Shown: in pieces, positions 1 to 64,000 of the stretch
How positions within the stretch are numbered: position 1 is the stretch's first letter
Layout of the letters: the number at the start of each line of letters is the position of its first letter
Source of the DNA: Terriglobia bacterium
Lineage (GTDB): Bacteria; Acidobacteriota; Terriglobia; Terriglobales; Acidobacteriaceae
Reading direction: 5' to 3'
Assembly: GCA_020072845.1 (NCBI GenBank)
Contig: JAIQGF010000018.1
Location: 1 to 64,000 of the forward strand
Length of the DNA stretch: 64,000 nt
Translations under genes and position numbers: made by a program
The notes under the pieces: model-generated
Told to the model about the DNA's origin: nothing
Database searches by the model: none
What the model saw: only the letters and a program-made list of their open reading frames with translations

Positions 1-477
1 GGAGCGCTCGGTGACCTGATCGTATGCCGGAACGGTGCCATATTCCTGGAGCAAGGTTTGATAATAAGCATATATCGACTCTTGTGGGAGGCTCTCTCCT
101 TCGGTTACCACCTCCTGCTGATCTAAAAAGCCCACCGTCAAGCCAAATTCATTCATCCATTGGGCCGGATCGATCGGCCCGGTATAGATCCCCATCCCGT
201 GCCCTCCTATCGAGCCGAAACGAGATCTGCGCAAGTGGTTCTTCACACGCGCGGCGCGGGCGAAACGGAGGATGGAGTCCATAATCCCGGGTTCATCGGG
301 CATCCCGTAGATGACCTTGTGAGGGATGCCGACTTCATCCAGGGAGCCGTGAGTCACTGCCAGACCGCCGATTGACCAGAGGCGTTCGTCCTCAATCAGC
401 CGCCGGGCTCGCAACTGGTCCAGCTCGACAAGGACGCGTCCACCGCCGCCTCCAACAGCGGAAATGCTCCGCGGCAA
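1..477 (-). CDS. L-fucose/L-arabinose isomerase-like protein, partial (3' end outside window, N-terminus short)
   Basis: I translated the minus strand by hand. It is open from a TTG near 477 to the window edge. It contains GGHGMGIYTGPIDPAQW followed by a segment like FGLTVGFLDQQEV. This resembles the first conserved block of the L-fucose isomerase/COG2407 family (a GG-x-SMGI-type motif then an acidic metal-binding region). Those enzymes interconvert aldoses and ketoses in the cytoplasm. In family members about 130 residues precede this block; here only about 85 codons are open upstream before a TAA inside a low-complexity repeat. The N-terminal domain is therefore missing or the gene is truncated. 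Family assignment is moderately sure; whether it is functional is unknown. Confidence 0.5.
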   Translation of the reverse strand, partial: MPRSISAVGGGGGRVLVELDQLRARRLIEDERLWSIGGLAVTHGSLDEVGIPHKVIYGMPDEPGIMDSILRFARAARVKNHLRRSRFGSIGGHGMGIYTGPIDPAQWMNEFGLTVGFLDQQEVVTEGESLPQESIYAYYQTLLQEYGTVPAYDQVTERS

Positions 478-480
478 TAG

Positions 481-507
481 GTTTTCGGTTTTGGGTATTA
501 GGTTTTA
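481..507. repeat. TTTTGGG/TTTTAGG-type degenerate tandem repeat, left copy
   Basis: G/T-rich 7-base-like units (GGTTTTGGG, TAGGTTTTAGG) lie directly downstream of the S23-type gene. The complementary A/C-rich form lies at 937-988, so the two stretches flank the gene as an imperfect inverted repeat. Confidence 0.7.
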
Positions 508-864
508 GGCTGTGGCGGCGAACGAGATGAGCCCGTTTAGGAGGCGCCCAACCTCGGCCGATAAGCTTTGGGTACTCTCCGCTTCGCCGGCGGCAATGTA
601 CCCCAGGTGTTTTGCTATCAACAGCTGCGTGTTCACTTCAAACAGCGACCCGCGCGCATGGCAAAGGAACACGACTGTATCTTTATTCGTCAGACGCCCT
701 TTGCCTTCCGCGATATTGCTGGGCACGGACACAGCAGCGCGTCGAATTTGCGACGTCAACCCGTACTGTTCATTCTTTGGAAAGCGCTGTGTGAGTTCAT
801 ATACGGAGTACACGAGCTCCATTGCCCTTTGCCACACCTTCAGGTCCTCATAAGTGCCACTCAT
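505..864 (-). CDS. S23-type four-helix-bundle protein
   Basis: A protein of 119 residues starting MSGTYEDLKVWQRAMEL. The opening DLKVWQRA and the central SVPSNIAEGKGR are hallmarks of the four-helix-bundle family first seen as ORFs in 23S rRNA intervening sequences (S23/IVS family, also called four helix bundle protein). The molecular role is unknown. I chose the ATG at 864 over the longer start at 909 because AGGAGG sits five bases upstream of it. The gene stands alone between the truncated isomerase and an ABC permease, and it is flanked by complementary low-complexity repeats at 481-507 and 937-988. That is compatible with a mobile or recombining cassette, though this is inference. Confidence 0.85.
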   Translation of the reverse strand: MSGTYEDLKVWQRAMELVYSVYELTQRFPKNEQYGLTSQIRRAAVSVPSNIAEGKGRLTNKDTVVFLCHARGSLFEVNTQLLIAKHLGYIAAGEAESTQSLSAEVGRLLNGLISFAATA

Positions 865-936
865 ACCGGCCTCCTGAAATGAAAATCGGCCACTGTACTC
901 CCGCCGCACAACCGCGCCTCACACCGAACCCTGTGG

Positions 937-988
937 CCCAAAACCTAAAACCCAAAACCTAAGACCTAAAACCCAAAACCCAAAACCT
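937..988. repeat. CCCAAAA/CCTAAAA degenerate tandem repeat, right copy
   Basis: About seven units of CCCAAAA or CCTAAAA/CCTAAGA, the reverse complement of the repeat at 481-507. It ends on the stop codon of the ABC permease gene (987-989). Confidence 0.75.
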
Positions 989-2090
989 ATTCATACGCCA
1001 GCGCATCAATCGGGTCCTTCTGCGCCGCCTTGTACGACGGATACAGCGCGCCCAGGATCGCGCCCGCCATGGCGATCATGGCGGCATACCCCACCCAACT
1101 GCTCTGGATCACCACCCGCAGCGTGGGGAATTTTGCCAGGATCGCGTGGCTCACCGCGTAGCTCACTCCAATGCCCAAGGCCGTGCCCGCCATGGCCAGC
1201 AGGATGGTTTCCCGCAGCACCGTGTTCACGATGTACAGCTTCGACGCTCCCAGCGACTTCAAAATCCCGATCTCGCGCGTGCGCTCCATGATCGCCGTGT
1301 ACATGGACTGGAAAATGACGATGAAACCGATCACCACCGCGACTCCAATCACCACCTCGATGAAGATTTTCAATCCCGGCAGGTTCCCGGCGGTGAACAG
1401 CGACAGGTAGTCGCGCATGGTCAGCGCTTTGTAGGTCTGCATGCCGGGAACGCTTTTGATTTCGCTCACCACCAGCGCCGCATTCTTCGGATCATCGAGC
1501 TTCAGGTAGAACACCGAGGCCTTGCCCTGCGCGCCGACCCAGGTCTGCAGTGTCTCGATGGGGAGAATTTTGCGCGCGCCCCGGCCCTGCTCCACAACGC
1601 CCGCGACCTTCACCTCGTGATTGAGTATGGAAATCGTGTCGCCGGCCGTCACGTGGTTGGCCTCGGCGAAGTAGTTGTCCACCAGCACCGTGTCAGGCCC
1701 GGTGAAGGGGCCACCGGAAAGGTAATGGAACGGGCCGCCCAACGCCTCGAAGCTCTGCAGATCAATCCCGTAGATCACCTCGACGGTTCCCGACGTGCTC
1801 ATCTGCATCACCACCGGGCTCACCGCGGCGACGTGCGGCAGCTTGGCAATCACTCCCGCAACCTTCACCGACACCGGCGCTCCCGTCACTCCGGCCAGGA
1901 ACGACGACCCCGGCGGCTGCACGATCACGTCCGCCCCAATTCCCGCCTGCCGCTCCCTGGCGTCGTTCAGCATGCCGATGGACAGCCCGACGATCACCAG
2001 GATCAGGGTGACCTCCACCGCGATCGCGACCACGCTGATCAGCGTCCGGATCGGCCGGTGCACCAGGTTGGCAAACACCAATCGGTTCAT
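987..2090 (-). CDS. ABC transporter permease, MacB/LolC (FtsX-like) type
   Basis: A 367-residue inner-membrane protein with the MacB/FtsX fold. TM1 is near residues 15-37, followed by a large periplasmic MacB-PCD domain (about 40-235), then three helices near 243-263, 290-312 and 330-350. Between TM2 and TM3 is the conserved coupling segment TREIGILKSLGAS, which contacts the ATPase. Such permeases act in mechanotransmission, lipoprotein release or export of substrates from the periplasm. No ATP-binding subunit or membrane-fusion partner is adjacent; the next gene upstream on this strand is outside view and the neighbour at 2626 is ribosomal and divergent. The specific substrate cannot be told. 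An alternative is a half of a LolCDE-like system. Confidence 0.88.
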   Translation of the reverse strand: MNRLVFANLVHRPIRTLISVVAIAVEVTLILVIVGLSIGMLNDARERQAGIGADVIVQPPGSSFLAGVTGAPVSVKVAGVIAKLPHVAAVSPVVMQMSTSGTVEVIYGIDLQSFEALGGPFHYLSGGPFTGPDTVLVDNYFAEANHVTAGDTISILNHEVKVAGVVEQGRGARKILPIETLQTWVGAQGKASVFYLKLDDPKNAALVVSEIKSVPGMQTYKALTMRDYLSLFTAGNLPGLKIFIEVVIGVAVVIGFIVIFQSMYTAIMERTREIGILKSLGASKLYIVNTVLRETILLAMAGTALGIGVSYAVSHAILAKFPTLRVVIQSSWVGYAAMIAMAGAILGALYPSYKAAQKDPIDALAYE

Positions 2091-2242
2091 TCAGTATGTC
2101 CCCGATTGATTGTATCGGATGCCCTCAACCCATCGTCATGTTCCCCGTCGTCGCTATTCAGGAGAAAAAAACTAGAGAGACAACCAACCGGAGGAGAGAG
2201 GAAACTTCAAAGCGGAAAAAGAACCTGGAACCCTGCCGAAAC

Positions 2243-2276
2243 CAGCTAACCGCTAATTGCTAAAGGCTAAAAGCTA
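2243..2276. repeat. GCTAA-type degenerate spacer repeat
   Basis: Irregular units AGCTAAC, CGCTAATT, GCTAAAG, GCTAAAAGCTA in the gap between the ABC permease and rplM. It is one member of the spacer-repeat class described in the findings. Confidence 0.6.
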
Positions 2277-2277
2277 C

Positions 2278-2350
2278 GTGGGGGCCGGGTCTTCCCCGAA
2301 AGAGGTGAGGGCAAACTCCTCGTTTGCCGTCTTCGGCGCTCCGGCCCCAC
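2278..2350. repeat. Long hairpin in the 5' region of rplM
   Basis: GTGGGGGCCGG (2278-2288) pairs with CCGGCCCCAC (2341-2350) with one bulged G. A smaller GCAAAC/GTTTGC stem lies inside near 2311-2327. It sits upstream of the rplM promoter, so it could terminate transcription arriving from either side. It is not followed by a clear T-run. Confidence 0.5.
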
Positions 2351-2496
2351 GATCTTCTAGCGACAAATTACGCCCGCCCGCGCGCCTGTCAATGCAATAC
2401 GGCTCCTTTGGGATGCCTTGATCTGCCGCTCGATTCCCATCCTGGTGCCATGCCTCCGGCGGAACTGGCCCCGGAGGTGGTTGCGGGCCGGATTCG

Positions 2497-2525
2497 TTGA
2501 CGTTCCTCCCTGATTCCGCTATAGT
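2497..2525 (+). promoter_or_regulatory. Sigma70-type promoter of rplM-rpsI
   Basis: TTGACG (2497-2502), a 17-base spacer and TATAGT (2520-2525). The position, about 100 bases upstream of the rplM start, fits a ribosomal-protein promoter with a leader. Confidence 0.75.
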
Positions 2526-2534
2526 CTATGGTTT

Positions 2535-2582
2535 GCAACTCTGCAGTTGCCCGCCTAGGGAATCCTCTGTGTTTCGGAGGAT
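2535..2582 (+). promoter_or_regulatory. rplM leader with two hairpins
   Basis: Between the promoter and the rplM start are two perfect small stems: GCAACT-ctgc-AGTTGC (2535-2550) and ATCCTC-N9-GAGGAT (2562-2582). L13 operons are autoregulated through leaders in other phyla. Whether this is such an element is inference from position and structure only. Confidence 0.45.
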
Positions 2583-2625
2583 AGTCCAGCGGTCTTCTTT
2601 GCGTTTTTTTTCTGGGAGATATCCG

Positions 2626-3066
2626 ATGTCTACCTATTTCCCCAAGCAGGGGGAAATTGCGCGCAAATGGTACGTCGTGGATGCGGCGGGGCAGACCCTC
2701 GGCCGCCTGGCGACGCGGGTCGCCAGCATCCTCGCCGGCAAGGAAAACCCGCGCTATACGCCGTTCATTGACACCGGCGATCACGTCGTCGTCATCAACG
2801 CCGACAAGATTCGCCTGACCGGCATGAAGAGCGAGTCCAAGGTCTATCGCCACTACACCGGATATCCGGGCGGCCTCCGCGAAGAGGATTTTCGCAAGCG
2901 CTTTGCCCGCAAACCCGAGTTGGTGGTCCAGGAAGCCGTCGAGGGCATGCTGCCCAAGACCAAGATGGGCCGCTCCATGGCGAAGAAGCTCAAGGTTTAT
3001 CGCGGCGACAAGCACCCCCACCAGGCGCAGAAGCCGGAAGGATTGTCGCTCGCCAAGCAGGCTTAA
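2626..3066 (+). CDS. rplM: Large ribosomal subunit protein L13 (uL13)
   Basis: A 146-residue protein with the uL13 pattern throughout: [15 protein letters not shown] near residues 14-28, the [10 protein letters not shown] strand, and [12 protein letters not shown] about two thirds in. It binds 23S rRNA and is an early assembly protein of the 50S subunit. The frame is open further upstream, but the ATG at 2626 gives the family's usual N-terminus and has GGGAGA about seven bases before it, so the longer forms were rejected. It is followed by rpsI, the standard pairing in bacteria, after a 123-base spacer that contains an AGCTGA-type repeat. Confidence 0.97.
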
Positions 3067-3154
3067 CTGTAGTGTGGCACGGGTCCCTGGCCCGTGAGAA
3101 TCAAAGCGCAACCGGCGCTAATATTTTCGAAGGGATTTTAGAGCAGACAGCATT

Positions 3155-3187
3155 GGCTGAGAGCTGATAGCTGAAAGCTGATAGCTA
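3155..3187. repeat. AGCTGATAGCTGAA spacer repeat touching the rpsI start
   Basis: Units GCTGAGA, GCTGATA, GCTGAAA, GCTGATA, GCTAAC end three bases before the rpsI ATG, occupying the place where a Shine-Dalgarno sequence would be expected. Confidence 0.7.
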
Positions 3188-3189
3188 AC

Positions 3190-3585
3190 ATGGCTGAAAC
3201 TGTCGAATATTACGGTACGGGGCGGCGCAAATCGAGCATCGCCCGCGTGTTTCTTCGTCCAGGCAGCGGCGAGTTTAAAGTCAACAACCTGCCGTTTGAG
3301 CGCTACTTCGTAACCGAGACGCAGCGCATATTGGCTCGGCGGCCGCTGGTCCTGACCGAAACCACCGGCAGCTTCAACGTCCTCGCCACCGTCAATGGCG
3401 GCGGCGTCAACGGGCAGGCGGGCGCCGTGAAAATGGGTATTGCCCGCGCCCTGCTGGTGTTCAATCCCGAACTGAGGGCCCGCCTGAAGGCGGAAGGCTT
3501 CCTGACGCGCGATTCCCGCGCCAAGGAACGCAAGAAATATGGCCAAAAAGGCGCAAGAAAGCGCTTCCAGTTCAGCAAACGATGA
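3190..3585 (+). CDS. rpsI: Small ribosomal subunit protein S9 (uS9)
   Basis: A 131-residue protein with the uS9 signature: [14 protein letters not shown] at the N-terminus, [19 protein letters not shown] in the middle, and the basic tail [11 protein letters not shown] whose last residue reaches the P-site tRNA in ribosomes. The start is the ATG at 3190. There is no clear Shine-Dalgarno sequence because a spacer repeat runs up to it. Oddly, a second copy of the last codons (FQFSKR stop, in different synonymous codons) lies 90 bases downstream at about 3654-3676, as if a segment had been inserted near the 3' end and the tail regenerated. Confidence 0.97.
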
Positions 3586-3700
3586 TTTGCTCGCTGGCCG
3601 GGCCTGAGGCGCCAGGCGCCGAAGCCCTGAGCGGAGCGCAGCGAAGCCGAAGGGGCTTCCAGTTCTCGAAGCGTTAAAGAAGTTTCGGTTTCGAGTTTCA
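3586..3700 (+). repeat. Composite spacer element with duplicated rpsI tail
   Basis: After the rpsI stop comes a GC-rich segment with GGCGCC repeats and a GAAGCCC (3621-3627)/GGGCTTC (3653-3659) stem around GAGCGGAGCGCAGCGAAGCC. Positions 3654-3676 then again encode FQFSKR and a stop. A TTTCGG/TTTCAG tandem repeat follows at 3681-3706. Confidence 0.65.
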
Positions 3701-3798
3701 GTTTCCGCAAGGGCTGGCGGCTCGAAACGATGCGGCTCAAGATCAAGAGATCAGTTTCGAGTTGCTTTTGCTGAAACTCGAAACTGAAACTGAAACTG
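3681..3798. repeat. Complementary pair of GTTTC/GAAAC spacer repeats before rpsB
   Basis: AGTTTCGGTTTCGAGTTTC at 3681-3706 and its near reverse complement CTGAAACTCGAAACTGAAAC at 3771-3798, with another TCAGTTTCGAGTT at 3751. They can fold as a long stem in the rpsI-rpsB spacer. Confidence 0.7.
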
Positions 3799-3840
3799 TT
3801 TTTCAAATCCCCGCTCGCACCTTTGGGCGGGACGGGAGTA

Positions 3841-3861
3841 ATCGCGGCCCCGCGCCGCGAT
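3841..3861 (+). promoter_or_regulatory. Hairpin in the rpsB leader
   Basis: Perfect stem ATCGCGGC-cccgc-GCCGCGAT, ending 12 bases before the Shine-Dalgarno AGGAGG. S2 controls its own leader in several bacteria; a similar role here is inference. Confidence 0.5.
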
Positions 3862-3882
3862 GCAATCCAATAAGGAGGTTGA

Positions 3883-4779
<897 letters not shown>

Positions 4780-4782
4780 ATT

Positions 4783-4854
4783 GTCAGTTTCGCTGAAACT
4801 GAAGCTGAAACTCGAAACTGGTTTTCGCGACCCGCGCGCTATCCCGGCGCGGGT
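4783..4854 (+). repeat. rpsB-tsf spacer: GAAACT repeat plus GC hairpin
   Basis: CAGTTTC-gct-GAAACTG (4784-4800) and further GAAAC units to 4820 are followed by a perfect stem ACCCGCGC (4830-4837)/GCGCGGGT (4847-4854). The latter could attenuate transcription between rpsB and tsf, but no T-run follows. Confidence 0.6.
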
Positions 4855-4890
4855 CTAAATTTGTTCGGCTTGGCATGAAAGGTCCTTCTG

Positions 4891-5559
4891 ATGAGCACTA
4901 GTACGGTGAACATTTCCGCTACCCAGGTTCGGGAGCTGCGCGACAAGACCGGCGCTCCCATGATGGATTGCAAGAACGCCCTGGTCGAGGCCAAAGGCGA
5001 CATGGAGCAGGCCGTCGTCGTGCTCCGCAAGCGCGGCATGGCTGTGGCCGCCAAGAAGTCGGCCCGCGCCACCAGCGAAGGCTCGGTCGCCAGCTACATC
5101 CATGCCGGCGGCAAGATCGGCGTGCTGGTGGAGGTCAACTGCGAGAGCGACTTCGTGGCCCGCACCGATGATTTCAAGGAGTTGGTGCACGACATCGCCA
5201 TGCACATCGCCGCCAGCGACCCCAAGTACATCCGCAAGGAAGATGTCACTCCCGAAGCATTCGAAAAGGAGAAGGACATCTACCGCGCGCAGGCCGCCGC
5301 CACCGGTAAGCCCGCCAACGTGGTCGAGAAAATCGTGGAAGGCAAGATGGGCAAGTTCTACGAGGAGGTCTGCCTCTACGAGCAGCCGTTCATCAAGGAC
5401 CAGACGGTGACGGTCTCGCAGCTTATTGCCGGCAAGATCGGCAAGCTGGGCGAGAACATCGCCGTCCGCCGCTTCGCCCGCTTCAAGGTCGGCGATCCCG
5501 GCGCCACCATCGCCTCCACCAAACCGGCGGATGCCTCGCCGGAAGAACCGGCGAAATAA
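4891..5559 (+). CDS. tsf: Translation elongation factor Ts
   Basis: A 222-residue EF-Ts, the guanine-nucleotide exchange factor for EF-Tu. The N-terminal UBA-like module shows [19 protein letters not shown] (about residues 13-31) and the core shows NCESDFVAR, the Asp-Phe pair that inserts next to the EF-Tu Mg2+ site. It is of the short class: E. coli EF-Ts has about 283 residues, and this one seems to lack part of the second core repeat. The ATG at 4891 gives the family N-terminus after a short Ser/Thr leader. It lies between rpsB and pyrH, the usual order. Confidence 0.96.
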
Positions 5560-5569
5560 CTTGAGCCGC

Positions 5570-5777
5570 TTTGCGGGCGTGACGCCGAGCGCAGCCGAGG
5601 CGGGGAGCCCGCAGGCGAAATCCTGGGCCCTGACGCTGAGGAAACGAAGCGTCAGGGAGAAGGACCTGGCGGCTGCGGCCGCCCTTACTGGTTTTCAGAT
5701 TCTAGTTTCCAGCGCACCTGCCGTAGTGCGAAACTAAGAAGCTGGCAGCCTGAAACTGAAACTCGGAACTGAAACTG
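5570..5777. repeat. tsf-pyrH spacer: hairpins and GAAACT repeat
   Basis: The spacer holds GCCGAGCGCAGCCGAGG between GCGGGC/GCCCGC arms, then a perfect 10-base stem CCCTGACGCT (5628-5637)/AGCGTCAGGG (5648-5657). CTGAAACTGAAACTCGG units at 5749-5777 end two bases before the pyrH ATG. No gene is seen here. Confidence 0.7.
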
Positions 5778-5779
5778 TA

Positions 5780-6496
5780 ATGTCTACACCAGTCTTCAAG
5801 CGCATCCTGCTCAAGCTCTCCGGCGAGGCCCTCGCCGCCGGTCAGGGCTTCGGCGTTGACCCCATCCGCGTGCATGAAATCGCCGCCGAGATCCAGGACG
5901 TCCATTCCCTCGGCGTACAGATCGCCATCGTCATTGGCGGCGGCAATTTTTTCCGCGGCCTCGCCGACCAGGCCCGCGAAATGGACCGCGTCACCGCCGA
6001 CCACATGGGCATGCTGGCCACCATGATCAACGCCCTCGCCCTGCAGGACGCGCTCGAAAAACGCGGCGTCTACAGCCGCGTCATGTCCGCCATCGAGATG
6101 CACGAGGTCGCCGAACCCTTCATCCGCCGCCGCGCCATTCGTCACCTGGAGAAAGAGCGCGTCGTTATTTTCGGCGCCGGCACCGGCAGTCCTTATTTCT
6201 CCACCGACACCGCCGCCTCCCTCCGCGCCATGGAAATCAAGGCCGAGGTCATTCTCAAGGCCACCAAGGTCGACGGCATCTACGACGCGGATCCGGTCGT
6301 CGTCAAAGACGCCAAGAGGTTCGACCAGATCAGTTACATGGAAGTCCTGAAAAAAGGCCTCAAGGTGATGGACGCCACCGCCATCAGCCTGTGCAAGGAC
6401 AACAACCTTCCCATCATCATCTTCAACCTCAATCACCACGGCAACATCCGCCGCGTCGTCACCGGCGAAAAAATCGGCTCCCTGGTGAGTGCCTGA
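5780..6496 (+). CDS. pyrH: Uridylate (UMP) kinase
   Basis: A 238-residue member of the amino-acid-kinase fold, phosphorylating UMP to UDP in pyrimidine synthesis. Visible family blocks are [12 protein letters not shown] at the N-terminus (phosphate-binding Lys and Gly), [40 protein letters not shown] and [10 protein letters not shown]. The bacterial enzyme is a hexamer regulated by GTP and UTP. Length and start fit the family. No good Shine-Dalgarno sequence is visible because a GAAACT repeat runs to within two bases of the ATG. In most bacteria frr follows directly; here a glycosidase gene intervenes. Confidence 0.96.
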
Positions 6497-6663
6497 ATGC
6501 CGCGGCAGCCGCTGGTTGTTCCAATTTCGTAACAATTCAGAGTCGTTGGTCAGGCTTGGGCGATTTTGTGGTACGAAGGCTCCGCTTGATGCAGCCATCG
6601 CCACAGCCTGGCCCCATCCAGCGGTGACCATCCGAATTCCACAGGCCGAGGAGGAGTTATCCC

Positions 6664-8376
6664 ATGCCTGCCCCCACGTCGATCTCGCAAATTGATCTCC
6701 GTCCGGTTCCTGGCAAGCAGTACTTCAGCATTGAACGCGAATGGCGGGAAGAGTTCATCTACTTCCTCATGGTCGATCGCTTTCACGACGACCAGAGCCG
6801 AACCCCCGTTCTGCAGCCCAATCGCTCGGCCGGAATCCCAACACCCGATGGATTTTACGGTGGCAAAATCAAAGGCATAACCGCTCATCTGGACTACATC
6901 GCCGGCCTCGGCTGCACCGCTATCTGGCTTTCTCCGGTATTTGAGAACAATCCCGGTGCGTACCACGGGTACAACATCAACAACTATCTCGATATCGATC
7001 CCAATTTCGGTGCCAAGCAGGACCTCATTGACCTGGTCGACGCTGCCCACCGCTGCCGCAGAAACGGGCAGCCCTGGCCGATGCGCATCATCCTGGACGT
7101 GGTAATCAATCACTCGGGGGACAATTGGGCCTACCCCGGGGACGACCCTTACTTTTATTTCAACGACCAGCAGTTTCCCTTCGGCTTCTGGAGGCGCAAC
7201 GACCGCCCGATCCCATCCGAGCTGCGCGATCCAACTTGGTATCACCGTCGCGGCCGCATTCGGAATTATGACGCCGATCCCGAGGTGCAACACGGCGACA
7301 TCGACACCTTGAAGGACTTCGCCCACGACGATGATGCGATCGGGTCCGCCGTCATTAACGCCCTCATCAAGGCTCACTGCTACTGGATCCGCGAAGCCGA
7401 TGTGGACGGATTTCGCGTGGACGCGGTCAAGCACATGAGTGCGGTCGCCTGTTCACGCTTCTGTTCCAATCTCCGCGAGTATGCCTACGCTCTCGGCAAA
7501 CATGGATTTTTCCTGTTTGGCGAGGTCGCCTCTCCCGACGACGACATCTACAATCGCTACATCGGGCAGAACACTTCGGTGACGGAGGGCAACGATACGG
7601 TCTTTTTCGGGCTCGATTCCGTCCTCGACTTTCGTCTGGCGGAAGGCGTCTACGGTGACGACAATAACGCGCCCCTGCGCGACGTGCTCAAGGGCTTCAA
7701 GGGACCGCAGACGCTCTTCAATCGCTTGCAGGCACAGCAACAGCGGGCCCTGAACCGCGGCGAAATCGGTCGCTATCTGGTGAGGTTCGTTGATAACCAC
7801 GATTCCTTTTGGCAACCTTCTGGACGCTTCGCTAACGGCGCTCCCGATGAGCAAGTGATCGCCGCCGTCGGTTTTTTGCTGTGCGCCCTCGGCACCGCTT
7901 GCATCTATTACGGCGACGAGCAGGGCTTTTCCGGACAGGGCGGCGACAATCAGATGCGCGAGGCCATGTTCGACAAAACCAAGCCGGGTCGAAATCTGCT
8001 CAATACCGGCTGCCGCCTCTACCAGGAGATCGCCAAGATCGCCGAAGTCATGCGCACCCTTGAGCCGCTGCGTTTTGGCCGCATGTACTACCGGCAGATC
8101 TCCGGGGATGGCCGGCACTTCGGTTTTCCGTTTGGAACCACGTACACGCTGGCCTTTTCGCGCCTGCTCTACGGGCAGGAAGTGCTGGTCGCCTACAATG
8201 TCTCCGGCCAGCCGCGAAACGATTGCGTCATCGTGGACTCCAGCTTTCACGCGGACGGGTCAACCATGAGATTCCTGTACGGGGGCGCGGGCAATGTCGC
8301 GGTTCAAACCGGGGCCGACGGTGCACGTTTCGTTCAATTGAACTTATCGGCGTATGCGTTCGTAATTCTCGCCTGA
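6664..8376 (+). CDS. Alpha-amylase family (GH13) glycoside hydrolase
   Basis: A 570-residue GH13 enzyme with all four catalytic regions: I, DVVINH (145-150); II, GFRVDAVKH (249-257) with nucleophile Asp253; III, GEVA (286-289) with acid/base Glu287; IV, FVDNHD (375-380) with transition-state Asp380. These enzymes cleave or transfer alpha-glucosidic bonds in starch, glycogen, maltodextrins or trehalose. No signal peptide is seen, so it is probably cytoplasmic. The C-terminal beta domain starts near residue 480. GAGGAGG lies about eight bases before the ATG. Exact specificity cannot be read. It interrupts the common pyrH-frr order. Confidence 0.93.
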   Translation: MPAPTSISQIDLRPVPGKQYFSIEREWREEFIYFLMVDRFHDDQSRTPVLQPNRSAGIPTPDGFYGGKIKGITAHLDYIAGLGCTAIWLSPVFENNPGAYHGYNINNYLDIDPNFGAKQDLIDLVDAAHRCRRNGQPWPMRIILDVVINHSGDNWAYPGDDPYFYFNDQQFPFGFWRRNDRPIPSELRDPTWYHRRGRIRNYDADPEVQHGDIDTLKDFAHDDDAIGSAVINALIKAHCYWIREADVDGFRVDAVKHMSAVACSRFCSNLREYAYALGKHGFFLFGEVASPDDDIYNRYIGQNTSVTEGNDTVFFGLDSVLDFRLAEGVYGDDNNAPLRDVLKGFKGPQTLFNRLQAQQQRALNRGEIGRYLVRFVDNHDSFWQPSGRFANGAPDEQVIAAVGFLLCALGTACIYYGDEQGFSGQGGDNQMREAMFDKTKPGRNLLNTGCRLYQEIAKIAEVMRTLEPLRFGRMYYRQISGDGRHFGFPFGTTYTLAFSRLLYGQEVLVAYNVSGQPRNDCVIVDSSFHADGSTMRFLYGGAGNVAVQTGADGARFVQLNLSAYAFVILA

Positions 8377-8422
8377 TTCCACACCGCTCTGGGCACTCAC
8401 GGATTCAGTTTCACTGTTCTAG

Positions 8423-8460
8423 GGTGCCCCACATCTGCCCGCCGTTGGCGGATGGGGGTC
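8423..8460 (+). repeat. CCCAC/GTGGG hairpin repeat (CCCCACATCTGCC type)
   Basis: GGTGCCCCACATCTGCC followed by a short loop and GGCGGATGGGGG. It is a divergent copy of the hairpins at 14865 and 31878, in the gap between the glycosidase and frr. Confidence 0.7.
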
Positions 8461-8498
8461 GTTGCCTGACGCCTGGAGCCGGCGGCGCAGCCTTCGTT

Positions 8499-8504
8499 TA
8501 TAAT
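8499..8504 (+). promoter_or_regulatory. -10 box of a probable frr promoter
   Basis: TATAAT 24 bases upstream of the frr start, with no convincing -35 box. It suggests frr has its own promoter after the inserted glycosidase gene. Confidence 0.4.
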
Positions 8505-8527
8505 TCCCGGTTCTGATCGGAGACGAT

Positions 8528-9115
8528 ATGGCTCAGCCCACCATGGCCGCGAATCCCGCGCTCAAGGACCAGTTCGTCCAGCTCAAGACCCGCATGGACA
8601 AGGCGGTCGAGGACTTCCGCCAGGAAATGGCTGCGGTGCGCACCGGCCGCGCCTCGGTGCACATGCTGGACGGCGTCCAGGTGGAGTACTACGGCTCCGT
8701 GATGCCGCTCAACCAGATCGCGCAGGTGCACGCTCCGGAATCGCAGCTCATCACCGTGCAGCCCTTCGATCCCAGTTCGCTCGGCGGCATCGAGAAGGCC
8801 ATCCGCTCCGCTGATCTCGGACTTAACCCGATGAACGACGGCAAGCTCATCCGCGTCCCGGTGCCTGCCCTCACCGAAGAGCGCCGCCGCGACATGGTCA
8901 AGCACCTGCACAAGATGCTCGAGGAGCACCGCACCGCCGTCCGCAACATCCGCCGCGACGGCAACGACGGAATCAAGAAAACTCTCAAGGACAAGAAGAT
9001 CACCGAGGACGACGAGCGCCGCGCCCTCGACGAAATCCAGCGCCTCACCGACGACGAAATCAAGAAGATGGAAGAGCTCAGCAAGTCCAAGGAAAAAGAA
9101 GTCATGACGGTGTAG
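8528..9115 (+). CDS. frr: Ribosome recycling factor
   Basis: A 195-residue RRF, which with EF-G splits post-termination ribosomes. Domain I is a three-helix bundle; family motifs are MAAVRTGRAS near residues 38-47, the YYGSVMPLNQIA hinge and strand region, and RRDGNDGIK with KKITEDDERRALDEIQ towards the end. The start at 8528 has a weak GGAGA upstream and adds about ten residues before the common N-terminus, so the inner ATG (MAANPALKD) is a possible alternative. The rpsB-tsf-pyrH-frr cluster is otherwise canonical. Confidence 0.96.
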   Translation: MAQPTMAANPALKDQFVQLKTRMDKAVEDFRQEMAAVRTGRASVHMLDGVQVEYYGSVMPLNQIAQVHAPESQLITVQPFDPSSLGGIEKAIRSADLGLNPMNDGKLIRVPVPALTEERRRDMVKHLHKMLEEHRTAVRNIRRDGNDGIKKTLKDKKITEDDERRALDEIQRLTDDEIKKMEELSKSKEKEVMTV

Positions 9116-9118
9116 GGT

Positions 9119-9194
9119 CTCTCGGTCTATCAGTCCATCAAAGGCCGATAGACCGAAGAACCGAGTGACCGAAAGGCCGAACGACCGATCGACC
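9119..9194. repeat. ACCGA-type degenerate spacer repeat
   Basis: Seven- to eight-base units ending in CCGA (GGCCGATA, GACCGAAG, AACCGAGT, GACCGAAA, GGCCGAAC, GACCGATC) fill the space after the frr stop. Confidence 0.7.
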
Positions 9195-9290
9195 TTTTCC
9201 CAAAATAAAACTCACGTTTCAAGTTGGCGCACGAAAATTACAGCGCAAGGCTTGCCTTGAGCGGACAATAGGCCAATTCGGAGGTGCGCC

Positions 9291-9488
9291 ATGCGTCACG
9301 ATGTTGATTCCGCGCTCGCCGTCTACTCCATCAACGACTCCTCCGGGGAGGTTGCCGTGGACGACGAACTCGACCTCCTTGCCGCTGAAGATCAGGAATT
9401 CTGCCCGGTGTGCAGTGCCGAGTTGGTGGAGTTCGACAGCGACCCCTTCGCGCTCCACTGTCCGGTTTGTGACTACCGCTATCGCTAG
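9291..9488 (+). CDS. Small CPVC zinc-ribbon protein
   Basis: A 65-residue acidic protein with two CPVC knuckles (near residues 39-42 and 57-60) separated by 14 residues, the spacing of a four-Cys zinc ribbon. GGAGG six bases before the ATG supports translation. Small ribbons like this serve as metal-binding adaptors or nucleic-acid modules; no specific function can be read. The next gene encodes an iron-sulfur/molybdopterin enzyme, but nothing proves they work together. Confidence 0.75.
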   Translation: MRHDVDSALAVYSINDSSGEVAVDDELDLLAAEDQEFCPVCSAELVEFDSDPFALHCPVCDYRYR

Positions 9489-9574
9489 TTTTATCCCTGC
9501 GGGTTGCGGGGGCCCAATCGCGCGCTATTTTTGCGCGTGCTGGGGTGCTGGTATGCTGGTTGTCACACCGGCCT

Positions 9575-11746
9575 ATGACAACCAAGGTCGTCCACGCCGC
9601 TTGTCCTCATGACTGTCCCGACGCTTGCGGCGTTCTGATCACCGTTCAGGACGGACGCGCGATTCGCATTCAGGGCGATCCCGGCCATCCGGTCACGCGC
9701 GGGTTTCTCTGCGCCAAAGTCGCCCAGTATCTGGATCGCGTCTACTCGCCCGACCGCGTCCTCTGTCCCTATCGCCGCATCGGCCCCAAGGGCTCACGCG
9801 TTTGCAATCAGCAGGATTTCAAACGCATTTCCTGGGACGAAGCGCTCGATGAAATCGCCACCCGCTTCCAGCAGATCGCGCGCCAGCACGGCGCCGAAGC
9901 GATCCTTCCGTATTCCTACGGCGGCACCCTTGGCGTGCTCAACGGCGCGTCCATGGACCGGCGCTTTTTCCATCGCCTGGGCGCGTCGCAACTGGACCGC
10001 ACCATCTGTTCCATCGCCGGGGAAGTCGGCATCAAGTCGGTGTACGGCGCCAAGCTCGGCACCGAGCCGGAGCAGTTCGCGCACTCCCGCTACATCATCG
10101 CCTGGGGCGCGAACATCCACGGCAACAACGTCCACCTCTGGCCCTTCATCGAGGAAGCGCGTCGCAACGGCGCCAAGCTGGTGGTCATTGATCCTTACCG
10201 CACCCGCACCGCCGCCTGCGCCGACTGGTATCTGCCCATCAATCCCGGCACCGATGTCGCGCTCGCCCTCGGCATGATGCACGTCATCATTAACCAGAAC
10301 CTCTGCGATGCCGAGTACGTCGCGCAGCACACCTTCGGATTCGACCAGCTTCGCGCCCGCGTGCAGGAGTATCCGCCCGACCGAGTGGCGCTCTGGACGG
10401 GCATTCCCGCCCATGACATCGTCAAGGTGGCGCGCGAGTATGCCACCACGCCTCCCGCCGCCATTCGCCTTAACTACGGCGTCCAGCGCAGCGAAAACGG
10501 CGGCATGGCGGTGCGCGCCGTCTGCATGCTGCCGTGCCTCGTCGGGGCCTGGAAACAAGTCGGCGGCGGACTGCAGCTCTCCACCAGCGAAGGTCACAAC
10601 CTGAACAAGAACGCGCTCAAGGGAGAGGAACTGATGCCGCGCCCCACGCGCGTCATCAACATGGTCGAGCTGGGACGCGCCCTGAATGTGGTGAGCGATC
10701 CGCCGGTGCAAGCGTTGTTCGTATACAACTCCAATCCCGCGGCCGTCAATCCTGACCACAATTCCGTGGTGCGCGGCCTGCTGCGGACTGACCTGTTCAC
10801 CGTGGTGCACGAGCAGTTTTTCACCGACACCACCGATTACGCCGACATCATCCTGCCCGCGACCACCTTTTTCGAGCACAAGGACCTGCAGACCGGCTAC
10901 GGCCATTACTACATCCAGATTTCCAACCCGGCCATCGAGCCGCTCGGCGAGTGCCGCTCCAATGTGGAACTGTTTCGCGCGCTGGCGCTGCGCATGGGAT
11001 TCGGCGATGCGTGCTTCCGCGAATCCGTGGACGACATGATCGATCTGGCGCTGTCGTCGCCGCATCCGCACCTGGCGGGCATCGATCGCGCGCGCCTGCA
11101 ACGCGAGCACTTCGTCCGCCTGAATCTGCCTCGGCAGGACAATTCAGCGACGGAGTCGCGGGATTCGTTAGCCCACCGCGGCAGCGGTGGGTCAGTTAAG
11201 CAGATGACGGCGAGCGCCGGAGGCGCGGTACCCAACCGCTTCTATCTCCCCTTCGCCCACGGTTTCCCGACACGCACCGGCAAAGCGCTGCTCTTCAACC
11301 AGGAACTCGCCGCGCAAGGACTCGATCCGGTGGTCTCGTTCACGCCGCCCAAGGAGTCGCGTCACAGCGGCGATGCGCGCTACCCGCTCGAACTGCTGGC
11401 TCGCAAGTGCGACAACTATCTCAACTCCACCTTCGCCAATCTTCCGCCGCAGCAGAAAATGGAAAATCCCGATCTGCTGGAGATCAGCGCCGCCGACGCC
11501 GAGGCGCGCGGCATTGCGGATGGCGATCGCGTGCGCGTGTTCAATTCCCGCGGCGAAATTCTCCTGACCGCGCGGGTCAACGGCGCCACTCGCCCGGGGG
11601 TGGTGGCGGCGCGGCTGAACTGGGCCAAGCTCACCGGGCAGGCCCGCAACATCAACGTCCTGACCTCCGCGCGGCTCACCGACATGGGCGGCGGCGGCAC
11701 GTTTTATTCCGTCCTGGTGGAAGTCCAACCCGCCCTGCCCGCCTGA
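9575..11746 (+). CDS. Molybdopterin-dependent oxidoreductase (MopB family) with internal palindrome insertion
   Basis: A 723-residue enzyme of the DMSO reductase/formate dehydrogenase superfamily. An N-terminal Cys cluster (Cys10, 14, 18, 46 in HAACPHDCPDACG...FLCAK) should hold a [4Fe-4S] cluster. The Mo-bisMGD region follows, and a C-terminal molydopterin dinucleotide-binding domain lies near 610-720. No Tat signal is visible, so it is likely cytoplasmic. The start is set at the ATG at 9575, just before the Cys motif. Residues about 522-552 (DNA 11139-11235) do not look like the family. They derive from low-complexity palindromic DNA, including CCCACCGC-ggca-GCGGTGGG, inserted in frame. The substrate is unknown. 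Confidence 0.9.
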   Translation: MTTKVVHAACPHDCPDACGVLITVQDGRAIRIQGDPGHPVTRGFLCAKVAQYLDRVYSPDRVLCPYRRIGPKGSRVCNQQDFKRISWDEALDEIATRFQQIARQHGAEAILPYSYGGTLGVLNGASMDRRFFHRLGASQLDRTICSIAGEVGIKSVYGAKLGTEPEQFAHSRYIIAWGANIHGNNVHLWPFIEEARRNGAKLVVIDPYRTRTAACADWYLPINPGTDVALALGMMHVIINQNLCDAEYVAQHTFGFDQLRARVQEYPPDRVALWTGIPAHDIVKVAREYATTPPAAIRLNYGVQRSENGGMAVRAVCMLPCLVGAWKQVGGGLQLSTSEGHNLNKNALKGEELMPRPTRVINMVELGRALNVVSDPPVQALFVYNSNPAAVNPDHNSVVRGLLRTDLFTVVHEQFFTDTTDYADIILPATTFFEHKDLQTGYGHYYIQISNPAIEPLGECRSNVELFRALALRMGFGDACFRESVDDMIDLALSSPHPHLAGIDRARLQREHFVRLNLPRQDNSATESRDSLAHRGSGGSVKQMTASAGGAVPNRFYLPFAHGFPTRTGKALLFNQELAAQGLDPVVSFTPPKESRHSGDARYPLELLARKCDNYLNSTFANLPPQQKMENPDLLEISAADAEARGIADGDRVRVFNSRGEILLTARVNGATRPGVVAARLNWAKLTGQARNINVLTSARLTDMGGGGTFYSVLVEVQPALPA
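11172..11191 (+). repeat. In-gene hairpin CCCACCGC/GCGGTGGG
   Basis: A perfect 8-base stem with a GGCA loop inside the reading frame of the molybdopterin oxidoreductase. A GCGAC-gga-GTCGC palindrome lies just upstream (11147-11159). Confidence 0.8.
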
Positions 11747-11893
11747 TCCCGGCCGGTGTGGCGCTCAGCCGATCGCACCGCCTCATCTCCCACATCGCAC
11801 CGCCGAGAGATTCTCCCGTGATGCGGGTTGGGAACTACGTGGGATGATCGCCGGCCGCGCGACGCTCTTTGGCGTGAAACTCGCGTTGCCTTG

Positions 11894-11899
11894 TATAAT
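11894..11899 (+). promoter_or_regulatory. -10 box of a probable bamA promoter
   Basis: TTGTATAATGG has a consensus TATAAT. A TTGGCG lies 19 bases upstream of it, a long but possible spacing. The start codon of bamA is about 117 bases downstream. The rest of the 11747-12015 gap shows no gene. Confidence 0.45.
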
Positions 11900-12015
11900 G
11901 GCCAATTCCGCTTCTACTTGCGATTGAGGGTCGGACTATTCTTTATCCTCTGGACCATGCTCTGGCCGTCGTACGCGATGGAAAGGCTCCACTTACGCGC
12001 CTTCAGCGGGCGGCG

Positions 12016-14832
12016 GTGGCGCGGCGCCTGCTGTCACTGCTCGTCCTGGTTGCCTCGTTTTTCTGGTGTTCCGTTCCCGCCCTGGCCCAGCAGGACCTGA
12101 TTGTGGACACCATCCCGCATGGCAACCGCCGTATCCCTGCTGAGACAATCCGGGCCCGCATTTTCACCAAGCCGGGAGACGTTTACGACCAGGCCGCCCT
12201 GGAACGCGACTTCAACTCGCTGTGGAATACCGGCTATTTCGACGATATCCGCTTCGAGCGCGAGCAGACCCCCAAAGGGTGGGTCATCCACATCTACGTC
12301 AAAGAAAAACCCACGATTCGTGAAATCAAGTACGTGGGACTCAGTTCGGTTTCGCAAAGCGATGTGCTCGACCGCTTCAAGGAACGGAAGGTATCGCTCA
12401 CCCAGGAAAGCCAGTACGATCCCACTCGCGTGAAGCGCGCCGAAGTTGTCATCAAGGAGCTTCTGGCCGAGCACGGCCGCCAGTTTGCCGCCATCCGCAC
12501 CGAGGTCCGTCCCATTCCTCCGGCCGCCGTGGGCATCACCTTCGTGGTCAAGGAAGGCCCCAAGATCAAGGTCGGCAAAATCAAGTTCGAGGGCAACAAG
12601 CACATCAACAGCCGCACCCTGCGCTATGCCATGCGCAACATGCGCCCCATCGGCATCCCGCACTCCATCATTCTGGAAAACATTTTCAGCCGCACCTACA
12701 ACGCCGCCAAGCTCAGTGAAGATACCGAGATGGTGCGCGACGCCTTTCAGCGCCAGGGTTACTTCAAGGCCGTCGTCCAGGATCCCAAAACCCAGGTCCG
12801 CGACGTGGGCAGCAGCGGCCTCCACATTCCGCTCATCATGCACGGCCCCGGTAAAGTGGTGGACATCACCATTCCCGTCGAGGAAGGGGACCGCTACCAC
12901 CTCAAGGAGATTAAGTTCACCGGCAACAAGGCGATCACCAACGCCGCGGCGCTCCGCCGCTCGATCCCCATGAAAGACGGCGACATCTTCAACATCGAAC
13001 TGGTGCGCAAGGGCCTCAAGAACCTCCGCGACGCCTATGGTTCGCTCGGCTTCATCAACTTCACCCCTGTCCCCGACACCCAGTTTGACGATGAGAAGAA
13101 GCTGATCAGCCTCACCATTGACCTCGACGAAGGCAAGCCATTCTCCGTGCGCCGCATCGAGTTCAAGGGCAACACCACCACCCGCGACAAGGTGATCCGC
13201 CGCGAACTCGCCATCGAGGAAGGCGGGGTTTACAACAGCCGGCTGTGGGAGCTCAGCATTTTGCGGCTCAACCAGCTCGGCTATTTCGACGTCCTCAAGC
13301 CGGAGCAGGATTCCGAGGTCAAGCAGAACAACCAGGAAGGCACGGTTGACATCACCCTCAAGGTCAAGGAGAAGGGCAAGAACAGCATTGGCCTCAGCGG
13401 CGGCGTCAGCGGCCTGGCCGGCTCTTTCATCGGCCTCACCTACGAGACCAACAACTTTCTCGGCCTCGGTGAAACCCTCACTCTGCAGGCCAGCGTCGGC
13501 AGCCGCCAGCGCAATCTTTCCTTCGGCTTCACCGAGCCCTACGTGTTCGACCGCCCCTTGCAGTTCGGCTTCACCGTGTTCAACCAGAAATTCAACTTCA
13601 ACCAGGCGCAGCAGGCCAACCTGATCGCCGGCCAGCAGCTGAATCTTCCCGACAACGTCCTGCAATCGCTGCAGAACTTCAGCCAGTCGCGCACCGGTTT
13701 CACCACCAGCTTGAGTTATCCCATCCGGCGCTCCTTCAAGCGCGTCAGCTTGGGGTATTCCTTTGACGTCTCCTCCATCAGCGTGTTCAGTACGTTCTCG
13801 CAGCTCTATTTTCAGGAACTGAACTTCCGCAATATCTCCGGGCCCAATTCGCTGACCGGCATCGTCACCAGCAAGCTGATTCCCAGTTTCACCTGGAACA
13901 CGGTGGACAGCCCGGTTCACCCGCACCGCGGACGCAACATCTTCATCGGCGGCGACATCGCCGGCATGGGCGGCAACGTCGCCTTCGTCCGCCCGGTCAT
14001 GTCGTTCACCCGCTGGACGCCCATGAAGGGCCTCAAGCCCAATGGCGACGGCCGCAACACCTTCGGCATCCGCGTGCAGGGTTCCTTCATCAGCGGCTAC
14101 GGCGGCCACGTGTCACCGCCCTTTGAGCGCTTCTTCATGGGCGGCGATACCGACATTCGCGGCTTTGACATCCGTGCCATTTCGCCGGTCGCCTTCTTTG
14201 TCGAGCGCGTGGATTTCCCGCTCACCAATCCGGATGGCACCGCTGTACCCAAGGATCCCAACAATCCCCGCCAGGGCACCGTGACCGTTCCTCTTCCGGT
14301 GCAGCGCATCATCTTCCCCGGCGGCGACACCAGCGTGGTCACCAACTTGGAATACCGCATTCCCATCGTCGGCCCGGTTACGCTGGCGCCGTTTTTCGAC
14401 ATCGGATTCGACGGTATCGCCCGTCCCGGCCAGTTGCAGGTCAACGCCACCCAGTTGAATCTTCTCAATACCACCGCGTTCGGCTGTCCCGCGCTCGATG
14501 CCTCCTTCAATTGCGTGGGTGGTGTCTTCCAGTCGTTCAACAAGGGCCTGAAGATCGTCGGCGCCTCGAACTGGAGACCGCGCGCCTCCACCGGCCTGGA
14601 GTTGCAGGTCATCATGCCGGTGGTCAACGCGCCGTTCCGCATCTACTGGGCCTATAATCCGTTGCGGCTCGATACCCCCACCGACACGCCCAGCCTGATC
14701 ACCCGCACCATGTTCCCGGCGGGCGGCGCTGGCGATTTCAGTTTTCTGCAGGCGGTCAGTTCCTACGCTCCGCACTGGAAGCTGAAGGAACCCAAGACCA
14801 CTTTCCGTTTCACCGTGGCCACCACTTTTTAA
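12016..14832 (+). CDS. bamA: Outer-membrane protein assembly factor BamA (Omp85)
   Basis: A 938-residue Omp85 protein that inserts beta-barrels into the outer membrane. A signal peptide of about 25 residues ends in ALAQ. Five POTRA-like repeats follow (roughly 30-430, with recurrent xFxGNKxIxxxxLR patterns such as FEGNKHINSRTLR and FKGNTTTRDKVIRR). A 16-strand barrel then runs to a terminal Phe. The L6 loop motif is present as DIRGFDIR. The start is a GTG at 12016, the first codon giving a clean signal peptide. The barrel is somewhat longer than in E. coli (810 residues in total there). It is followed by skp, as in many Gram-negative bacteria. Confidence 0.95.
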   Translation: MARRLLSLLVLVASFFWCSVPALAQQDLIVDTIPHGNRRIPAETIRARIFTKPGDVYDQAALERDFNSLWNTGYFDDIRFEREQTPKGWVIHIYVKEKPTIREIKYVGLSSVSQSDVLDRFKERKVSLTQESQYDPTRVKRAEVVIKELLAEHGRQFAAIRTEVRPIPPAAVGITFVVKEGPKIKVGKIKFEGNKHINSRTLRYAMRNMRPIGIPHSIILENIFSRTYNAAKLSEDTEMVRDAFQRQGYFKAVVQDPKTQVRDVGSSGLHIPLIMHGPGKVVDITIPVEEGDRYHLKEIKFTGNKAITNAAALRRSIPMKDGDIFNIELVRKGLKNLRDAYGSLGFINFTPVPDTQFDDEKKLISLTIDLDEGKPFSVRRIEFKGNTTTRDKVIRRELAIEEGGVYNSRLWELSILRLNQLGYFDVLKPEQDSEVKQNNQEGTVDITLKVKEKGKNSIGLSGGVSGLAGSFIGLTYETNNFLGLGETLTLQASVGSRQRNLSFGFTEPYVFDRPLQFGFTVFNQKFNFNQAQQANLIAGQQLNLPDNVLQSLQNFSQSRTGFTTSLSYPIRRSFKRVSLGYSFDVSSISVFSTFSQLYFQELNFRNISGPNSLTGIVTSKLIPSFTWNTVDSPVHPHRGRNIFIGGDIAGMGGNVAFVRPVMSFTRWTPMKGLKPNGDGRNTFGIRVQGSFISGYGGHVSPPFERFFMGGDTDIRGFDIRAISPVAFFVERVDFPLTNPDGTAVPKDPNNPRQGTVTVPLPVQRIIFPGGDTSVVTNLEYRIPIVGPVTLAPFFDIGFDGIARPGQLQVNATQLNLLNTTAFGCPALDASFNCVGGVFQSFNKGLKIVGASNWRPRASTGLELQVIMPVVNAPFRIYWAYNPLRLDTPTDTPSLITRTMFPAGGAGDFSFLQAVSSYAPHWKLKEPKTTFRFTVATTF

Positions 14833-14864
14833 AGTCGGTTTCAGAAAACCGTTTTGCGGGCGTC

Positions 14865-14906
14865 GGTGCCCCACATCTGCGCCGCTTTTGGCAGATGTGG
14901 GTCTTT
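14865..14906 (+). repeat. CCCAC/GTGGG hairpin repeat after bamA
   Basis: GGTGCCCCACATCTGC, a 9-base loop, then GCAGATGTGGGTCTTT. The stem is 11 perfect base pairs, followed by a short T-run, so it could act as a terminator of bamA. Related copies lie at 8423 and 31878. Confidence 0.75.
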
Positions 14907-14948
14907 ACGATTCGCGCCGCTGATCCCCGCCCCGCGCCAGTTCCCGGT

Positions 14949-14977
14949 TTGACGCTGGCCCGTGCTCGCCCTATAAT
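14949..14977 (+). promoter_or_regulatory. Sigma70-type promoter of skp
   Basis: TTGACG (14949-14954), a 17-base spacer, then TATAAT (14972-14977), about 97 bases before the skp start. Confidence 0.75.
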
Positions 14978-15073
14978 CGAGATTCCCGTGAAACCTTCTG
15001 CACGGATGTGCCCGTTTTGAGGTGTTTCTGAGGAAGTCCGAGAGCGTCGCTCCAAGGAGTCCAAAACCAACTC

Positions 15074-15736
15074 ATGACACGTAAGCTTTTCCGCTTCATC
15101 TTGCCGGCAGCGCTGTTGACCGTCACCGCACTGGCTCAGGCTGGCACTCCTGCTGCCGCGAACCCCGCTGCTCCCTCCACCTCCGCCTCCGCCCGCATCG
15201 GCATCATTAACATCCAGAATGCGATCGTGATGACCAATGAGGGCCGCCGCGACTTTGAGGCGTTGCAGAAAAAGTTCGAGCCGACCCAGTCCACGCTCAA
15301 TAATCTGAACCAGGAAATCGAAAACCTGAAGAAGCAGCTCCAGACCCAGGGCGACAAGCTGAATGAACAGTCGCGCGCTGACATGGTCAAGAACATCGAG
15401 ACCAAGCAGAAGAGTCTGCAGCGCCAGGCCGAGGACGCGCAAGCCGATTTCCAGGCCCAGCAGAATGAAATCGCCAATCGGATCGGCGGCAAGCTGCTCG
15501 AGGTGCTCGATAAGTATGCCAAGCAGGGCGGCTACTCGGTGATCCTTGACGTCTCCGGCCAGCAGAGCCCGGTGCTCTGGGCCGCCCAGACCTCCGACGT
15601 CACCCAGGATATTGTCAACACCTATAACTCCCAGTCCAGTGTTGCCGCTCCGGTCTCCGCGCCGGGCGGTGCTGCCAAACCGGCCGGCACTGCGACGCGG
15701 CCTCCCGCGCCCAAACCGCCGGCGCCAAAGCCGTAG
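15074..15736 (+). CDS. skp: OmpH/Skp family periplasmic chaperone
   Basis: A 220-residue secreted protein. A signal peptide ending near TALAQA is followed by the family start ARIGIINIQNAI and a long Gln/Lys/Glu-rich coiled coil (about residues 55-145) that forms the tentacles of the trimeric chaperone. Skp holds unfolded outer-membrane proteins in the periplasm on their way to BamA. The C-terminal 30 residues are Pro/Ala-rich (repeated PPAPKP), unusual for Skp and perhaps a flexible tail or wall-contact segment. An AAGGAG-like site precedes the ATG. lpxD, which often follows, is not here. Confidence 0.92.
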   Translation: MTRKLFRFILPAALLTVTALAQAGTPAAANPAAPSTSASARIGIINIQNAIVMTNEGRRDFEALQKKFEPTQSTLNNLNQEIENLKKQLQTQGDKLNEQSRADMVKNIETKQKSLQRQAEDAQADFQAQQNEIANRIGGKLLEVLDKYAKQGGYSVILDVSGQQSPVLWAAQTSDVTQDIVNTYNSQSSVAAPVSAPGGAAKPAGTATRPPAPKPPAPKP

Positions 15737-16207
15737 CCGATGGCTGAAAATTCAACGGCCGCCATCCCTGGCGGCCTGTTTCTTTTTGCTCGCCTATACC
15801 GCTGCTCTCGGTCGTTGGGCCGGAATCGTTTCGGTTTCCCATCTCGAAACCGATAATGCATTCGAGCCCGTGCTTCCGTTTTCCGCAAATCTGTGCAAAT
15901 CTCTGTGCAATTCCTCGCTGTGCTTGTAACAACCCACCACGAAAACAGCTACTTACACAGTCTGCATGGTTACTGTGGCAGCGGCCAATTTCTTCAGGAA
16001 TCAACACCTTAGCCGCCTCAGGATTCCGCCTCAATATTCCCTAATCGGGTTCCACTTAGGTGGTCTTGCCAACTGCAGTTTTGCACATTTCAATCAGATT
16101 AAAATTTGGCAATCGGCAACTATCGGCGGGGATGGGCCAGCCGGATTTTCTTTATTTGACGCGGTCTTAAGACGGGAAATGAAAGTTAGCCGCCAATTTT
16201 TCTTCGC
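15737..16207. other. Gene-free convergent spacer between skp and lepA
   Basis: No convincing gene. It contains a perfect TCGGTTTC/GAAACCGA stem (15831-15853), the same word as the GAAAC spacer repeats, and a GCAAATCT/GTGCAA direct repeat near 15885-15910. The genes on both sides point inward. Confidence 0.6.
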
Positions 16208-18016
<1,809 letters not shown>

Positions 18017-18137
18017 GGAATTTCAAGACGGGCTTCGCTAGCCGCTTCGGCCAGTGGCGTTGAACACTTGATTCTAGCATCCGCCGAATTCTGTCATGTG
18101 GCACACGCGAACCGCGTGTGTTCGCGCAAATCGAAGC

Positions 18138-18267
18138 GAATGTCATCCCGAGCGAGGACACGCCGACGTGGAGCCTGCCTTGAGCGAAGTTGAAAGGTGT
18201 CCGAGTCGAGGGACCTTGGGGTTGCCCCACCCTTGTCGCTCCCGGGTTTGGAGCGACAGGGTGGGGG
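18138..18267. repeat. Composite intergenic repeat with CCCCACCC/GGGTGGGG hairpin
   Basis: The gap between lepA and the amidohydrolase carries GAGCGAGGACACGCC, TTGAGCGAAGTTGAAAGG and GAGTCGAGGGACC words. It then has a near-perfect 17-base stem CCCCACCCTTGTCGCTCC (18225-18242)/GGAGCGACAGGGTGGGG (18250-18266). No gene is seen. It belongs to the CCCAC/GTGGG hairpin family. Confidence 0.75.
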
Positions 18268-18358
18268 TGTTCCTGATTGTGTGCTGCAGGCATTGTGAAT
18301 CGAGACCTCGCGTGTGCAGCGTGCCATGCGTTACTCTAATCTGCTTTCGGAGTGCACG

Positions 18359-19834
18359 ATGAAACGTCTGCTCGCGTCCCTATTTCTGTTTGCCACTTTT
18401 GCTTCAGCTCAGACGCAAACCCTCTCTCCCGCGGTCAGAGCTTTCGTCACCGTTGACGCCCCCGCCGTCGCCCTCACTCACGTGCGCGTCATTGACGGAA
18501 CCGGCGCCCCCGCGCGCGAGAACCAGACGATCCTCATCCGCAAGGGGCGGATCGAAGCCGTCCAGGACGCACCGTACGACCAATTTCTCGTCGGCGATAT
18601 CAAGGTTCTCGATCTCTCCGGCCACACCGTCATTCCCGGCCTGGTCGGCATGCACGATCACCTGGTTTATCCCGGCGCCTTGAATCCCATTCATTACAGC
18701 GAGCTCGATTTCAGCGCCCCGCGCCTGTATCTCGCCGGCGGCGTCACCACCATTCGCACCACCGGCTCGCTGGATGCTTATACCGACCTTTCCATCAAGC
18801 GCGACATTGATGCCGGCCGTGCACCCGGGCCGCACATTTTCCCCACCGGGCCTTATCTGGAAGGCGCGGGCGCCTACACTGCGCAGATGCACGAGCTCAA
18901 GGATGCCGACGACGCGCGCCGCACCGTCGCCTACTGGGCCGAAGAAGGCGCGCATGATTTCAAGGCGTACATGCACATCACTCGCGCCGAGTTGAGCGCC
19001 GCGATTGATGAAGCCCACAAGCGCGGGCTCAAAGTCACCGGCCACCTGTGCTCCATCGGGTTGCGCGAGGCCGCCGCGCTCGGCATTGACGACCTCGAGC
19101 ACGGCCTGGTTGTTGATGGAGAGGTCGCGCCTGGCAAGCAGACCGATAAGTGTCCCGAGCAGACCGCCATCCGCGACTCCCTGCTCAAGCTCGATGTCAG
19201 CGGGCCGGAGATCCAGCAGATCATCAAGGATCTGGTCACGCACCACACGGCCGTGACCTCAACCCTCCCGGTATTTGAAACCTTCGTCCCCAATCGCCCC
19301 GCGATGTCGCTGCCGCCGGCATCTCCGGCCGCGCCGCCGAAACCGTCGCCATACATGACGCGCGTCCTCGACAGCATGCTGCCGGAATCGCGCAACGACT
19401 ACCTCACCACCCGCGCTCGCATCGCCGGCGCCAAGGATTCGCCCTGGCCCGAACTGTTGAAGAAAGAAATGCAGTTTGAGTACGCCTTCGCCAAGGCGGG
19501 CGGGCTGCTGCTCGCCGGACTCGACCCGACGGGCTACGGCGGCGTGGTCGCCGGCTTCGGCGACCAGCGCGAAGTCGAGCTCCTGGTCGAGGCCGGCTTC
19601 ACCCCCATCGAAGCCATCAAGATCGCCACCCTCAACGGCGCCCAGTGGCTCGGCGTCGCCGACAAGATCGGCAGCATCGCCCTCGGCAAGCAGGCCGACC
19701 TCGTCGTGATCAATGGTGATCCGTCAAAAAACATCTCCGACATTGAGAACGTCGAGACCGTCTTCAAGGACGGCGTGGGCTATGACTCCGCCAAGCTCGT
19801 CGAATCCACCCGCGGCCGGGTGGGCCTCCACTAA
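18359..19834 (+). CDS. Secreted amidohydrolase family protein (imidazolonepropionase-like)
   Basis: A 491-residue metal-dependent hydrolase. A short signal peptide (FATFASAQ) is followed by the small beta domain HVRVIDGTGAPARENQTILIRKGRIEAV. The TIM barrel opens with GMHDHL (His99 and His101, metal ligands) and has further ligands in GLKVTGH and LEHG. The C-terminal closing segment NGAQWLGVADKIGSIALGKQADLVVINGDP is typical. Family members hydrolyse cyclic amides, peptides or related bonds; the substrate is unknown. The ATG at 18359 is preferred over one 45 bases upstream because it gives a signal peptide. Confidence 0.88.
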   Translation: MKRLLASLFLFATFASAQTQTLSPAVRAFVTVDAPAVALTHVRVIDGTGAPARENQTILIRKGRIEAVQDAPYDQFLVGDIKVLDLSGHTVIPGLVGMHDHLVYPGALNPIHYSELDFSAPRLYLAGGVTTIRTTGSLDAYTDLSIKRDIDAGRAPGPHIFPTGPYLEGAGAYTAQMHELKDADDARRTVAYWAEEGAHDFKAYMHITRAELSAAIDEAHKRGLKVTGHLCSIGLREAAALGIDDLEHGLVVDGEVAPGKQTDKCPEQTAIRDSLLKLDVSGPEIQQIIKDLVTHHTAVTSTLPVFETFVPNRPAMSLPPASPAAPPKPSPYMTRVLDSMLPESRNDYLTTRARIAGAKDSPWPELLKKEMQFEYAFAKAGGLLLAGLDPTGYGGVVAGFGDQREVELLVEAGFTPIEAIKIATLNGAQWLGVADKIGSIALGKQADLVVINGDPSKNISDIENVETVFKDGVGYDSAKLVESTRGRVGLH

Positions 19835-19894
19835 ACGTGTGGCTGTCGCTCGCCAAAACTCTCATCTGCTTTCGGAACGACAACTTGCTTGAGT

Positions 19895-20455
19895 TCAAGC
19901 TTTCTCCGCCGGGATGAAATACACATCCGTCGGTTTGAATTGGGCAAGCCTTCGGAATTTGGCCTTGACGGGCAGGCCGACACGGATCTCCTTCTCAGTG
20001 ACTCCCAGCAAGCGCGCCAGCAATAATGTGTTCACGCCATCAAACTCGACCAACGCCAGGTTGAACGGAGTCTCCTTGAGGAAGGCCTCCGAACCGAAGT
20101 GGCAGGTGGTCCAGGTGTGCACGCGGCCCTCAAGAGGCAGTTCAATCCATCGCGTGGGACCACCGCATGCCATGCAGTAGGCGCGCGGCGTGGCGAAGCG
20201 GTAGCCACATCCTGTGCATTCGCTGCCCATCAGCTTGCCCTGGGCCAATCCCGTGAAAAACGGGGAGTCCTCGCCGTAGCTGTGGATGTAGTCGATCTCG
20301 TAATGGTCCTTGATGATGAGCGGATCGGTGCGGAATACGACCGCCCCCTGATCGGTTTCGGGCAGGCGCACCTTGCCGTACGCCGGCTTCGGTCCGGCCA
20401 CCTTGGCGCGGCCCGCCGTAGCGGGCTTCTTTGCAGCAGCAGCTTTGCTTGTCAT
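19895..20455 (-). CDS. DUF35-type OB-fold/zinc-ribbon protein (thiolase partner)
   Basis: A 186-residue protein with a rubredoxin-like zinc ribbon CTGCGYRFATPRAYCMACG followed by an OB fold (DUF35, ChsH2-like). Such proteins form complexes with thiolases or MaoC-like hydratases and are thought to help channel acyl-CoA substrates. The ATG at 20455 has GGAGG five bases upstream. Directly upstream in the same direction is the C-terminal scrap of a thiolase, exactly the expected partner. The pair was thus probably an operon whose thiolase has since been lost. The Lys/Ala-rich N-terminus (about 30 residues) is a disordered extension. Confidence 0.85.
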   Translation of the reverse strand: MTSKAAAAKKPATAGRAKVAGPKPAYGKVRLPETDQGAVVFRTDPLIIKDHYEIDYIHSYGEDSPFFTGLAQGKLMGSECTGCGYRFATPRAYCMACGGPTRWIELPLEGRVHTWTTCHFGSEAFLKETPFNLALVEFDGVNTLLLARLLGVTEKEIRVGLPVKAKFRRLAQFKPTDVYFIPAEKA

Positions 20456-20466
20456 AAAACCTCCGA

Positions 20467-20727
20467 TCACGCCCCGAACGTCATGGGACTGCGCGTGCTT
20501 TCGAGGATGCTAACGGTGACGTAGGTGCCCGTGCCGGCGTGGCTGTGGATGGCGCCCCGCATCGGGCGACGATCCATTCCGCGTTTCTGCTTCACTTGGA
20601 AGCTGCCGTCGCCATCGTTGTGCCTTGCGATGTTGCCCTGCAATTGCCAGAAGGCGAACACCGCCTGCATCAGGCCGGTGGCGCCCACCGGGTGCCCGCA
20701 GGCCAGCAGCCCGCCGCGTCTCAAATT
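20467..20727 (-). pseudogene. Truncated thiolase, C-terminal fragment only
   Basis: About 85 codons match the last part of a thiolase (acetyl-CoA acyltransferase type): GGLLACGHPVGATG is the conserved GHP/GATG active-site segment, and HAGTGTYVTVSILE is the final strand. The family has about 390 residues, so roughly 300 N-terminal residues, including the nucleophilic Cys region, are missing. The break lies near 20727, where the sequence changes abruptly to the leader of maf on the other strand. The stop is 11 bases before the DUF35 start. A deletion or inversion joining two unrelated loci is the simplest reading. Confidence 0.75.
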
Positions 20728-20760
20728 GCAAATTACCCGCAGGTCAATTACAACTCGGGC

Positions 20761-21324
20761 ATGCTTGTGCTCGCCTCATCATCGCCGCGACGCCAGGAAC
20801 TGCTGCGCAACGCGGGCATCGCGTTCGCCGCGCGGCCGGCCGAGGTTGCGGAGCTGCTCCGCCCCGGCGAAGGGCCGCTCGACTACGCCCAGCGCCTGGC
20901 CCGCGACAAGGCCCGCGCCGTCCGCCGGCAACTCACCGACAGTGACCTGGTCCTGGGCGCCGACACCATTGTCGTGGTTGACCAGCACATCCTGGAGAAG
21001 CCGGCCGATGCCGCCGACGCCGCCCGCATGCTGCGCCTGTTGTCCGGACGCACGCACCAGGTCACCACGGGTGTATGCCTCATCGGGGCAGGCTTTGAAG
21101 ACGTGCGCGCGGAGACCACCGCGGTCACCTTCGAACGCCTCACGGAGGAAGAGATCGCAATGTACGTGGCGCACGGCGAGCCGATGGACAAGGCGGGCGC
21201 GTATGCCATCCAGGGGATCGCCTCGCGCTGGATCTGCCGGCTGGACGGCTGTTACTTCAACGTCGTGGGATTACCGGTGCCGCTGGTGTGCCGCATGCTG
21301 CGGGAGCACGGAATCGGTGGCTAG
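20761..21324 (+). CDS. maf: Maf/YhdE family nucleotide pyrophosphatase
   Basis: A 187-residue Maf protein. LVLASSSPRRQELL is the N-terminal signature with the phosphate-binding Ser-Ser-Ser-Pro-Arg-Arg, DLVLGADTIVV holds the catalytic Asp, and DKAGAYAIQGI is the third block. Maf proteins hydrolyse dTTP, UTP or modified nucleotides and can influence septation. Translation probably starts at the ATG at 20761, which gives the family N-terminus even though no Shine-Dalgarno sequence is visible. Longer frames upstream are antisense to the thiolase fragment and were discarded. Confidence 0.93.
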   Translation: MLVLASSSPRRQELLRNAGIAFAARPAEVAELLRPGEGPLDYAQRLARDKARAVRRQLTDSDLVLGADTIVVVDQHILEKPADAADAARMLRLLSGRTHQVTTGVCLIGAGFEDVRAETTAVTFERLTEEEIAMYVAHGEPMDKAGAYAIQGIASRWICRLDGCYFNVVGLPVPLVCRMLREHGIGG

Positions 21325-21434
21325 TGGGGAAGATTCTGTTTTAGAAGACCTGGCTTCCTCCCCTTCGACCTCGCTCATGGCTAACGGCGCGCGTGCAATG
21401 ACAACTCTCACAAACGCGGCCACAAAAATGAAAA

Positions 21435-21458
21435 GGCACAGGCGTTCACGCCTGTGCC
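21435..21458 (-). terminator. Rho-independent terminator of tatA
   Basis: Perfect 10-base stem GGCACAGGCG-TTCA-CGCCTGTGCC. On the minus strand it is followed by TTTTCATTTTTGTG, and it lies just downstream of the tatA stop. Confidence 0.88.
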
Positions 21459-21482
21459 AAAGCTGGCCGCGCCGCGCGCGCT

Positions 21483-21647
21483 CTACTTCTTTTCCGCGGG
21501 CTGCTCGCCGTCCTTCACGGACGACCTGAAGTTGCGAATGCCTTCGCCGAGTCCTTTGCCCAACTCCGACAGCCGGCCCGGCCCGAAGATAAGCAGGGCA
21601 ATCGCCAGGATGACAAGGATTTCGGGCAAACCCAATTTGCCGATCAT
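21483..21647 (-). CDS. tatA: Twin-arginine translocase subunit TatA/TatE
   Basis: A 54-residue protein, too short for most gene lists. It reads MIGKLGLPEILVILAIAL, then LIFGPGRLSELGKGLGEGIRNF and a charged tail ending AEKK. This is the TatA plan: one N-terminal transmembrane helix, the FGxxRLxELGKxLG hinge and an amphipathic helix. TatA oligomers form the channel for folded Tat substrates in the inner membrane. GGGAGG lies about six bases before the ATG and a strong terminator follows. No tatB or tatC gene is adjacent. Confidence 0.93.
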   Translation of the reverse strand: MIGKLGLPEILVILAIALLIFGPGRLSELGKGLGEGIRNFRSSVKDGEQPAEKK

Positions 21648-21808
21648 AAGTGGCCTCCCGCGCCAAGGTGGTCGCCAGGAACCCCGGTTTACGGGCGCCC
21701 GGGCACAACGCTCATGGAAATTGAGCCTGTCCAGATTCTAGGCCACTGCGGAGGGATAGTCAAAGAAACAGCGGCAACAGGGAAGGGTGCGTCGCCGGCC
21801 GCCGCCGA

Positions 21809-23524
21809 CTAGCGCAGGAAATTGATCTGAACTTCGGCGGCGCTCTCGGCCGGCTGACCGTTCAACATCGCCGGTTTGTAACGCCACTGCCGAACCGCGC
21901 TGACCGCTGCCTGGCGAAGCTGGGGAGCGCCGCTAATGACCTGCACGGCGGTGACAGTTCCCTTCGGCGAGATGGTCACGTTCATCAACACAGCGCCATA
22001 TATCCCCATTTGCCTGGCGATCGATGGAAACACCGGCGCGGTGCGGGAGATCAGGGTCGCCGGAACCAGTTCTGACTTCGGCCTGGCCGGAAGGGCGACC
22101 GGGAGCTTGCTGATCGAGCTTACGGCGGCATCATTCGAGGCGAGCGCCAGCTTCGGCGCCGCCATTTCCGCTTCCGGTTCCCGCTTCGGTTTCGGCTGCG
22201 CAGCCGCAATCTCGATAACCGGCGTCGCAGTCCGATGCTTCGGCTCCACCGCGACCGACTCGGCCGGTTGAGAAATCTTGGGCTGCTCCGGCTGCGCCAC
22301 GGCCGGCTTCGCAGGCGCTTCAGCCTTCCTGGGCACGGGTACCGGCGTGGCAGCAGCAACCGTCGGCGGCAGAGCCGCGGCGACCGGCGCGGGTACGGAA
22401 ACAGTGGGCGGAGGAACCTCGTTGCTAGTCGAGCGATATACCCATAACCCGGCCGCTACCAGCAAGGCAGCGGCGACGGCGGCGGCGCCCAGCAGCATCG
22501 GGCGCTTGCTGGTCTGCGCCTCGGGTGACTCCCAAGCGGCGATGGTCGGTAATACATCATTGACGACGGCTGGATGCGCCGCACTGGCCGCGATGGGCGC
22601 GGCGGCTTTGAGTACGGGCGCGACCGGCTTGTGGTTGATAACCACGGGTTCGGGACGCGAGGAAGCAGTCGGGCTCGGGGCAATCGAAGGCACCGGCTTG
22701 AAGCGGGTGGGGTCCTCCGAGGGGCTCAGAAGGCCGGGATCGGGCTTGGTTTCAACCTGCTCCTCGGGCAGCGGCAGCGCGGCAGTGCGCAACAGCGCCG
22801 CTGGAACCGCGGGGCTGGCTGCGGGAGCAGGCGTAGTCGCCGGCTCAGTCGCCAACGGCTTCGCTGCGCGGAATGGCGATACAGGCGCAATCGGTTTGGG
22901 TGCGGGAGTCACGGAGGCAGGCGCGGCAGCAGCGGTTTCAACCGGCGCCGGCTTGGCGACCGGGGCAGCAGTAACCTCGGGCTGGACAACCGGCTCAGCG
23001 GCAACCACGGGCGCCGGCGCGGGTAGGTCCACGATTTCGACTTCCATCTCGGGGATGGCATTGCGCGCCGCCAGCTTGGAGGCGATGATGTCGCTCAGCG
23101 TCATCAGGATGGCGGTATGGGTCGGCTGAAAGGCGTTGGGCAGCGGCGCGATGACCATCATGACGCCCTTGGCGTCGCGGTGCTCGCAGATGGGAATAGC
23201 AATCAGCGATCGCGTCCTCATGGCGCGGAACGATGGCCCGACGCGGCTGTCGGATTCGGTGTCGCGGCAGCACAGCGGGCGGCGGCTCTTGAGGCAATCG
23301 GTAATGAAGCCATCGGACATGGGAATGGTGCTGCCGACCTCGGGAGCGGCGCCGGTGCTGGTACGGACCAGCAGCTCCTGGCCACGGCGCAGTGCGATGG
23401 CAACGCCGGCGGCGTTGGTGTAGGCCTGCGCGCGTTCAGCAAGGTCGAGCAATTCTTCCGCCAGCAGGATGCCCTCGACGGGCAGGCTGGACGGGTGGAG
23501 ATCGGCGGCTGGACTGCTAGCCAT
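21809..23524 (-). CDS. GAF domain-TM-TonB C-terminal fusion protein
   Basis: A 571-residue protein with an unusual order. It has an N-terminal GAF-like sensor domain (about residues 25-175, ending IIASKLAARN), a Pro/Ala-rich stretch of about 160 residues, a single transmembrane helix (LLGAAAVAAALLVAAGLWVY), a second Pro/Ala/Lys-rich stretch, and a C-terminal TonB domain (PVFPSIARQMGIYGAVLMNVTISPKG, then WRYKPAMLNGQP). TonB domains normally sit in the periplasm and transmit energy to outer-membrane receptors; a cytoplasmic GAF would let a ligand gate that. The ATG at 23524 has GGAGG five bases upstream, while the longer TTG start has none. The function of the fusion is inference. Confidence 0.85.
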   Translation of the reverse strand: MASSPAADLHPSSLPVEGILLAEELLDLAERAQAYTNAAGVAIALRRGQELLVRTSTGAAPEVGSTIPMSDGFITDCLKSRRPLCCRDTESDSRVGPSFRAMRTRSLIAIPICEHRDAKGVMMVIAPLPNAFQPTHTAILMTLSDIIASKLAARNAIPEMEVEIVDLPAPAPVVAAEPVVQPEVTAAPVAKPAPVETAAAAPASVTPAPKPIAPVSPFRAAKPLATEPATTPAPAASPAVPAALLRTAALPLPEEQVETKPDPGLLSPSEDPTRFKPVPSIAPSPTASSRPEPVVINHKPVAPVLKAAAPIAASAAHPAVVNDVLPTIAAWESPEAQTSKRPMLLGAAAVAAALLVAAGLWVYRSTSNEVPPPTVSVPAPVAAALPPTVAAATPVPVPRKAEAPAKPAVAQPEQPKISQPAESVAVEPKHRTATPVIEIAAAQPKPKREPEAEMAAPKLALASNDAAVSSISKLPVALPARPKSELVPATLISRTAPVFPSIARQMGIYGAVLMNVTISPKGTVTAVQVISGAPQLRQAAVSAVRQWRYKPAMLNGQPAESAAEVQINFLR

Positions 23525-23705
23525 AACTTCCTCCGCGGAGATACGCCCAAGGTCGGCGATGGCGCCTCGGATGATCCGCTCCAATGGTTTTATCCCAAGC
23601 GGGTAACCTGCGAAATATCACAAGCGGCCAGGTGGGGAGAGGGCCTTTAGTAACCACGGTTGTGGGAAGTCCGTGGTCGGTGGCCGGTTCCGCAAAACCA
23701 TTACC

Positions 23706-23730
23706 GACTGTCGATTGCTGATTGTCGATT
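23706..23730. repeat. GTCGATT/GCTGATT spacer repeat
   Basis: Units TGTCGAT, TGCTGAT, TGTCGAT in the divergent gap before the methyltransferase gene. The same words recur at 26141-26198. Confidence 0.65.
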
Positions 23731-23777
23731 CAGGGGGCAAACGGGCGAGTTTGGGGGCGGTCGTACAATGAGCGACG

Positions 23778-24575
23778 TTGCCTCTCGTGGCCGAATTCGA
23801 CCGTCTCCGTGTCGTGCTGGTGGGCACGCGCAACCCGCTGAATGTGGGCGCGGCCGCTCGCGCCATGAGCAATTTCGGGTTTCTTCGCCTGCGAGTGGTA
23901 AAGCCATACGAAGCCGCATTTCGCGAGGCACGTTCCGCGGTGGGCGCCTCGCAAGTGCTGGCGAGCGCCGAAGAGTATAAGAGCGTGGGTGAAGCCGTCG
24001 CCGACTGCGCGCTGGTGGTGGGAACCACGGCGATCCGGCATCGGGAATTGCAGCACCCGCTCAAGCGCCTGGAAGACGGGGCGCGACTCATCCGCAAGGC
24101 ACTGGGCCGCGGCAGGGTGGCGATTTTGTTCGGTTCGGAGAAGGTCGGCCTTTCCAACCTGGACCTCAGCCATTGTCACTGGCTGATGCGCATTCCCACG
24201 CGTGCCGAGCACATCTCCATGAATCTCGGGCAGGCCGTTGCGGTGTGCCTGTACGAACTGGCGCGTGATGCCCCCACCCTTCGCCCCGTGGACTCCGCTC
24301 AGGGCAGGTTCCACCGGGCGAAAGGGCGGGCCACCCATCGATCCGCGAAACCAGCCCTGGCAACCGCAGGCGAGGTGGAGCGGATCACCGGCGTACTGCT
24401 GGAAGCGCTGCGCGCCAGCGGCTACCTGAAGCCACGTTCCACGGCGGCAACCGAAGCGAAGGTGCGGCGACTGCTTCGCCGCTTCGAACTGGAAGCGGGT
24501 GACGCCGAGATCTGGCTGGGGATGCTGCGGCAGATTTTATGGAAGCTTACGTCTGTCGGGTCAACCGGCATCTGA
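23778..24575 (+). CDS. SpoU/TrmH family RNA 2'-O-methyltransferase (TrmJ-like) with in-frame palindrome insertion
   Basis: A 265-residue SPOUT methyltransferase. Motif 1 is LVGTRNPLNVGAAARAMSNFG, motif 2 ILFGSEKVGLSN and motif 3 IPTRAEHISMNLGQAVAVCLYEL; together they form the knotted SAM-binding site. The layout resembles TrmJ, which methylates position 32 of tRNAs. The start is a TTG at 23778 or a GTG at 23787; neither has a strong ribosome site. Residues about 164-186 come from a palindromic repeat (24272-24330) spliced in frame between the catalytic domain and the C-terminal helices (ATAGEVERIT onward). The gene ends eight bases before an ABC ATPase start. Confidence 0.88.
   Translation: MPLVAEFDRLRVVLVGTRNPLNVGAAARAMSNFGFLRLRVVKPYEAAFREARSAVGASQVLASAEEYKSVGEAVADCALVVGTTAIRHRELQHPLKRLEDGARLIRKALGRGRVAILFGSEKVGLSNLDLSHCHWLMRIPTRAEHISMNLGQAVAVCLYELARDAPTLRPVDSAQGRFHRAKGRATHRSAKPALATAGEVERITGVLLEALRASGYLKPRSTAATEAKVRRLLRRFELEAGDAEIWLGMLRQILWKLTSVGSTGI
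24272..24330 (+). repeat. In-gene hairpin CCCCACCCTTCGCCC/GGGCGAAAGGGCGGG
   Basis: Left arm 24272-24291 (CCCCACCCTTCGCCCCGTGG) and right arm 24310-24330 (TCCACCGGGCGAAAGGGCGGG) pair over about 18 bases around GACTCCGCTCAGGGCAGG. The element belongs to the CCCAC/GTGGG family but lies within a coding frame. Confidence 0.8.
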
Positions 24576-24582
24576 AATTACA

Positions 24583-25326
24583 ATGTCCGACGTGCTCATG
24601 GTCACCGGCTTGCGCAAGACATACGGCAGTACGCTCGCCGTGGACGGCATTTCGTTCGCAGTGCGACGCAACGAGATCGTCGGCTTGCTGGGGCCCAACG
24701 GCGCCGGCAAAACCACGACGATCAGCATGGTCCTGGGCGTCCTGGAGCCAACTGCGGGAGTCATTCTGATTGAGGGGGTGGACATCGCGCGGCGGCGGAC
24801 GCAGGCGCTGGCGCGGACCAATTTCGCCGCCGTGTATGCGCCGCTTCCCGGCAACCTGACAGTGGCGCAGAACCTGCGCGTCTTCGGCATGATCTACGCG
24901 GTCGAGAACCTGACGCCGCGCATCGAGGAGCTGCTGAAGGAATTCAACCTGGAGCGATTCCGCGACGTGAAGTGCGGGCTGCTGTCGTCGGGGGAGCAAA
25001 CGCGCGCGTCGCTCGCCAAGGCGATGCTCAACCGTCCGCACCTGCTCCTGCTCGACGAACCCACGGCGTCGCTGGACCCGGCCATCGCGCAAGACATTCG
25101 CGGCATCATTCGCGAGTTCGCCGCCCGGGGCGCGTGCGGCGTGCTGTGGACGTCGCACAACATGTACGAGGTCGAGGGAGTCTGCGACCGCGTGCTGTTT
25201 CTTTCGCACGGCAAGATCCTGCTGGAGGGCGACCCCAAGACGCTGCCGCACGAGCACGGCAGGGAATCGCTGGAAGACTTGTTCATCGCGGTGGCCCGCG
25301 AGCCGCTGGCCCTGGAGCGGGCGTAA
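24583..25326 (+). CDS. ABC transporter ATP-binding protein
   Basis: A 247-residue ABC ATPase. Walker A is GPNGAGKTT (37-45), the signature LSSGEQ (134-139), Walker B LLLLDEP (154-160), and the switch His is in WTSHNMYEVE. With the following gene, a six-helix ABC-2 permease starting three bases after its stop, it forms a two-gene exporter of the NodI/NodJ or drug/polysaccharide exporter type. It powers transport across the inner membrane; the substrate is unknown. The ATG at 24583 gives the family N-terminus. Seven bases separate it from the methyltransferase, so the three genes are probably co-transcribed. Confidence 0.94.
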   Translation: MSDVLMVTGLRKTYGSTLAVDGISFAVRRNEIVGLLGPNGAGKTTTISMVLGVLEPTAGVILIEGVDIARRRTQALARTNFAAVYAPLPGNLTVAQNLRVFGMIYAVENLTPRIEELLKEFNLERFRDVKCGLLSSGEQTRASLAKAMLNRPHLLLLDEPTASLDPAIAQDIRGIIREFAARGACGVLWTSHNMYEVEGVCDRVLFLSHGKILLEGDPKTLPHEHGRESLEDLFIAVAREPLALERA

Positions 25327-25328
25327 GC

Positions 25329-26132
25329 ATGCGTTTCAGCCGCGTCGCCGCCATCGTGCTACGGCAGTACTACCTGGTGCGCGGGAGCGCGTCACGGGTG
25401 GTGCCGCTGTTCGCGTGGGTGGCGGTGGACATCATCCTCTGGGGATTCATTACGCGCTACCTGAATTCCGTCACCGGCTCGGGCTTCAATTTTGTCCCGG
25501 TACTGCTGGGCGCGGTACTGCTGTGGGATTTTTTCAGCCGGGTGATGCACGGCGTGACCATGACGTTCTTCGAAGACGTGTGGTCGCGCAATTTCCTGAA
25601 CATTTTCGCTACGCCGCTTTCCATCGGCGAGTATCTTGCCGGGCTGGTGCTTTCCAGCACCGCCACCAGCCTGGTGGGGCTGGCGGTCATGCTGGCGCTG
25701 GCGATGCTGGCATTCGGGCTGTCGTTCTTCGCTTACGGCGCGATGTTGGTGGCGTTCCTGCTGGTGTTGTTTCTGTTCGGTATCGCGATGGGAATCGTGG
25801 GCAGCGCGATCGTGCTGCGCTTCGGCCCGGCGTCGGAGTGGTTCATCTGGCCGATTCCGGCGCTCATCTCGCCGTTTGTCGGCGTGTTCTATCCGCTCGC
25901 CGTTCTGCCGCACTGGATGCGCGCGATCGCGCACGGCCTGCCGCCGTCGTACGTGTTTGAAGGCATGCGGGCGATCCTTGCCGGGCACGCGGCCCCGCCG
26001 ATGCTGCTGCTGTTAGGCGTGTGGCTGGCTGTCCTGTACGTCTTCGCGGCGTGCTGGATCTTTGCGTGCGTTTATCGGTATGCGGTGCGGACGGGATTGA
26101 TCGCACGGTACAGCGCGGAGACGGTGAGCTAG
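25329..26132 (+). CDS. ABC-2 type transporter permease
   Basis: A 267-residue, very hydrophobic inner-membrane protein with about six helices, the ABC-2 permease plan. The conserved end of the family is visible as IPALISPFVGVFYPLAVLPHWMRAIAHGLPPSYVFEGMR. It pairs with the ATPase directly upstream (stop and start only two bases apart). A longer in-frame extension upstream overlaps the ATPase gene and was rejected. The substrate cannot be read from the sequence. Confidence 0.92.
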   Translation: MRFSRVAAIVLRQYYLVRGSASRVVPLFAWVAVDIILWGFITRYLNSVTGSGFNFVPVLLGAVLLWDFFSRVMHGVTMTFFEDVWSRNFLNIFATPLSIGEYLAGLVLSSTATSLVGLAVMLALAMLAFGLSFFAYGAMLVAFLLVLFLFGIAMGIVGSAIVLRFGPASEWFIWPIPALISPFVGVFYPLAVLPHWMRAIAHGLPPSYVFEGMRAILAGHAAPPMLLLLGVWLAVLYVFAACWIFACVYRYAVRTGLIARYSAETVS

Positions 26133-26140
26133 GGTTTTTG

Positions 26141-26198
26141 GTTGTCGATTCTCGCTGAAAAAACCATTGCCGCTTGTCGATTGATGATTGCCGATTGA
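26141..26198. repeat. TGTCGATT/TGCCGATT spacer repeat
   Basis: Units GTTGTCGATT, CTTGTCGATTGATGATTGCCGATT lie between the ABC permease stop and the convergent peptidase gene. They use the same vocabulary as 23706-23730. Confidence 0.65.
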
Positions 26199-26243
26199 AG
26201 ACTCCCGCTCATCATCGCAAAAAGGTTTATATGGGTTGCGACC

Positions 26244-27401
26244 TTATACGATTTCGATCAACCGCGCCAACAACGCCGTGCGGCGGGGGATTTCGGAGAT
26301 CACGACGGATTCATTCAGCGCGTGGGCGCCTTCGCCGACCGCGCCCAGGCCGTCGAGCGTGGGAATGCCGAGGGCGGCGGTGAAGTTGCCGTCGGAGCCG
26401 CCGCCGACCGCGGCCTCGTCAACTTCAAAACCGAGTTCACGCGCCGCGGCCTGCGCTTTGCGAAACAAGCCGACCACAGCCGGGGTGCGCTCCAGGGGTG
26501 GGCGGTTGATGCCGCCGCTGATCTCCAGGCGACAGACTTTGTCGAAGGGGCGCAGGCTGCGGAATTTGCGGTCGAGACGAGGCCCGTCGGCGAGGCGCGC
26601 GATGCGCGCGTCCACTTCGACCTCGGCCTCGGCGGCGACCACGTTGGTGCGCGTGCCGCCGCGGATGATGCCTGGGTTCACGGTGGTGCCGCGACTGCGA
26701 TCGTTGAACGCGGCGATGCGCCCGATCTGGCGCGCCAGTTCGATGATGGCGCTGTGGCCGTTTTGCGGATCGAGGCCGGCGTGCGAGGGTCGTCCTGTGA
26801 CCTTGACCCTATATTCGCCGACGCCTTTGCGCGCCGTCTTGAGCGCGCCCTTCAATCCCGCGGAAGGTTCCAGCACGAACACCGCCGACGATTGTTTGGC
26901 GAGCCTGGTCAGGATGGCGCGCGAGGAGGCGCTCTTGACCTCTTCGTCGCTGACCAGGAGGATGGTGACGGGGCGGGGAACAGCGCCGCGCAGCTCGCGA
27001 AGCGCGTCCACCGCGAAGATCATCTGGGCGATGCCGGCCTTCATGTCGTAAGCGCCGGGGCCGAAGAGGCGTCCGTTTTTCTCGCGCACCGGCATCGTCT
27101 TTAATGTGCCGACATCCCAGACCGTGTCCATGTGGCCGAGCAGCAGGACGGGAGGGGCGCGGTGGTCGGCGGCGAAATCCGCCTGGAGATGAGTGCCGAA
27201 ATCCCGCGCGGGATGCAGTTGAACCCGCGCGCCGATGCCGGCGAATGTTTTGGCGAGGGACTGCGCGAACGAATCCACCGCGGGCTTGTTGAAGCTGGGC
27301 GATTCCTGCTCGACCAGTTGACGGAGGAGGCTGACCATTTCCCCGCGGCGCCGGGTGAGGGCGGTGAGCAGTGGCGACGGAAGTTTGTTGGCGTCTTTCA
27401 T
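26244..27401 (-). CDS. M20 family metallopeptidase (carboxypeptidase G2-like)
   Basis: A 385-residue co-catalytic zinc peptidase. Metal and catalytic residues are visible: His90 and Asp92 in GHMDTVWD, Asp119 in GAYDMKAG (bridging Asp), and catalytic Glu/metal Glu in SDEE (151-154). A lid/dimerisation domain with GRPSHAG follows, and the last ligand lies in a C-terminal GEGAHALNE. Closest in style to glutamate carboxypeptidase/CPG2 enzymes, which remove C-terminal Glu or related groups. No signal peptide is seen, so it is probably cytoplasmic. It is divergent from fabZ, with 34 bases between the two starts. Confidence 0.92.
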   Translation of the reverse strand: MKDANKLPSPLLTALTRRRGEMVSLLRQLVEQESPSFNKPAVDSFAQSLAKTFAGIGARVQLHPARDFGTHLQADFAADHRAPPVLLLGHMDTVWDVGTLKTMPVREKNGRLFGPGAYDMKAGIAQMIFAVDALRELRGAVPRPVTILLVSDEEVKSASSRAILTRLAKQSSAVFVLEPSAGLKGALKTARKGVGEYRVKVTGRPSHAGLDPQNGHSAIIELARQIGRIAAFNDRSRGTTVNPGIIRGGTRTNVVAAEAEVEVDARIARLADGPRLDRKFRSLRPFDKVCRLEISGGINRPPLERTPAVVGLFRKAQAAARELGFEVDEAAVGGGSDGNFTAALGIPTLDGLGAVGEGAHALNESVVISEIPRRTALLARLIEIV

Positions 27402-27409
27402 GCTTTCGC

Positions 27410-27415
27410 TATAAT
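27410..27415 (+). promoter_or_regulatory. -10 box of a probable fabZ promoter
   Basis: CGCTATAATGCC with a consensus TATAAT 21 bases before the fabZ start. A TTGTTG lies 19 bases upstream, inside the start of the divergent peptidase gene. Confidence 0.5.
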
Positions 27416-27435
27416 GCCTGATTCACGCTGCAATC

Positions 27436-27945
27436 ATGGAACCAGAAGCGACGACGGAACAGAAAACGACACTGGACATCACGGAAATCCAGCGCATCCT
27501 GCCGCACCGGTATCCGTTTCTGCTGATTGACCGGGTGGTGGAGTTGACGCGCCGGGAGCGCATTGTCGCGCTCAAGAACGTCACCGTCAACGAGCCCTAC
27601 TTCCAGGGGCACTTCCCCGGCTTTCCCATCATGCCGGGCGTGCTGATGGTGGAAGCGATTGCGCAGGCCGGCGGCGCGCTGCTGCTGACTGAAATCGCCG
27701 ACCGCGAGCAGAACCTGATGGTGTTTTCCGGCATCGAGCGCGCGCGCTTCCGGCGGCCGGTGGTGCCGGGCGACCAGTTGCGGATCGAAGTGACGGTGCT
27801 GGCGTGGCGGAAGAACGCGGTGCGCATGGAAGGGCGGATTTTTGTCGGCGACAAACGCGTTTGCGAAGCCATCGTGAGCTGCCGCCTAGTACCGCGCGCG
27901 GCGGGCGCTGCTGGCGAGAGTTCAAAGAACGAAGCCGGTTCCTAG
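27436..27945 (+). CDS. fabZ: 3-hydroxyacyl-ACP dehydratase FabZ
   Basis: A 169-residue hot-dog-fold dehydratase of type II fatty acid synthesis. It has ILPHRYPFLLIDRVVE near the N-terminus and the catalytic pair His59 (QGHFPGFP) and Glu73 (MPGVLMVEAIAQ). It removes water from 3-hydroxyacyl-ACP. It precedes lpxA, the usual neighbour, linking fatty-acid and lipid A synthesis through the shared 3-hydroxyacyl-ACP pool. About 20 extra polar residues at the C-terminus exceed the family length. An upstream TATAAT gives a plausible promoter. Confidence 0.96.
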   Translation: MEPEATTEQKTTLDITEIQRILPHRYPFLLIDRVVELTRRERIVALKNVTVNEPYFQGHFPGFPIMPGVLMVEAIAQAGGALLLTEIADREQNLMVFSGIERARFRRPVVPGDQLRIEVTVLAWRKNAVRMEGRIFVGDKRVCEAIVSCRLVPRAAGAAGESSKNEAGS

Positions 27946-28010
27946 CAGGCTGGTGCTTCGGCCACAACGAAACCGAGATTCCTCGAGAATTCGGCGACCT
28001 GTACCTCACG

Positions 28011-28039
28011 AACTGAAACTGAAACTCGAAACCGAAACT
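28011..28039. repeat. GAAACT repeat upstream of lpxA
   Basis: AACTGAAACTGAAACTCGAAACC ends three bases before the lpxA TTG start. The complementary version lies just after the lpxA stop (28825-28854). Confidence 0.75.
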
Positions 28040-28042
28040 TCT

Positions 28043-28816
28043 TTGATTCACCCCACTGCCATCGTCGATTCCAGCGCCAGGATTCCGGAGTCCTGCCGCA
28101 TCGGGCCGTACTGCGTGATTGGGCCGCAGGTGGAGATGGGCGAGGAATGCGAACTGGTGGCGCACGTGGTGCTGCACGGGCCGACGCGGATGGGCCACAG
28201 CAATCGGATTTACCCGTTTGCGGCGGTCGGCATCGATCCGCAGGACATCAGCTACCGGGGCGAGCCGACGCGGCTGGAGATGGGAAATGACAACACGATT
28301 CGCGAGTACGTCACCATCAATCGCGGGACGGTGAAGGGCGGCGGGGTGACGCGCATCGGGAACGGCATCCTGATCATGGCGTACACCCACATCGGGCACG
28401 ATTGCGTGATCGGCGACCACGTCATGTTGGTGAACGCCGCGACGCTGGCGGGACACGTGACGGTGGAGGAGTGGGCGGTGGTGGGCGCGCTCTGCCCGGT
28501 GCACCAGTTCGTGCGCATCGGCGCGCACAGCTACATCGGCGGGGGGACAACCATCACGCAGGACGTGCTGCCGTTTTCCAAAACCAGCGCGGCCCGCGAA
28601 AATCGCGCTTACGGCCTGAATTCGGTGGGACTAAAACGCCGCGGCTTCAGCGAGGAGCGGTTGCGGAAACTGCACCACGCGTACAAGGTGCTGCTGGCCT
28701 CGAAGCTGAACACGTCGCAGGCGCTGGAGAGATTAAAGGCCGAGGGCGAGGTTGGGCCGGACGTCGAGATGCTGATCCGGTTCGTGGAGTCGTCGGAGCG
28801 CGGAGTGATCAAGTGA
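28043..28816 (+). CDS. lpxA: UDP-N-acetylglucosamine O-acyltransferase LpxA
   Basis: A 257-residue left-handed beta-helix acyltransferase for the first step of lipid A synthesis. Hexapeptide repeats run from IHPTAIVDSSARI to about residue 180. The catalytic His lies in YTHIGHDCVIGDH, and the C-terminal helical domain starts near GLKRRGFSEERL. I chose the TTG at 28043 because it gives the universal (M)IHPTAIV start; the longer frame from 27953 would translate spacer repeat. No Shine-Dalgarno sequence is visible. The gene is bracketed by complementary GAAAC/GTTTC repeats. Confidence 0.94.
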   Translation: MIHPTAIVDSSARIPESCRIGPYCVIGPQVEMGEECELVAHVVLHGPTRMGHSNRIYPFAAVGIDPQDISYRGEPTRLEMGNDNTIREYVTINRGTVKGGGVTRIGNGILIMAYTHIGHDCVIGDHVMLVNAATLAGHVTVEEWAVVGALCPVHQFVRIGAHSYIGGGTTITQDVLPFSKTSAARENRAYGLNSVGLKRRGFSEERLRKLHHAYKVLLASKLNTSQALERLKAEGEVGPDVEMLIRFVESSERGVIK

Positions 28817-28824
28817 GGCAGGCA

Positions 28825-28854
28825 ACAGTTTCAGCCTCAGTTTCGGTTTCAGTT
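28825..28854. repeat. GTTTC repeat downstream of lpxA
   Basis: ACAGTTTCAGCCTCAGTTTCG and a further GTTTCAGTT are complementary to the repeat at 28011-28039, so lpxA lies between inverted low-complexity repeats. The remaining sequence to 29057 holds a TATAAT at 28984 and no gene. Confidence 0.7.
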
Positions 28855-29057
28855 CTGCGACGCTCCGAAGCGCGCGTGCGTGTTTAGCCGGTTGACATCG
28901 GGCAAGCGGGTCGGCCACTTCGGCCAAGGAGCGGGCGGCGGGGATTGCATGGGCGCCCCGCCGAATGACCCGGGGGCGTTTGTTATAATAAAGAAGATGC
29001 GGTAAGGAGCGCGCCCGCGTTCCTGGAGACCGCAGACAATCCGTGTCCGTAAAGCGT

Positions 29058-29134
<77 letters not shown>

Positions 29135-29176
29135 ATTCTGAGATGGGCTCGGAAATTACCAATCTGAATCTGCAAT

Positions 29177-29220
29177 GCCCACCCTTTGTCGCGCAAAAGC
29201 GGCGCGCCAAAGGATGGGGC
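29177..29220 (+). repeat. CCCAC/GTGGG hairpin repeat after tRNA-Pro
   Basis: GCCCACCCTTTGTCGCGC pairs with GCGCGCCAAAGGATGGGGC around a short AAAAGCG loop. It resembles the hairpin at 18225-18267. Confidence 0.75.
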
Positions 29221-29307
29221 ACCCGCGTTCCTGATTACTGCGAGTAGCGATAGAGTGGAGCTATACTTCGCGCATGCCATCAACACGGAAGGTGGGCCAC
29301 GCATTAT

Positions 29308-29376
29308 AAAAGGGCGCCCCTTTCGAAGTAGGCTGTGGTTGGTGTGATGAGCAGTCAACCACGCCTGACGAAAGGA
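29308..29376 (+). ncRNA. Structured leader of the IS110-type element (candidate bridge RNA region)
   Basis: Two stems precede the transposase: AAAGGG-CG-CCCCTTT near 29308-29324 and GTGGTTG/CAACCAC near 29336-29362. IS110-family elements encode a bridge RNA in a non-coding end next to the transposase gene, upstream in the IS110 group. Position and folding potential fit, but neither the element ends nor the guide loops were identified, so this is a tentative call. Confidence 0.3.
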
Positions 29377-29384
29377 ACACCCTG

Positions 29385-30453
29385 ATGAATAGTGTGAGAT
29401 ACATCGGCCTCGATGTCCACCGCGACACGATCTCAGCCGCCGTGTTGGATGGCGAGGGCAAGCTGTTGATGCAGTCGGTGCTGGCGACACACGCGGCTGC
29501 GATTCTGGATTTCCTTCATGGAATCAAGGGAACCCTCTACGTCACCTTGGAAGAAGGGACGCATTCGGCCTGGCTCTACGATCTGCTGGCGCGCCGGGTG
29601 GCGAAGCTGGTGGTGTGCAACCCACGCAAGAACGCTCTGCTGAAGTCGGGGAGCAAGGGCGACGCCATCGATGCGCGCAAGCTGGCCGAGTTGCTGCGCG
29701 CCGGACTGCTGTCGCCGGTTTATCACGGCGAGAGCAGCGGGCTCGAGGTCCAGCATTTGGCGCGCAGCTACACCATGCTGACCGAAGACACCACGCGGGT
29801 GATGGCGCGGTTAAAGGCGGTGTTGCGCAGCCAGGCGGTGAGCTGCGCCGGCAAGAAGCTGTACGCGAAGCGGCATCGCGAGCACTACCTGGCGCAGTTG
29901 GGCACGGGCAGTTTGCGGCGGCGCGGCGAGTGTCTGTACCAGGAGCTGGATGCGTTACAGCCGCTGCGCCGTCAGGCCAAGCGCGAGCTGATCGCGGAGT
30001 GCCGTAAGCACGCGGCGGCGCAATGGCTGCAGTCGGTGCCGTTCCTGGGGCCGATTCGCGCCGCGCTGCTGATCGGCCGCGTGCAGACGCCGCATCGCTT
30101 CCGCCAGCAAGCGCCAGTTCTGGGCCTACTGCGGACTGGCGCTGGAGACGCGCGACAGCGCCCAGTATCGGGTCGTCAACGGGCAGGTGGAACGGCGGCG
30201 CAAGCCGACGCTGGTGCGGGGCCTGAACTGGAACCACAACCACGAGTTGAAGAACCTGTTTAAAGCTGCCGCCACCACCTCCAGCGCCTGTCAGGGAGTG
30301 TTTCGCGACGTCTACCTCGGGCTGCTGGCCAAGGGCATGCGGCCGGAGATGGCACGGCTCACGCTGGCGCGCAAGATCGCCGCCATCACGCTGAGGATCT
30401 GGAAGAAAGGAGAAGCCTTCGACGCCGAACAACTGAAGCCACAAGCAGCTTGA
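29385..30453 (+). pseudogene. IS110-family transposase, frameshifted
   Basis: The first frame (29385 to about 30095) starts YIGLDVHRDTISAAV, the RuvC-like DEDD domain start of IS110 transposases. It continues through KGDAIDARKLAELLR and ends near RVQTPHRFR. The homologous sequence then continues one frame over (KRQFWAYCGLALETRDSA to LARKIAAITLRIWKKGEAF, ending 30453), so one base was gained or two lost near 30100. The transposase-20 domain normally lies here. The likely outcome is an inactive copy, although a programmed frameshift cannot be excluded by eye. There are no terminal inverted repeats, as is normal for this family. Confidence 0.85.
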
Positions 30454-30969
30454 GCGCGCACGGAGTCCGAAGCCGATCCCCAGGTCCATGCCGAGGATCG
30501 CCAGACCTCCTGAGCGCTCGGGTTCGAGGGTGAGTATCCTGGGCGGGTTTAGGCCTCGCGTGCTGCGGCACCGAGTCTCACGGGCCACCGTATGCCCCCT
30601 CGGACAACCCAACAAAGCTATAGGCCGCGAGTCCCGCGAGTCTCAGATAGAACCATGGTTGGCGCTCCGCCACCGCTTGCTTGATGGCCTCAGGAACCAC
30701 GGCGGCAGTACCGCGTCATGAACTCGGATGATCTCCTACATTCTCGTGCGCGCCAACGAAAAACCTTCCTGCGAAGGGTAGGAAAGGGGCTGGATGTCGA
30801 GCAAGCAGCGCACTCATCCGGCAAGGGAAGAAACTATTTCTTGACATCCCCTTTTATAGAACCCGCCACCGAACCGGTTACGTGTCTCTTGACAACGCCT
30901 TCGCTCTTATCGAGGGCCAGCGCCCAACTACACTTCGGCCGCGGCGACCTTGAGGGATTCTCGCGATTA
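30454..30969. other. Gene-free stretch after the IS110 copy
   Basis: No reading frame here resembles a protein and no strong ribosome site is seen. It may include the right end of the IS110-type element and remnants of older insertions. Two TTGACA words (30841 and 30889) lack a partner -10 box at a normal distance. Confidence 0.5.
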
Positions 30970-31476
30970 CTACTCAGTCACGGTGACCTCGATCACGTTC
31001 GATTTCACCACAATCTTGCTATCTTCATCACGTCGTTCCACCTGGATGGTGTACTTTCCTGGCTGGTTTAGATCGAACAATTTCGTAAGGTTGACTTCGT
31101 CGAGCAAGGTTTGTCCAGGCTGCAGAGTCCGAATAATTGTGCCACGCATGATCACAGCACCCCGACCGACCTCGTCGCCCCTCAACGACCGAAAGTATTT
31201 TGTTTTGGTAGCATGGTTACGTTTGCCGTCGCGGATATCGAATTGGTAATGGAACTCCCCTTTGCGAGATACATCCTGTCCGACATTGATTTTTTCGCCA
31301 GATGCGTTCGTAAGAGCGATGTTTACTGTGACGTCAGAACCGGACTTCACGACTGTTTGGGGCGCACTGATCGCAATCGAAAAGGCTGCTTGCGGGCCCG
31401 GCTGTTGTGATTGAGCTAGCGCCATAGTGGGCACTAGAATCATGGCACTCAAGAAAAACCTACGCCATATTTCCAT
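30970..31476 (-). CDS. Secreted protein with an immunoglobulin-like domain, unknown function
   Basis: A 168-residue protein. An N-terminal signal peptide (about 22 residues, ending MALAQ) is followed by a single beta-rich domain with the pattern of an Ig-like or intermolecular-adhesion fold (FSIAISAPQTVVKSGSDVTVNIALTN near the start and PGKYTIQVERRD near the end). AGGAGGAG lies just before the ATG. I do not recognise a named family. It is probably periplasmic or exported. It stands alone among repeats and transposase remnants, so it may be acquired DNA. Confidence 0.75.
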   Translation of the reverse strand: MEIWRRFFLSAMILVPTMALAQSQQPGPQAAFSIAISAPQTVVKSGSDVTVNIALTNASGEKINVGQDVSRKGEFHYQFDIRDGKRNHATKTKYFRSLRGDEVGRGAVIMRGTIIRTLQPGQTLLDEVNLTKLFDLNQPGKYTIQVERRDEDSKIVVKSNVIEVTVTE

Positions 31477-31650
31477 TTCTCCTCCTGGAGTGTCAGGGGC
31501 ATTGAGGACCGTTCAACACAGTGTGAGTCCAAGTTGGGTACCCGGAAAAAGGATCCGACGGTAGGGCCGATCGAAAGGAGGCCGCCGATCCCGCTCCACA
31601 ATTCCGCTTCCAAGTCGTTCCATTATCTCCTGTTTGCGTCCATAGGCTGG

Positions 31651-31746
31651 TGCCCACCTTTCTCGACTCTCGGTGGCCCACCTTTCTCGACTCTCGATCT
31701 TACGCAAATGTGGGTGGCCCACCGTTCGCGGTTCTCGAACGGTGGG
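31651..31746 (+). repeat. Nested CCCAC/GTGGG elements
   Basis: GCCCACCTTTCTCGACTCTCG occurs at 31652-31672 and 31676-31696. It is followed by a perfect 11-base stem CCCACCGTTCG (31718-31728)-cggttct-CGAACGGTGGG (31736-31746), whose left end follows directly on a GTGGGTGG. Confidence 0.8.
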
Positions 31747-31877
31747 AATGACGGATTTCAAGTCACAGGGAGTTGCAGCAAATTCTCGCGGCTCGCCAGT
31801 GCGATGCGTGGCGCGCGCCGTCGCTGTAGTCGAAATTGTGACGGGTTGGTGGCCCAGGTCTCCGCTTTCGTTTCGAC

Positions 31878-31918
31878 GGTGCCCCACATCTGCCGGCAGT
31901 TGGCAGATGTGGATCTTC
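31878..31918 (+). repeat. CCCAC/GTGGG hairpin repeat (CCCCACATCTGCC type)
   Basis: GGTGCCCCACATCTGCC-ggcagtt-GGCAGATGTGGATCTT. It is nearly identical to the copy after bamA at 14865-14906. Confidence 0.8.
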
Positions 31919-31955
31919 AATCTCGCTTTACCGCTCGCGAATCTGCAACAGTGGT

Positions 31956-32110
31956 GTGGCCGGCTACACCTGGGATTACGAGAACCGCCTCACTTCGGTC
32001 ACCTTGCCAGGGAGTGGCGGAACGGTTACGTTCAAGTACGATCCGTTTGGCAGGAGAATTCAGAAGAGCGGGCCGGCGGGCATAACGAACCTGTGGTTCG
32101 CCAAAACTAG
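31956..32110 (+). pseudogene. RHS/YD-repeat protein remnant
   Basis: About 50 codons read GYTWDYENRLTSVTLPG and FKYDPFGRRIQKSGP, the classical YD/RHS repeat (xxYDxxNRLTxVxxP then FxYDxxGRRIxK). RHS proteins are large secreted polymorphic toxins or wall proteins of over 1000 residues. Only one repeat pair survives, with no start, shell or toxin domain, so it is a decayed fragment left in the accessory region. Confidence 0.75.
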
Positions 32111-32149
32111 ATCGCGCCTCTGTCGAGGCCGCATTCGCCAGCGACCTTT

Positions 32150-32494
32150 TTAGTCGAAGTCGCGGATCAGTGGTTCATCGCAAAGATCAACCAACATGGA
32201 ATGGTGCTGATAATCGAACCAGCGGCAGAAGACATCGAAACTCCGGTCTCGCGGCCAAGTTGATGTGTCCGTGTACCAACCCGCCAGCTGCTCCTCGAAG
32301 ATCTCCTCGCATAATTCGCGCAGAATCTCGGCTACTTCCTCGTTGGTATCACATTCTGGGATGAGGTAGATCGTCGGCTCCCGAACCAGGTCGAGCAATG
32401 TAAGTTCAAGGCTGGTGGGATCGGCTGCGTGGAGCCATTCCAGAAAAGGTTGTTTGGGTTTGACCACGATGGCTGACCGGTTCAGCGTGACCAT
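32150..32494 (-). CDS. Conserved hypothetical protein (acidic, about 114 residues)
   Basis: A 114-residue acidic protein. NRSAIVVKPKQPFLEWLH opens it, EEVAEILRELCEEIFEEQLAGW forms a helix in the middle, and DVFCRWFDYQHHSMLVDL closes it. The pattern resembles a small hypothetical family found across proteobacteria and acidobacteria, with no known function. The ATG at 32494 is preferred because GGAGG is five bases upstream; the longer start adds only six residues. It lies 14 bases downstream of the transposase remnant and, unlike its neighbours, looks intact. Confidence 0.75.
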   Translation of the reverse strand: MVTLNRSAIVVKPKQPFLEWLHAADPTSLELTLLDLVREPTIYLIPECDTNEEVAEILRELCEEIFEEQLAGWYTDTSTWPRDRSFDVFCRWFDYQHHSMLVDLCDEPLIRDFD

Positions 32495-32508
32495 GTCGTC
32501 CTCCGCTC

Positions 32509-33385
32509 TCACGCGGCGCGGCGTTCATAACGGTGGTGCAACCCGCCCACTTGCGAAATCGCAATGATGTCGCCTCGTCGCATGATTGCGCGTGGCTCGG
32601 GAGCGTCCCTCGCCAGCGCCAGGTGTGTCCGCAACCGGTGGTAGTACGTTAGATAATTCTTCAGTAGATGGCGGAGGTGCCGTTGACTGAGGACCACCAC
32701 ATGGTCCAAACACTCACGCCGAATCGAGCCGATCAGCCTTTCCACGAATGCATTTTGCCAAGGACTCGGTCGGATGTTCGGTGACCCCGAAGTGAAGGAC
32801 CTTTCTCCGCTGATGTTCGATCACAAGGAACACGAACAGTACCCGCAGGCGGATCGTTGGCACGGTAAAGAAGTCAATGGCGACGATCTCCCCGATGTGA
32901 TTCTGGAGGAAGGTCTTCCAGGTCTGCGACGGCGGCCGCTTGACGGTCCGCAAGACGCGCGACACGGTCCGTTCTGAAACCTCGATTCCGAGCTTCCGCA
33001 ACTCGCCGCGAATGCGCGGCGCACGCCACAAGGGATTTGCTTGTGCCAAACTTCGAATCAACGTGCGGACCTGAAGGCTGACGGGCGGTCGACCCAGTCT
33101 TCCGGACCTCTTCGACAGGTTCGCCCAGTACCGGCGGAAACGCTCCCTCTGCCAACGCACCACCGTGTCGGGATGAACGACGCACAAGGCTCGTCGCCAG
33201 TCCTTCCACACCACGGACAGCGCGATCCAGAACCAGCGGTCCTGTCCGACTAATCGGGGACGTATCTGCTTCCGTTTATAGATGGCAAGCTGCTGGCGGA
33301 GGGCGAGATTTTCCAGCAGGACTACGTGATGGCCTTTTCCGAACAGCCAAATCAATCGAAATAGACCCAGTAGGAAGGCGAGCAT
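32509..33385 (-). pseudogene. Integrase-catalytic-domain transposase with internal deletion
   Basis: The 5' part (33385 to about 32750) encodes an N-terminal helix-turn-helix region and the first catalytic Asp (IVAIDFFTVPT), ending HFGVTEHPTES. The 3' part, in another frame from about 32750, reads SPWQNAFVERLIGSIRREC and contains the catalytic Glu. The roughly 60 residues normally between them, with the second Asp, are missing. The junction falls in CCGAGTCCTTGGCAAAATGC. The DDE triad is therefore broken and the element cannot move on its own. It resembles integrase-core transposases common in acidobacteria. Confidence 0.85.
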
Positions 33386-33694
33386 GTCGCCCGATTCTTC
33401 CTTCTAGGCTGCTGAAAAGTCAATGACGTCTGGACGATCTACTTTTGGCGCACGACAGGATTTCTGACGGACGAGGTTTTTGCGGAGCACAGGCAGGTCA
33501 GTGCACCCACGGCTTACCGCCTTGAGTGAAATCAGTGTATTGTAAATTGGCTAGGGGTCCCGGGATTTGCACTCGCCTCGCGAGTACTGGAATAACTGTC
33601 ACCTTTTCGCCAAGAGCGAATGCCCATTCATAATTGCCCCACGTTAGCTCGTAGTCGGTCGTCGGCTATCGAGTTCTTGGTAAATCGCGATCGG
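33386..33694. other. Spacer with TCGGCTATCG-type repeat
   Basis: No gene. The last 50 bases (33651-33698) carry degenerate units AGTCGGTCGTCGGCTATCGAG and TCGCGATCGGCTAC, again of the short-unit spacer class, next to the stop of the MFS gene. Confidence 0.6.
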
Positions 33695-35014
33695 CTACAT
33701 GCTAATTTGCTCATCGATCATTGGTGAGTTCCGCAGTTTCGGTGCGATCAGCACCAGCACGGCGGAAACTGCGGCCAGCGCAGCGGAGAGCAGGAACGGA
33801 AGCTCGGCGCCATAATGCTTCCAGAGTTCGCCGGTGAGAATGCTGGAGAGTAGCGCGGCGATGCTGGTGACGAAATAGAAGATGCCGAAGGCCCGGCCGC
33901 GCGCTTCCGGCGGCGCATTCTCCACTACCACTCTCTTCAGCACCGGCGTGGTGAAGGCGTAGAACAGGCCGTAGAACCCCATCATGGCCCACAGCGCGCC
34001 GCGCGAGGGCGCGAACGCGAACACCGTGTACACAATCGCGAACACCGTGTAACCACTGGCCACAAGGGCAACCTTTGAAATTCGGTCGGCGAGCTTGCCC
34101 GCGGGCCAGGAGAACGCAGTGTAGGTCACGTTGAACACCAGCCCGAGCAGCGGCGCATGCGCAGCCGCAATGCCCGTACTTTGCGCGCGGAGCACGAGGA
34201 ACATGTCGCTGGAATTCCCCAGCGAGAACAGACCTACGGCAAAGAGGGTGTAGTAATAACGCGCAGAAAGAGTTGGCCGCATGCCCAAATGCGGGTCACT
34301 CGAATCGGACGCGGCGTGTGCGTCAAGAGTTCCACCGGCTTCGCCGCCGGATTTCAGAAGTGGGGTCGCGGCCTCGCTGCGCTCGGCTTCGCGCCCGTTA
34401 AGTGCCTCACCTTCGCTCGAGATCACACCAGTTCGAGGTTGCGTGTCGCCGGTTTCGCGTGCGCCGAGCACGACGACCACGATGCAGGCCAGTCCCGGAA
34501 TCGCGGCGGCCCAGAAGACGGCACGCAGTCCGTAATGAGCCATCAGCGCAAGCGCGATCAGCGGGCCGACAATGGCGCCGGCGGAGTCCATCGCCTGAAG
34601 CAGTCCGTAAGCGGCGCCGAGGCGCGACCGCGGCACGGATTCGGCAAGCATGACGTCGCGCGGCGCGCCGCGAAGTCCTTTCGCCAGACGGTCGCCGAAG
34701 CGGATCAACAACACCTGCCACCAAGATTGTGCGATGGCGAGCAGCGGCTTAAGCAGGTTGGCGACCGAGTAGCCGAAAACGATAATCGGCTTGCGGCGGC
34801 GAACGCGGTCGGTGAGATAGCCGGAAAACAGCTTGCCGAACGAGGCCACGCTTTCGGCGATGCCCTCGATCAGGCCGAGCTTCGCTGGGCCTGCGCCGAT
34901 GGCGGTGAGAAACGCAGGCAAGACCCAGTAGGCCATTTCGCTGGCGGTGTCGTTGAGGAACGAGGTGGCGCTGAAGACGGCGAGGTTGCGGGATTGGTCA
35001 GCGTCGCGCTTCAC
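33695..35014 (-). CDS. MFS transporter with an abnormal central loop
   Basis: A 439-residue major facilitator with about 12 helices. The loop 2-3 motif reads GYLTDRVRRRKPI (a GxLxDRxGRK/R variant), and the N-terminal FSATSFLNDTASEMAYWVLPAFL is typical of a small permease group often annotated as MFS. The central cytoplasmic loop (about residues 190-246, DNA 34275-34440) is a low-complexity stretch (ISSEGEALNGREAERSEAAT...) matching GAGCGCAGCGAGGC-type repeat DNA. That suggests an in-frame insertion tolerated in a loop. The gene is downstream of the RND efflux genes and may share their transcript; its substrate is unknown. Confidence 0.88.
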   Translation of the reverse strand: MKRDADQSRNLAVFSATSFLNDTASEMAYWVLPAFLTAIGAGPAKLGLIEGIAESVASFGKLFSGYLTDRVRRRKPIIVFGYSVANLLKPLLAIAQSWWQVLLIRFGDRLAKGLRGAPRDVMLAESVPRSRLGAAYGLLQAMDSAGAIVGPLIALALMAHYGLRAVFWAAAIPGLACIVVVVLGARETGDTQPRTGVISSEGEALNGREAERSEAATPLLKSGGEAGGTLDAHAASDSSDPHLGMRPTLSARYYYTLFAVGLFSLGNSSDMFLVLRAQSTGIAAAHAPLLGLVFNVTYTAFSWPAGKLADRISKVALVASGYTVFAIVYTVFAFAPSRGALWAMMGFYGLFYAFTTPVLKRVVVENAPPEARGRAFGIFYFVTSIAALLSSILTGELWKHYGAELPFLLSAALAAVSAVLVLIAPKLRNSPMIDEQISM

Positions 35015-35104
35015 ACCAAGAGATTAGAGGACACGGAGGACAAGAGGAATAGGTCTTTACCTTTCGTTATCCGGCGCAAGCGCCTTCGGATGTTCCCAGG
35101 CGCA

Positions 35105-38100
35105 TTACTTCTCGACTGCCTCCGCGACCTTCTCGAACCGGCCGTATCGCAGAGCCAGTGTCGGCAGCACGAGCAAATTCAAAGCGGTTGACGTAGCCAA
35201 TCCTCCGAGGATGATCGTTGCCATGGGACCTTCGACCTCGCGGCCTGGAGCGCCGCTGCCAATTGCCAAGGGAAGCAAACCGAGGCCGGTGACAAGCGCC
35301 GTCATCAGGATCGGCGACAGCCGTTCGGATGCGCCGCGCAACGCAGTACCCCAATTCCAATCCAGGCCCTCAATTTGGACGAGATGCTCATAGTGGGAAA
35401 TCAGCATGATGGAATTACGGAGCGTAATGCCGAACAGCGTAACGAAGCCCACGAGCGATCCTAGCGAGAGGTTGCCGCCGGTGGCGAGCGCGATGAAAAT
35501 GCCGCCGACCAGCGCGAAAGGAAGGTTCGCCAGAACCAGGAGCAGGTTGCGATAGTTCTGCATCACAATCGACAGCAGGATGATGATGCCCAGTCCGGCA
35601 AGAATCGCGTGCACCAGCAGATCGCGCTGCGACCGGGCCTGCTCCTCCGCGGTGCCGCTGAACTCAACGTAAACACCGGGTGGAAGCTTCAGTTGAGAGA
35701 TGCGCTGGCGTGCGGTAGCAACGAAAGTTGCCACGTCGCCGCCGGCAACATTGCAAGTGACGGACTGCACGCGGCGTGCGCCAACGTGGGAGATCAAATA
35801 ACGGCCTGAACTCTCGTATACATCCGCGAGTTGTCGAAGAGGTACGTAGTTTCCTTCCGGATTCCGAATGGGGAGAGCGGCGATCGCCGAGATAGACTGC
35901 CGTTCCGCGGGAGTCAAGATCACCGAGACCGGAAAGACCTGATTCCCCTCGTAGATCTGGCCAACCACGTCACCGCTGAATGCGGTTCGGACGACATCCA
36001 AGACCTGAACTGAACTAAACCCCCATCGTGCGACATCTGATGGACGCAGTCGGACGATCACCTGCGGCATTCCGGGCGGAGATTGAATTTGGACTTCTCT
36101 TGCTCCCGGAACCTTGCCGAGGACCCCAACGATGCGTCCCGCTTGCTGGTCAAGCTCGTCTAAACGAGGACCGAAGATGTTGACAACCACGGCGCCGGTA
36201 TAGCCCGAAAGGATCTCGTTAATTCGTTCGGTCAAAAACGTGTTGACCGAAAATGCAGCGCCCGAAAATGTCACCAGGGCGTGCCGGATATCGTTCAGCG
36301 CCTTGTCCGTCTGAGCCCCGCTAAGCTCTCGTAAGTCGACTTCAATTTCGCTACTGTGTGTGCCGGCGTAATCGTCGGACATTTCCGCCCTGCCGGCGTG
36401 TTGAGCTATCTCCCGTACCTGCGGGATCTTTTGCAGCGCCTCGGTAATGCTGTCGCCCAGGCGCATGGATTCGTCGAGCGACGTACCGGGCACCGCGGTC
36501 ATGTGGACGATGAAATGTCCCTCCCGAAGGCTTGGCAGGAACTCGCCCCCGAGAAACGGGATGGTTAGAACGGCGGCAAAGACCATAACGCCGACTGTGG
36601 CCATCACCGCCGTCGGGTATTGCTCAACGCCTGAGAGGACCCGCTCGTACTTGGCCTTGAGCCACTCTACGAGAGGTGGCTCGGCAGCACGCAGTTCGCC
36701 GCGAGGCAACAGAATCAGGCACAATGCGGGCGTAACCGTCAGTGCCACCACCAACGACGCGAGGATTGACCAGATGTACGTCATGGCGAGCGGGGAAAAG
36801 ATGCTTCCCGCCACACCGCTCATGGTCAATACCGGTACAAACACCAGGATCACGGACAAGGTGGCGTAGACCACTGCGCTGCGCACTTCGAGCGACGCCT
36901 CCAGGACGACCCGAAAGGCGGACTGCGGCTGCGGCAACGTTCGGTTTTCCCGCAGTCGTCGATAAATGTTTTCCACGTCGATGACGGCGTCGTCCACCAC
37001 TTCGCCTATGGCAATGGCGAGACCACCGAGTGTCATCGTGTTCAAGGTGTTCCCGAATCGCTCGATGACGATCGTGGCGGCCAGCAAGGAAAGAGGAATG
37101 GCGGTGCAGGAAATGGCAGCAGTACGAAAATTGAACAGGAACAGAAAGAGAACGACTACAACCAGAATTCCACCCACGATCAGCGATGTCCGCAGGTTGT
37201 GCAGCGCGCTATCAATGAATCGCGCCGGGCGGAAAATGCTGGAATTTATTTGGATATTTTGTGCCGCCAGCACGGGGCGGAGCTCGTCGATTGCTCTGTC
37301 CAGGTGGCGAGTTACTTCGAGCGTGTTTGCTCCATACTGGGCGGAAACCATCAGGATCACCGCCGGACGGCGCATTACGGACGCAGCACCGAGGCGTGGC
37401 GCTGCTCCCTCGGTTACATGTGCGACATCCCCGAGCGTGAGGTTCGCACCTTGGCGTTGCAGAACAACGGATTTTGCCAACTCGCTGGAGGTGATCGCCT
37501 GCCCTTCGGACTGCACGATGAGCTGCTGGTTGGGAGTGGTAATAAACCCCGCACCACGGATGCCGCTGGCCTGCTTCGCAGCAGCAAGCACCTGATCCAC
37601 TCCGATGTCGTGTTTCGTCAGTTGCTGCGGGTCAATTTGGACCTGGTATTGCTTTTCATCGCCACCGAAAACCGCGACTTTGGAAACGCCTGGAACAGCG
37701 AGCAGGCGTAACTTCATTGTCCAGTCGGCTTCCGTGCGCAAGCGCATCAGCGATTGGTTGGGTGAGGTCAGGCCAATCGCCATGACGATGCTCGTTGATG
37801 TTGTAAGCGGAGCAATCGTGGGACTGATGCCCGCTGGAAGCGAGCCGGTGACGGTGGATAGGCGCTCGGTCACCACCTGCCGATCACGATAAATGTTGGT
37901 GTTCCCGTCGAATAGAACGGTTACGACTGATAGGCCCTGAACGGAAGCCGACCGTATTGCCTGAACGCCTGATACGCCGTTGACGGCATTTTCGATCGGC
38001 TGAGTCACGAGCAGTTCCACCTGCTCGGGTGCGAGGCCGGAGGCTTCCGTTTGAATGACGACCTGGGGAGGCGAAAACTCGGGAAAAACGTCGTACTTCG

Positions 38101-38200
38101 CCTGCTCCAGTGAATACACGCCATAACCAAGCAGGACGCAGGCGAGGACCACGACTACACTGCGGTGTCTCAACGACCACTGGACAATTGCAGTCAACAT
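35105..38200 (-). CDS. RND efflux pump inner-membrane subunit (Cus/Czc-like HME family)
   Basis: A 1031-residue RND transporter: TM1, a large periplasmic loop (about 30-330), TM2-6, a second loop (about 545-850), TM8-12. TM4 carries GEVVDDAVIDVEN with Asp403, Asp404 and Glu410, the proton-relay position in heavy-metal efflux pumps, though the exact pattern differs from CusA and CzcA. It works with the fusion protein and outer-membrane channel encoded just upstream as a tripartite pump. The ATG at 38200 has GGAGG about seven bases before it; a longer start overlaps the neighbour. Metal versus other substrates cannot be decided from sequence alone. Confidence 0.93.
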   Translation of the reverse strand: MLTAIVQWSLRHRSVVVVLACVLLGYGVYSLEQAKYDVFPEFSPPQVVIQTEASGLAPEQVELLVTQPIENAVNGVSGVQAIRSASVQGLSVVTVLFDGNTNIYRDRQVVTERLSTVTGSLPAGISPTIAPLTTSTSIVMAIGLTSPNQSLMRLRTEADWTMKLRLLAVPGVSKVAVFGGDEKQYQVQIDPQQLTKHDIGVDQVLAAAKQASGIRGAGFITTPNQQLIVQSEGQAITSSELAKSVVLQRQGANLTLGDVAHVTEGAAPRLGAASVMRRPAVILMVSAQYGANTLEVTRHLDRAIDELRPVLAAQNIQINSSIFRPARFIDSALHNLRTSLIVGGILVVVVLFLFLFNFRTAAISCTAIPLSLLAATIVIERFGNTLNTMTLGGLAIAIGEVVDDAVIDVENIYRRLRENRTLPQPQSAFRVVLEASLEVRSAVVYATLSVILVFVPVLTMSGVAGSIFSPLAMTYIWSILASLVVALTVTPALCLILLPRGELRAAEPPLVEWLKAKYERVLSGVEQYPTAVMATVGVMVFAAVLTIPFLGGEFLPSLREGHFIVHMTAVPGTSLDESMRLGDSITEALQKIPQVREIAQHAGRAEMSDDYAGTHSSEIEVDLRELSGAQTDKALNDIRHALVTFSGAAFSVNTFLTERINEILSGYTGAVVVNIFGPRLDELDQQAGRIVGVLGKVPGAREVQIQSPPGMPQVIVRLRPSDVARWGFSSVQVLDVVRTAFSGDVVGQIYEGNQVFPVSVILTPAERQSISAIAALPIRNPEGNYVPLRQLADVYESSGRYLISHVGARRVQSVTCNVAGGDVATFVATARQRISQLKLPPGVYVEFSGTAEEQARSQRDLLVHAILAGLGIIILLSIVMQNYRNLLLVLANLPFALVGGIFIALATGGNLSLGSLVGFVTLFGITLRNSIMLISHYEHLVQIEGLDWNWGTALRGASERLSPILMTALVTGLGLLPLAIGSGAPGREVEGPMATIILGGLATSTALNLLVLPTLALRYGRFEKVAEAVEK

Positions 38201-38213
38201 TGTTCGCCTCCGG

Positions 38214-39254
38214 CTAGTCCTGTTGCTGAATCTCGCTGCGAAATTCTTCGGAGAGCAGCGCCTGCGTGCCAACGATCACAAGTTTCGTTTTCAGAGCGAG
38301 ACTGGCAGCAGGCACGAAGTAGCCGCCGCTGACGGGAGTGTCCGTCGGCACCTCCCGACGGGCAAACGTGGTCGGCGAAACCTGTTCATACGCCCACGCC
38401 TTTCCTTGCCACCAGACGATTGCGCTCTGCGGAACAACGATGCCGCGCAGCGATTCGCCAACCGGCACGAGAGCGACCAGGTTCATTCCCACCGCGAGTC
38501 CCGGCCGGCTGGACACGAGGTAAAGAAAACTGATGCCCTGGATTTGCGGACTCACCTGTGGAAACGGCGATACGAACCGCGCTTGGACGAGCTGCTTTCC
38601 GGGCATGGCCAGCGATAAACCTGCTGGCGGCTTGCCCACCTCTCCCGGTGGGAAGATCACTTGAACCAGAAAATCACGCTGTTCGAGAACAGGCTCCAGC
38701 ACCGGTTTGTCGCCTGCGATCCAATCGGCAACCACTCCTCCCCAGCGTTGACGCACCGTGTCCACCTGGAGCTTGGCATCCAGTTCAGCAGCCCGTGCCT
38801 GCGCCTGGTTGCTGCGATAAGTTGCCTCGGCATCCTGCTTCGCCTTCAATGACATGTTTTGGTTTTGCTCGTACAGCGTCTTAATGCGCTCGTAAGAGCT
38901 TTTGGAGAGAGCGATGTCCACGCCTGCACGTTCCACCTTTGCGCGTGCCGCAACATAGTTGTTGCGCAAGGTTGCGAGGTCACTGACCGGAAGCACCATC
39001 GCAGTGCCGCGCAATTCTGCCCGCATCGACGTTGGTGCCGGCTCTGTCACGGCGATGTGTTCTTCCGTTTGTGTCTGCTGATCCAGGTTGATCACCCTGC
39101 GCCCATTCTTCACCGCTACACGGGAGGGCGCCTTCACAACCTCGTCTTCATCATCCGTATCGGGACGACGTGCGATCATGAAGACCATTGCGACAACCGA
39201 CGCAGCCGTGATGGCGACCAGCGCTGCAATCAGCCACTTCACCGATTTGCTCAT
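38214..39254 (-). CDS. RND periplasmic adaptor (membrane fusion protein, HlyD/CusB type)
   Basis: A 346-residue adaptor with an N-terminal anchor helix (WLIAALVAITAASVVAMVFMI). A helical hairpin (about 95-160, ARAKVERAGVDIALSKSSYERIKTLYEQ) contacts the outer-membrane channel. Beta-barrel and membrane-proximal domains follow (GIVVPQSAIVWWQGKAWAYEQ). It lies one base after the outer-membrane channel gene and 13 bases before the pump gene, so the three are one operon. A His/Met-rich metal-binding N-terminus like that of CusB is not seen. Confidence 0.92.
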   Translation of the reverse strand: MSKSVKWLIAALVAITAASVVAMVFMIARRPDTDDEDEVVKAPSRVAVKNGRRVINLDQQTQTEEHIAVTEPAPTSMRAELRGTAMVLPVSDLATLRNNYVAARAKVERAGVDIALSKSSYERIKTLYEQNQNMSLKAKQDAEATYRSNQAQARAAELDAKLQVDTVRQRWGGVVADWIAGDKPVLEPVLEQRDFLVQVIFPPGEVGKPPAGLSLAMPGKQLVQARFVSPFPQVSPQIQGISFLYLVSSRPGLAVGMNLVALVPVGESLRGIVVPQSAIVWWQGKAWAYEQVSPTTFARREVPTDTPVSGGYFVPAASLALKTKLVIVGTQALLSEEFRSEIQQQD

Positions 39255-39255
39255 A

Positions 39256-40674
39256 TCACTTCCTTGGTGCCGGCTTTAGCTCCGGCGATTGCGAGGACAA
39301 TGGTTGAATGTCTCCGGGGAGCAGGGGCCGCTGGACTGCATCTTCCAAGTCGCCCATCGCCTGATGCACGCGAGAGAGCGCATCCAGCGTTGCCCCGGCC
39401 GCTATCGCAACCTGCAACTGCGCGCCATTGAGCGCGACGCGGTCGGACTCACCGGCGGCGAGCGCGCGCTGCGTGGCTTGCTCCAGGGACGCCGATTGCT
39501 GCTGAAGACTTCGCGCTTGGTCGAGTTCTTTCAAAGAAGCACGATAGCGGGCCAATGCCTCCTCGCTCGCGCTGATGCCGGCCGCCTGGGTCGCCAGGAA
39601 CCGGGCCGCGGCCTGTTCGCGTCGCGCTTCAGCTTGCGCGATCGGGCCCTGGTTTTGGTTCAGGACCGGTAGAACAACGGAGAATCCCAGCGAGAATTTG
39701 TGATGGGCCTCCTCAAAGTTGTAGCCCGGGCCAAGATTGATGTCGGGATACTGCTTGGCGATTTCCAGTTGGAGATCGGCTTCGGCGGCGGCGTAATCGA
39801 CCAGCGCACGTCGGATGTCTAAGCGATTGAGAACAACATCGTCCTGTATGGCGGACTGCGGGAGAGACTCGGCTCTGGTTGGATGGTCGAAATCCGTCCA
39901 TGAGAGCGCAAGGTCCTGCAGGGCCGACACGGGTACGCCAACCGCCGCAGCCAGTGCCGCCTTGCCAGTGGCGAACTGTTCCTGCGACTGTTCCAGGGCC
40001 AGCAATACCTGCGAGTGCAGGATGCGCGCGGCATCCACCTCGGGCTGCGGAATCAAGCCCACCGTAAGCCGTTGTTCAAGCAATCGCACCTGTTCAGCGC
40101 GGACCCGTTCCTCCTGTTGAAGGGCTTGCAGGCGTTGCGTAACCGTGACGTACTGCAGGAGAGCGCTGCGTACCCTTGACCGCACCGTCCACGCCGCACT
40201 TGCCAGATCCCAGCGCGCGGCTTCGGCGAGTCGCTGCGCGCGCGTGACGCGGTGGCCGCGTTTGCCGGCGATCTCCAAGGGCAGGTCGAAGTGCAAGGCA
40301 CCCAACCAGGGACTATCAGGCGAGGTGGAGCCGCCGATCGAGCCGCCGACAACCGGATTGGGCCGTGCCCCTGCCGTAATCACCGCCGCATCAGCTTCCG
40401 CCATGCGGGCGCGGGCAAGCTGCAAGTTCGGGTTGTAGTAGAAAGCCGCCAGAGTAAGCTCGGGCAGACTCCACCGCTGCAGGGGCCACTGGGCGGGCGA
40501 TGGGTGCAGCACTTCGGTGAGGTATTTGCGCAGGCCCTCGTCGTTAAGCGTGCGCGCCCGCAAGGAGGCGGCGCTTGCCGACGGCGAAATAGGCGCCGGG
40601 CGATACTTCCGGACCGCGCAGCCCGTCAGCGTGACCGCTAAGGCAAATACAACGGTGATCCTGGATGTCGGCAT
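39256..40674 (-). CDS. Outer-membrane efflux channel (TolC/CusC family lipoprotein)
   Basis: A 472-residue outer-membrane factor. A lipobox TLTGC (Cys19) predicts an acylated N-terminus, as in CusC and OprM. Two repeats of the efflux-channel domain follow (about 70-260 and 270-455), each with long coiled-coil helices (LARARMAEADAAVITAGARPNP is the typical first-helix signature). The trimer forms the exit duct of the tripartite pump. Strong acidic and Ala/Gln content fits the coiled coils. The upstream gap contains no gene. Confidence 0.92.
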   Translation of the reverse strand: MPTSRITVVFALAVTLTGCAVRKYRPAPISPSASAASLRARTLNDEGLRKYLTEVLHPSPAQWPLQRWSLPELTLAAFYYNPNLQLARARMAEADAAVITAGARPNPVVGGSIGGSTSPDSPWLGALHFDLPLEIAGKRGHRVTRAQRLAEAARWDLASAAWTVRSRVRSALLQYVTVTQRLQALQQEERVRAEQVRLLEQRLTVGLIPQPEVDAARILHSQVLLALEQSQEQFATGKAALAAAVGVPVSALQDLALSWTDFDHPTRAESLPQSAIQDDVVLNRLDIRRALVDYAAAEADLQLEIAKQYPDINLGPGYNFEEAHHKFSLGFSVVLPVLNQNQGPIAQAEARREQAAARFLATQAAGISASEEALARYRASLKELDQARSLQQQSASLEQATQRALAAGESDRVALNGAQLQVAIAAGATLDALSRVHQAMGDLEDAVQRPLLPGDIQPLSSQSPELKPAPRK

Positions 40675-40749
40675 GTTGCTCTCCGCAATGTGAAAGGAGA
40701 CAAGCCGGGGCCCATAGGACCTCAGCAGTTCTGATCACAGAGGGAGAAT

Positions 40750-41067
40750 CTAGATTCGAAGCGGAGAGAGGTTAGTTGGGGGAGATAACCCTGAATCGTG
40801 TGTGTCCGAAACAAATGCCCGAAACGCCAAGAGGAACTGCAGTATCGGCCAGCTCTCATTTGCGTGACATCTACCGAGCAGAGAGCTCACATAGTTTGCA
40901 GCCATGAACACGGAGCCAGCGCATGCAGCCACGAATACGATCGAGTAGTCTGCGTCCGTGCCGGTTGTCAGCGTGTGATCCCAGCGATCGAACAATTCCG
41001 TCACATGGCCGCATAGCATTACGGCCACCGCCAAGACGATCACCCAGCGTAGGAAGACACGCCGCAT
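40750..41067 (-). CDS. Small membrane protein, unknown function
   Basis: A 105-residue protein with two predicted transmembrane helices: FLRWVIVLAVAVMLCGHVTELF, then YSIVFVAACAGSVFMAANYVSSLL. Small two-helix proteins of this style sit next to RND efflux genes in other bacteria, but I cannot name the family. The start at 41067 is the first Met that gives a compact N-terminus; no strong ribosome site is visible. Position in the row propeller-membrane protein-OMF-MFP-RND suggests co-transcription. The Cys and His residues near the helix ends could bind metal, which is speculation. Confidence 0.6.
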   Translation of the reverse strand: MRRVFLRWVIVLAVAVMLCGHVTELFDRWDHTLTTGTDADYSIVFVAACAGSVFMAANYVSSLLGRCHANESWPILQFLLAFRAFVSDTHDSGLSPPTNLSPLRI

Positions 41068-41146
41068 GACGGTGATTATACGTCGTCGACTAAAGGGGCT
41101 CCAATCCATCATTTGTCACGTGCATCCCTGGTCGGCGGGTATCCGC

Positions 41147-42145
41147 TTACTGCCGTTCGACAACCAGAACGCGGAACGTTCCCGGTTTGAATCTCGTCTG
41201 GGCGCCTGGGGGCGCCTTCTCTGCCGCCGAAAGGAACAGGCGTTTCGTCTTGGGGTCGAAAGCCATAGTCTTGGCAGTTTCTTGCGTTGCGATGGTACCG
41301 ATTGACTCGTACACATTCGCGTTTTTTTGCCGGATCACCGATATTGTGCCGTCACCATTGGAGGCGAATATCATCTTGTTGTCCGGATCGAAGACAACCG
41401 CATCAACCGTGTCGCCGATGGGAAGAGTAGTAATTACCTTGCCGCTGTCGGCGTCCATAACTGCCAACACCTTGCTCCGGCAGCCAATGAATAAGCGCGA
41501 GTTCGCATCGTCCATGGCCAGGGGGACGGGAGCCTCACACCCGGGAATCGGCCATTTCTGTTTGACGGTCAGGCCCCGTGGATCAAAACTCACCACCATA
41601 GCCGCCGCTTCCATGTTCACGAACCCTATGCCTTTCCGGCTCACGACAGCGGCTTCCGGGCCTCCGCCCAGGTCGATTCTCCCGATGATGGCGCCTTTCT
41701 CAGGATCAATCGCCGTAATTGCCTCCGCGCCTTCGTGGCAGATCAGTACTCGTTTCGTTAACGGTTCATAGAAGATAAAGTCCGGGCCTTTAGGGACGGA
41801 GAGTTTCTTAATCGTCTTGAGAGTGTTTGTGTCAAAAACCGACACGCTCGAGTCCCCCTCATTGCTGGTGAATCCGCGGTGCTGGCCCGGAACAATGGCG
41901 ACGCCGTGGACGTGCGGCGTACCTTCAACTCTACCGAGCCGCTTGCCGGAATCGGCGTCGAGGACTTCCACGGCGTCTCCATGCGAAATGTAGAGGCGAT
42001 TCGAGGAACTGTCGAAAACGATGTAGTCAAAGCCGCCGTTGCCAGGAATGGGGTACTTCTTCGTTAGTTTAAAGCCGGGCACTTCTGCGGCTGTGCATAG
42101 ACCAACCATCACCAGAATGATTCCGATTCGCGCGATTGTTCTCAT
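41147..42145 (-). CDS. Secreted YVTN/YncE-type beta-propeller protein
   Basis: A 332-residue exported protein. A signal peptide (IILVMVGLCTAAE) is followed by seven blades of the YVTN style, each with a strand like NRLYISHGDAVEVLDADSGK or NKMIFASNGDGTISVI. Propellers of this group are periplasmic or surface scaffolds; some bind ligands or DNA in vitro, but a function cannot be assigned. It lies between a secreted cupin and the efflux genes in one direction, and thus probably shares the operator-controlled transcript starting above the cupin. Confidence 0.88.
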   Translation of the reverse strand: MRTIARIGIILVMVGLCTAAEVPGFKLTKKYPIPGNGGFDYIVFDSSSNRLYISHGDAVEVLDADSGKRLGRVEGTPHVHGVAIVPGQHRGFTSNEGDSSVSVFDTNTLKTIKKLSVPKGPDFIFYEPLTKRVLICHEGAEAITAIDPEKGAIIGRIDLGGGPEAAVVSRKGIGFVNMEAAAMVVSFDPRGLTVKQKWPIPGCEAPVPLAMDDANSRLFIGCRSKVLAVMDADSGKVITTLPIGDTVDAVVFDPDNKMIFASNGDGTISVIRQKNANVYESIGTIATQETAKTMAFDPKTKRLFLSAAEKAPPGAQTRFKPGTFRVLVVERQ

Positions 42146-42284
42146 CCGTGTCTCCCTGTTCAGGAGTGCACATCAACTCCACTTACAAGCTGCGACCCGC
42201 GTCAACCATGCTTGAGATTCCGGCGCCAAACACTACTACCTTCAGCTTGGAGCTATCAGCGCCAGCGGTAGCCTTCTGCTGACC

Positions 42285-42365
42285 TATTGCGTCACGGCTT
42301 GCTGTGAATCTCGATCACCGCGTGGACGATCTAGCCCTCGCCGGGATCGAATTGATGCGGCGTCC
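42285..42365 (-). pseudogene. Decayed tail of a second cupin gene
   Basis: The minus strand reads GTPHQFDPGEG, a TAG, then IVHAVIEIHSKP. This mirrors the last part of the intact cupin just upstream (GTPHHVEPGEGYIVYMVIKI). A tandem duplication followed by decay is the simplest explanation. DNA identity to 42392-42457 is visible over about 65 bases. Confidence 0.65.
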
Positions 42366-42376
42366 CCCTGCGTCCA

Positions 42377-42868
42377 TTAAGCGTGAAGGCCGGGAATCTT
42401 GATCACCATGTAGACGATGTACCCTTCCCCTGGTTCGACATGGTGCGGAGTTCCCCGCGGCACGCTCACGACATCTCCTGGTTTCACCTTGAACACTTTA
42501 CCGCCCTTGATTCCGGTGCCGCGGAATTCGACCTTGCTTCCATCCTTTAGATGCTCGTCTATGATTTTCCCGCCAAGCGTCAGTTGGGCCTCCCCGGCCA
42601 GCACCAACAAGATCTCATCGGTCTCGGCATGGGCTTGCGCTTCTGCCTTGTGTTTTGCATGGAAGTAGGAGGTGTCGACCACGTAGTGATCACCTCCGTT
42701 AAAGAGGATCTGCGATTTGGTTATCTCGCCAGAACGCAGGCCCTTGGCCAACTGTTCCAGTTCAGCTTTGGTCTTCACACCGGGCAGGTTTTGGGCGCTC
42801 ACCGTCAGCGCCATTACGGTCATGAAAATGCCCACCAGCAGCAGCCTGCAAATCGTTGTCATCCTCAT
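42377..42868 (-). CDS. Secreted cupin-domain protein
   Basis: A 163-residue protein with a signal peptide (FMTVMALTVSAQ) and one cupin barrel. Motif 1 has His-rich HAKHKAEAQAHAETDEILLVLAGEAQLTLGG and motif 2 VPRGTPHHVEPGEG, giving the His/Glu metal-binding set. Periplasmic cupins can be metal-dependent enzymes or binders. It is the first gene after a palindromic operator (42980-42999) that matches the sites before the DUF6807 genes, so it is likely part of the same regulon and leads the propeller/efflux block. Confidence 0.88.
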   Translation of the reverse strand: MRMTTICRLLLVGIFMTVMALTVSAQNLPGVKTKAELEQLAKGLRSGEITKSQILFNGGDHYVVDTSYFHAKHKAEAQAHAETDEILLVLAGEAQLTLGGKIIDEHLKDGSKVEFRGTGIKGGKVFKVKPGDVVSVPRGTPHHVEPGEGYIVYMVIKIPGLHA

Positions 42869-42979
42869 CTCTCCCTCCTCGATACTTCAGATGCGCCAGC
42901 GCCCATGCTGGCCCGCCGCCGCAACCGTTTTCGGACGTCGCAACCTAACACGGGGCGGCTGACAGAAAAACGCCGGTGA

Positions 42980-42999
42980 GATTACGTTATCGTAATGTC
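42980..42999 (-). promoter_or_regulatory. Response-regulator-type operator before the cupin operon
   Basis: Read on the minus strand: ACATTAC-GATAAC-GTAATCT, a perfect ATTAC/GTAAT palindrome with a six-base centre. A TAGGTT -10-like word lies 32 bases downstream. It is the most symmetrical of the six sites in this window. Confidence 0.7.
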
Positions 43000-43067
43000 A
43001 TAGAGTCAAAGAACTCGCCCAGAACGGCTGCGAGGAAGTCGCTAAAGGCGATGACGAAGTCAGTGCG

Positions 43068-44123
43068 TCATTTCGCGGCAGTGCCGCAACTCGCACAATG
43101 GGTCCACCCACGCTGCAACGGCTGGCTGCACTGCGTGCACACTCTAACCAGCGCATGGCCACACCATGGGCAATTGCGGAACTTTTTCTCCACCCCGCCG
43201 CCACAATTCGGGCATTGCAGCCATTGCCGTCGTGCGATCAGGTAAATCGCAACCCCCACCAGGTTGGTCAGAAGCGCCAACATGCCCCAGGCGAACGGAT
43301 TGTTTTCCCGGCGACGAGCATCGAGGTACACCCACCACGCCACCGAGAGCCAGTACAACAACAATCCCAGGGCCGCCACGGCGCCAACTAGGCGGGCGGA
43401 AACGCCCAAGGGCGTAATCAAACGAGGAGAGCTGACTTGCAGCAGGTAACCAATCGGCGGGACGGAAGCAATGAATCGACCGTGCCGGCCATGCTCCTCC
43501 TCCCAACCACCTTCGTGTTCGGCTATTGGCTCAGGCGACAGGCCGGCAACGGTTGGCGTTGCGGCGGTAAGCGGGAGCGTCATCATGAGACGGCTTTTGC
43601 GAATTCGCGAGCCCTCTTTGCGCCAAGGATACAGCGGCGAAAGGCGTACCCTTACCCAGTCCGTGCGGTTTATGCGTGCTCGTATTCGTCCTAGGGGGTC
43701 TGTCGGTACGCCAGATTGGCCCCGGGGAAAACGGCGCAGCCGAAAGGACTCGAAACCTCGAACCATTTGCAGGCTGGGCAGCTTCACCCCGCTATCCAGC
43801 ACCATTTCTTCAGGGGCTTTGCCTGCGTGCTTGGCCGGCCAGGCCGCTGTGGCCTTGCCCGTGGTGGGATCCAAGAGGGCCACGAGTTCCTTGGGGCGCG
43901 GACTTTCGCCTATCTGCTTGATGGCGGTGGCAGCCTCGGGGCTTTCTAGGCCGTACTGCCAAACGATCTGCGCAAGGCCTTCCTGCTCACGTCCAAGCTC
44001 CCCCTGGCGGAAGGCTTCCCACCCGGCGAGGCCACCGGCCAAGAGTGAAAGGATGACAAAGGCCAGCAAACCGGCCAGAGCACGCCGCAAATGGCGATCT
44101 TCGGGAAGTAGGCGATTCATCAT
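43068..44123 (-). CDS. Membrane protein with C-terminal double zinc ribbon, in ECF sigma operon
   Basis: A 351-residue protein. TM1 is near residues 13-33, followed by an extracytoplasmic domain of about 210 residues, two helices near 240-262 and 275-300, and a C-terminal double zinc ribbon (CPNC, CPWC, CTQC, CASC) that should lie in the cytoplasm. The start overlaps the stop of the anti-sigma-like gene (ATGA), so it is translationally coupled. This could be a co-sensor of the ECF system: an outside domain linked through the membrane to a metal- or protein-binding ribbon. I do not recognise a named family. Confidence 0.8.
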   Translation of the reverse strand: MMNRLLPEDRHLRRALAGLLAFVILSLLAGGLAGWEAFRQGELGREQEGLAQIVWQYGLESPEAATAIKQIGESPRPKELVALLDPTTGKATAAWPAKHAGKAPEEMVLDSGVKLPSLQMVRGFESFRLRRFPRGQSGVPTDPLGRIRARINRTDWVRVRLSPLYPWRKEGSRIRKSRLMMTLPLTAATPTVAGLSPEPIAEHEGGWEEEHGRHGRFIASVPPIGYLLQVSSPRLITPLGVSARLVGAVAALGLLLYWLSVAWWVYLDARRRENNPFAWGMLALLTNLVGVAIYLIARRQWLQCPNCGGGVEKKFRNCPWCGHALVRVCTQCSQPLQRGWTHCASCGTAAK

Positions 44124-44491
44124 GACGAGTGTCCTTCCTGCGGTTGAGACAGAATGGCTTCCCCGTTGCCAGCACGGAGTAGCGGCAACAGGATCAGCGG
44201 CGCGATCAGGGAGAAGACGACCACGCAGAGCAGCGCAAACTCGCACCAGGGATTTTCGGCGAGGAAGTCGGAGATATACGCCCACGCCAGGTAGACCAAG
44301 ACGGCCAAGGCCGCACCCGCGGTCAACAGCAAGCGGAACTGCGGTTCACCGAGGCTTTCCGCGGACGCGGCGCGCCATGCTGCCAATTGGTGGTTCATGC
44401 GCAGCGCGATTCGTTGCATAGCCAACGTGTCCGGAGCCAGCTCAGGCCAGCTTTTGAGACGCCGGTTGAGATCACCATTGAGCTGCGTCAT
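44120..44491 (-). CDS. Putative anti-sigma factor (two-helix membrane protein)
   Basis: A 123-residue protein. It has a polar N-terminal part (MTQLNGDLNRRLKSWPELAPDTLAMQRI) followed by two membrane helices (LLLTAGAALAVLVYLAWAYI and FALLCVVVFSLIAPLILLPLL). It overlaps both the sigma gene (ATGA) and the next gene, an arrangement strongly suggesting a regulatory partner. It lacks the HxxxCxxC of zinc anti-sigma factors, so the call rests on context and topology, not on motif. Confidence 0.65.
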   Translation of the reverse strand: MTQLNGDLNRRLKSWPELAPDTLAMQRIALRMNHQLAAWRAASAESLGEPQFRLLLTAGAALAVLVYLAWAYISDFLAENPWCEFALLCVVVFSLIAPLILLPLLRAGNGEAILSQPQEGHSS

Positions 44492-45078
44492 TGGTGGCTT
44501 CCTTCCTGCACCGGAAACAGGCGGGCACGAAGCTCATCGACGGCATAGTGAAGCCGGGAGCGCACGGTGCCGACCGGGATACCCAGCGCGCGCGCGATTT
44601 CTTCGTATTGAAGTCCTTGGTAGTGATGCAGCACGACTACCTCTCTGTGTTTAGGCGCCAGACGAAGCACCGCATCGCGTACCGCCTGCTGCTCCAGGGA
44701 AGCGTGGACCTCTGCTTCCAGGTTCACGGGGGACGCCGATACCATGAGGTTCTGGATCTCTTCGTCTCCACCGGAGTATGTAATTCCCTTGGCGCGGGCG
44801 CGCAGCTCGCGCCGGATGCGATCGCGCCAGAGATTGAGCGCCGTCGCATTGAGCCAGGCCCCGAGCTGTTGGATTGCGCGCCCGCGTGCCACTTGTTCCG
44901 TCAGGCGCAGGAATAGATCCTGGGTCAACTCCTCGGCTTGGGAGCGGGTACCGGTCAGGCGATAAAACAAATTAAGCATGCGTGAATAGTGCCGCTGAAC
45001 CAGGACATGAGCGTCCGCGGCATTTCCGTCTCGCTGCCACCGTTCGAGCAACTCCTGGTCCGTATCCGGACACTGCAT
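44488..45078 (-). CDS. ECF RNA polymerase sigma factor (sigma-70 family)
   Basis: A 196-residue extracytoplasmic-function sigma factor. Region 2 spans about 30-95 (LFYRLTGTRSQAEELTQDLFLRL, then AWLNATALNLWRDRIRR), and region 4 spans about 135-185 (LAPKHREVVVLHHYQGLQYEEIARALGIPVGTVRSRLHYA, a clear helix-turn-helix). It directs RNA polymerase to promoters of envelope genes when released by the anti-sigma factor. Its own promoter region (45094-45125) carries the same GAAC-N16-CGTC elements as two other promoters here, implying autoregulation. Confidence 0.94.
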   Translation of the reverse strand: MQCPDTDQELLERWQRDGNAADAHVLVQRHYSRMLNLFYRLTGTRSQAEELTQDLFLRLTEQVARGRAIQQLGAWLNATALNLWRDRIRRELRARAKGITYSGGDEEIQNLMVSASPVNLEAEVHASLEQQAVRDAVLRLAPKHREVVVLHHYQGLQYEEIARALGIPVGTVRSRLHYAVDELRARLFPVQEGSHQ

Positions 45079-45093
45079 GTCAGCTCGCTATCA

Positions 45094-45125
45094 GGTAAAG
45101 ACGAACGAGCCCGGAAAGGGTTCAC
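45094..45125 (-). promoter_or_regulatory. ECF promoter P1 (sigma gene)
   Basis: On the minus strand: GTGAACCC, a 16-base gap between GAAC and CGTC, then CGTCTTTACC. The expected start site leaves a leader of about a dozen bases before the sigma ATG at 45078. Confidence 0.8.
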
Positions 45126-45403
45126 ACAACGTGGACCCTTCCCGCAGCGCCTGCCCATCTCTGCCGCCGGGTTTCCGGTGCTCCGCAGCCTCGACTCCGA
45201 ACTCCTTGCGCACCTCCCAGAATTATTAGCGATGACTGAGTGCTTTCCTAAACTCTGTTGTCGACATGACGGAAACGTAATCTCCGCGCAATCTTCCTGT
45301 CCCCAGCAATTTTGTACCCTGCCCCTTGATCGGGCGTCGGCAAGGCCTCTGATGTGAGTCTGGGTGCAGAACAGGGCGGCCAAATGGAGGAAGAATTTGT
45401 TAC

Positions 45404-45435
45404 GTGAACTCTTTTCGGGCTCGTTCGTCTTTACC
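45404..45435 (+). promoter_or_regulatory. ECF promoter P2 (PepSY-like gene and TonB receptor)
   Basis: GTGAACTC, 16 bases between GAAC and CGTC, then CGTCTTTACC. Similarity to P1 continues through the bases after the -10 box and into an ACATG, as though the sigma promoter and first codons had been copied. The leader to the PepSY-like gene is about 115 bases and holds no larger frame. Confidence 0.8.
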
Positions 45436-45551
45436 TGGCAGCGAGGTGACATGGCACCCGGATGAGGGGACAGCAATAACCTGCGCGGTCCTGCGCTGAA
45501 CGAAATTCATCTGAGTGGTTGGCAATTTCTTTTTGCAAGGAGAGGTGAAAA

Positions 45552-45938
45552 ATGGCAACAAAACACTATCTGAAGGTTGCCGCTGCCCTGGCGCTTGCCC
45601 TGCTATGGTGCGGAGCGGCACCCAGGGCCGGCGCGCAGGTGGAGAAACCAAAGGCTGCTCCTCCACCGCCGGAATGGCAAGGTTCCTTCCACTCCAGTGT
45701 CCAGGTTCCGCCAGCGGAAAACAACCCCGATAAACTCCAGGCTGCGGCCAAGGTCAATGCCGAGGAGATCAAGAATGCCGCGATCAAGGTGCACCCGGGA
45801 TGGAAGATCAGATACATCCAACTCAAGAACGTCAAAGGCAACTTGATCTATGAGGTCGAATTCAAGGACGAGAAAGAGTTCTTCTTCGATGCCGGCACCG
45901 GGGAGCTCATGAATAACCCGGCAAAAAAGAAGAAGTAA
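45552..45938 (+). CDS. Small secreted PepSY-like protein
   Basis: A 128-residue protein. It has a signal peptide (about 28 residues, ending RAGAQ), a Pro-rich linker, then one domain with HPGWKIRYIQLKNVKGNLIYEVEF and a closing FFFDAGTGELM, the beta-alpha-beta pattern of PepSY domains. PepSY proteins often act as inhibitors or partners in the periplasm. AAGGAGAGG precedes the ATG. The gene is first after ECF promoter P2 and lies 188 bases before a TonB receptor, so it may be an accessory of that receptor. The C-terminus is a run of lysines. Confidence 0.82.
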   Translation: MATKHYLKVAAALALALLWCGAAPRAGAQVEKPKAAPPPPEWQGSFHSSVQVPPAENNPDKLQAAAKVNAEEIKNAAIKVHPGWKIRYIQLKNVKGNLIYEVEFKDEKEFFFDAGTGELMNNPAKKKK

Positions 45939-46126
45939 TTCCTCGCTGTCGACCGTGAGGAGTGGCTTACCGCTCGGGCGTATTCGTTGGGCCCTGCCCT
46001 GGCGATACGCGGGTGCATCTCTTCGTCTACTCCAACGGTAACAGCGAGACGGCGATGGATGCTCCGCCGCGGTTAATGTCCGGCGGTTCAGACGAGATCG
46101 CCAGAAAGACTGCGAAGGAGGTCAAC

Positions 46127-48988
46127 ATGCGCATGATTGGCAGGGGCCTGCTGGAGATGGGTCTTACGTCCTTTGTGGTGTTGCTCCTTGCTGTGGCAGT
46201 TGGGGCACAGAACTCTCGGATCGGAGGGGCGATTAACGGGACGGTGAGTGACGTTTCCGGCGCGCGAATCGTCGGCGCCGAGGTCGAGTTGCGAGGGGGT
46301 GACACGAACCAGGTGCGCAACCTGGTAACCAATGAAAAAGGGGTCTTCTTTGCACCCGACCTTCGAATCGGCACCTACGAGGTGCGCTGCACGCATGAAG
46401 GCTTCGCGCCGTACGTGCATGTGGGCGTCGTCCTGGACCTGGGAGCGACGGCTACTCTCGACATCGTTCTCCGACCCGCGTCAGCGATCTCGCAGGTGAC
46501 GGTTTCCGAACAGCCTCCCATGGTCGGCGCTTCGCAGACGTCCGTGTCCTATAACATGGATTATGAGGGTGTGGAAGAGACTCCGTTACGAACGCGCGAC
46601 TACCTGGACTTTACTTTGCTCTCGGCGGGAGTCTCCAGTTCCAATGAGTCGCGCCTCACCGTCGCGCATACGCCGCTTGGCGACAGCGGGTTCACGTTCG
46701 GCGGGTTGCGCGCCCGCAGCAACACGCTTTCCATCGACGGACTCGATAACAATGACGAGTACGCGGGCGCCAGCCGAACCGCGCTTTCGATTGAGGTTGT
46801 TAGTGAGTTCCAGGTGGTCAACAACGGTATGTCGGCCGAGTTTGGCGGGGCAGCGGGCGGCGCCATCAACATCGTCTCCAAGTCCGGCACCAACTTCGTA
46901 CACGGCGACGTTTTCATGTTCGCGCAAAACGGGGTTTTCAACGCGGCGCCATTCGTTGGAAGCATAAAGCCCGATTCAGGCCGATACCGCGGCGGGATGT
47001 CCGTCGGCGGGCCGATCGTGAAGGACCGCACCTTCTTCTCGACTGCGTTCGAGTTGGAGTCGAGCAATATTCAGATGAACAATACCGTCGATCCTACTCT
47101 CGCGGCATCGCTGAACACGTTGCTAAAAACCGGCGCCTTCCCCCGCCTGCCGGTCCGCAACATCAACCCCGGGTACGTGCCGACCAGCGGTGGGGAGACC
47201 GAAGCTTCCGGCAAGGTAGACCACCTGATCAACGCGCACAATTCGCTCTGGTTGCGCTACGCGTTTCGCAACCGGCGCGAGGCGAGCAACAGCTTTAACG
47301 CCGGGGGGTTGGCGGACCCCAGTTCCTGGGGCAGCAGCTTTGTTGCCGATCACGATGTGGCCGGCTCGCTCGTCAGCACGCTGGGGACGCGTTCAGTCAG
47401 CGATCTGCGTTTCCAGTTGTCGACGCGCAGGGCCGTTCTGCGGACCGCCACCGTCACCGGGCCGGAAATCGACCTCGCCGGCCTCGTTCAGTTTGGACGG
47501 ACATACGAAGGCAACGGCGATCGACGCGAAAACCACTATCAAGGAAGTTACTCCTTCAGCACTACGCGCGGGCAGCACCTTCTTAAGGTTGGCGCTACCA
47601 TCAACCGCGTGAGCCTGCAGGCGACGGTGCCGGACGGATTCGGCGGCGTCTACCTGTTCGACACGTTGAACGACTTTTTCGCCGGCCGCCCCGATTCGTT
47701 TCGGCAGGCCTTCGGCAATCCGCGATTCGACATCGCCGTCACCAGCGTCGGAACATTCGTGCAGGACCATTTGGCGTTGAGCCATGGATTCACCGCGGAC
47801 TTTGGCGTTCGTTACGATTTTGAGCACCTACCCCAGTCCTTCAATCAGAGCACGCATAATTTCAGCCCCAGAATCGGCGTGGCTTACAGCCCTGTCCCGC
47901 ACTGGGTCTTCCGCGCCGGATATGGAATCTTTTTCGACCGATACGTGCTGGCCTATCTCGGCCGCGCCATCGACAAAGACGGCCGAACCGCCTATGACCA
48001 GGTGGCGTACGGCAACGTGGCGGCCAACCTCTTTCAAGGTGCGTCAGGCGGGAGCCTGCTAGGCCCGGCGGCGGGAATAGCGCCGTCCATCTTTCGCGCT
48101 GATCCCCACATGCCGACCAGCTACAGCCAGCAGTCGAGTCTCGGCGTCCAACACGAAATCTCAAAGTACGCCTCGGTTGACGCCAACTACCTGTTCATAC
48201 GCGGGGTCAAGCTTTCCCGAACCCGCAACGTCAATCTCTTGCCACCTGTACAACTGACCCTGCTGAACGCGGCGAGTCTTGGCATTCCTAATCCCACTCC
48301 CCAGCAGATCGGCCAACTGGTATTCCCTACCGGCCGGCTCGATCCATCGTTGAACAACATCTATCAACTGGAAGACGCCGCTGGTTCGACGTATCACGGC
48401 CTTACGGTGTCGTTCAATCGGAAGCTTACGGAACTAAACTTCTCTGCCAGCTACACGTTTTCAAAAACGCTCGACGATGCGTCGGATTTCGATGAACAGC
48501 CGCAGAATCCATTCGCGACCCGCGCCGAGAAAGCGCCTTCACGCAACTACCAGGAGCATCGCTTTACATTGAGCGCGCTATGGGAGGCCCCCAGTGAGGC
48601 GAAGGGATGGGTGAAGGTGTTAAAACACGTAGCGGTTGCACCCATCCTTACGATCGGGAGCGGCCGGCCTGTGGATGCACTGACCGGTCTGGATTCCAAC
48701 CGTAGCGGCGCCTGGCCGCTTTCGGCTCGCCCCTTGGGTTTTGCTCGGAATTCTCTATTGACTCCTGCCGTGGCGAACCTCGATTTCCGAATCAAAAGGG
48801 ACATTATGGTCCCGGAGCATGGGCATGTGAGCGTTATGGTGGACTTCTTCAACATGTTGAACCGGAGAAATGTTTATCAACTCAATCCCATCTTCGGCTC
48901 CGGTGCGACTGCACTTGCCGGATTCGGCGGTGCACTCGGACCTCAAAGACCACGGGAAAACCAGTTCGCGGTGGAATGGGAGTTCTGA
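46127..48988 (+). CDS. Oar-type TonB-dependent outer-membrane receptor with carboxypeptidase-regulatory domain
   Basis: A 953-residue receptor with a signal peptide (LLLAVAVGAQ). A beta-sandwich of the carboxypeptidase regulatory type (about 30-120, INGTVSDVSGARIVGAEVELRGG) is followed by a plug (DGLDNNDEYAG, EFQVVNNGMSAEFGGAAGGAINIVSKSG). A 22-strand barrel then runs to a terminal Phe in FAVEWEF. Such Oar-like receptors are highly expanded in acidobacteria and import or bind large substrates. AAGGAGG lies six bases before the ATG at 46127; the frame upstream to 45962 is spacer. It is co-directional with the PepSY-like gene. Confidence 0.93.
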   Translation: MRMIGRGLLEMGLTSFVVLLLAVAVGAQNSRIGGAINGTVSDVSGARIVGAEVELRGGDTNQVRNLVTNEKGVFFAPDLRIGTYEVRCTHEGFAPYVHVGVVLDLGATATLDIVLRPASAISQVTVSEQPPMVGASQTSVSYNMDYEGVEETPLRTRDYLDFTLLSAGVSSSNESRLTVAHTPLGDSGFTFGGLRARSNTLSIDGLDNNDEYAGASRTALSIEVVSEFQVVNNGMSAEFGGAAGGAINIVSKSGTNFVHGDVFMFAQNGVFNAAPFVGSIKPDSGRYRGGMSVGGPIVKDRTFFSTAFELESSNIQMNNTVDPTLAASLNTLLKTGAFPRLPVRNINPGYVPTSGGETEASGKVDHLINAHNSLWLRYAFRNRREASNSFNAGGLADPSSWGSSFVADHDVAGSLVSTLGTRSVSDLRFQLSTRRAVLRTATVTGPEIDLAGLVQFGRTYEGNGDRRENHYQGSYSFSTTRGQHLLKVGATINRVSLQATVPDGFGGVYLFDTLNDFFAGRPDSFRQAFGNPRFDIAVTSVGTFVQDHLALSHGFTADFGVRYDFEHLPQSFNQSTHNFSPRIGVAYSPVPHWVFRAGYGIFFDRYVLAYLGRAIDKDGRTAYDQVAYGNVAANLFQGASGGSLLGPAAGIAPSIFRADPHMPTSYSQQSSLGVQHEISKYASVDANYLFIRGVKLSRTRNVNLLPPVQLTLLNAASLGIPNPTPQQIGQLVFPTGRLDPSLNNIYQLEDAAGSTYHGLTVSFNRKLTELNFSASYTFSKTLDDASDFDEQPQNPFATRAEKAPSRNYQEHRFTLSALWEAPSEAKGWVKVLKHVAVAPILTIGSGRPVDALTGLDSNRSGAWPLSARPLGFARNSLLTPAVANLDFRIKRDIMVPEHGHVSVMVDFFNMLNRRNVYQLNPIFGSGATALAGFGGALGPQRPRENQFAVEWEF

Positions 48989-49195
48989 AGCGTGCTTCGC
49001 CAGTACCCCCGAACTTGGGCTGGTGGCAGAAGTCACAAGCGCGGTTTGGCATGAGGAAGACATGCGCCCCGCGTCGCCGTGAAACGCAGTCGCTGTTCAA
49101 TTCCCAATCCGTTTGAGCGGTCAATGACAGGCTGATCTTCAGGCCTCGCCCTACGTGCGGGCCAAATCACAGCCTTGCGTCCTAAAGGAGAGCTT

Positions 49196-50569
49196 ATGAT
49201 GCGCGCGGTGAGGGGGCCCTGGCTGGTGCTGCTTCTGCTGGTTGTTACCTGGAACTCGCTGGCTCAGAACAATCCTGCTTCAGCCGAATCACCTTCCGCT
49301 TCCCGTTTGGCGGAACTGGAAGACAAGTTGAACAGCGCCCTGCATCAACTTGAAGATACTCGCGCCCAGGTGCAGTCCCTGGCGGCCGAGGTCCAGATGC
49401 TTAGAGGACAAGCACAACGGGTCGGCGCCAACGCTGCGCTACCGTCGGCCGCGGCGCCTGCGCAATCCAACCCGGCCGCGCCGAACAAGGGCACCGTGCC
49501 CGTCGTTACCCCTGAGCTCCGGCCGACGCCCGAGGCGGAGTTTATTGACCGCATCGTCGATTTCGGCGTGAGCGCTGACGAGCGCCAGAACGAACTAACC
49601 CCGAGGCCGCATCTCTTCGTGCAGTCCCGATATTCCACCTTGCCCTTCGATCACGCCACCGTCAACGATTTTGCCTCCAACTTCCGCCTCTCCCGCACCG
49701 AGATGCGCTGGTCCGGTCGGATCAACTCTCGGCTGGGGGTCGGCTTCGAGCTGCAGTATCACCCCGCGAACGACGGCGATCCGACGCAAATCATCAACGA
49801 CGCTTTCCTTCAGTACTACCTGACCGATCACCTCACGATCACCGGCGGCCAGTTCGTGGTGCCGTTCGGGTTTGACATCCAGCAATCCAGTGCCCATCGG
49901 GAATCGCCGGAGCGCGCCATGTTCGCCGGCTACTTCTTCCCCGGACAGCGCGACCGGGGCGTCATGGTGCAAGGCAATCTTGATTCCTGGAAAATCCCGG
50001 CGCTCACGGGCGTCGACTTTTTCGCCGGAGTCTTCAACGGCAATCGGTTCTGGGCCGACAATAACCGGCAGTTGAATTACGTTTTTCGCCTTCGCAAGCG
50101 TTCCGAGTCACTTCATCTGGCAGCCGGAGTCTCCGGGCAGATTGGGCGCCAGATCCTGCCGCCTGGGAGCCGCGGCAGCGATCGGCAAGACGTAATCGGA
50201 GTCGATGTTCAGTGGGCGCTTCATAGGTTCGGCCTGAGAGCGGAAGTCGTCGCGGGTGATATGCCCTCGACGCTTCTCTCGATAGTGCCGGCGTTCGCGC
50301 CTATGTTTCGTCCCGGTCGGCACGCCGTCGGCGGCGCCGTCTTTGCCACTTACCAGCTCACCGACAAAGACAACGTTTATGTCCGCTACGACCAGCTGAA
50401 CCGCGATCTCGTGAACGGACTGAATATTCGGGCCGTCAATTGGGGCTATCTCCGCGAACTCCCCGCCAACTCGCGCCTCGGCATCGATTTCCAGCAGAAG
50501 AACCATTTGTCGTACAACGACGACGCCGTTAACAGCCGGCTCCAGGTCACGTGGGGAATTGTGTTCTGA
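49196..50569 (+). CDS. OprO/OprP-type phosphate-selective porin
   Basis: A 457-residue outer-membrane protein. A signal peptide (LLLLVVTWNSLAQ) is followed by an N-terminal coiled coil (about 40-75, RLAELEDKLNSALHQLEDTRAQVQSL) and a Pro/Ala linker. A 16-strand barrel then has FRLSRTEMRWSGRINSRLGVGFELQY and the family hallmark VPFGFDIQQSS, ending in WGIVF. OprP-like porins pass phosphate or other anions. AAAGGAG precedes the ATG at 49196. It follows the TonB receptor and is probably part of the ECF P2 transcript. Confidence 0.87.
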   Translation: MMRAVRGPWLVLLLLVVTWNSLAQNNPASAESPSASRLAELEDKLNSALHQLEDTRAQVQSLAAEVQMLRGQAQRVGANAALPSAAAPAQSNPAAPNKGTVPVVTPELRPTPEAEFIDRIVDFGVSADERQNELTPRPHLFVQSRYSTLPFDHATVNDFASNFRLSRTEMRWSGRINSRLGVGFELQYHPANDGDPTQIINDAFLQYYLTDHLTITGGQFVVPFGFDIQQSSAHRESPERAMFAGYFFPGQRDRGVMVQGNLDSWKIPALTGVDFFAGVFNGNRFWADNNRQLNYVFRLRKRSESLHLAAGVSGQIGRQILPPGSRGSDRQDVIGVDVQWALHRFGLRAEVVAGDMPSTLLSIVPAFAPMFRPGRHAVGGAVFATYQLTDKDNVYVRYDQLNRDLVNGLNIRAVNWGYLRELPANSRLGIDFQQKNHLSYNDDAVNSRLQVTWGIVF

Positions 50570-50624
50570 GGGGATCGTGAACCGCGCGAACCGCCAGCAC
50601 GATAAACGCTGAATCAATAAAAAA

Positions 50625-50659
50625 GGGCTTCGGCAGAGAGAGGTGGAGCACCGAAGCCC
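50625..50659 (-). terminator. Rho-independent terminator between convergent porin genes
   Basis: GGGCTTCGG (50625-50633)/CCGAAGCCC (50651-50659), with TTTTTTATT following on the minus strand, so it ends the Porin_5 transcript. It may also help the plus-strand transcript. Confidence 0.85.
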
Positions 50660-50677
50660 AGGCTCAGCAGCCAGTGC

Positions 50678-52399
50678 CTAGAAGGTGTAAATAACGTCAA
50701 ACTGCATCCGCTTGCGGTAGTGGTCCAATTGGCCCGGAGCCACTCCCGGTGCAAGTAATCCGGGCTGCAATGCGTCGGTCTTGGCGCTGCCGGGCATTGC
50801 AACCGGGGCAAAGAGGGAGCTGTTGAGAACACGGCCGACATACAGCCTGTAGTTCAGCAAGACCTTGGGCCGCACCACCCACCGCGCATACAACGAGTGC
50901 TCGAGAATGTTTGTCGGAAGGCGCTGGTCGTCTTCCACGAAGGCCGCGAGTGCGGAATCCTGCTCCTGGCGCAAGAACGTGTACCCGATCTGGACATCGT
51001 TCTGGTTCTTCGTCTGGCCGAAGCTTGTCTCCACCTGATAAATATGAGAGTTGTTGCTGGCGGCGCGGATGTTGTCCTCGTATTCCAGCATCACCCGCCA
51101 CGGCCAGCGTTTCAGGCCCGTGTCAATGGTGTTGTCCAGGATCAGGTCGCTATACAAGAACTTCGACAAAAAGGCTCGTGTCACATTGCCGTTGGCGGCG
51201 ACGCTGACCACTTTGTAGGCATTTGTCATCCCGCTGGGGGCGTACGGCACGGTGGCAAATGAGCAGCTAGGGTTGGTGTTGAGCGCCGTTACCGGGTTGC
51301 AGACGATGCTGGTTGTGCCGCTAACCGGTTCTGCGCCGGAATACGCCGGCGCGTTCAGCAGGATGCCCTGGTTGTGCCAATTCAGTGCCATGTAGGAGGG
51401 AGTAATGGTCCAGCGCTTATGCGGCTGCAGCTTGAGCAGCACTTGTCCGCCGGTGGCGTATGAGTCGACCCCGCTAGTGCCGAAGCTGACGGCGGAATTT
51501 TCGTAGAAGAACAACTGGATACCGTTGAAGGTCACGTTCTTTAGGTATTTGTCCTTGAGATCGAAGGAAAACTTTTCACTGAAGCCTTCGGGGCTGATGT
51601 CGTTGTCGAAGGTCTGAGATGTTTTCTGCCAATTGAAGGCGAATTTGCCGCCGGTAAGAGTGAGCCACTTATGGTCCTGGGGATTGTAAGTAAGATACCC
51701 AAGATGCCAGCCCACCGTTTTCCGCTCAAAGAAAGGGGACAGATCGGAGTTGCCACTGGTCGCGTCGGTGAGCTTGCCGGTGGCGATGGATACGCCGGCA
51801 GTGAAATCCTGGCCCAGTTGGCCTTCCATTCCGAAGTGGACGCGGATGCGCTCCCGCACTCGCGGATTCTGGCCGGCAAGGAAGTAGTCCACATTCTGCA
51901 CGCGGAGGTCGCCAAACAGGCGTGCCCTGCCAAGCAGGTTCTGCAGCAAAGCCGCGCGCTTTTGCTCCTCCTTCGCGTTGGCGGTGAGGGCAGTCACATT
52001 ATTTTTGAAGTCGGCGATATCGCCCTGCAGCTTCCTGTAACTTTCCTGCTGCAGGCTCGATGAGGACCGGACTTCCGAGAGCTTGGTCTCCGCCTCCGTG
52101 GCGGTCGCCTCGGTCCTTTGCAGCTGCGATTGGACCTGCTGCCACGCCTGATCGCGCTGCTGAAGTTGCTGTTCGAGGTGTTGAATTCTTTGGTCCTGGG
52201 CGGCTAAGGCGTCCTGGAGAACCTTGAGTTGTTCGGCCGTAATCGTAACCGGCGCGCTTTTCGTTCGTGACGAAGCAGTGGACAAGCGCCGCGCGGGTTT
52301 TTTCGGCGGCGTCGCTTGCGGATCGGCCGGATTCTCAGTCGCAGCCAGGCTGATCGGTAGCAAAAGCAACAGGAGCAGCAGGTGTTTTGCTCGTTTCAT
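50678..52399 (-). CDS. Coiled-coil outer-membrane porin (Porin_5-like)
   Basis: A 573-residue outer-membrane protein. It has a Leu-rich signal peptide (MKRAKHLLLLLLLLPISLAA), a basic Pro/Ser linker and a long coiled coil (about 60-165, QDALAAQDQRIQHLEQQLQQ), possibly anchoring to the cell wall. A barrel with LFGDLRVQNVDYFLAGQNPRVRERIRVHFG follows and ends FDVIYTF. The pattern fits the putative porin family PF16930. GGAGG is five bases before the ATG at 52399. Upstream lie ECF promoter P3 and a response-regulator-type operator, so both systems may control it. Confidence 0.85.
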   Translation of the reverse strand: MKRAKHLLLLLLLLPISLAATENPADPQATPPKKPARRLSTASSRTKSAPVTITAEQLKVLQDALAAQDQRIQHLEQQLQQRDQAWQQVQSQLQRTEATATEAETKLSEVRSSSSLQQESYRKLQGDIADFKNNVTALTANAKEEQKRAALLQNLLGRARLFGDLRVQNVDYFLAGQNPRVRERIRVHFGMEGQLGQDFTAGVSIATGKLTDATSGNSDLSPFFERKTVGWHLGYLTYNPQDHKWLTLTGGKFAFNWQKTSQTFDNDISPEGFSEKFSFDLKDKYLKNVTFNGIQLFFYENSAVSFGTSGVDSYATGGQVLLKLQPHKRWTITPSYMALNWHNQGILLNAPAYSGAEPVSGTTSIVCNPVTALNTNPSCSFATVPYAPSGMTNAYKVVSVAANGNVTRAFLSKFLYSDLILDNTIDTGLKRWPWRVMLEYEDNIRAASNNSHIYQVETSFGQTKNQNDVQIGYTFLRQEQDSALAAFVEDDQRLPTNILEHSLYARWVVRPKVLLNYRLYVGRVLNSSLFAPVAMPGSAKTDALQPGLLAPGVAPGQLDHYRKRMQFDVIYTF

Positions 52400-52488
52400 G
52401 GTGCCTCCGACGTTCGCGGTCTGGTTGTACAGAGTCGCACGCTGTCGATGCCTCTTGAGGCGGCGATGCACCGCACAACGAAAGGCAT
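52396..52488 (-). CDS. Possible 30-residue leader peptide of the porin gene
   Basis: An ATG at 52488, shortly after ECF promoter P3, opens a 30-codon frame whose TGA overlaps the porin ATG (ATGA). The predicted peptide (MPFVVRCIAASRG...) has no known family. Coupling through an overlapping stop/start would fit a leader role, but chance cannot be excluded for so short a frame. Confidence 0.3.
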   Translation of the reverse strand: MPFVVRCIAASRGIDSVRLCTTRPRTSEAP

Positions 52489-52503
52489 CTCAGCCCCTTA
52501 TTC

Positions 52504-52533
52504 GGTAAAGACGAATGAACTCGGAATGAGTTC
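52504..52533 (-). promoter_or_regulatory. ECF promoter P3 (Porin_5-like gene)
   Basis: On the minus strand: GTGAACTC, 16 bases between GAAC and CGTC, CGTCTTTACC. Spacing is identical to P1 and P2. Confidence 0.8.
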
Positions 52534-52653
52534 ACGATGTGAAAGTTTCCCGGCGCATACCCATCTCTCGAGCCTGAACATCGGTGAAAATCCGAGATCT
52601 CATTCAGAGTTTCCGTAGCTTACGACACGAACGCGGAAAAGAAGCTTGCGCGT

Positions 52654-52673
52654 GGATTACGATTCTGTCATGT
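52654..52673. promoter_or_regulatory. Response-regulator-type operator between porin and regulator genes
   Basis: Minus-strand reading ACATGAC-AGAATC-GTAATCC. A TAAGCT lies 31 bases away towards the porin and a TACAAT 25 bases away towards the regulator, so it could serve either or both transcripts. The rest of the 52534-52933 gap shows no gene. Confidence 0.6.
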
Positions 52674-52933
52674 GGAGAATTCGAGCGTCCGGCAGCTTTA
52701 CAATGGCACACACAAATCCGCATTATGCGGTCGTGCCACAGACCGAAATTGGCATTCGGTCCTCTGGCCGGAACAATTCGGCGACTGGGGATTTCGGGCA
52801 GGACTTGAAAGCAAGTTTTGCCCTGGAGATTCCCATAACGAAGTGGCCATCAATTTCGCCAAGAGAGAAGGCCTTGCGCGGGGCAGGATTCGAAGCACAA
52901 AATAGTGCTTGGCGAGAAAGGAATAATAGCTTC

Positions 52934-53608
52934 GTGAGAATCTTGGTAGTAGAGGATGAGAACAAGACGGCCGCTTATGTCCGGAAAGGCCTCACCGAGA
53001 GCGGTTTTGTCGTGGACGTCGCCGAAGACGGCACGGCTGGCCTCGAGTTTGCCCGAGCCAGCGATTACGATCTGATTGTCCTCGACATCATGCTCCCTGG
53101 CAAAGACGGGTGGTCGGTGCTTGCCGAGTTGCGCCGCAGCGGCAAAGAAACTCCCGTCTTGTTCCTGACGGCGCGTGATGCCGTCGAGGACCGAGTCAGA
53201 GGATTGCATGAGGGAGCGGATGATTACCTGGTAAAACCGTTTGCGTTTGCCGAGCTGCTGGAGCGCGTGCGAACCCTGTTGCGCCGCAGTCCCGTCCGTC
53301 AACCCGAAACGCTGCGCATTGGCGATCTCGAAATAGACTCTTCCCGACACCGAGCCACGCGTGCCGGCAAACGTCTCGATCTAACGCCGAAGGAGTTCGC
53401 GCTGTTGTCACTCCTGGCGCGCCGCAAAGGGGAAGTACTGACCCGGACGCTCATTGCCGGGCAAGTTTGGGACATGAATTTCGACAGTCACACCAACGTA
53501 GTCGAGGTGCACATGCGCCGCCTTCGCGCCAAGGTAGACGACCCGTTCGAGAGCAAGTTGATCCGCACCGTGCGAGGCGTAGGGTATGTCCTCGAAGAAG
53601 GTCAGTAG
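52934..53608 (+). CDS. OmpR-family response regulator
   Basis: A 224-residue two-component regulator. The receiver domain (1-120) has acidic Asp8, phospho-acceptor Asp51 ([14 protein letters not shown]), Thr79 and Lys101 (LVKPF). The C-terminal winged helix (130-224) shows [22 protein letters not shown] and [15 protein letters not shown], close to CusR/CopR-type heavy-metal regulators. The GTG at 52934 gives the normal N-terminus; upstream frame would add unrelated residues. Its gene overlaps the kinase gene by 23 bases. It is the obvious candidate to bind the ACATKAC-N6-GTAAT sites. Confidence 0.95.
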
Positions 53609-55112
53609 CCGCTCGTGGTCCCTGGCCACGCGTCTGACCACCTGGTACACGGTGGCTTCCTTGCTTCTCGCCGTGTTCACGATGGGGAGCCTCTACTGGT
53701 GGCTCGCTGCCTACCTCACCCAAAGAGAGGACCGGGTGCTGATCGAAAGGGTCCAGGTCTTGCGAGCCATCTTGCGTGACCGGCCGCAAGCGATCCTCGA
53801 GTTAAGACAAGAAGTGGACTTGAATTCGCCAATCCACCGCCGCGATGATGTACAGGTCTACGTGCGGTTGCTGGACGAACACGGACAGCCAAGCCTGACC
53901 ACGGAGGGAATGGATGCTTTGCTCCCACCTCGGGCTTTCACACTTGTTGTCCCGGTAGACTCCCAGCCCAGCCATGTTACTGACGTCCAGTCACTCGAAG
54001 GCACATCCTATCGAGCGCTCGCGGCACGGGCCTCGGTGGGAGGATCCGGAGAGAAGACCTGGTTAGTGCAAGCGGCCAGGGACAGAGAGCATCACAAGTT
54101 GCTTCTGGCGAACTATCGGCGGGGGCTGCTGATGATGCTGGCGATCACGGTCATCGCTTGCCCTCTGGTCGCATATTTCCTGGCACGACGTGGTCTTCAA
54201 CCGGTGCGCGAGATCAGTGATACGGCGCGACACATCGGGTCCGCGACCCTCTCTGCGCGCATCGAAGCCGCTGGGTATCCTGTCGAGTTGGGCACCCTGG
54301 CCGATACCTTCAATGCCATGCTCGACCGTCTCGAAGATTCCTTCCGCAGGATCTCTCAGTTTTCCGCCGACATCGCGCATGAACTTCGCACGCCCATCCA
54401 CAACCTGCGCGGTGAAGCCGAAGTTACCCTGAGCCGAGCCCGATCGATCGACGAATACAAGGAGGCGTTGACGTCATGTCTTGAAGAGACGGTTCGGCTA
54501 TCAGATCTCATTGGGAGATTGTTGTTTCTGGCCCGAGCCGAAAATCCAGGAACGCAGCTGGAGCGAGAACAAGTAAACCTCACCGAGGAACTTGCCGCCG
54601 TGCGCGAATACTATGCGAATGCCGCCTCCGAAGCGGGAGTTGCGCTTTCCACCGCCGCAGGTGGCGACGTCGTGGTCGCCGTTGACCGGGGCCTCCTACG
54701 AGGGGCGATCGCAAACCTCGTCGCGAATTCCCTCACCCATACCCCGCCCGGCGGCAGCATAACGCTGGCGGCGCAAGTGGACGACGGCCATGCTCGGATC
54801 GAGGTATGCGACACTGGCACCGGCATTCCCACTCAGGATTTGCCGCGAGTGTTTGACCGCTTCTATCGAGCCGACCGGTCTCGTTCCTCGCAGCCTGGTA
54901 ACATGGGTCTGGGGTTGGCAATCGTCAAAGGAATCGTTACGCTCCATGGAGGCCAAACCGCGATCGAGAGTGAAGTGGGCAAGGGCACTAGAGTCACACT
55001 CACATTCCCCATGTCAGCCCGACCTCAGGATCGAGAATCGCGCCGCGCCGGCCCCAGCGACATGATGGATCATGGGCGGGTTGTCCCGATCCCTAACATG
55101 ACGAAAAAGTAA
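53586..55112 (+). CDS. Sensor histidine kinase (CusS-like)
   Basis: A 508-residue membrane kinase. TM1 is about 22-43, then a periplasmic sensor domain (about 45-178) that lacks an obvious Met/His metal cluster, TM2 about 180-200, a HAMP linker, the phospho-acceptor His265 in [17 protein letters not shown], and an ATPase domain with N box ([13 protein letters not shown]), G1 (VCDTGTGIP), F box and [16 protein letters not shown]. It probably phosphorylates the regulator upstream. The last codons (NMTKK, stop) overlap the operator of the first DUF6807 gene, leaving no spare DNA between them. Confidence 0.94.
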
Positions 55113-55152
55113 TGTCGGCGACGGGGTTTTGCAAACCGGTCCGCTGTACAGT
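55096..55152 (+). promoter_or_regulatory. Operator and promoter of DUF6807 gene 1
   Basis: ACATGAC-GAAAAA-GTAATGT (55096-55115), then 31 bases, then TACAGT (55147-55152). The expected start lies about two bases before the ATG at 55161, so the mRNA would be leaderless or nearly so. Confidence 0.75.
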
Positions 55153-55160
55153 TCGTCGTC

Positions 55161-56264
55161 ATGAAAACCAACATCGCAGCAGCTCACCATCCTGTTTCGT
55201 CGTTCAGGTCCATGAGGTCCTGGACAACGCTGCTATTTCTTCTGACGTTCCTTTCAGCTCCGCTGGTCGCGCAGGTGCACTTCGAGCGCAAGCCTGATCG
55301 GGTCGACGTCCAGATCAACGGAAAGCCGTTCACGACCCTTCATTACGGAAAGGACGTGGGCAAGCCATATCTACATCCACTGATCAGTGCCTCGGGAAAG
55401 GCTGTCACGCGTGGATTTCCCCACGATCCGCTACCTGGGGATTCCGTCGACCGTCCCCACCTGCGTGGAGTGATCGTTGGTGTCGAAAAGCTGAGCGCTC
55501 CCTCCGGTGGCGTGCAGGATTTCTGGGAAAACGATCCCGCCCCTTTTTATAGGAAGCGTATCAAGGGCAACATCGTGCTCCAAGAGGTCAACACCGCCGA
55601 TGGCGCCGATCATGGGACGCTCTCGATGGTGGCACACTGGTTCAGCAAGCAGGGACAGTTGTGGATTATCGAGCGGCGAACGATGACTTTCTACACCAAG
55701 CCGGCTGACAGCCGGATGTTCGACATTGACCTCCAATTGGAAGCGGCCAATGAGGACGTTACATTCCTGGATGACAAAGATGCCATCCTGGGGATTCGCC
55801 TGGGCCTGCCCTTCGACACGCACTACGATGGGCGGCTGGTCAACGCGATCGGTGGCATCAACGAGGCAGGCGCTCGCGGACAACGCGCACCGTGGGTCGA
55901 TTGGGTTGGCGATGTGCAAGGCGAGAAGATCGGTGTGGCAGTGTTCGACCATCCTTCCAACCGGAACTACCCCAATCGCTGGCACATCAGGGACTTCGCA
56001 CAGATTAATGTGGGTCCTTTTGGAGGCAAGGTTTTCCAGGAGTACGCCTCCTCGGACAACAAGGTTTATCGGGACGATTGGACATTGACGCTCAAGCGCG
56101 GGGAAAAGCTCAATTTGAAGTACCGAATTCTGATCCATCCGGCAGAGGGGCCGGCAGCCGGTGACCTCCTTTCTGACATGGAGAAGCTGCTGGATCTTAC
56201 CTACCGGCCATTGGTGGACCAGAGGGTGTACGACTGCTTCAACCAGTGGAGAACTCAGAAGTAG
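55161..56264 (+). CDS. Secreted DUF6807 ('PmoA-like') protein, paralog 1
   Basis: A 367-residue exported protein. A signal peptide (LLFLLTFLSAPLVAQ) is followed by a beta-rich domain with VDVQINGKPFTTLHYG, RGFPHDPLPGDSVDRPHLRG and, in the last third, VAVFDHPSNRNYPNRWHIRDF. This is the family filed as PF14100 (DUF6807, historically named after PmoA, although it bears no relation to membrane methane monooxygenase). The function is unknown. Conserved DRPHxRG and HPSNxNYP residues could form a metal or sugar site. It is the first gene after the sensor kinase and has its own operator. Confidence 0.88.
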   Translation: MKTNIAAAHHPVSSFRSMRSWTTLLFLLTFLSAPLVAQVHFERKPDRVDVQINGKPFTTLHYGKDVGKPYLHPLISASGKAVTRGFPHDPLPGDSVDRPHLRGVIVGVEKLSAPSGGVQDFWENDPAPFYRKRIKGNIVLQEVNTADGADHGTLSMVAHWFSKQGQLWIIERRTMTFYTKPADSRMFDIDLQLEAANEDVTFLDDKDAILGIRLGLPFDTHYDGRLVNAIGGINEAGARGQRAPWVDWVGDVQGEKIGVAVFDHPSNRNYPNRWHIRDFAQINVGPFGGKVFQEYASSDNKVYRDDWTLTLKRGEKLNLKYRILIHPAEGPAAGDLLSDMEKLLDLTYRPLVDQRVYDCFNQWRTQK

Positions 56265-56297
56265 GCGAGGGGACGAAGCATTGACCGGGTTGCCCGT

Positions 56298-56655
56298 TTG
56301 CCAGCGCTCCATGTTACTGCTGGGGCGCCGGCTTTTCCGGTTGCGTTGCAGGGCCTGTGGCTGCAGCCGTGCAATGGCTGTGTGCGCGACGTGGACGGTG
56401 TGCGCACTATCGGCTTCCACTATTTCGCCGCCGGGCCCTGTGTCTCGCACGTCTGCATGCACGTGGTGGAATTCGGCACGCCGGTGCGCATGGGCGACTG
56501 GACAGTCAGGGCCCGGCGGTTTGCTCCTCGACGACCAGCACAGCATCCTCCGCACGCCCCGGGAGATCGCGGCCGGCATTTCCGAAGCGGCCCGGCTAGT
56601 GGCCGAAGGGGAGCAGCGCTTCGTGAGCGTGTATTCTCCCGCGGACTTCTGCTGA
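56298..56655 (+). pseudogene. RraA-family remnant (4-hydroxy-4-methyl-2-oxoglutarate aldolase-like), frameshifted
   Basis: One frame reads NGCVRDVDGVRTIGFHYFAAGPCVSH and VVEFGTPVRMGDW. The next continues GPGGLLLDDQHSILRTPREIA and EGEQRFVSVYSPADF. Joined, they match the second half of RraA-like aldolases (RDVDGVR, then PGDLxxxDxHGVxxIP). A one-base shift lies near 56505, and the N-terminal half is absent. It probably belonged with the dehydrogenase that follows in a hydroxyacid or sugar-acid pathway. Confidence 0.65.
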
Positions 56656-56677
56656 GAGAGAGACTGGAGACCTGATC

Positions 56678-57724
56678 ATGCAAGGGACCGCATCGCACGA
56701 TGTTCTACTTCGTTTCTGCAGCGCCTGCTTCGTCAAGTTGGGGATGCCATCCGAGGACGCCGCGTTGACCGCGGACAACCTCGTCTTCGCCAGCTTGCGC
56801 GGCGTCGACTCCCACGGGGTGATGCGCATGAAGATCTACGCGGATCGCATGCGCGCCCGCGGCACTGACCCCCGTGCCCGCCCCCGTGTGCTGAGCGAGA
56901 GCGCTGTCCATGTGCTGCTCGATGGCGGAGATGGCGTGGGCCAGGTAGCCACTGCCGAAGCCATGCGCCGGGTAATCGCCAAGGCGCGCGACTCCGGCTT
57001 GGCCGTGGGCGGCGTGCGCAACAGCAACCACTTTGGCGCCGCCGCCTACTTCGCCATGATGGCCCTTGAACACGGCATGATCGGCCTGACCTTGAGCAAC
57101 GGCACGCCGATCATGGCCCCGAGTGGAGGCCGTCAAGCCCGCGTGGGCAACAATCCGTTCGCCGTCGCCGTGCCCGCCGGCCATCATCCGCCACTCGTGT
57201 TGGACATGGCCACAGGCGCCGTGGCCAAGGGCAAGATCTATGTGGCGCAGCAGGAAGGCAAGAAGATTCCTCTCACCTGGGCGCTCGACGAAAATGGCGT
57301 CCCCACCGACGACCCGGCGGCGGCCGCGCGCGGCCTGATCCAGCCGATGGCCGGGTACAAGGGGTATGGGCTCAGCCTGCTCATGGACATCCTGAGTGGG
57401 GTACTGATGGGCGGCAATTTCGGGATGCTGGTCGGCAAGATGTATGGCGACGTAGGCATTCCGACCGGGACCGCGCACACTTGCGCGGCACTCCGTGTGG
57501 ACCACTTCCTGCCGGAAGCTGAGTTCCGCAGCCACGTGGATGGGCTGATTGACCAGATGCACTCCTGTCCGCGGGTCGCGGGTGTCGAACGAATCTACGT
57601 GCCGGGAGAAATCGAGGTGGAGATAGAAAAAGAACGCCGGGCGCGCGGCATCCCGCTTTCCTCCGCCTTGGCAGAAGAACTGCGCGCTCTGGGCGCGGAT
57701 CTGGGTGTGGAGCCGCCATGTTGA
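56678..57724 (+). CDS. LDH2/malate dehydrogenase family NAD(P)-dependent oxidoreductase
   Basis: A 348-residue member of the LDH2 (malate/L-sulfolactate/ureidoglycolate dehydrogenase) family. It has GVDSHGVMRM (42-51), the catalytic His118 in NSNHFG, NGTPIMAPSGG for the cofactor, and GYKGYGLSLLMDILSG. These soluble enzymes oxidise 2-hydroxyacids. The ATG at 56678 has GGAGA upstream. It lies between an RraA remnant and a small monooxygenase-like gene, suggesting an old sugar-acid or aromatic-acid cassette between the DUF6807 copies. Its exact substrate cannot be told. Confidence 0.9.
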   Translation: MQGTASHDVLLRFCSACFVKLGMPSEDAALTADNLVFASLRGVDSHGVMRMKIYADRMRARGTDPRARPRVLSESAVHVLLDGGDGVGQVATAEAMRRVIAKARDSGLAVGGVRNSNHFGAAAYFAMMALEHGMIGLTLSNGTPIMAPSGGRQARVGNNPFAVAVPAGHHPPLVLDMATGAVAKGKIYVAQQEGKKIPLTWALDENGVPTDDPAAAARGLIQPMAGYKGYGLSLLMDILSGVLMGGNFGMLVGKMYGDVGIPTGTAHTCAALRVDHFLPEAEFRSHVDGLIDQMHSCPRVAGVERIYVPGEIEVEIEKERRARGIPLSSALAEELRALGADLGVEPPC

Positions 57725-57849
57725 GCGCGCGGCGTCTGCACCCGCTCCACAACGTGGATCTCTTGGCCCAGCAGATCTCCGGGAGGACGTGGGCGACACC
57801 GTCGCGCTGATCCCCTCTACCTTGTCGAAGTCAAATAGGAGGCCCCAGC

Positions 57850-58137
57850 ATGATCGTTCTCGTCGTCCATTACACAGTTCGCCCCGGCACTGAGGGCCAA
57901 GCCGTCGGATACATCCGCAAGATGCAGGAGCACACCCGCCGCGAGCCCGGCTGCCGCCTCTATTTCGGGCATCAGGCGACCGAAAACCGGCGGCGCTTCC
58001 TTTTCTACGAACAATACGACAGCCATACTGCTCTTGAAGCCCACCGCACTGCTCCCTACTTCGAGCAGTACATCACCAACGGCCTGGCCAAGCTGGCCGA
58101 GACCATCAACCGCGAGTTGTTCGAGCCTGTCGGATAA
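57850..58137 (+). CDS. Antibiotic biosynthesis monooxygenase (ABM) domain protein
   Basis: A 95-residue single-domain protein of the dimeric alpha/beta-barrel ABM fold (YgiN-like): IVLVVHYTVRPGTEGQAVGYI, EPGCRLYFGHQ, FLFYEQYDSHTALEAHRTAPYFEQY. Relatives are quinol monooxygenases or small oxygen-using enzymes without cofactor; many are only predicted. GGAGG precedes the ATG. It lies downstream of the LDH2-type gene in the same direction. Confidence 0.9.
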   Translation: MIVLVVHYTVRPGTEGQAVGYIRKMQEHTRREPGCRLYFGHQATENRRRFLFYEQYDSHTALEAHRTAPYFEQYITNGLAKLAETINRELFEPVG

Positions 58138-58244
58138 TGCCCGCCGCGGGTGGCAAGGTTTTCTCGATGAAATGCGGCCTCATTGGGGTCGGCATCTTCC
58201 GCTGCTTGAACTCCTAGGTGCGCCGGCTTATTCGGCCGATGCTA

Positions 58245-58301
58245 ACATGACAAAACCGTAACTACAGCGGCGAGATTTTGTAATACGGCTCACGGTACAG
58301 T
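58245..58301 (+). promoter_or_regulatory. Operator and promoter of DUF6807 gene 2
   Basis: ACATGAC-AAAACC-GTAACTA (58245-58264), 31 bases, then TACAGT (58296-58301). The gene starts ten bases after the -10 box. This site is the least symmetrical of the four. Confidence 0.7.
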
Positions 58302-58310
58302 CGGCCAATC

Positions 58311-59372
58311 ATGATGACACCTCAGTGTAGTCAGCCTCGCCGAGCGGATTGGCCTCATCGATCCCACAATGTGTTGAGCTCCCCAAGATCTTGGACGATC
58401 CTGCTACTTTTTCCCATGTTCTTGTCACTCCCCCTTGCCGCACAGGTACGCTTTGCGGTGATGACAGACTCGGTCGCGATCCAGATCAACGGCAAGCCAT
58501 TTAGTGTCCTTCACTTCGGGAAGCAAGAACATAAGCCCTTCCTGCATCCGCTGCTGACCCCCTCGGGGAAGAACATCTTACGTGGATTTCCCGTGAACCC
58601 GCTGCCTGGCGATTCCACGGACCGCCCCCACCAACGCGGAGTGTGGATGGGCACCGAGGGCCTGAAGGGTCCTTCGGGTCTAGAGGACTTTTGGGAAAAC
58701 GATCCTCTCTACCCGCAAGAACACAAGGGAGCCATTGCTTTCCAAGAACTCACCGGCGCGACAGACGGTAATGACCGTGGGGTGCTCTCCTTTGTCTCAC
58801 ACTGGATCAGCAACGAGGGACAGTTGTGGGTTGTTGACCGGCGGAAGATGACGTTTTACAGCAAGCCGGCAGGCTGCCGGATGCTTGACATTGATATCGA
58901 ACTCGAAGCCAGGGAGCCGGTCACGTTTGAAGATGTTCAAGACGGCGTTCTGGGGTTCCGCCTTGCTTTGGCTTTCGATGATCATTATGGCGGACGGGTG
59001 GTGAATGCGGAAGGGGCCGTCAATGAGGAGGGCATTCGCGGCCGCCGTTCGGCGTGGCTCGATTGGACCGCCGAACTGGATCCCAAGGAATACCAGACCT
59101 CGCCACACGGACACGGCGAAAAGATTGGCATCGCGGTGTTCGATCACCCGTCGAATTTGAATTACCCGTCTCGTTGGCAGGTCAAGGACTTCGGAGATTT
59201 CTCGGTGAATCCGTTTGCCGGGCAAATTTTTCAGAAATTCGACAAGACGGCTCAAAAGGCCGCTTACGCAATGAAGCGCGGGGACAAACTCCGTCTGCGC
59301 TACCGGATTCTCATCCATCCAGCAGAACTAAAAGTCGACGGTTTCTTCAAGGAGTGGATAAGCCAGAGATAA
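58311..59372 (+). CDS. Secreted DUF6807 ('PmoA-like') protein, paralog 2
   Basis: A 353-residue paralog of the gene at 55161. The signal peptide (ILLLFPMFLSLPLAAQ) is followed by SVAIQINGKPFSVLHFG, RGFPVNPLPGDSTDRPHQRG, YDVs replaced by FDDHYGGRVVNAEG, and AVFDHPSNLNYPSRWQVKDF. All family-conserved His/Asp positions are kept. It differs from its neighbours in the middle loop (LEDFWENDPLYPQEHK). Two tandem ATGs lie at 58311 and 58314. Its function is unknown; a separate operator indicates individual control. Confidence 0.87.
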   Translation: MMTPQCSQPRRADWPHRSHNVLSSPRSWTILLLFPMFLSLPLAAQVRFAVMTDSVAIQINGKPFSVLHFGKQEHKPFLHPLLTPSGKNILRGFPVNPLPGDSTDRPHQRGVWMGTEGLKGPSGLEDFWENDPLYPQEHKGAIAFQELTGATDGNDRGVLSFVSHWISNEGQLWVVDRRKMTFYSKPAGCRMLDIDIELEAREPVTFEDVQDGVLGFRLALAFDDHYGGRVVNAEGAVNEEGIRGRRSAWLDWTAELDPKEYQTSPHGHGEKIGIAVFDHPSNLNYPSRWQVKDFGDFSVNPFAGQIFQKFDKTAQKAAYAMKRGDKLRLRYRILIHPAELKVDGFFKEWISQR

Positions 59373-59459
59373 CGAGGGTGCGAACCCTCAAGCAGTGCAG
59401 CCCATTGCCGGCGCTCCTTGGATTGCTACGCCGGTGGCCGTTTTGCGGTCGATCCCCGA

Positions 59460-59516
59460 ACATGACGAAAAAGTAATTTCAGCGCCGTGGTTTTGTTAGG
59501 CGGTCCGCTGTACAGT
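59460..59516 (+). promoter_or_regulatory. Operator and promoter of DUF6807 gene 3
   Basis: ACATGAC-GAAAAA-GTAATTT (59460-59479), 31 bases, then TACAGT (59511-59516). It is nearly identical to the site before gene 1 over 60 bases. Confidence 0.75.
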
Positions 59517-59524
59517 CGGCGATC

Positions 59525-60583
59525 ATGATGACACGTCAGTGTAGTCAACCTCGCCGAGCGGATTGTCCGCGTCGGTCCTGCAATTTGTTGAACTCCCCAA
59601 TGTTTTTGACAATCCTGATACTTCTTCCCATGTTTTTCTCGCTCCCCCTTGCCGCACAGGTGCGCTTTAAGGTGGGGACGGATTCGGTCGCGATCCAGGT
59701 CGCCGGCAAGCCGTTTAGCATGCTGCATTTCGGGAAGGAAGCGCGCAAGCCCTACCTGCATCCGCTGCTCACCGTCTCGGGTGGGCCCGACCCGGTGACG
59801 CGCGGATTTCCGGTCGACCCTTTGCCTGGAGATTCCACCGACCACCCCAACCACCGCGGACTGTATATCGGCGCAGAGGAGGTGAACGGCGAGGATTTTC
59901 TCGACAACGAGCCCGGTAATACGGAGCCGCCGCCCAAGGGCAACATCGAATTTGAGAAGCTCACCCAGGTCACCGATGGCGATGAGCGCGGGACACTTTC
60001 CCTGCTGGCGCATTGGATCAGCCACGAGGGAAAAGTGTGGCTCATTGAGCGGCGGACAATGATTTTTTACGGCAAGCCTGCCAACGTGCGCATGTTCGAT
60101 ATCGACACCGAACTCGAAGCCGCCGAGCCGGTCACGATCACCGATCACCAAAGCGCCATCATTGGATTGCGCCTTGGCTTGGGCTTCGATACTCACTATG
60201 ACGGTTTTGTCGTCAACGCGGCCGGGGGCAAAAACGAGGAAGGCGTTCGCGGACGCCGCTCACCGTGGCTGGTATGGATCGGCACTACGAGTGGCGAAGG
60301 GCGGGTCGGCGTCGCCATGTTCGACCATCCGGCGAACCTGAATTACCCGTGTCGCTGGCAGGTTCGGGATAAGGGGCTCCTCATGGCGAATCCGTTCGGG
60401 GGGAAAATTTTTGCCAAGTTCGATCCGACGGCTGCGAATGAGAACGCCGAGTTCAAAATGAAGCGCGGGGACAAGCTCCGCCTGCGCTACCGAGTTCTGA
60501 TCTACAACGCGGGGAAAAATGAAGCCGTGGGGGCAATTGTTGCCAGAATGAACGCAGCGCAAAAAGAGTTTGCAAGGCAATGA
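59525..60583 (+). CDS. Secreted DUF6807 ('PmoA-like') protein, paralog 3
   Basis: A 352-residue protein most like paralog 2 at its N-terminus (MMTRQCSQPRRAD versus MMTPQCSQPRRAD), pointing to a recent duplication. A signal peptide (LPMFFSLPLAAQ) precedes VAIQVAGKPFSMLHFG, GFPVDPLPGDSTDHPNHRG, GFDTHYDGFVVNAAGG and AMFDHPANLNYPCRWQVRD. The loop after the first motif is short compared with paralogs 1 and 2. The function is unknown; all predicted key residues are present. Confidence 0.87.
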   Translation: MMTRQCSQPRRADCPRRSCNLLNSPMFLTILILLPMFFSLPLAAQVRFKVGTDSVAIQVAGKPFSMLHFGKEARKPYLHPLLTVSGGPDPVTRGFPVDPLPGDSTDHPNHRGLYIGAEEVNGEDFLDNEPGNTEPPPKGNIEFEKLTQVTDGDERGTLSLLAHWISHEGKVWLIERRTMIFYGKPANVRMFDIDTELEAAEPVTITDHQSAIIGLRLGLGFDTHYDGFVVNAAGGKNEEGVRGRRSPWLVWIGTTSGEGRVGVAMFDHPANLNYPCRWQVRDKGLLMANPFGGKIFAKFDPTAANENAEFKMKRGDKLRLRYRVLIYNAGKNEAVGAIVARMNAAQKEFARQ

Positions 60584-60785
60584 CTCAGTTCCAGCGAATT
60601 CTCGCCAGGGACGCCCCCGCATCAGCGCGGAGCCAACCTCAAGTGTTTTTTTGTACTCATCCCGTGACCGACCCAGGTGCACAGGCCGCAGGTTCGCGCG
60701 GCTTTGAATGCGCAGTGCGGTTAGCGCCAGAGGAGCCATTTTTCCGAGCACGGGCAGCGGACGGACATCCTGGCATGGAAGTTCA

Positions 60786-60842
60786 ATATGACAAAAATGT
60801 AATCTCAGCGTCGCAGCTTTTTCACCCGATTGCGTGCACAAT
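60786..60842 (+). promoter_or_regulatory. Operator and promoter of DUF6807 gene 4
   Basis: ATATGAC-AAAAAT-GTAATCT (60786-60805), 31 bases, then CACAAT (60837-60842). The spacing matches genes 1-3, though the -10 word differs. The rest of the 60584-60862 gap shows no gene I can support. Confidence 0.7.
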
Positions 60843-60862
60843 TCCTCGCGGAGAATCCATTC

Positions 60863-61918
60863 ATGAAAATGTTCCATGCTAAGCACTGTGTTTCCCAGTG
60901 CTCATCGCGGCCGGCCGCAACGCGGTCAGCGGTGTTGCTTTTTCTCGCGTTCCTCTCGCTATGTTTATGGGGTTCTCCGATTGCCGCACAGGTGCACTTC
61001 GACGTGCGCTACGACTCGGTGGTGATCCAGATCAACGGCAAGCCTTTCAGCGTTCTGTATTACGGGAAGGAAGCGCGCAAGCCATTCCTGCATCCGCTGC
61101 TGACAGCATCGGGCAACGCGGTCACGCGCGGATTTCCGGTCGACCCGTTACCTGGCGAATCCACCGACCGGCCCAACCACCGCGGACTGACGATCGGCAC
61201 GGCCCGCGTTCAGGGACCGGAAACTGGACTGAATGCGGGACTGTTCTTCTGGGGGCAGAATTTTGTCGACAACGACCCCAGCAATATGGGTCCGGATCGG
61301 GGCACCATCGCGTTCAAAGAGCTTACCGGCGTGGTAAACGGCGAGGATCGTGGTGTGCTCTCGATGGTCTCGCACTGGATCAGCCACCAGGGACAGTTGT
61401 GGCTGATCGAGCGCCGCAAAATGACGTTCTACAGTAAGCCCGCAGACTGCCGGGTGTTCGATATTGATCTCGAACTCGAAGCCGCCCAGCAGCTTACTTT
61501 CAGCGACTATCAAGACTCCATGCTTGCACTGCGCCTCGGTCTGCCCTTCGACTCTCACTATGGCGGGAAGATCGTCAACGCAAGCGGTGGCGTCAACGAG
61601 GAAGGCGTTCGCGGACGCCGCTCACCATGGATTGACTGGACCACGGAGTTGAACAGCGGCGAGAAGGTCGGCGTCGCGATATTCGACCATCCTGCAAACC
61701 TGAATTACCCGGCACGCTGGCAGTATCGAGACAAGGGCATCGTCGGGGTTGGTCCCTTCGCGGGGCGATGCTTCGCGAAGTTCGATCCGACGGCTGCAAC
61801 CGAAAACGCCGAATACACAATGAAGCGCGGGGACAAACTCCATCTACGTTACCGGATCGTGATACATCCGGCAGGGCTAAAGCTCGACAACTTCCTGAAG
61901 GAGTTTACAAGCCCATGA
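60863..61918 (+). CDS. Secreted DUF6807 ('PmoA-like') protein, paralog 4, coupled to a TonB receptor
   Basis: A 351-residue paralog. A signal peptide (AVLLFLAFLSLCLWGSPIAAQ) precedes VVIQINGKPFSVLYYG, GFPVDPLPGESTDRPNHRG, PFDSHYGGKIVNASGG and AIFDHPANLNYPARWQYRD. The ATG at 60863 has a partial GGAGA; an upstream TTG would cut into the promoter. Its stop codon overlaps the start of the TonB receptor (ATGA), so the pair is translationally coupled. This is the strongest hint that DUF6807 proteins here cooperate with outer-membrane uptake. Confidence 0.88.
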   Translation: MKMFHAKHCVSQCSSRPAATRSAVLLFLAFLSLCLWGSPIAAQVHFDVRYDSVVIQINGKPFSVLYYGKEARKPFLHPLLTASGNAVTRGFPVDPLPGESTDRPNHRGLTIGTARVQGPETGLNAGLFFWGQNFVDNDPSNMGPDRGTIAFKELTGVVNGEDRGVLSMVSHWISHQGQLWLIERRKMTFYSKPADCRVFDIDLELEAAQQLTFSDYQDSMLALRLGLPFDSHYGGKIVNASGGVNEEGVRGRRSPWIDWTTELNSGEKVGVAIFDHPANLNYPARWQYRDKGIVGVGPFAGRCFAKFDPTAATENAEYTMKRGDKLHLRYRIVIHPAGLKLDNFLKEFTSP

Positions 61919-64000
61919 AATCGTTCACGCGAATGCTAGCTGGATTGTTGCCGATGCTCGCCCTCCTGGCGGCGCCGGCTTTTGCGGCCGACTTGCACGG
62001 CATTGTGGCCGCATCCATAGATCGGACGCCAATCTTTGAAGCCCACGTGGTGCTGCACGGGCCCCACGGTTTGCAACTGACCACAATGACCAACACCGAA
62101 GGCGCTTATAGTTTTACGGGACTGGATGCATCTCTGCGCTATTCGGTGGACGTGGAGGCGAAGGGATTCAATCCTTTCACGCAAGACATCACGATGTCTT
62201 CCGATTCCCAGCAACTCGATATACTCCTCGATTTGGTAACCCACCATGAATCGGTGGTGGTAAAGGCTTCAGGAGAGGTGATCAGCCTGGAAAGCAGTGC
62301 GCCGGATGTCAGCCAAATCATCACCACGGCGCAGGTGGCAGCCCTCCCCTCGGCCAACCGGAACGTGACGAAATATGCGCTCCTGGACCCGCACGTGCGC
62401 CCGACGCAGGGGTCGGCCAGCGACGGCAACAACGGCAACCGGCTCTCCTTCAACGGAGAGTCGCATCGCTACACCGGCTACATCCTCGACGGCGTGATCA
62501 ATTACGACTGGACCTACTCCAACGGGCCCTACCAATTGGTCGCTGCCAGCGCCGCGTCGGATGTAAAAGTGATCACCAATGAGTACGCCGCCGAGTACGG
62601 GACTTCCACCACTGGAGTTGTGAAGGTGGAAACGAAAGCCGGAACCAGCCAACTGGCCGGCGAAGCGTTCGTCTACCTGATCCCGAGTGGTATTCAGGCC
62701 AATGCGCCGGTCGCCACTTTCCATGTCCCGAATGAGCGAGAGCAGTGGGGAGTGCTTCTGGGCGGCCCACTGGTGAAGGACAAGACTTTTTTCTTTGCCG
62801 ACTATGAAGGTGTCGATCAGCACCGGGGATCGTTCATCCAGTCGCCCACTCCCATGGTCTACGTCGGCGAAGGCCATGAAGCTTATGGACTCGCGCGGAT
62901 TGACCACAACCTCACCGACAGTCACGCGCTGGCGCTCCGGCTGAACATCTATCATTACGCCAATACGAACCCGAACGATCGGGTTGGCGGATTCAATCAA
63001 ATCAGCTTCGGCCGCATGGAGCGCAGCCAGTCTACGGGCGGGCAAGTGAGCGACCGGCTGGTGATCGGACGCAACCTGGTGAATTACTTCCGCGTCAACT
63101 ACAATTCGTACTCGCCGGACAACAATGCTCCCACCGGGCCTTATTCTTACGGGGTGGGGATCAGTCGCGCCTCTTACAGCATCTCGGGGTTTTCCCAGAA
63201 CAACTGGGATCGCTCGCGGCTTCTTGATGTGAGCGATAATGTGGCCTGGAATCATGGACGGCACAATTTCAAGTTTGGCGCTGAATTTGTGCGGGTCAAG
63301 GTCACCGATTTTCTGACCAACCTGTACGGAACCTATACCTTTAACGCCGGCCCGCCTGTGGTCGGCGAGCATCCGGCAAGCTTTCAACAGATTTTCGGGA
63401 CGGCGTTCCTCCGTTTCGGCGACACCATCTGGCAGGCATACTTCCAGGACGACTTCAAAATATCATCGCGTCTCTCCGCCAATGTCGGCCTGCGCTATGA
63501 GTACCAAGCCACCACCGACTCGGTGCACAGGTTGGGTCCGCGCGTTGGCTTGGCTTGGGACGTCAGGGGAAACGGTAAAACCCGAGTTACGTTCGGATCT
63601 GGGATCTTCTATGCCGCAGACACTTACAATGAGCTCCGGCGAGCCCTCCGTTCCAACGAGAAAGGCCCCCTCTTTACGTACACGATTCCCTGGGGAACTC
63701 CAGGATTTCCCACGTTTCCGAACTCGCTCACCGAGCCTCCCACCTCAGTCCAGGCGGCAAGGGCAGACATCGTAGTGCGACCCCCTAATTATCTGAATCC
63801 TTACAGCATGCAAGCCTCTGTCGGTGTTGAACGAGACCTCGGAGCTAAATTCGTGCTGTTGGCGAATGGCATTTGGTCCCATACGGTGCACCAACTCCGC
63901 GATTATGATCTCAACCATCCGGCGCCCTTCATCCGAACCGCTCCCGGTCAGACGCGATCCGCAACCGCAGCCGACGCGACGCGCCCGTACACTACGTACA
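61915..64000 (+). CDS. Oar-type TonB-dependent receptor, partial (3' end outside window)
   Basis: At least 695 residues are present. A signal peptide (LLPMLALLAAPAFA) is followed by a carboxypeptidase-regulatory beta-sandwich (GIVAASIDRTPIFEAHVVLHG, then TNTEGAYSFTGLDASLRYSV) and a plug (FNGESHRYTGYILDGVINYDWTY, then VITNEYAAEYGTSTTGVVKVETKAGT). The first part of the barrel ends the window (DKTFFFADYEG; FKFGAEFVRVKVTDF). The ATG overlaps the stop of DUF6807 gene 4; GAAGGAG is 12 bases upstream. It is not closely similar to the receptor at 46127. Its ligand is unknown; the operon suggests the DUF6807 partner handles it in the periplasm. Confidence 0.92.
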   Translation, partial: MKSFTRMLAGLLPMLALLAAPAFAADLHGIVAASIDRTPIFEAHVVLHGPHGLQLTTMTNTEGAYSFTGLDASLRYSVDVEAKGFNPFTQDITMSSDSQQLDILLDLVTHHESVVVKASGEVISLESSAPDVSQIITTAQVAALPSANRNVTKYALLDPHVRPTQGSASDGNNGNRLSFNGESHRYTGYILDGVINYDWTYSNGPYQLVAASAASDVKVITNEYAAEYGTSTTGVVKVETKAGTSQLAGEAFVYLIPSGIQANAPVATFHVPNEREQWGVLLGGPLVKDKTFFFADYEGVDQHRGSFIQSPTPMVYVGEGHEAYGLARIDHNLTDSHALALRLNIYHYANTNPNDRVGGFNQISFGRMERSQSTGGQVSDRLVIGRNLVNYFRVNYNSYSPDNNAPTGPYSYGVGISRASYSISGFSQNNWDRSRLLDVSDNVAWNHGRHNFKFGAEFVRVKVTDFLTNLYGTYTFNAGPPVVGEHPASFQQIFGTAFLRFGDTIWQAYFQDDFKISSRLSANVGLRYEYQATTDSVHRLGPRVGLAWDVRGNGKTRVTFGSGIFYAADTYNELRRALRSNEKGPLFTYTIPWGTPGFPTFPNSLTEPPTSVQAARADIVVRPPNYLNPYSMQASVGVERDLGAKFVLLANGIWSHTVHQLRDYDLNHPAPFIRTAPGQTRSATAADATRPYTTY

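Follow-up and report, generated by a model that had tools for sequence, protein, structure and literature searches.

Four neighbouring genes for proteins of the DUF6807 family share one promoter architecture, which raises the questions of which regulator reads it and whether it belongs to these genes alone. The genes lie on the plus strand of the window (the whole 64-kb stretch of DNA that was analyzed), at 55161..56264 (gene 1), 58311..59372 (gene 2), 59525..60583 (gene 3) and 60863..61918 (gene 4), and score 194.8, 191.8, 195 and 198.4 bits on PF14100, each above the gathering cut-off of 27. The site AYATGAC-N6-GTAA that a preliminary description placed before each gene is found there exactly, at 55096, 58245, 59460 and 60786, and the -10 boxes TACAGT, TACAGT, TACAGT and CACAAT follow at one constant distance, as it had also reported; measured from GTAA to the hexamer, this distance is 34 bases, not the 31 originally given. 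The predicted promoters thus span 55096..55152 (box ACATGACGAAAAAGTAA, 34-nt spacer, TACAGT), 58245..58301 (ACATGACAAAACCGTAA, 34 nt, TACAGT), 59460..59516 (ACATGACGAAAAAGTAA, 34 nt, TACAGT) and 60786..60842 (ATATGACAAAAATGTAA, 34 nt, CACAAT), all on the plus strand. The box of the first contains the final codons and stop of the upstream kinase gene (MTKK*).

The array had been described as special to the four paralogs, and this did not hold, since seven promoters in the window share both site and spacing. With at most one mismatch, AYATGAC-N6-GTAA has eight matches in the window, against a mean of 0.40 and a maximum of 2 in 100 shuffles. Beyond the four DUF6807 sites, exact matches are found at 45264 (plus strand) and 52657 (minus strand), and a site with one mismatch at 42982 (minus strand) has TAGGTT at +34; the eighth match, at 6070 (minus strand), has no -10-like hexamer at +34. 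The fifth promoter (45264..45320, plus strand; ACATGACGGAAACGTAA, 34 nt, TACCCT) precedes genes for a PepSY protein and an Oar-like receptor, the sixth (42942..42998, minus strand; ACATTACGATAACGTAA, 34 nt, TAGGTT) precedes cupin, propeller and RND efflux genes, and the seventh (52617..52673, minus strand; ACATGACAGAATCGTAA, 34 nt, TAAGCT) precedes a Porin_5 gene. A -10-like hexamer thus stands 34 bases past the box at 7/7 sites, and six of the seven conform to the outer consensus ATKAC-N6-GTMAT, the exception being 58247, which ends in GTAAC. A sigma-70 scan of 55000-62000 found no -10/-35 pair at the four DUF6807 promoters and one elsewhere, with 2.1 expected.

Could the likeness simply reflect a recent duplication of the four genes together with their upstream DNA? 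The genes are indeed paralogous, with 52-63% protein identity to gene 4, and genes 2 and 3 are identical at 100 of 120 bases counted from the ATG. However, the four 57-bp promoters share 34-49 bases in pairwise comparisons, whereas their upstream flanks share 13-18 of 60 and the fourfold-degenerate codon positions of the genes are 43-62% identical. The same layout also occurs at three unrelated genes of the window, beside relatives of the regulator in other families and in E. coli, and we regard duplication as an extremely unlikely explanation. Because promoter identity lies far above that of flanks and fourfold positions, selection on the DUF6807 promoters is supported by these comparisons, and the precise conservation between unevenly diverged neighbours that was noted at the outset is borne out.

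The claim that the genes have almost no leader would hold for genes 1-3 and probably not for gene 4. On a geometric guess that puts the transcription start 7 nt beyond the hexamer, and with the putative ATGs of genes 1-3, their leaders would measure 2, 3 and 2 nt; that of gene 4 would measure 14 nt, and by inspection GGAGA precedes its ATG. Over their first 30 codons, genes 2 and 3 differ at 4 synonymous and 9 non-synonymous codons, and the sequence that follows their ATG may therefore belong to a leader and not to the protein.

The obvious candidate to bind these sites is encoded next to them. A response regulator of the CusR/CopR/CzcR/SilR subfamily (52934..53608, plus strand; TIGR01387, 342.1 bits, cut-off 279.2; also identified by Pfam) begins at a GTG read off the sequence, the profile searches having used 52937-53605. 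It is followed by a sensor histidine kinase (53586..55112, plus strand; TIGR01386, 381.6 bits, cut-off 292.55) with HAMP, HisKA and HATPase_c domains. The genome has 58 TIGR01387 matches, and the regulator beside the promoters is the only one to pass the cut-off. The seventh promoter sits between the Porin_5 gene and the regulator gene; when its box at 52656 is read toward the regulator, as a check for autoregulation, TACAAT follows after 28 bases, not 34.

The distribution of the site across the 4.23-Mb genome points to the same locus. ATKACN6GTMAT occurs at 15 places, compared with 1 for the reversed control, and 6 of the 15 lie within ~17.8 kb (binomial P 2.7e-11, for a clustering spotted post hoc). 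The hexamer [TC]A...T at +34 accompanies 6/6 sites of the cluster versus 0/9 elsewhere, on either strand. Plain ATGACN6GTAA is enriched only ~2-fold genome-wide (15 versus 7 for the reversed control).

The sites might nevertheless belong to another OmpR-family regulator of the genome, with the adjacent pair incidental. Sharing of one site has been described, in the portions of these papers available to us, for CusR, CopR and CzcR in Pseudomonas (PMC11195947) and for HprR and CusR in E. coli (PMC8249747, PMC9302797), and the genome holds six further full-length TIGR01387 matches. These reach only 144-188 bits, all under the subfamily cut-off, while the sites cluster around the adjacent regulator-kinase pair and, in other genomes, lie near a relative of that same regulator. 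We therefore consider a different regulator very unlikely. The adjacent CusR/CopR-type regulator, which the preliminary description had proposed as binder, is very probably the right one, judging from its sole passing score on TIGR01387, the operators of its relatives and the spacing at cusC and hiuH of E. coli.

The same operator adjoins many relatives of the regulator (65-70%) in genomes from this family, order and class, and it is conserved across genera. Without selection of orientation, 19 neighbourhoods of such relatives yielded 39 oriented matches at 20 places in 13/19 loci; a strict match is absent from 6/19, some of them short contigs. In these loci GT[AC] recurs at +11 (13/39) and +22 (10/39), with every other offset from 5 to 30 below 4, and [TC]A...T peaks at +34 (8/39; next +9, with 6; mean 1.0 across offsets 5-65). 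We then used 13 sites of the relatives, oriented by hand, to build a matrix independent of the window. Its top score in the window falls on the promoter at 42942..42998, and the seven window sites take ranks 1-7, with scores from 35.4 down to 6.1, the next being 4.4. Of the 13 selected sites, 8 have [TC]A...T at +34 and 5 lack it. Scored on spacer and -10 alone, three of the four DUF6807 promoters do poorly on this matrix, with rank fractions of 0.042, 0.077 and 0.122, while that of gene 3 obtains 0.0023. What we have called the spacer appears to correspond to two extra half-sites at 11-bp steps, clear in the relatives and decayed in the window promoters: the third half-site retains G in 7/7 and T in 1/7, and is barely discernible in the four DUF6807 promoters, and the fourth retains G in 5/7 and T in 6/7. 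The fixed geometry is no peculiarity of this locus and is common to other members of the regulator family.

The association of the operator is with the regulator rather than with DUF6807. We searched 1,115,661 bases comprising loci of DUF6807 relatives, including the best 80 of 339, and four regulator neighbourhoods, in which ATGACN6GT[AC]A has 17 matches versus 5 for the reversed pattern. The promoter layout was not found at other DUF6807 genes in this set, bar one apparently near-identical genome (locus L049), which holds the sole repeat of the gene-1 promoter. Other than at L049, TAnnnT at +34 was seen only at the site of L044, beside a regulator relative (L040 being the same site, in part). 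Given its absence from other DUF6807 genes, the operator therefore travels with the regulator. In 38 genomes, a strict extended pattern, too stringent to be informative, was matched in 5/19 with the regulator or a relative and in 1/19 without one, absence being defined at E 1e-85; 14/19 genomes of the first group have no match, and the reversed control gave 0. Among 61 genomes, a kinase match at E 1e-90 is seen in the source genome and in just two more, at 48-50% identity, one of these two being interrupted by a stop.

Taking these sequence comparisons together, we think it highly probable that the repeated element is an activator-dependent promoter of the adjacent CusR/CopR/AgrR-type two-component system. 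The phosphorylated regulator would bind the inverted half-site pair TGAC-N6-GTAA and, at full-strength sites, would also occupy one or two more half-sites, GTCA and GTC, which follow at 11-bp steps and fill the spacer. All half-sites would thereby face the same side of the DNA helix, and for a transcription start 7 nt beyond the -10 the inverted pair would be centred near -53.5. With a -10 and no recognizable -35, the promoters would need the bound regulator to engage polymerase, and this need would account for the rigid 34-base distance. The seven promoters would form a local regulon of secreted DUF6807 proteins, outer-membrane receptors and porins, and the cupin/propeller/RND-efflux run; binding, activation, start sites and operon extents are predicted here for all seven.

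What, then, would such a regulon do? Behind gene 4, whose stop it overlaps by 4 nt with its ATG, a gene resembling TonB-dependent receptors by inspection runs off the window (61915..64000, plus strand). The fifth promoter precedes a small secreted PepSY protein (45552..45938, plus strand; PF03413, 30.9 bits, cut-off 24) and an ORF that by inspection is an Oar-like outer-membrane receptor (45962..48988, plus strand), its true start probably internal. The sixth precedes a secreted cupin (42377..42868, minus strand; PF07883, 38.5 bits, cut-off 27.2) and a beta-propeller protein (41147..42145, minus strand; YNCE, 30.3 bits, cut-off 27.1), and its operon possibly continues through genes for an outer-membrane factor, an adaptor and an RND efflux pump (35105..40674, minus strand; OEP 112.3 and ACR_tran 789.4 bits). 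On TIGR01730 the adaptor reaches no more than 28.3 bits, against a cut-off of 94.9. The Porin_5 gene (50678..52399, minus strand, with its start placed at 52399) scores 54.5 bits on PF16930 over the ORF 50678-52471.

A true copper/silver response, with DUF6807 proteins in metal handling, would fit the heavy-metal family membership of regulator and kinase and an RND pump, perhaps in the sixth-promoter operon, that comes close to the CusA/CzcA model. The pump nevertheless scores 692.1 bits on TIGR00914, slightly below the cut-off of 701.45. The regulator is below the E. coli equivalog cut-offs for both the copper/silver regulator (287.5 versus 420) and HprR (289.5 versus 353), and the kinase reaches 257.6 on the CusS-type subfamily model NF007345 (cut-off 423). 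In an alignment of four kinases, loose over the sensor domain, Y and L of the window's kinase stand at the positions of H42 and F43 of E. coli CusS, which we take to be metal ligands, and the Met/His-rich stretch of CusS is missing from it. The predicted structure of gene 4's product is a galactose-mutarotase-like beta-sandwich with an N-terminal helix (pLDDT 85.1), which resembles mutarotase-like folds and many sugar-enzyme sandwiches (VIA Z 15-18); Foldseek TM-scores to the model are low, 0.27-0.40 among the 50 matches listed, and its sequence matched no solved structure up to E 1. A shared fold does not demonstrate activity, and the sugar-enzyme-like model would sit poorly with a role in metal handling. 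Moreover, HprR of E. coli, from the same family, is described in the available parts of PMC8249747 and PMC9302797 as answering to peroxide or hypochlorite. We therefore find the copper/silver reading doubtful. No function for DUF6807/PF14100 is given in the portions of PMC10971088 and PMC5342196 at hand.

In the relatives, a secreted phosphoesterase-type gene follows 12/13 selected sites (by inspection; PF04185 checked on 2), and the source genome has just a 74-residue match to such a gene and none of full length. Because this typical target has no full-length copy here, the target set appears rewired. We tentatively suggest that a heavy-metal-family regulator may have been redirected to a carbohydrate-related envelope programme, losing the phosphoesterase target and gaining the four DUF6807 genes with receptors and porins. 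If so, each new target would have gained an operator and a -10 at the distance seen in E. coli, so that a regulon would have been rewired under a frozen promoter geometry, a case in which targets seem changed and promoter layout unchanged, and DUF6807 would have its first regulatory context. Tying the family to a regulator, and also to genes for outer-membrane uptake, makes its signal and role testable. The rule of a box, 34 bases and TAnnnT, with a half-site at each 11-bp step, applies both to E. coli and to this distant bacterial group, and could serve to find likely direct targets of the regulator family in unannotated genomes.

Known systems place the promoters within a familiar type. In E. 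coli, cusC and hiuH carry the box, 34 bases and then TAAAGT and TATCCT, the same spacing as in the window. CusR/HprR promoters there share with ours the TKAC-N6-GTMA box and TAnnnT at 34 bases; their third half-site at +11 is intact, whereas this middle half-site is decayed in the window promoters, and they drive an efflux pump and the hiuH-msrPQ operon, where the window has DUF6807 proteins, receptors, porins and a cupin run. In Cupriavidus metallidurans, as far as the accessible part of PMC7380067 describes it, the AgrR box combines the inverted repeat ATKACANNNNTGTMAT with an in-phase direct repeat and a poor -35, and activates from just upstream; its centre lies near -43.5 in the regulator's own promoter and a little farther upstream in others. 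Our predicted centre is ~-53.5, the inner A and T of that box are mostly missing from the window boxes, and the full 16-bp consensus is present in only 1/7 (60788). Pseudomonas CusR/CopR/CzcR, in what we could consult of PMC11195947, share the GTAAT half-site and the adjacency of regulator gene and targets, the targets there being copper and zinc resistance. Among the matches listed, no literature title reports a CusR-type/TonB-dependent two-component regulon in Acidobacteriota. The operators of the regulator's own relatives have the same box, the same 11-bp half-site steps and the same commonest -10 distance; these relatives differ in the phosphoesterase-type gene behind their sites. The promoter layout is of a known kind, and the gene set that it would control is new.

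The four DUF6807 genes (55.2-61.9 kb) lie 3' of a response regulator and a sensor kinase (52.9-55.1 kb). A pattern scan of the window finds AYATGAC-N6-GTAA exactly, as had been described, before each of them, at 55096, 58245, 59460 and 60786. The gap from GTAA to TACAGT/CACAAT had been given as 31 bases, but counts as 34, and the site is not special to the four paralogs: exact copies also occur at 45264(+) and 52657(-), and copies with a single mismatch at 42982(-) and 6070(-), of which 6070(-) has no -10 after it. Over offsets 15-60 from the box end, [TC]A...T stands at +34 in 4/4 DUF6807 sites and in 3/3 others (TACCCT, TAAGCT, TAGGTT), and is rare at other offsets (mean 0.11 for the four sites, 0.02 for the three). 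The gene-1 operator (55096-55112) lies across the 3' end of the kinase gene, where AACATGACGAAAAAGTAA encodes the C-terminal N M T K K and the stop; in L044, a locus beside a regulator relative, the counterpart box lies 13 nt past the kinase stop. In the direction of the regulator, the box at 52656 has a TACAAT 28 bases beyond it, and 52656-52704 is a possible autoregulated promoter of different spacing.

The regulator scores 342.1 bits on TIGR01387 (cut-off 279.2) and is the only one of 58 matches in the genome to pass; the kinase scores 381.6 bits on TIGR01386 (cut-off 292.55). The pair falls short of the thresholds set for the E. coli models (287.5 versus 420, 289.5 versus 353 and 257.6 versus 423). 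The metal ligands of CusS include H42 and F43. Alignment of the kinase sensor domain reveals neither equivalents of these residues nor the Met/His-rich stretch of CusS, so that metal as the signal is not supported by the sequence.

Regulator relatives were found at E 1e-85 in four genomes besides the source among 100 searched, and at E 1e-84 (65-70% identity) in at least 17, again besides the source, among 399 genomes of the class, a search that scored only seven candidates per genome and in which one of the 17 was already in the smaller set. The 20 neighbourhoods retrieved for these relatives total 323,780 bases and contain 49 copies of the loose box, counting hits in either orientation, as opposed to four of the reversed pattern. 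The strict box is present in 13/19 loci, at 20 places (L155 was omitted, having the same sites as L154). Among 39 oriented strict hits, with orientation unchosen, GT[AC] stands at +11 in 13 and at +22 in 10, all other offsets in the 5-30 range staying below four, and [TC]A...T peaks at +34 (8 hits; second +9, with 6; mean 1.0). The full layout in relatives is TGAC-N6-GTAA-N7-GTCA-N7-GTC-...-TAnnnT, four half-sites in steps of 10, 11 and 11 bp. Second, more palindromic boxes (ATTACN6GTAAT) at L044:13017, L045:10647 and L151:4169, lying close to a TonB receptor gene or to the regulator gene, or past the end of the phosphoesterase-type gene, lack the +34 hexamer.

Across the source genome (4,230,756 bases, 27 contigs), ATGACN6GTAA has 15 matches, six of them in the window, versus seven for the reversed control. 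The published AgrR box in its outer form (ATKACN6GTMAT) occurs at 15 places, and its reversed pattern at one. Six of the 15 fall within 42,981-60,803 of the window contig, all with a -10-like hexamer at +34; on either strand, none of the other nine has one. The 58247 box is outside this count because it ends GTAAC.

We built a 57-column matrix from the relatives alone, using 13 sites that were picked and oriented manually, a procedure biased toward the extended motif. Its top seven places in the window are exactly the seven promoter sites: 42996(-) (35.4), 45266 (34.8), 52671(-) (32.1), 59462 (23.7), 60788 (18.0), 55098 (10.8) and 58247 (6.1), the best place elsewhere scoring 4.4. Closest to the relatives' form are the three promoters absent from the preliminary description, and the DUF6807 promoters look derived relative to it. 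The third half-site keeps its G in 7/7 window promoters and its T in 1/7, and on these counts is decayed; the fourth has G in 5/7 and T in 6/7. The strong promoter conservation proposed between diverged paralogs is borne out: pairs share 34-49 bases of the 57-bp promoters versus 13-18 of the 60 bases upstream, with 43-62% identity at fourfold-degenerate positions. Promoter identity above that of both flank and fourfold sites points to purifying selection rather than recent copying.

All four DUF6807 matches in the source genome belong to this group. The best match in 99 other genomes has 39% identity, and none was found at E 1e-20 in the three of these that belong to the same genus. Most of the best relatives are labelled Acidobacteria, the top-scoring (L048) Verrucomicrobia. 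L049, labelled Terriglobia, repeats the gene-1 promoter letter for letter (L049:2024, on a 4-kb contig of MAG SRVP_41) and probably comes from this species or a very close one. The gene 4 model (20 sequences, pLDDT 85.1, pTM 0.83) resembles, among the 50 matches listed, rhamnogalacturonan lyase, galactose mutarotase and other sugar-enzyme sandwiches (Z 15-18, 4-15% identity); Foldseek gives like matches with low TM-scores. That the protein handles sugars at the envelope is no more than a fair guess. The end of gene 4 shares 4 nt with a TonB-receptor-like gene. Compared over codons 1-30 (58311-58400 versus 59525-59614), genes 2 and 3 differ non-synonymously at nine codons and synonymously at four, for which reason their true starts may lie further downstream. 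Between genes 1 and 2, 56500-58000 (Ldh_2 dehydrogenase and ABM monooxygenase genes, no box match) has 64-66% G+C, with flanking 500-base blocks at 59 and 55%, as if inserted.

The gene that follows encodes a long secreted protein at 12 of the 13 relative sites, and these proteins are recognisably of a single type (N-termini judged by inspection); the remaining site precedes a TPR/sulfotransferase gene. Two such proteins, run against Pfam, matched the PF04185 phosphoesterase family at 38.6 and 35.1 bits against a cut-off of 23, and also gave weak propeller hits. One such protein, used as query, has only a 74-residue match in the source genome. On these findings the targets seem to have changed between this genome and the relatives, with either state possibly the older.

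The fixed geometry is real at the four DUF6807 promoters but not peculiar to them, being common to the regulator family, both in the relatives and in E. coli K-12. There, ATGACAATTTTGTCAT of cusC is followed 34 bases from the GTCA end by TAAAGT, and ATTACAAAATTGTAAT of hiuH after 34 bases by TATCCT, both with GTCA/GTAA 11 bp beyond the second half-site. The hiuH box is printed as a CusR/HprR box in PMC9302797, and the cusR-cusC box in PMC11195947. Computed from the hexamer position, the predicted centre of the box is -53.5. Promoter and regulator are of a known kind in a new setting: with the geometry already family-wide, the novelty lies in which genes are targeted and in signs that the regulon was rewired.
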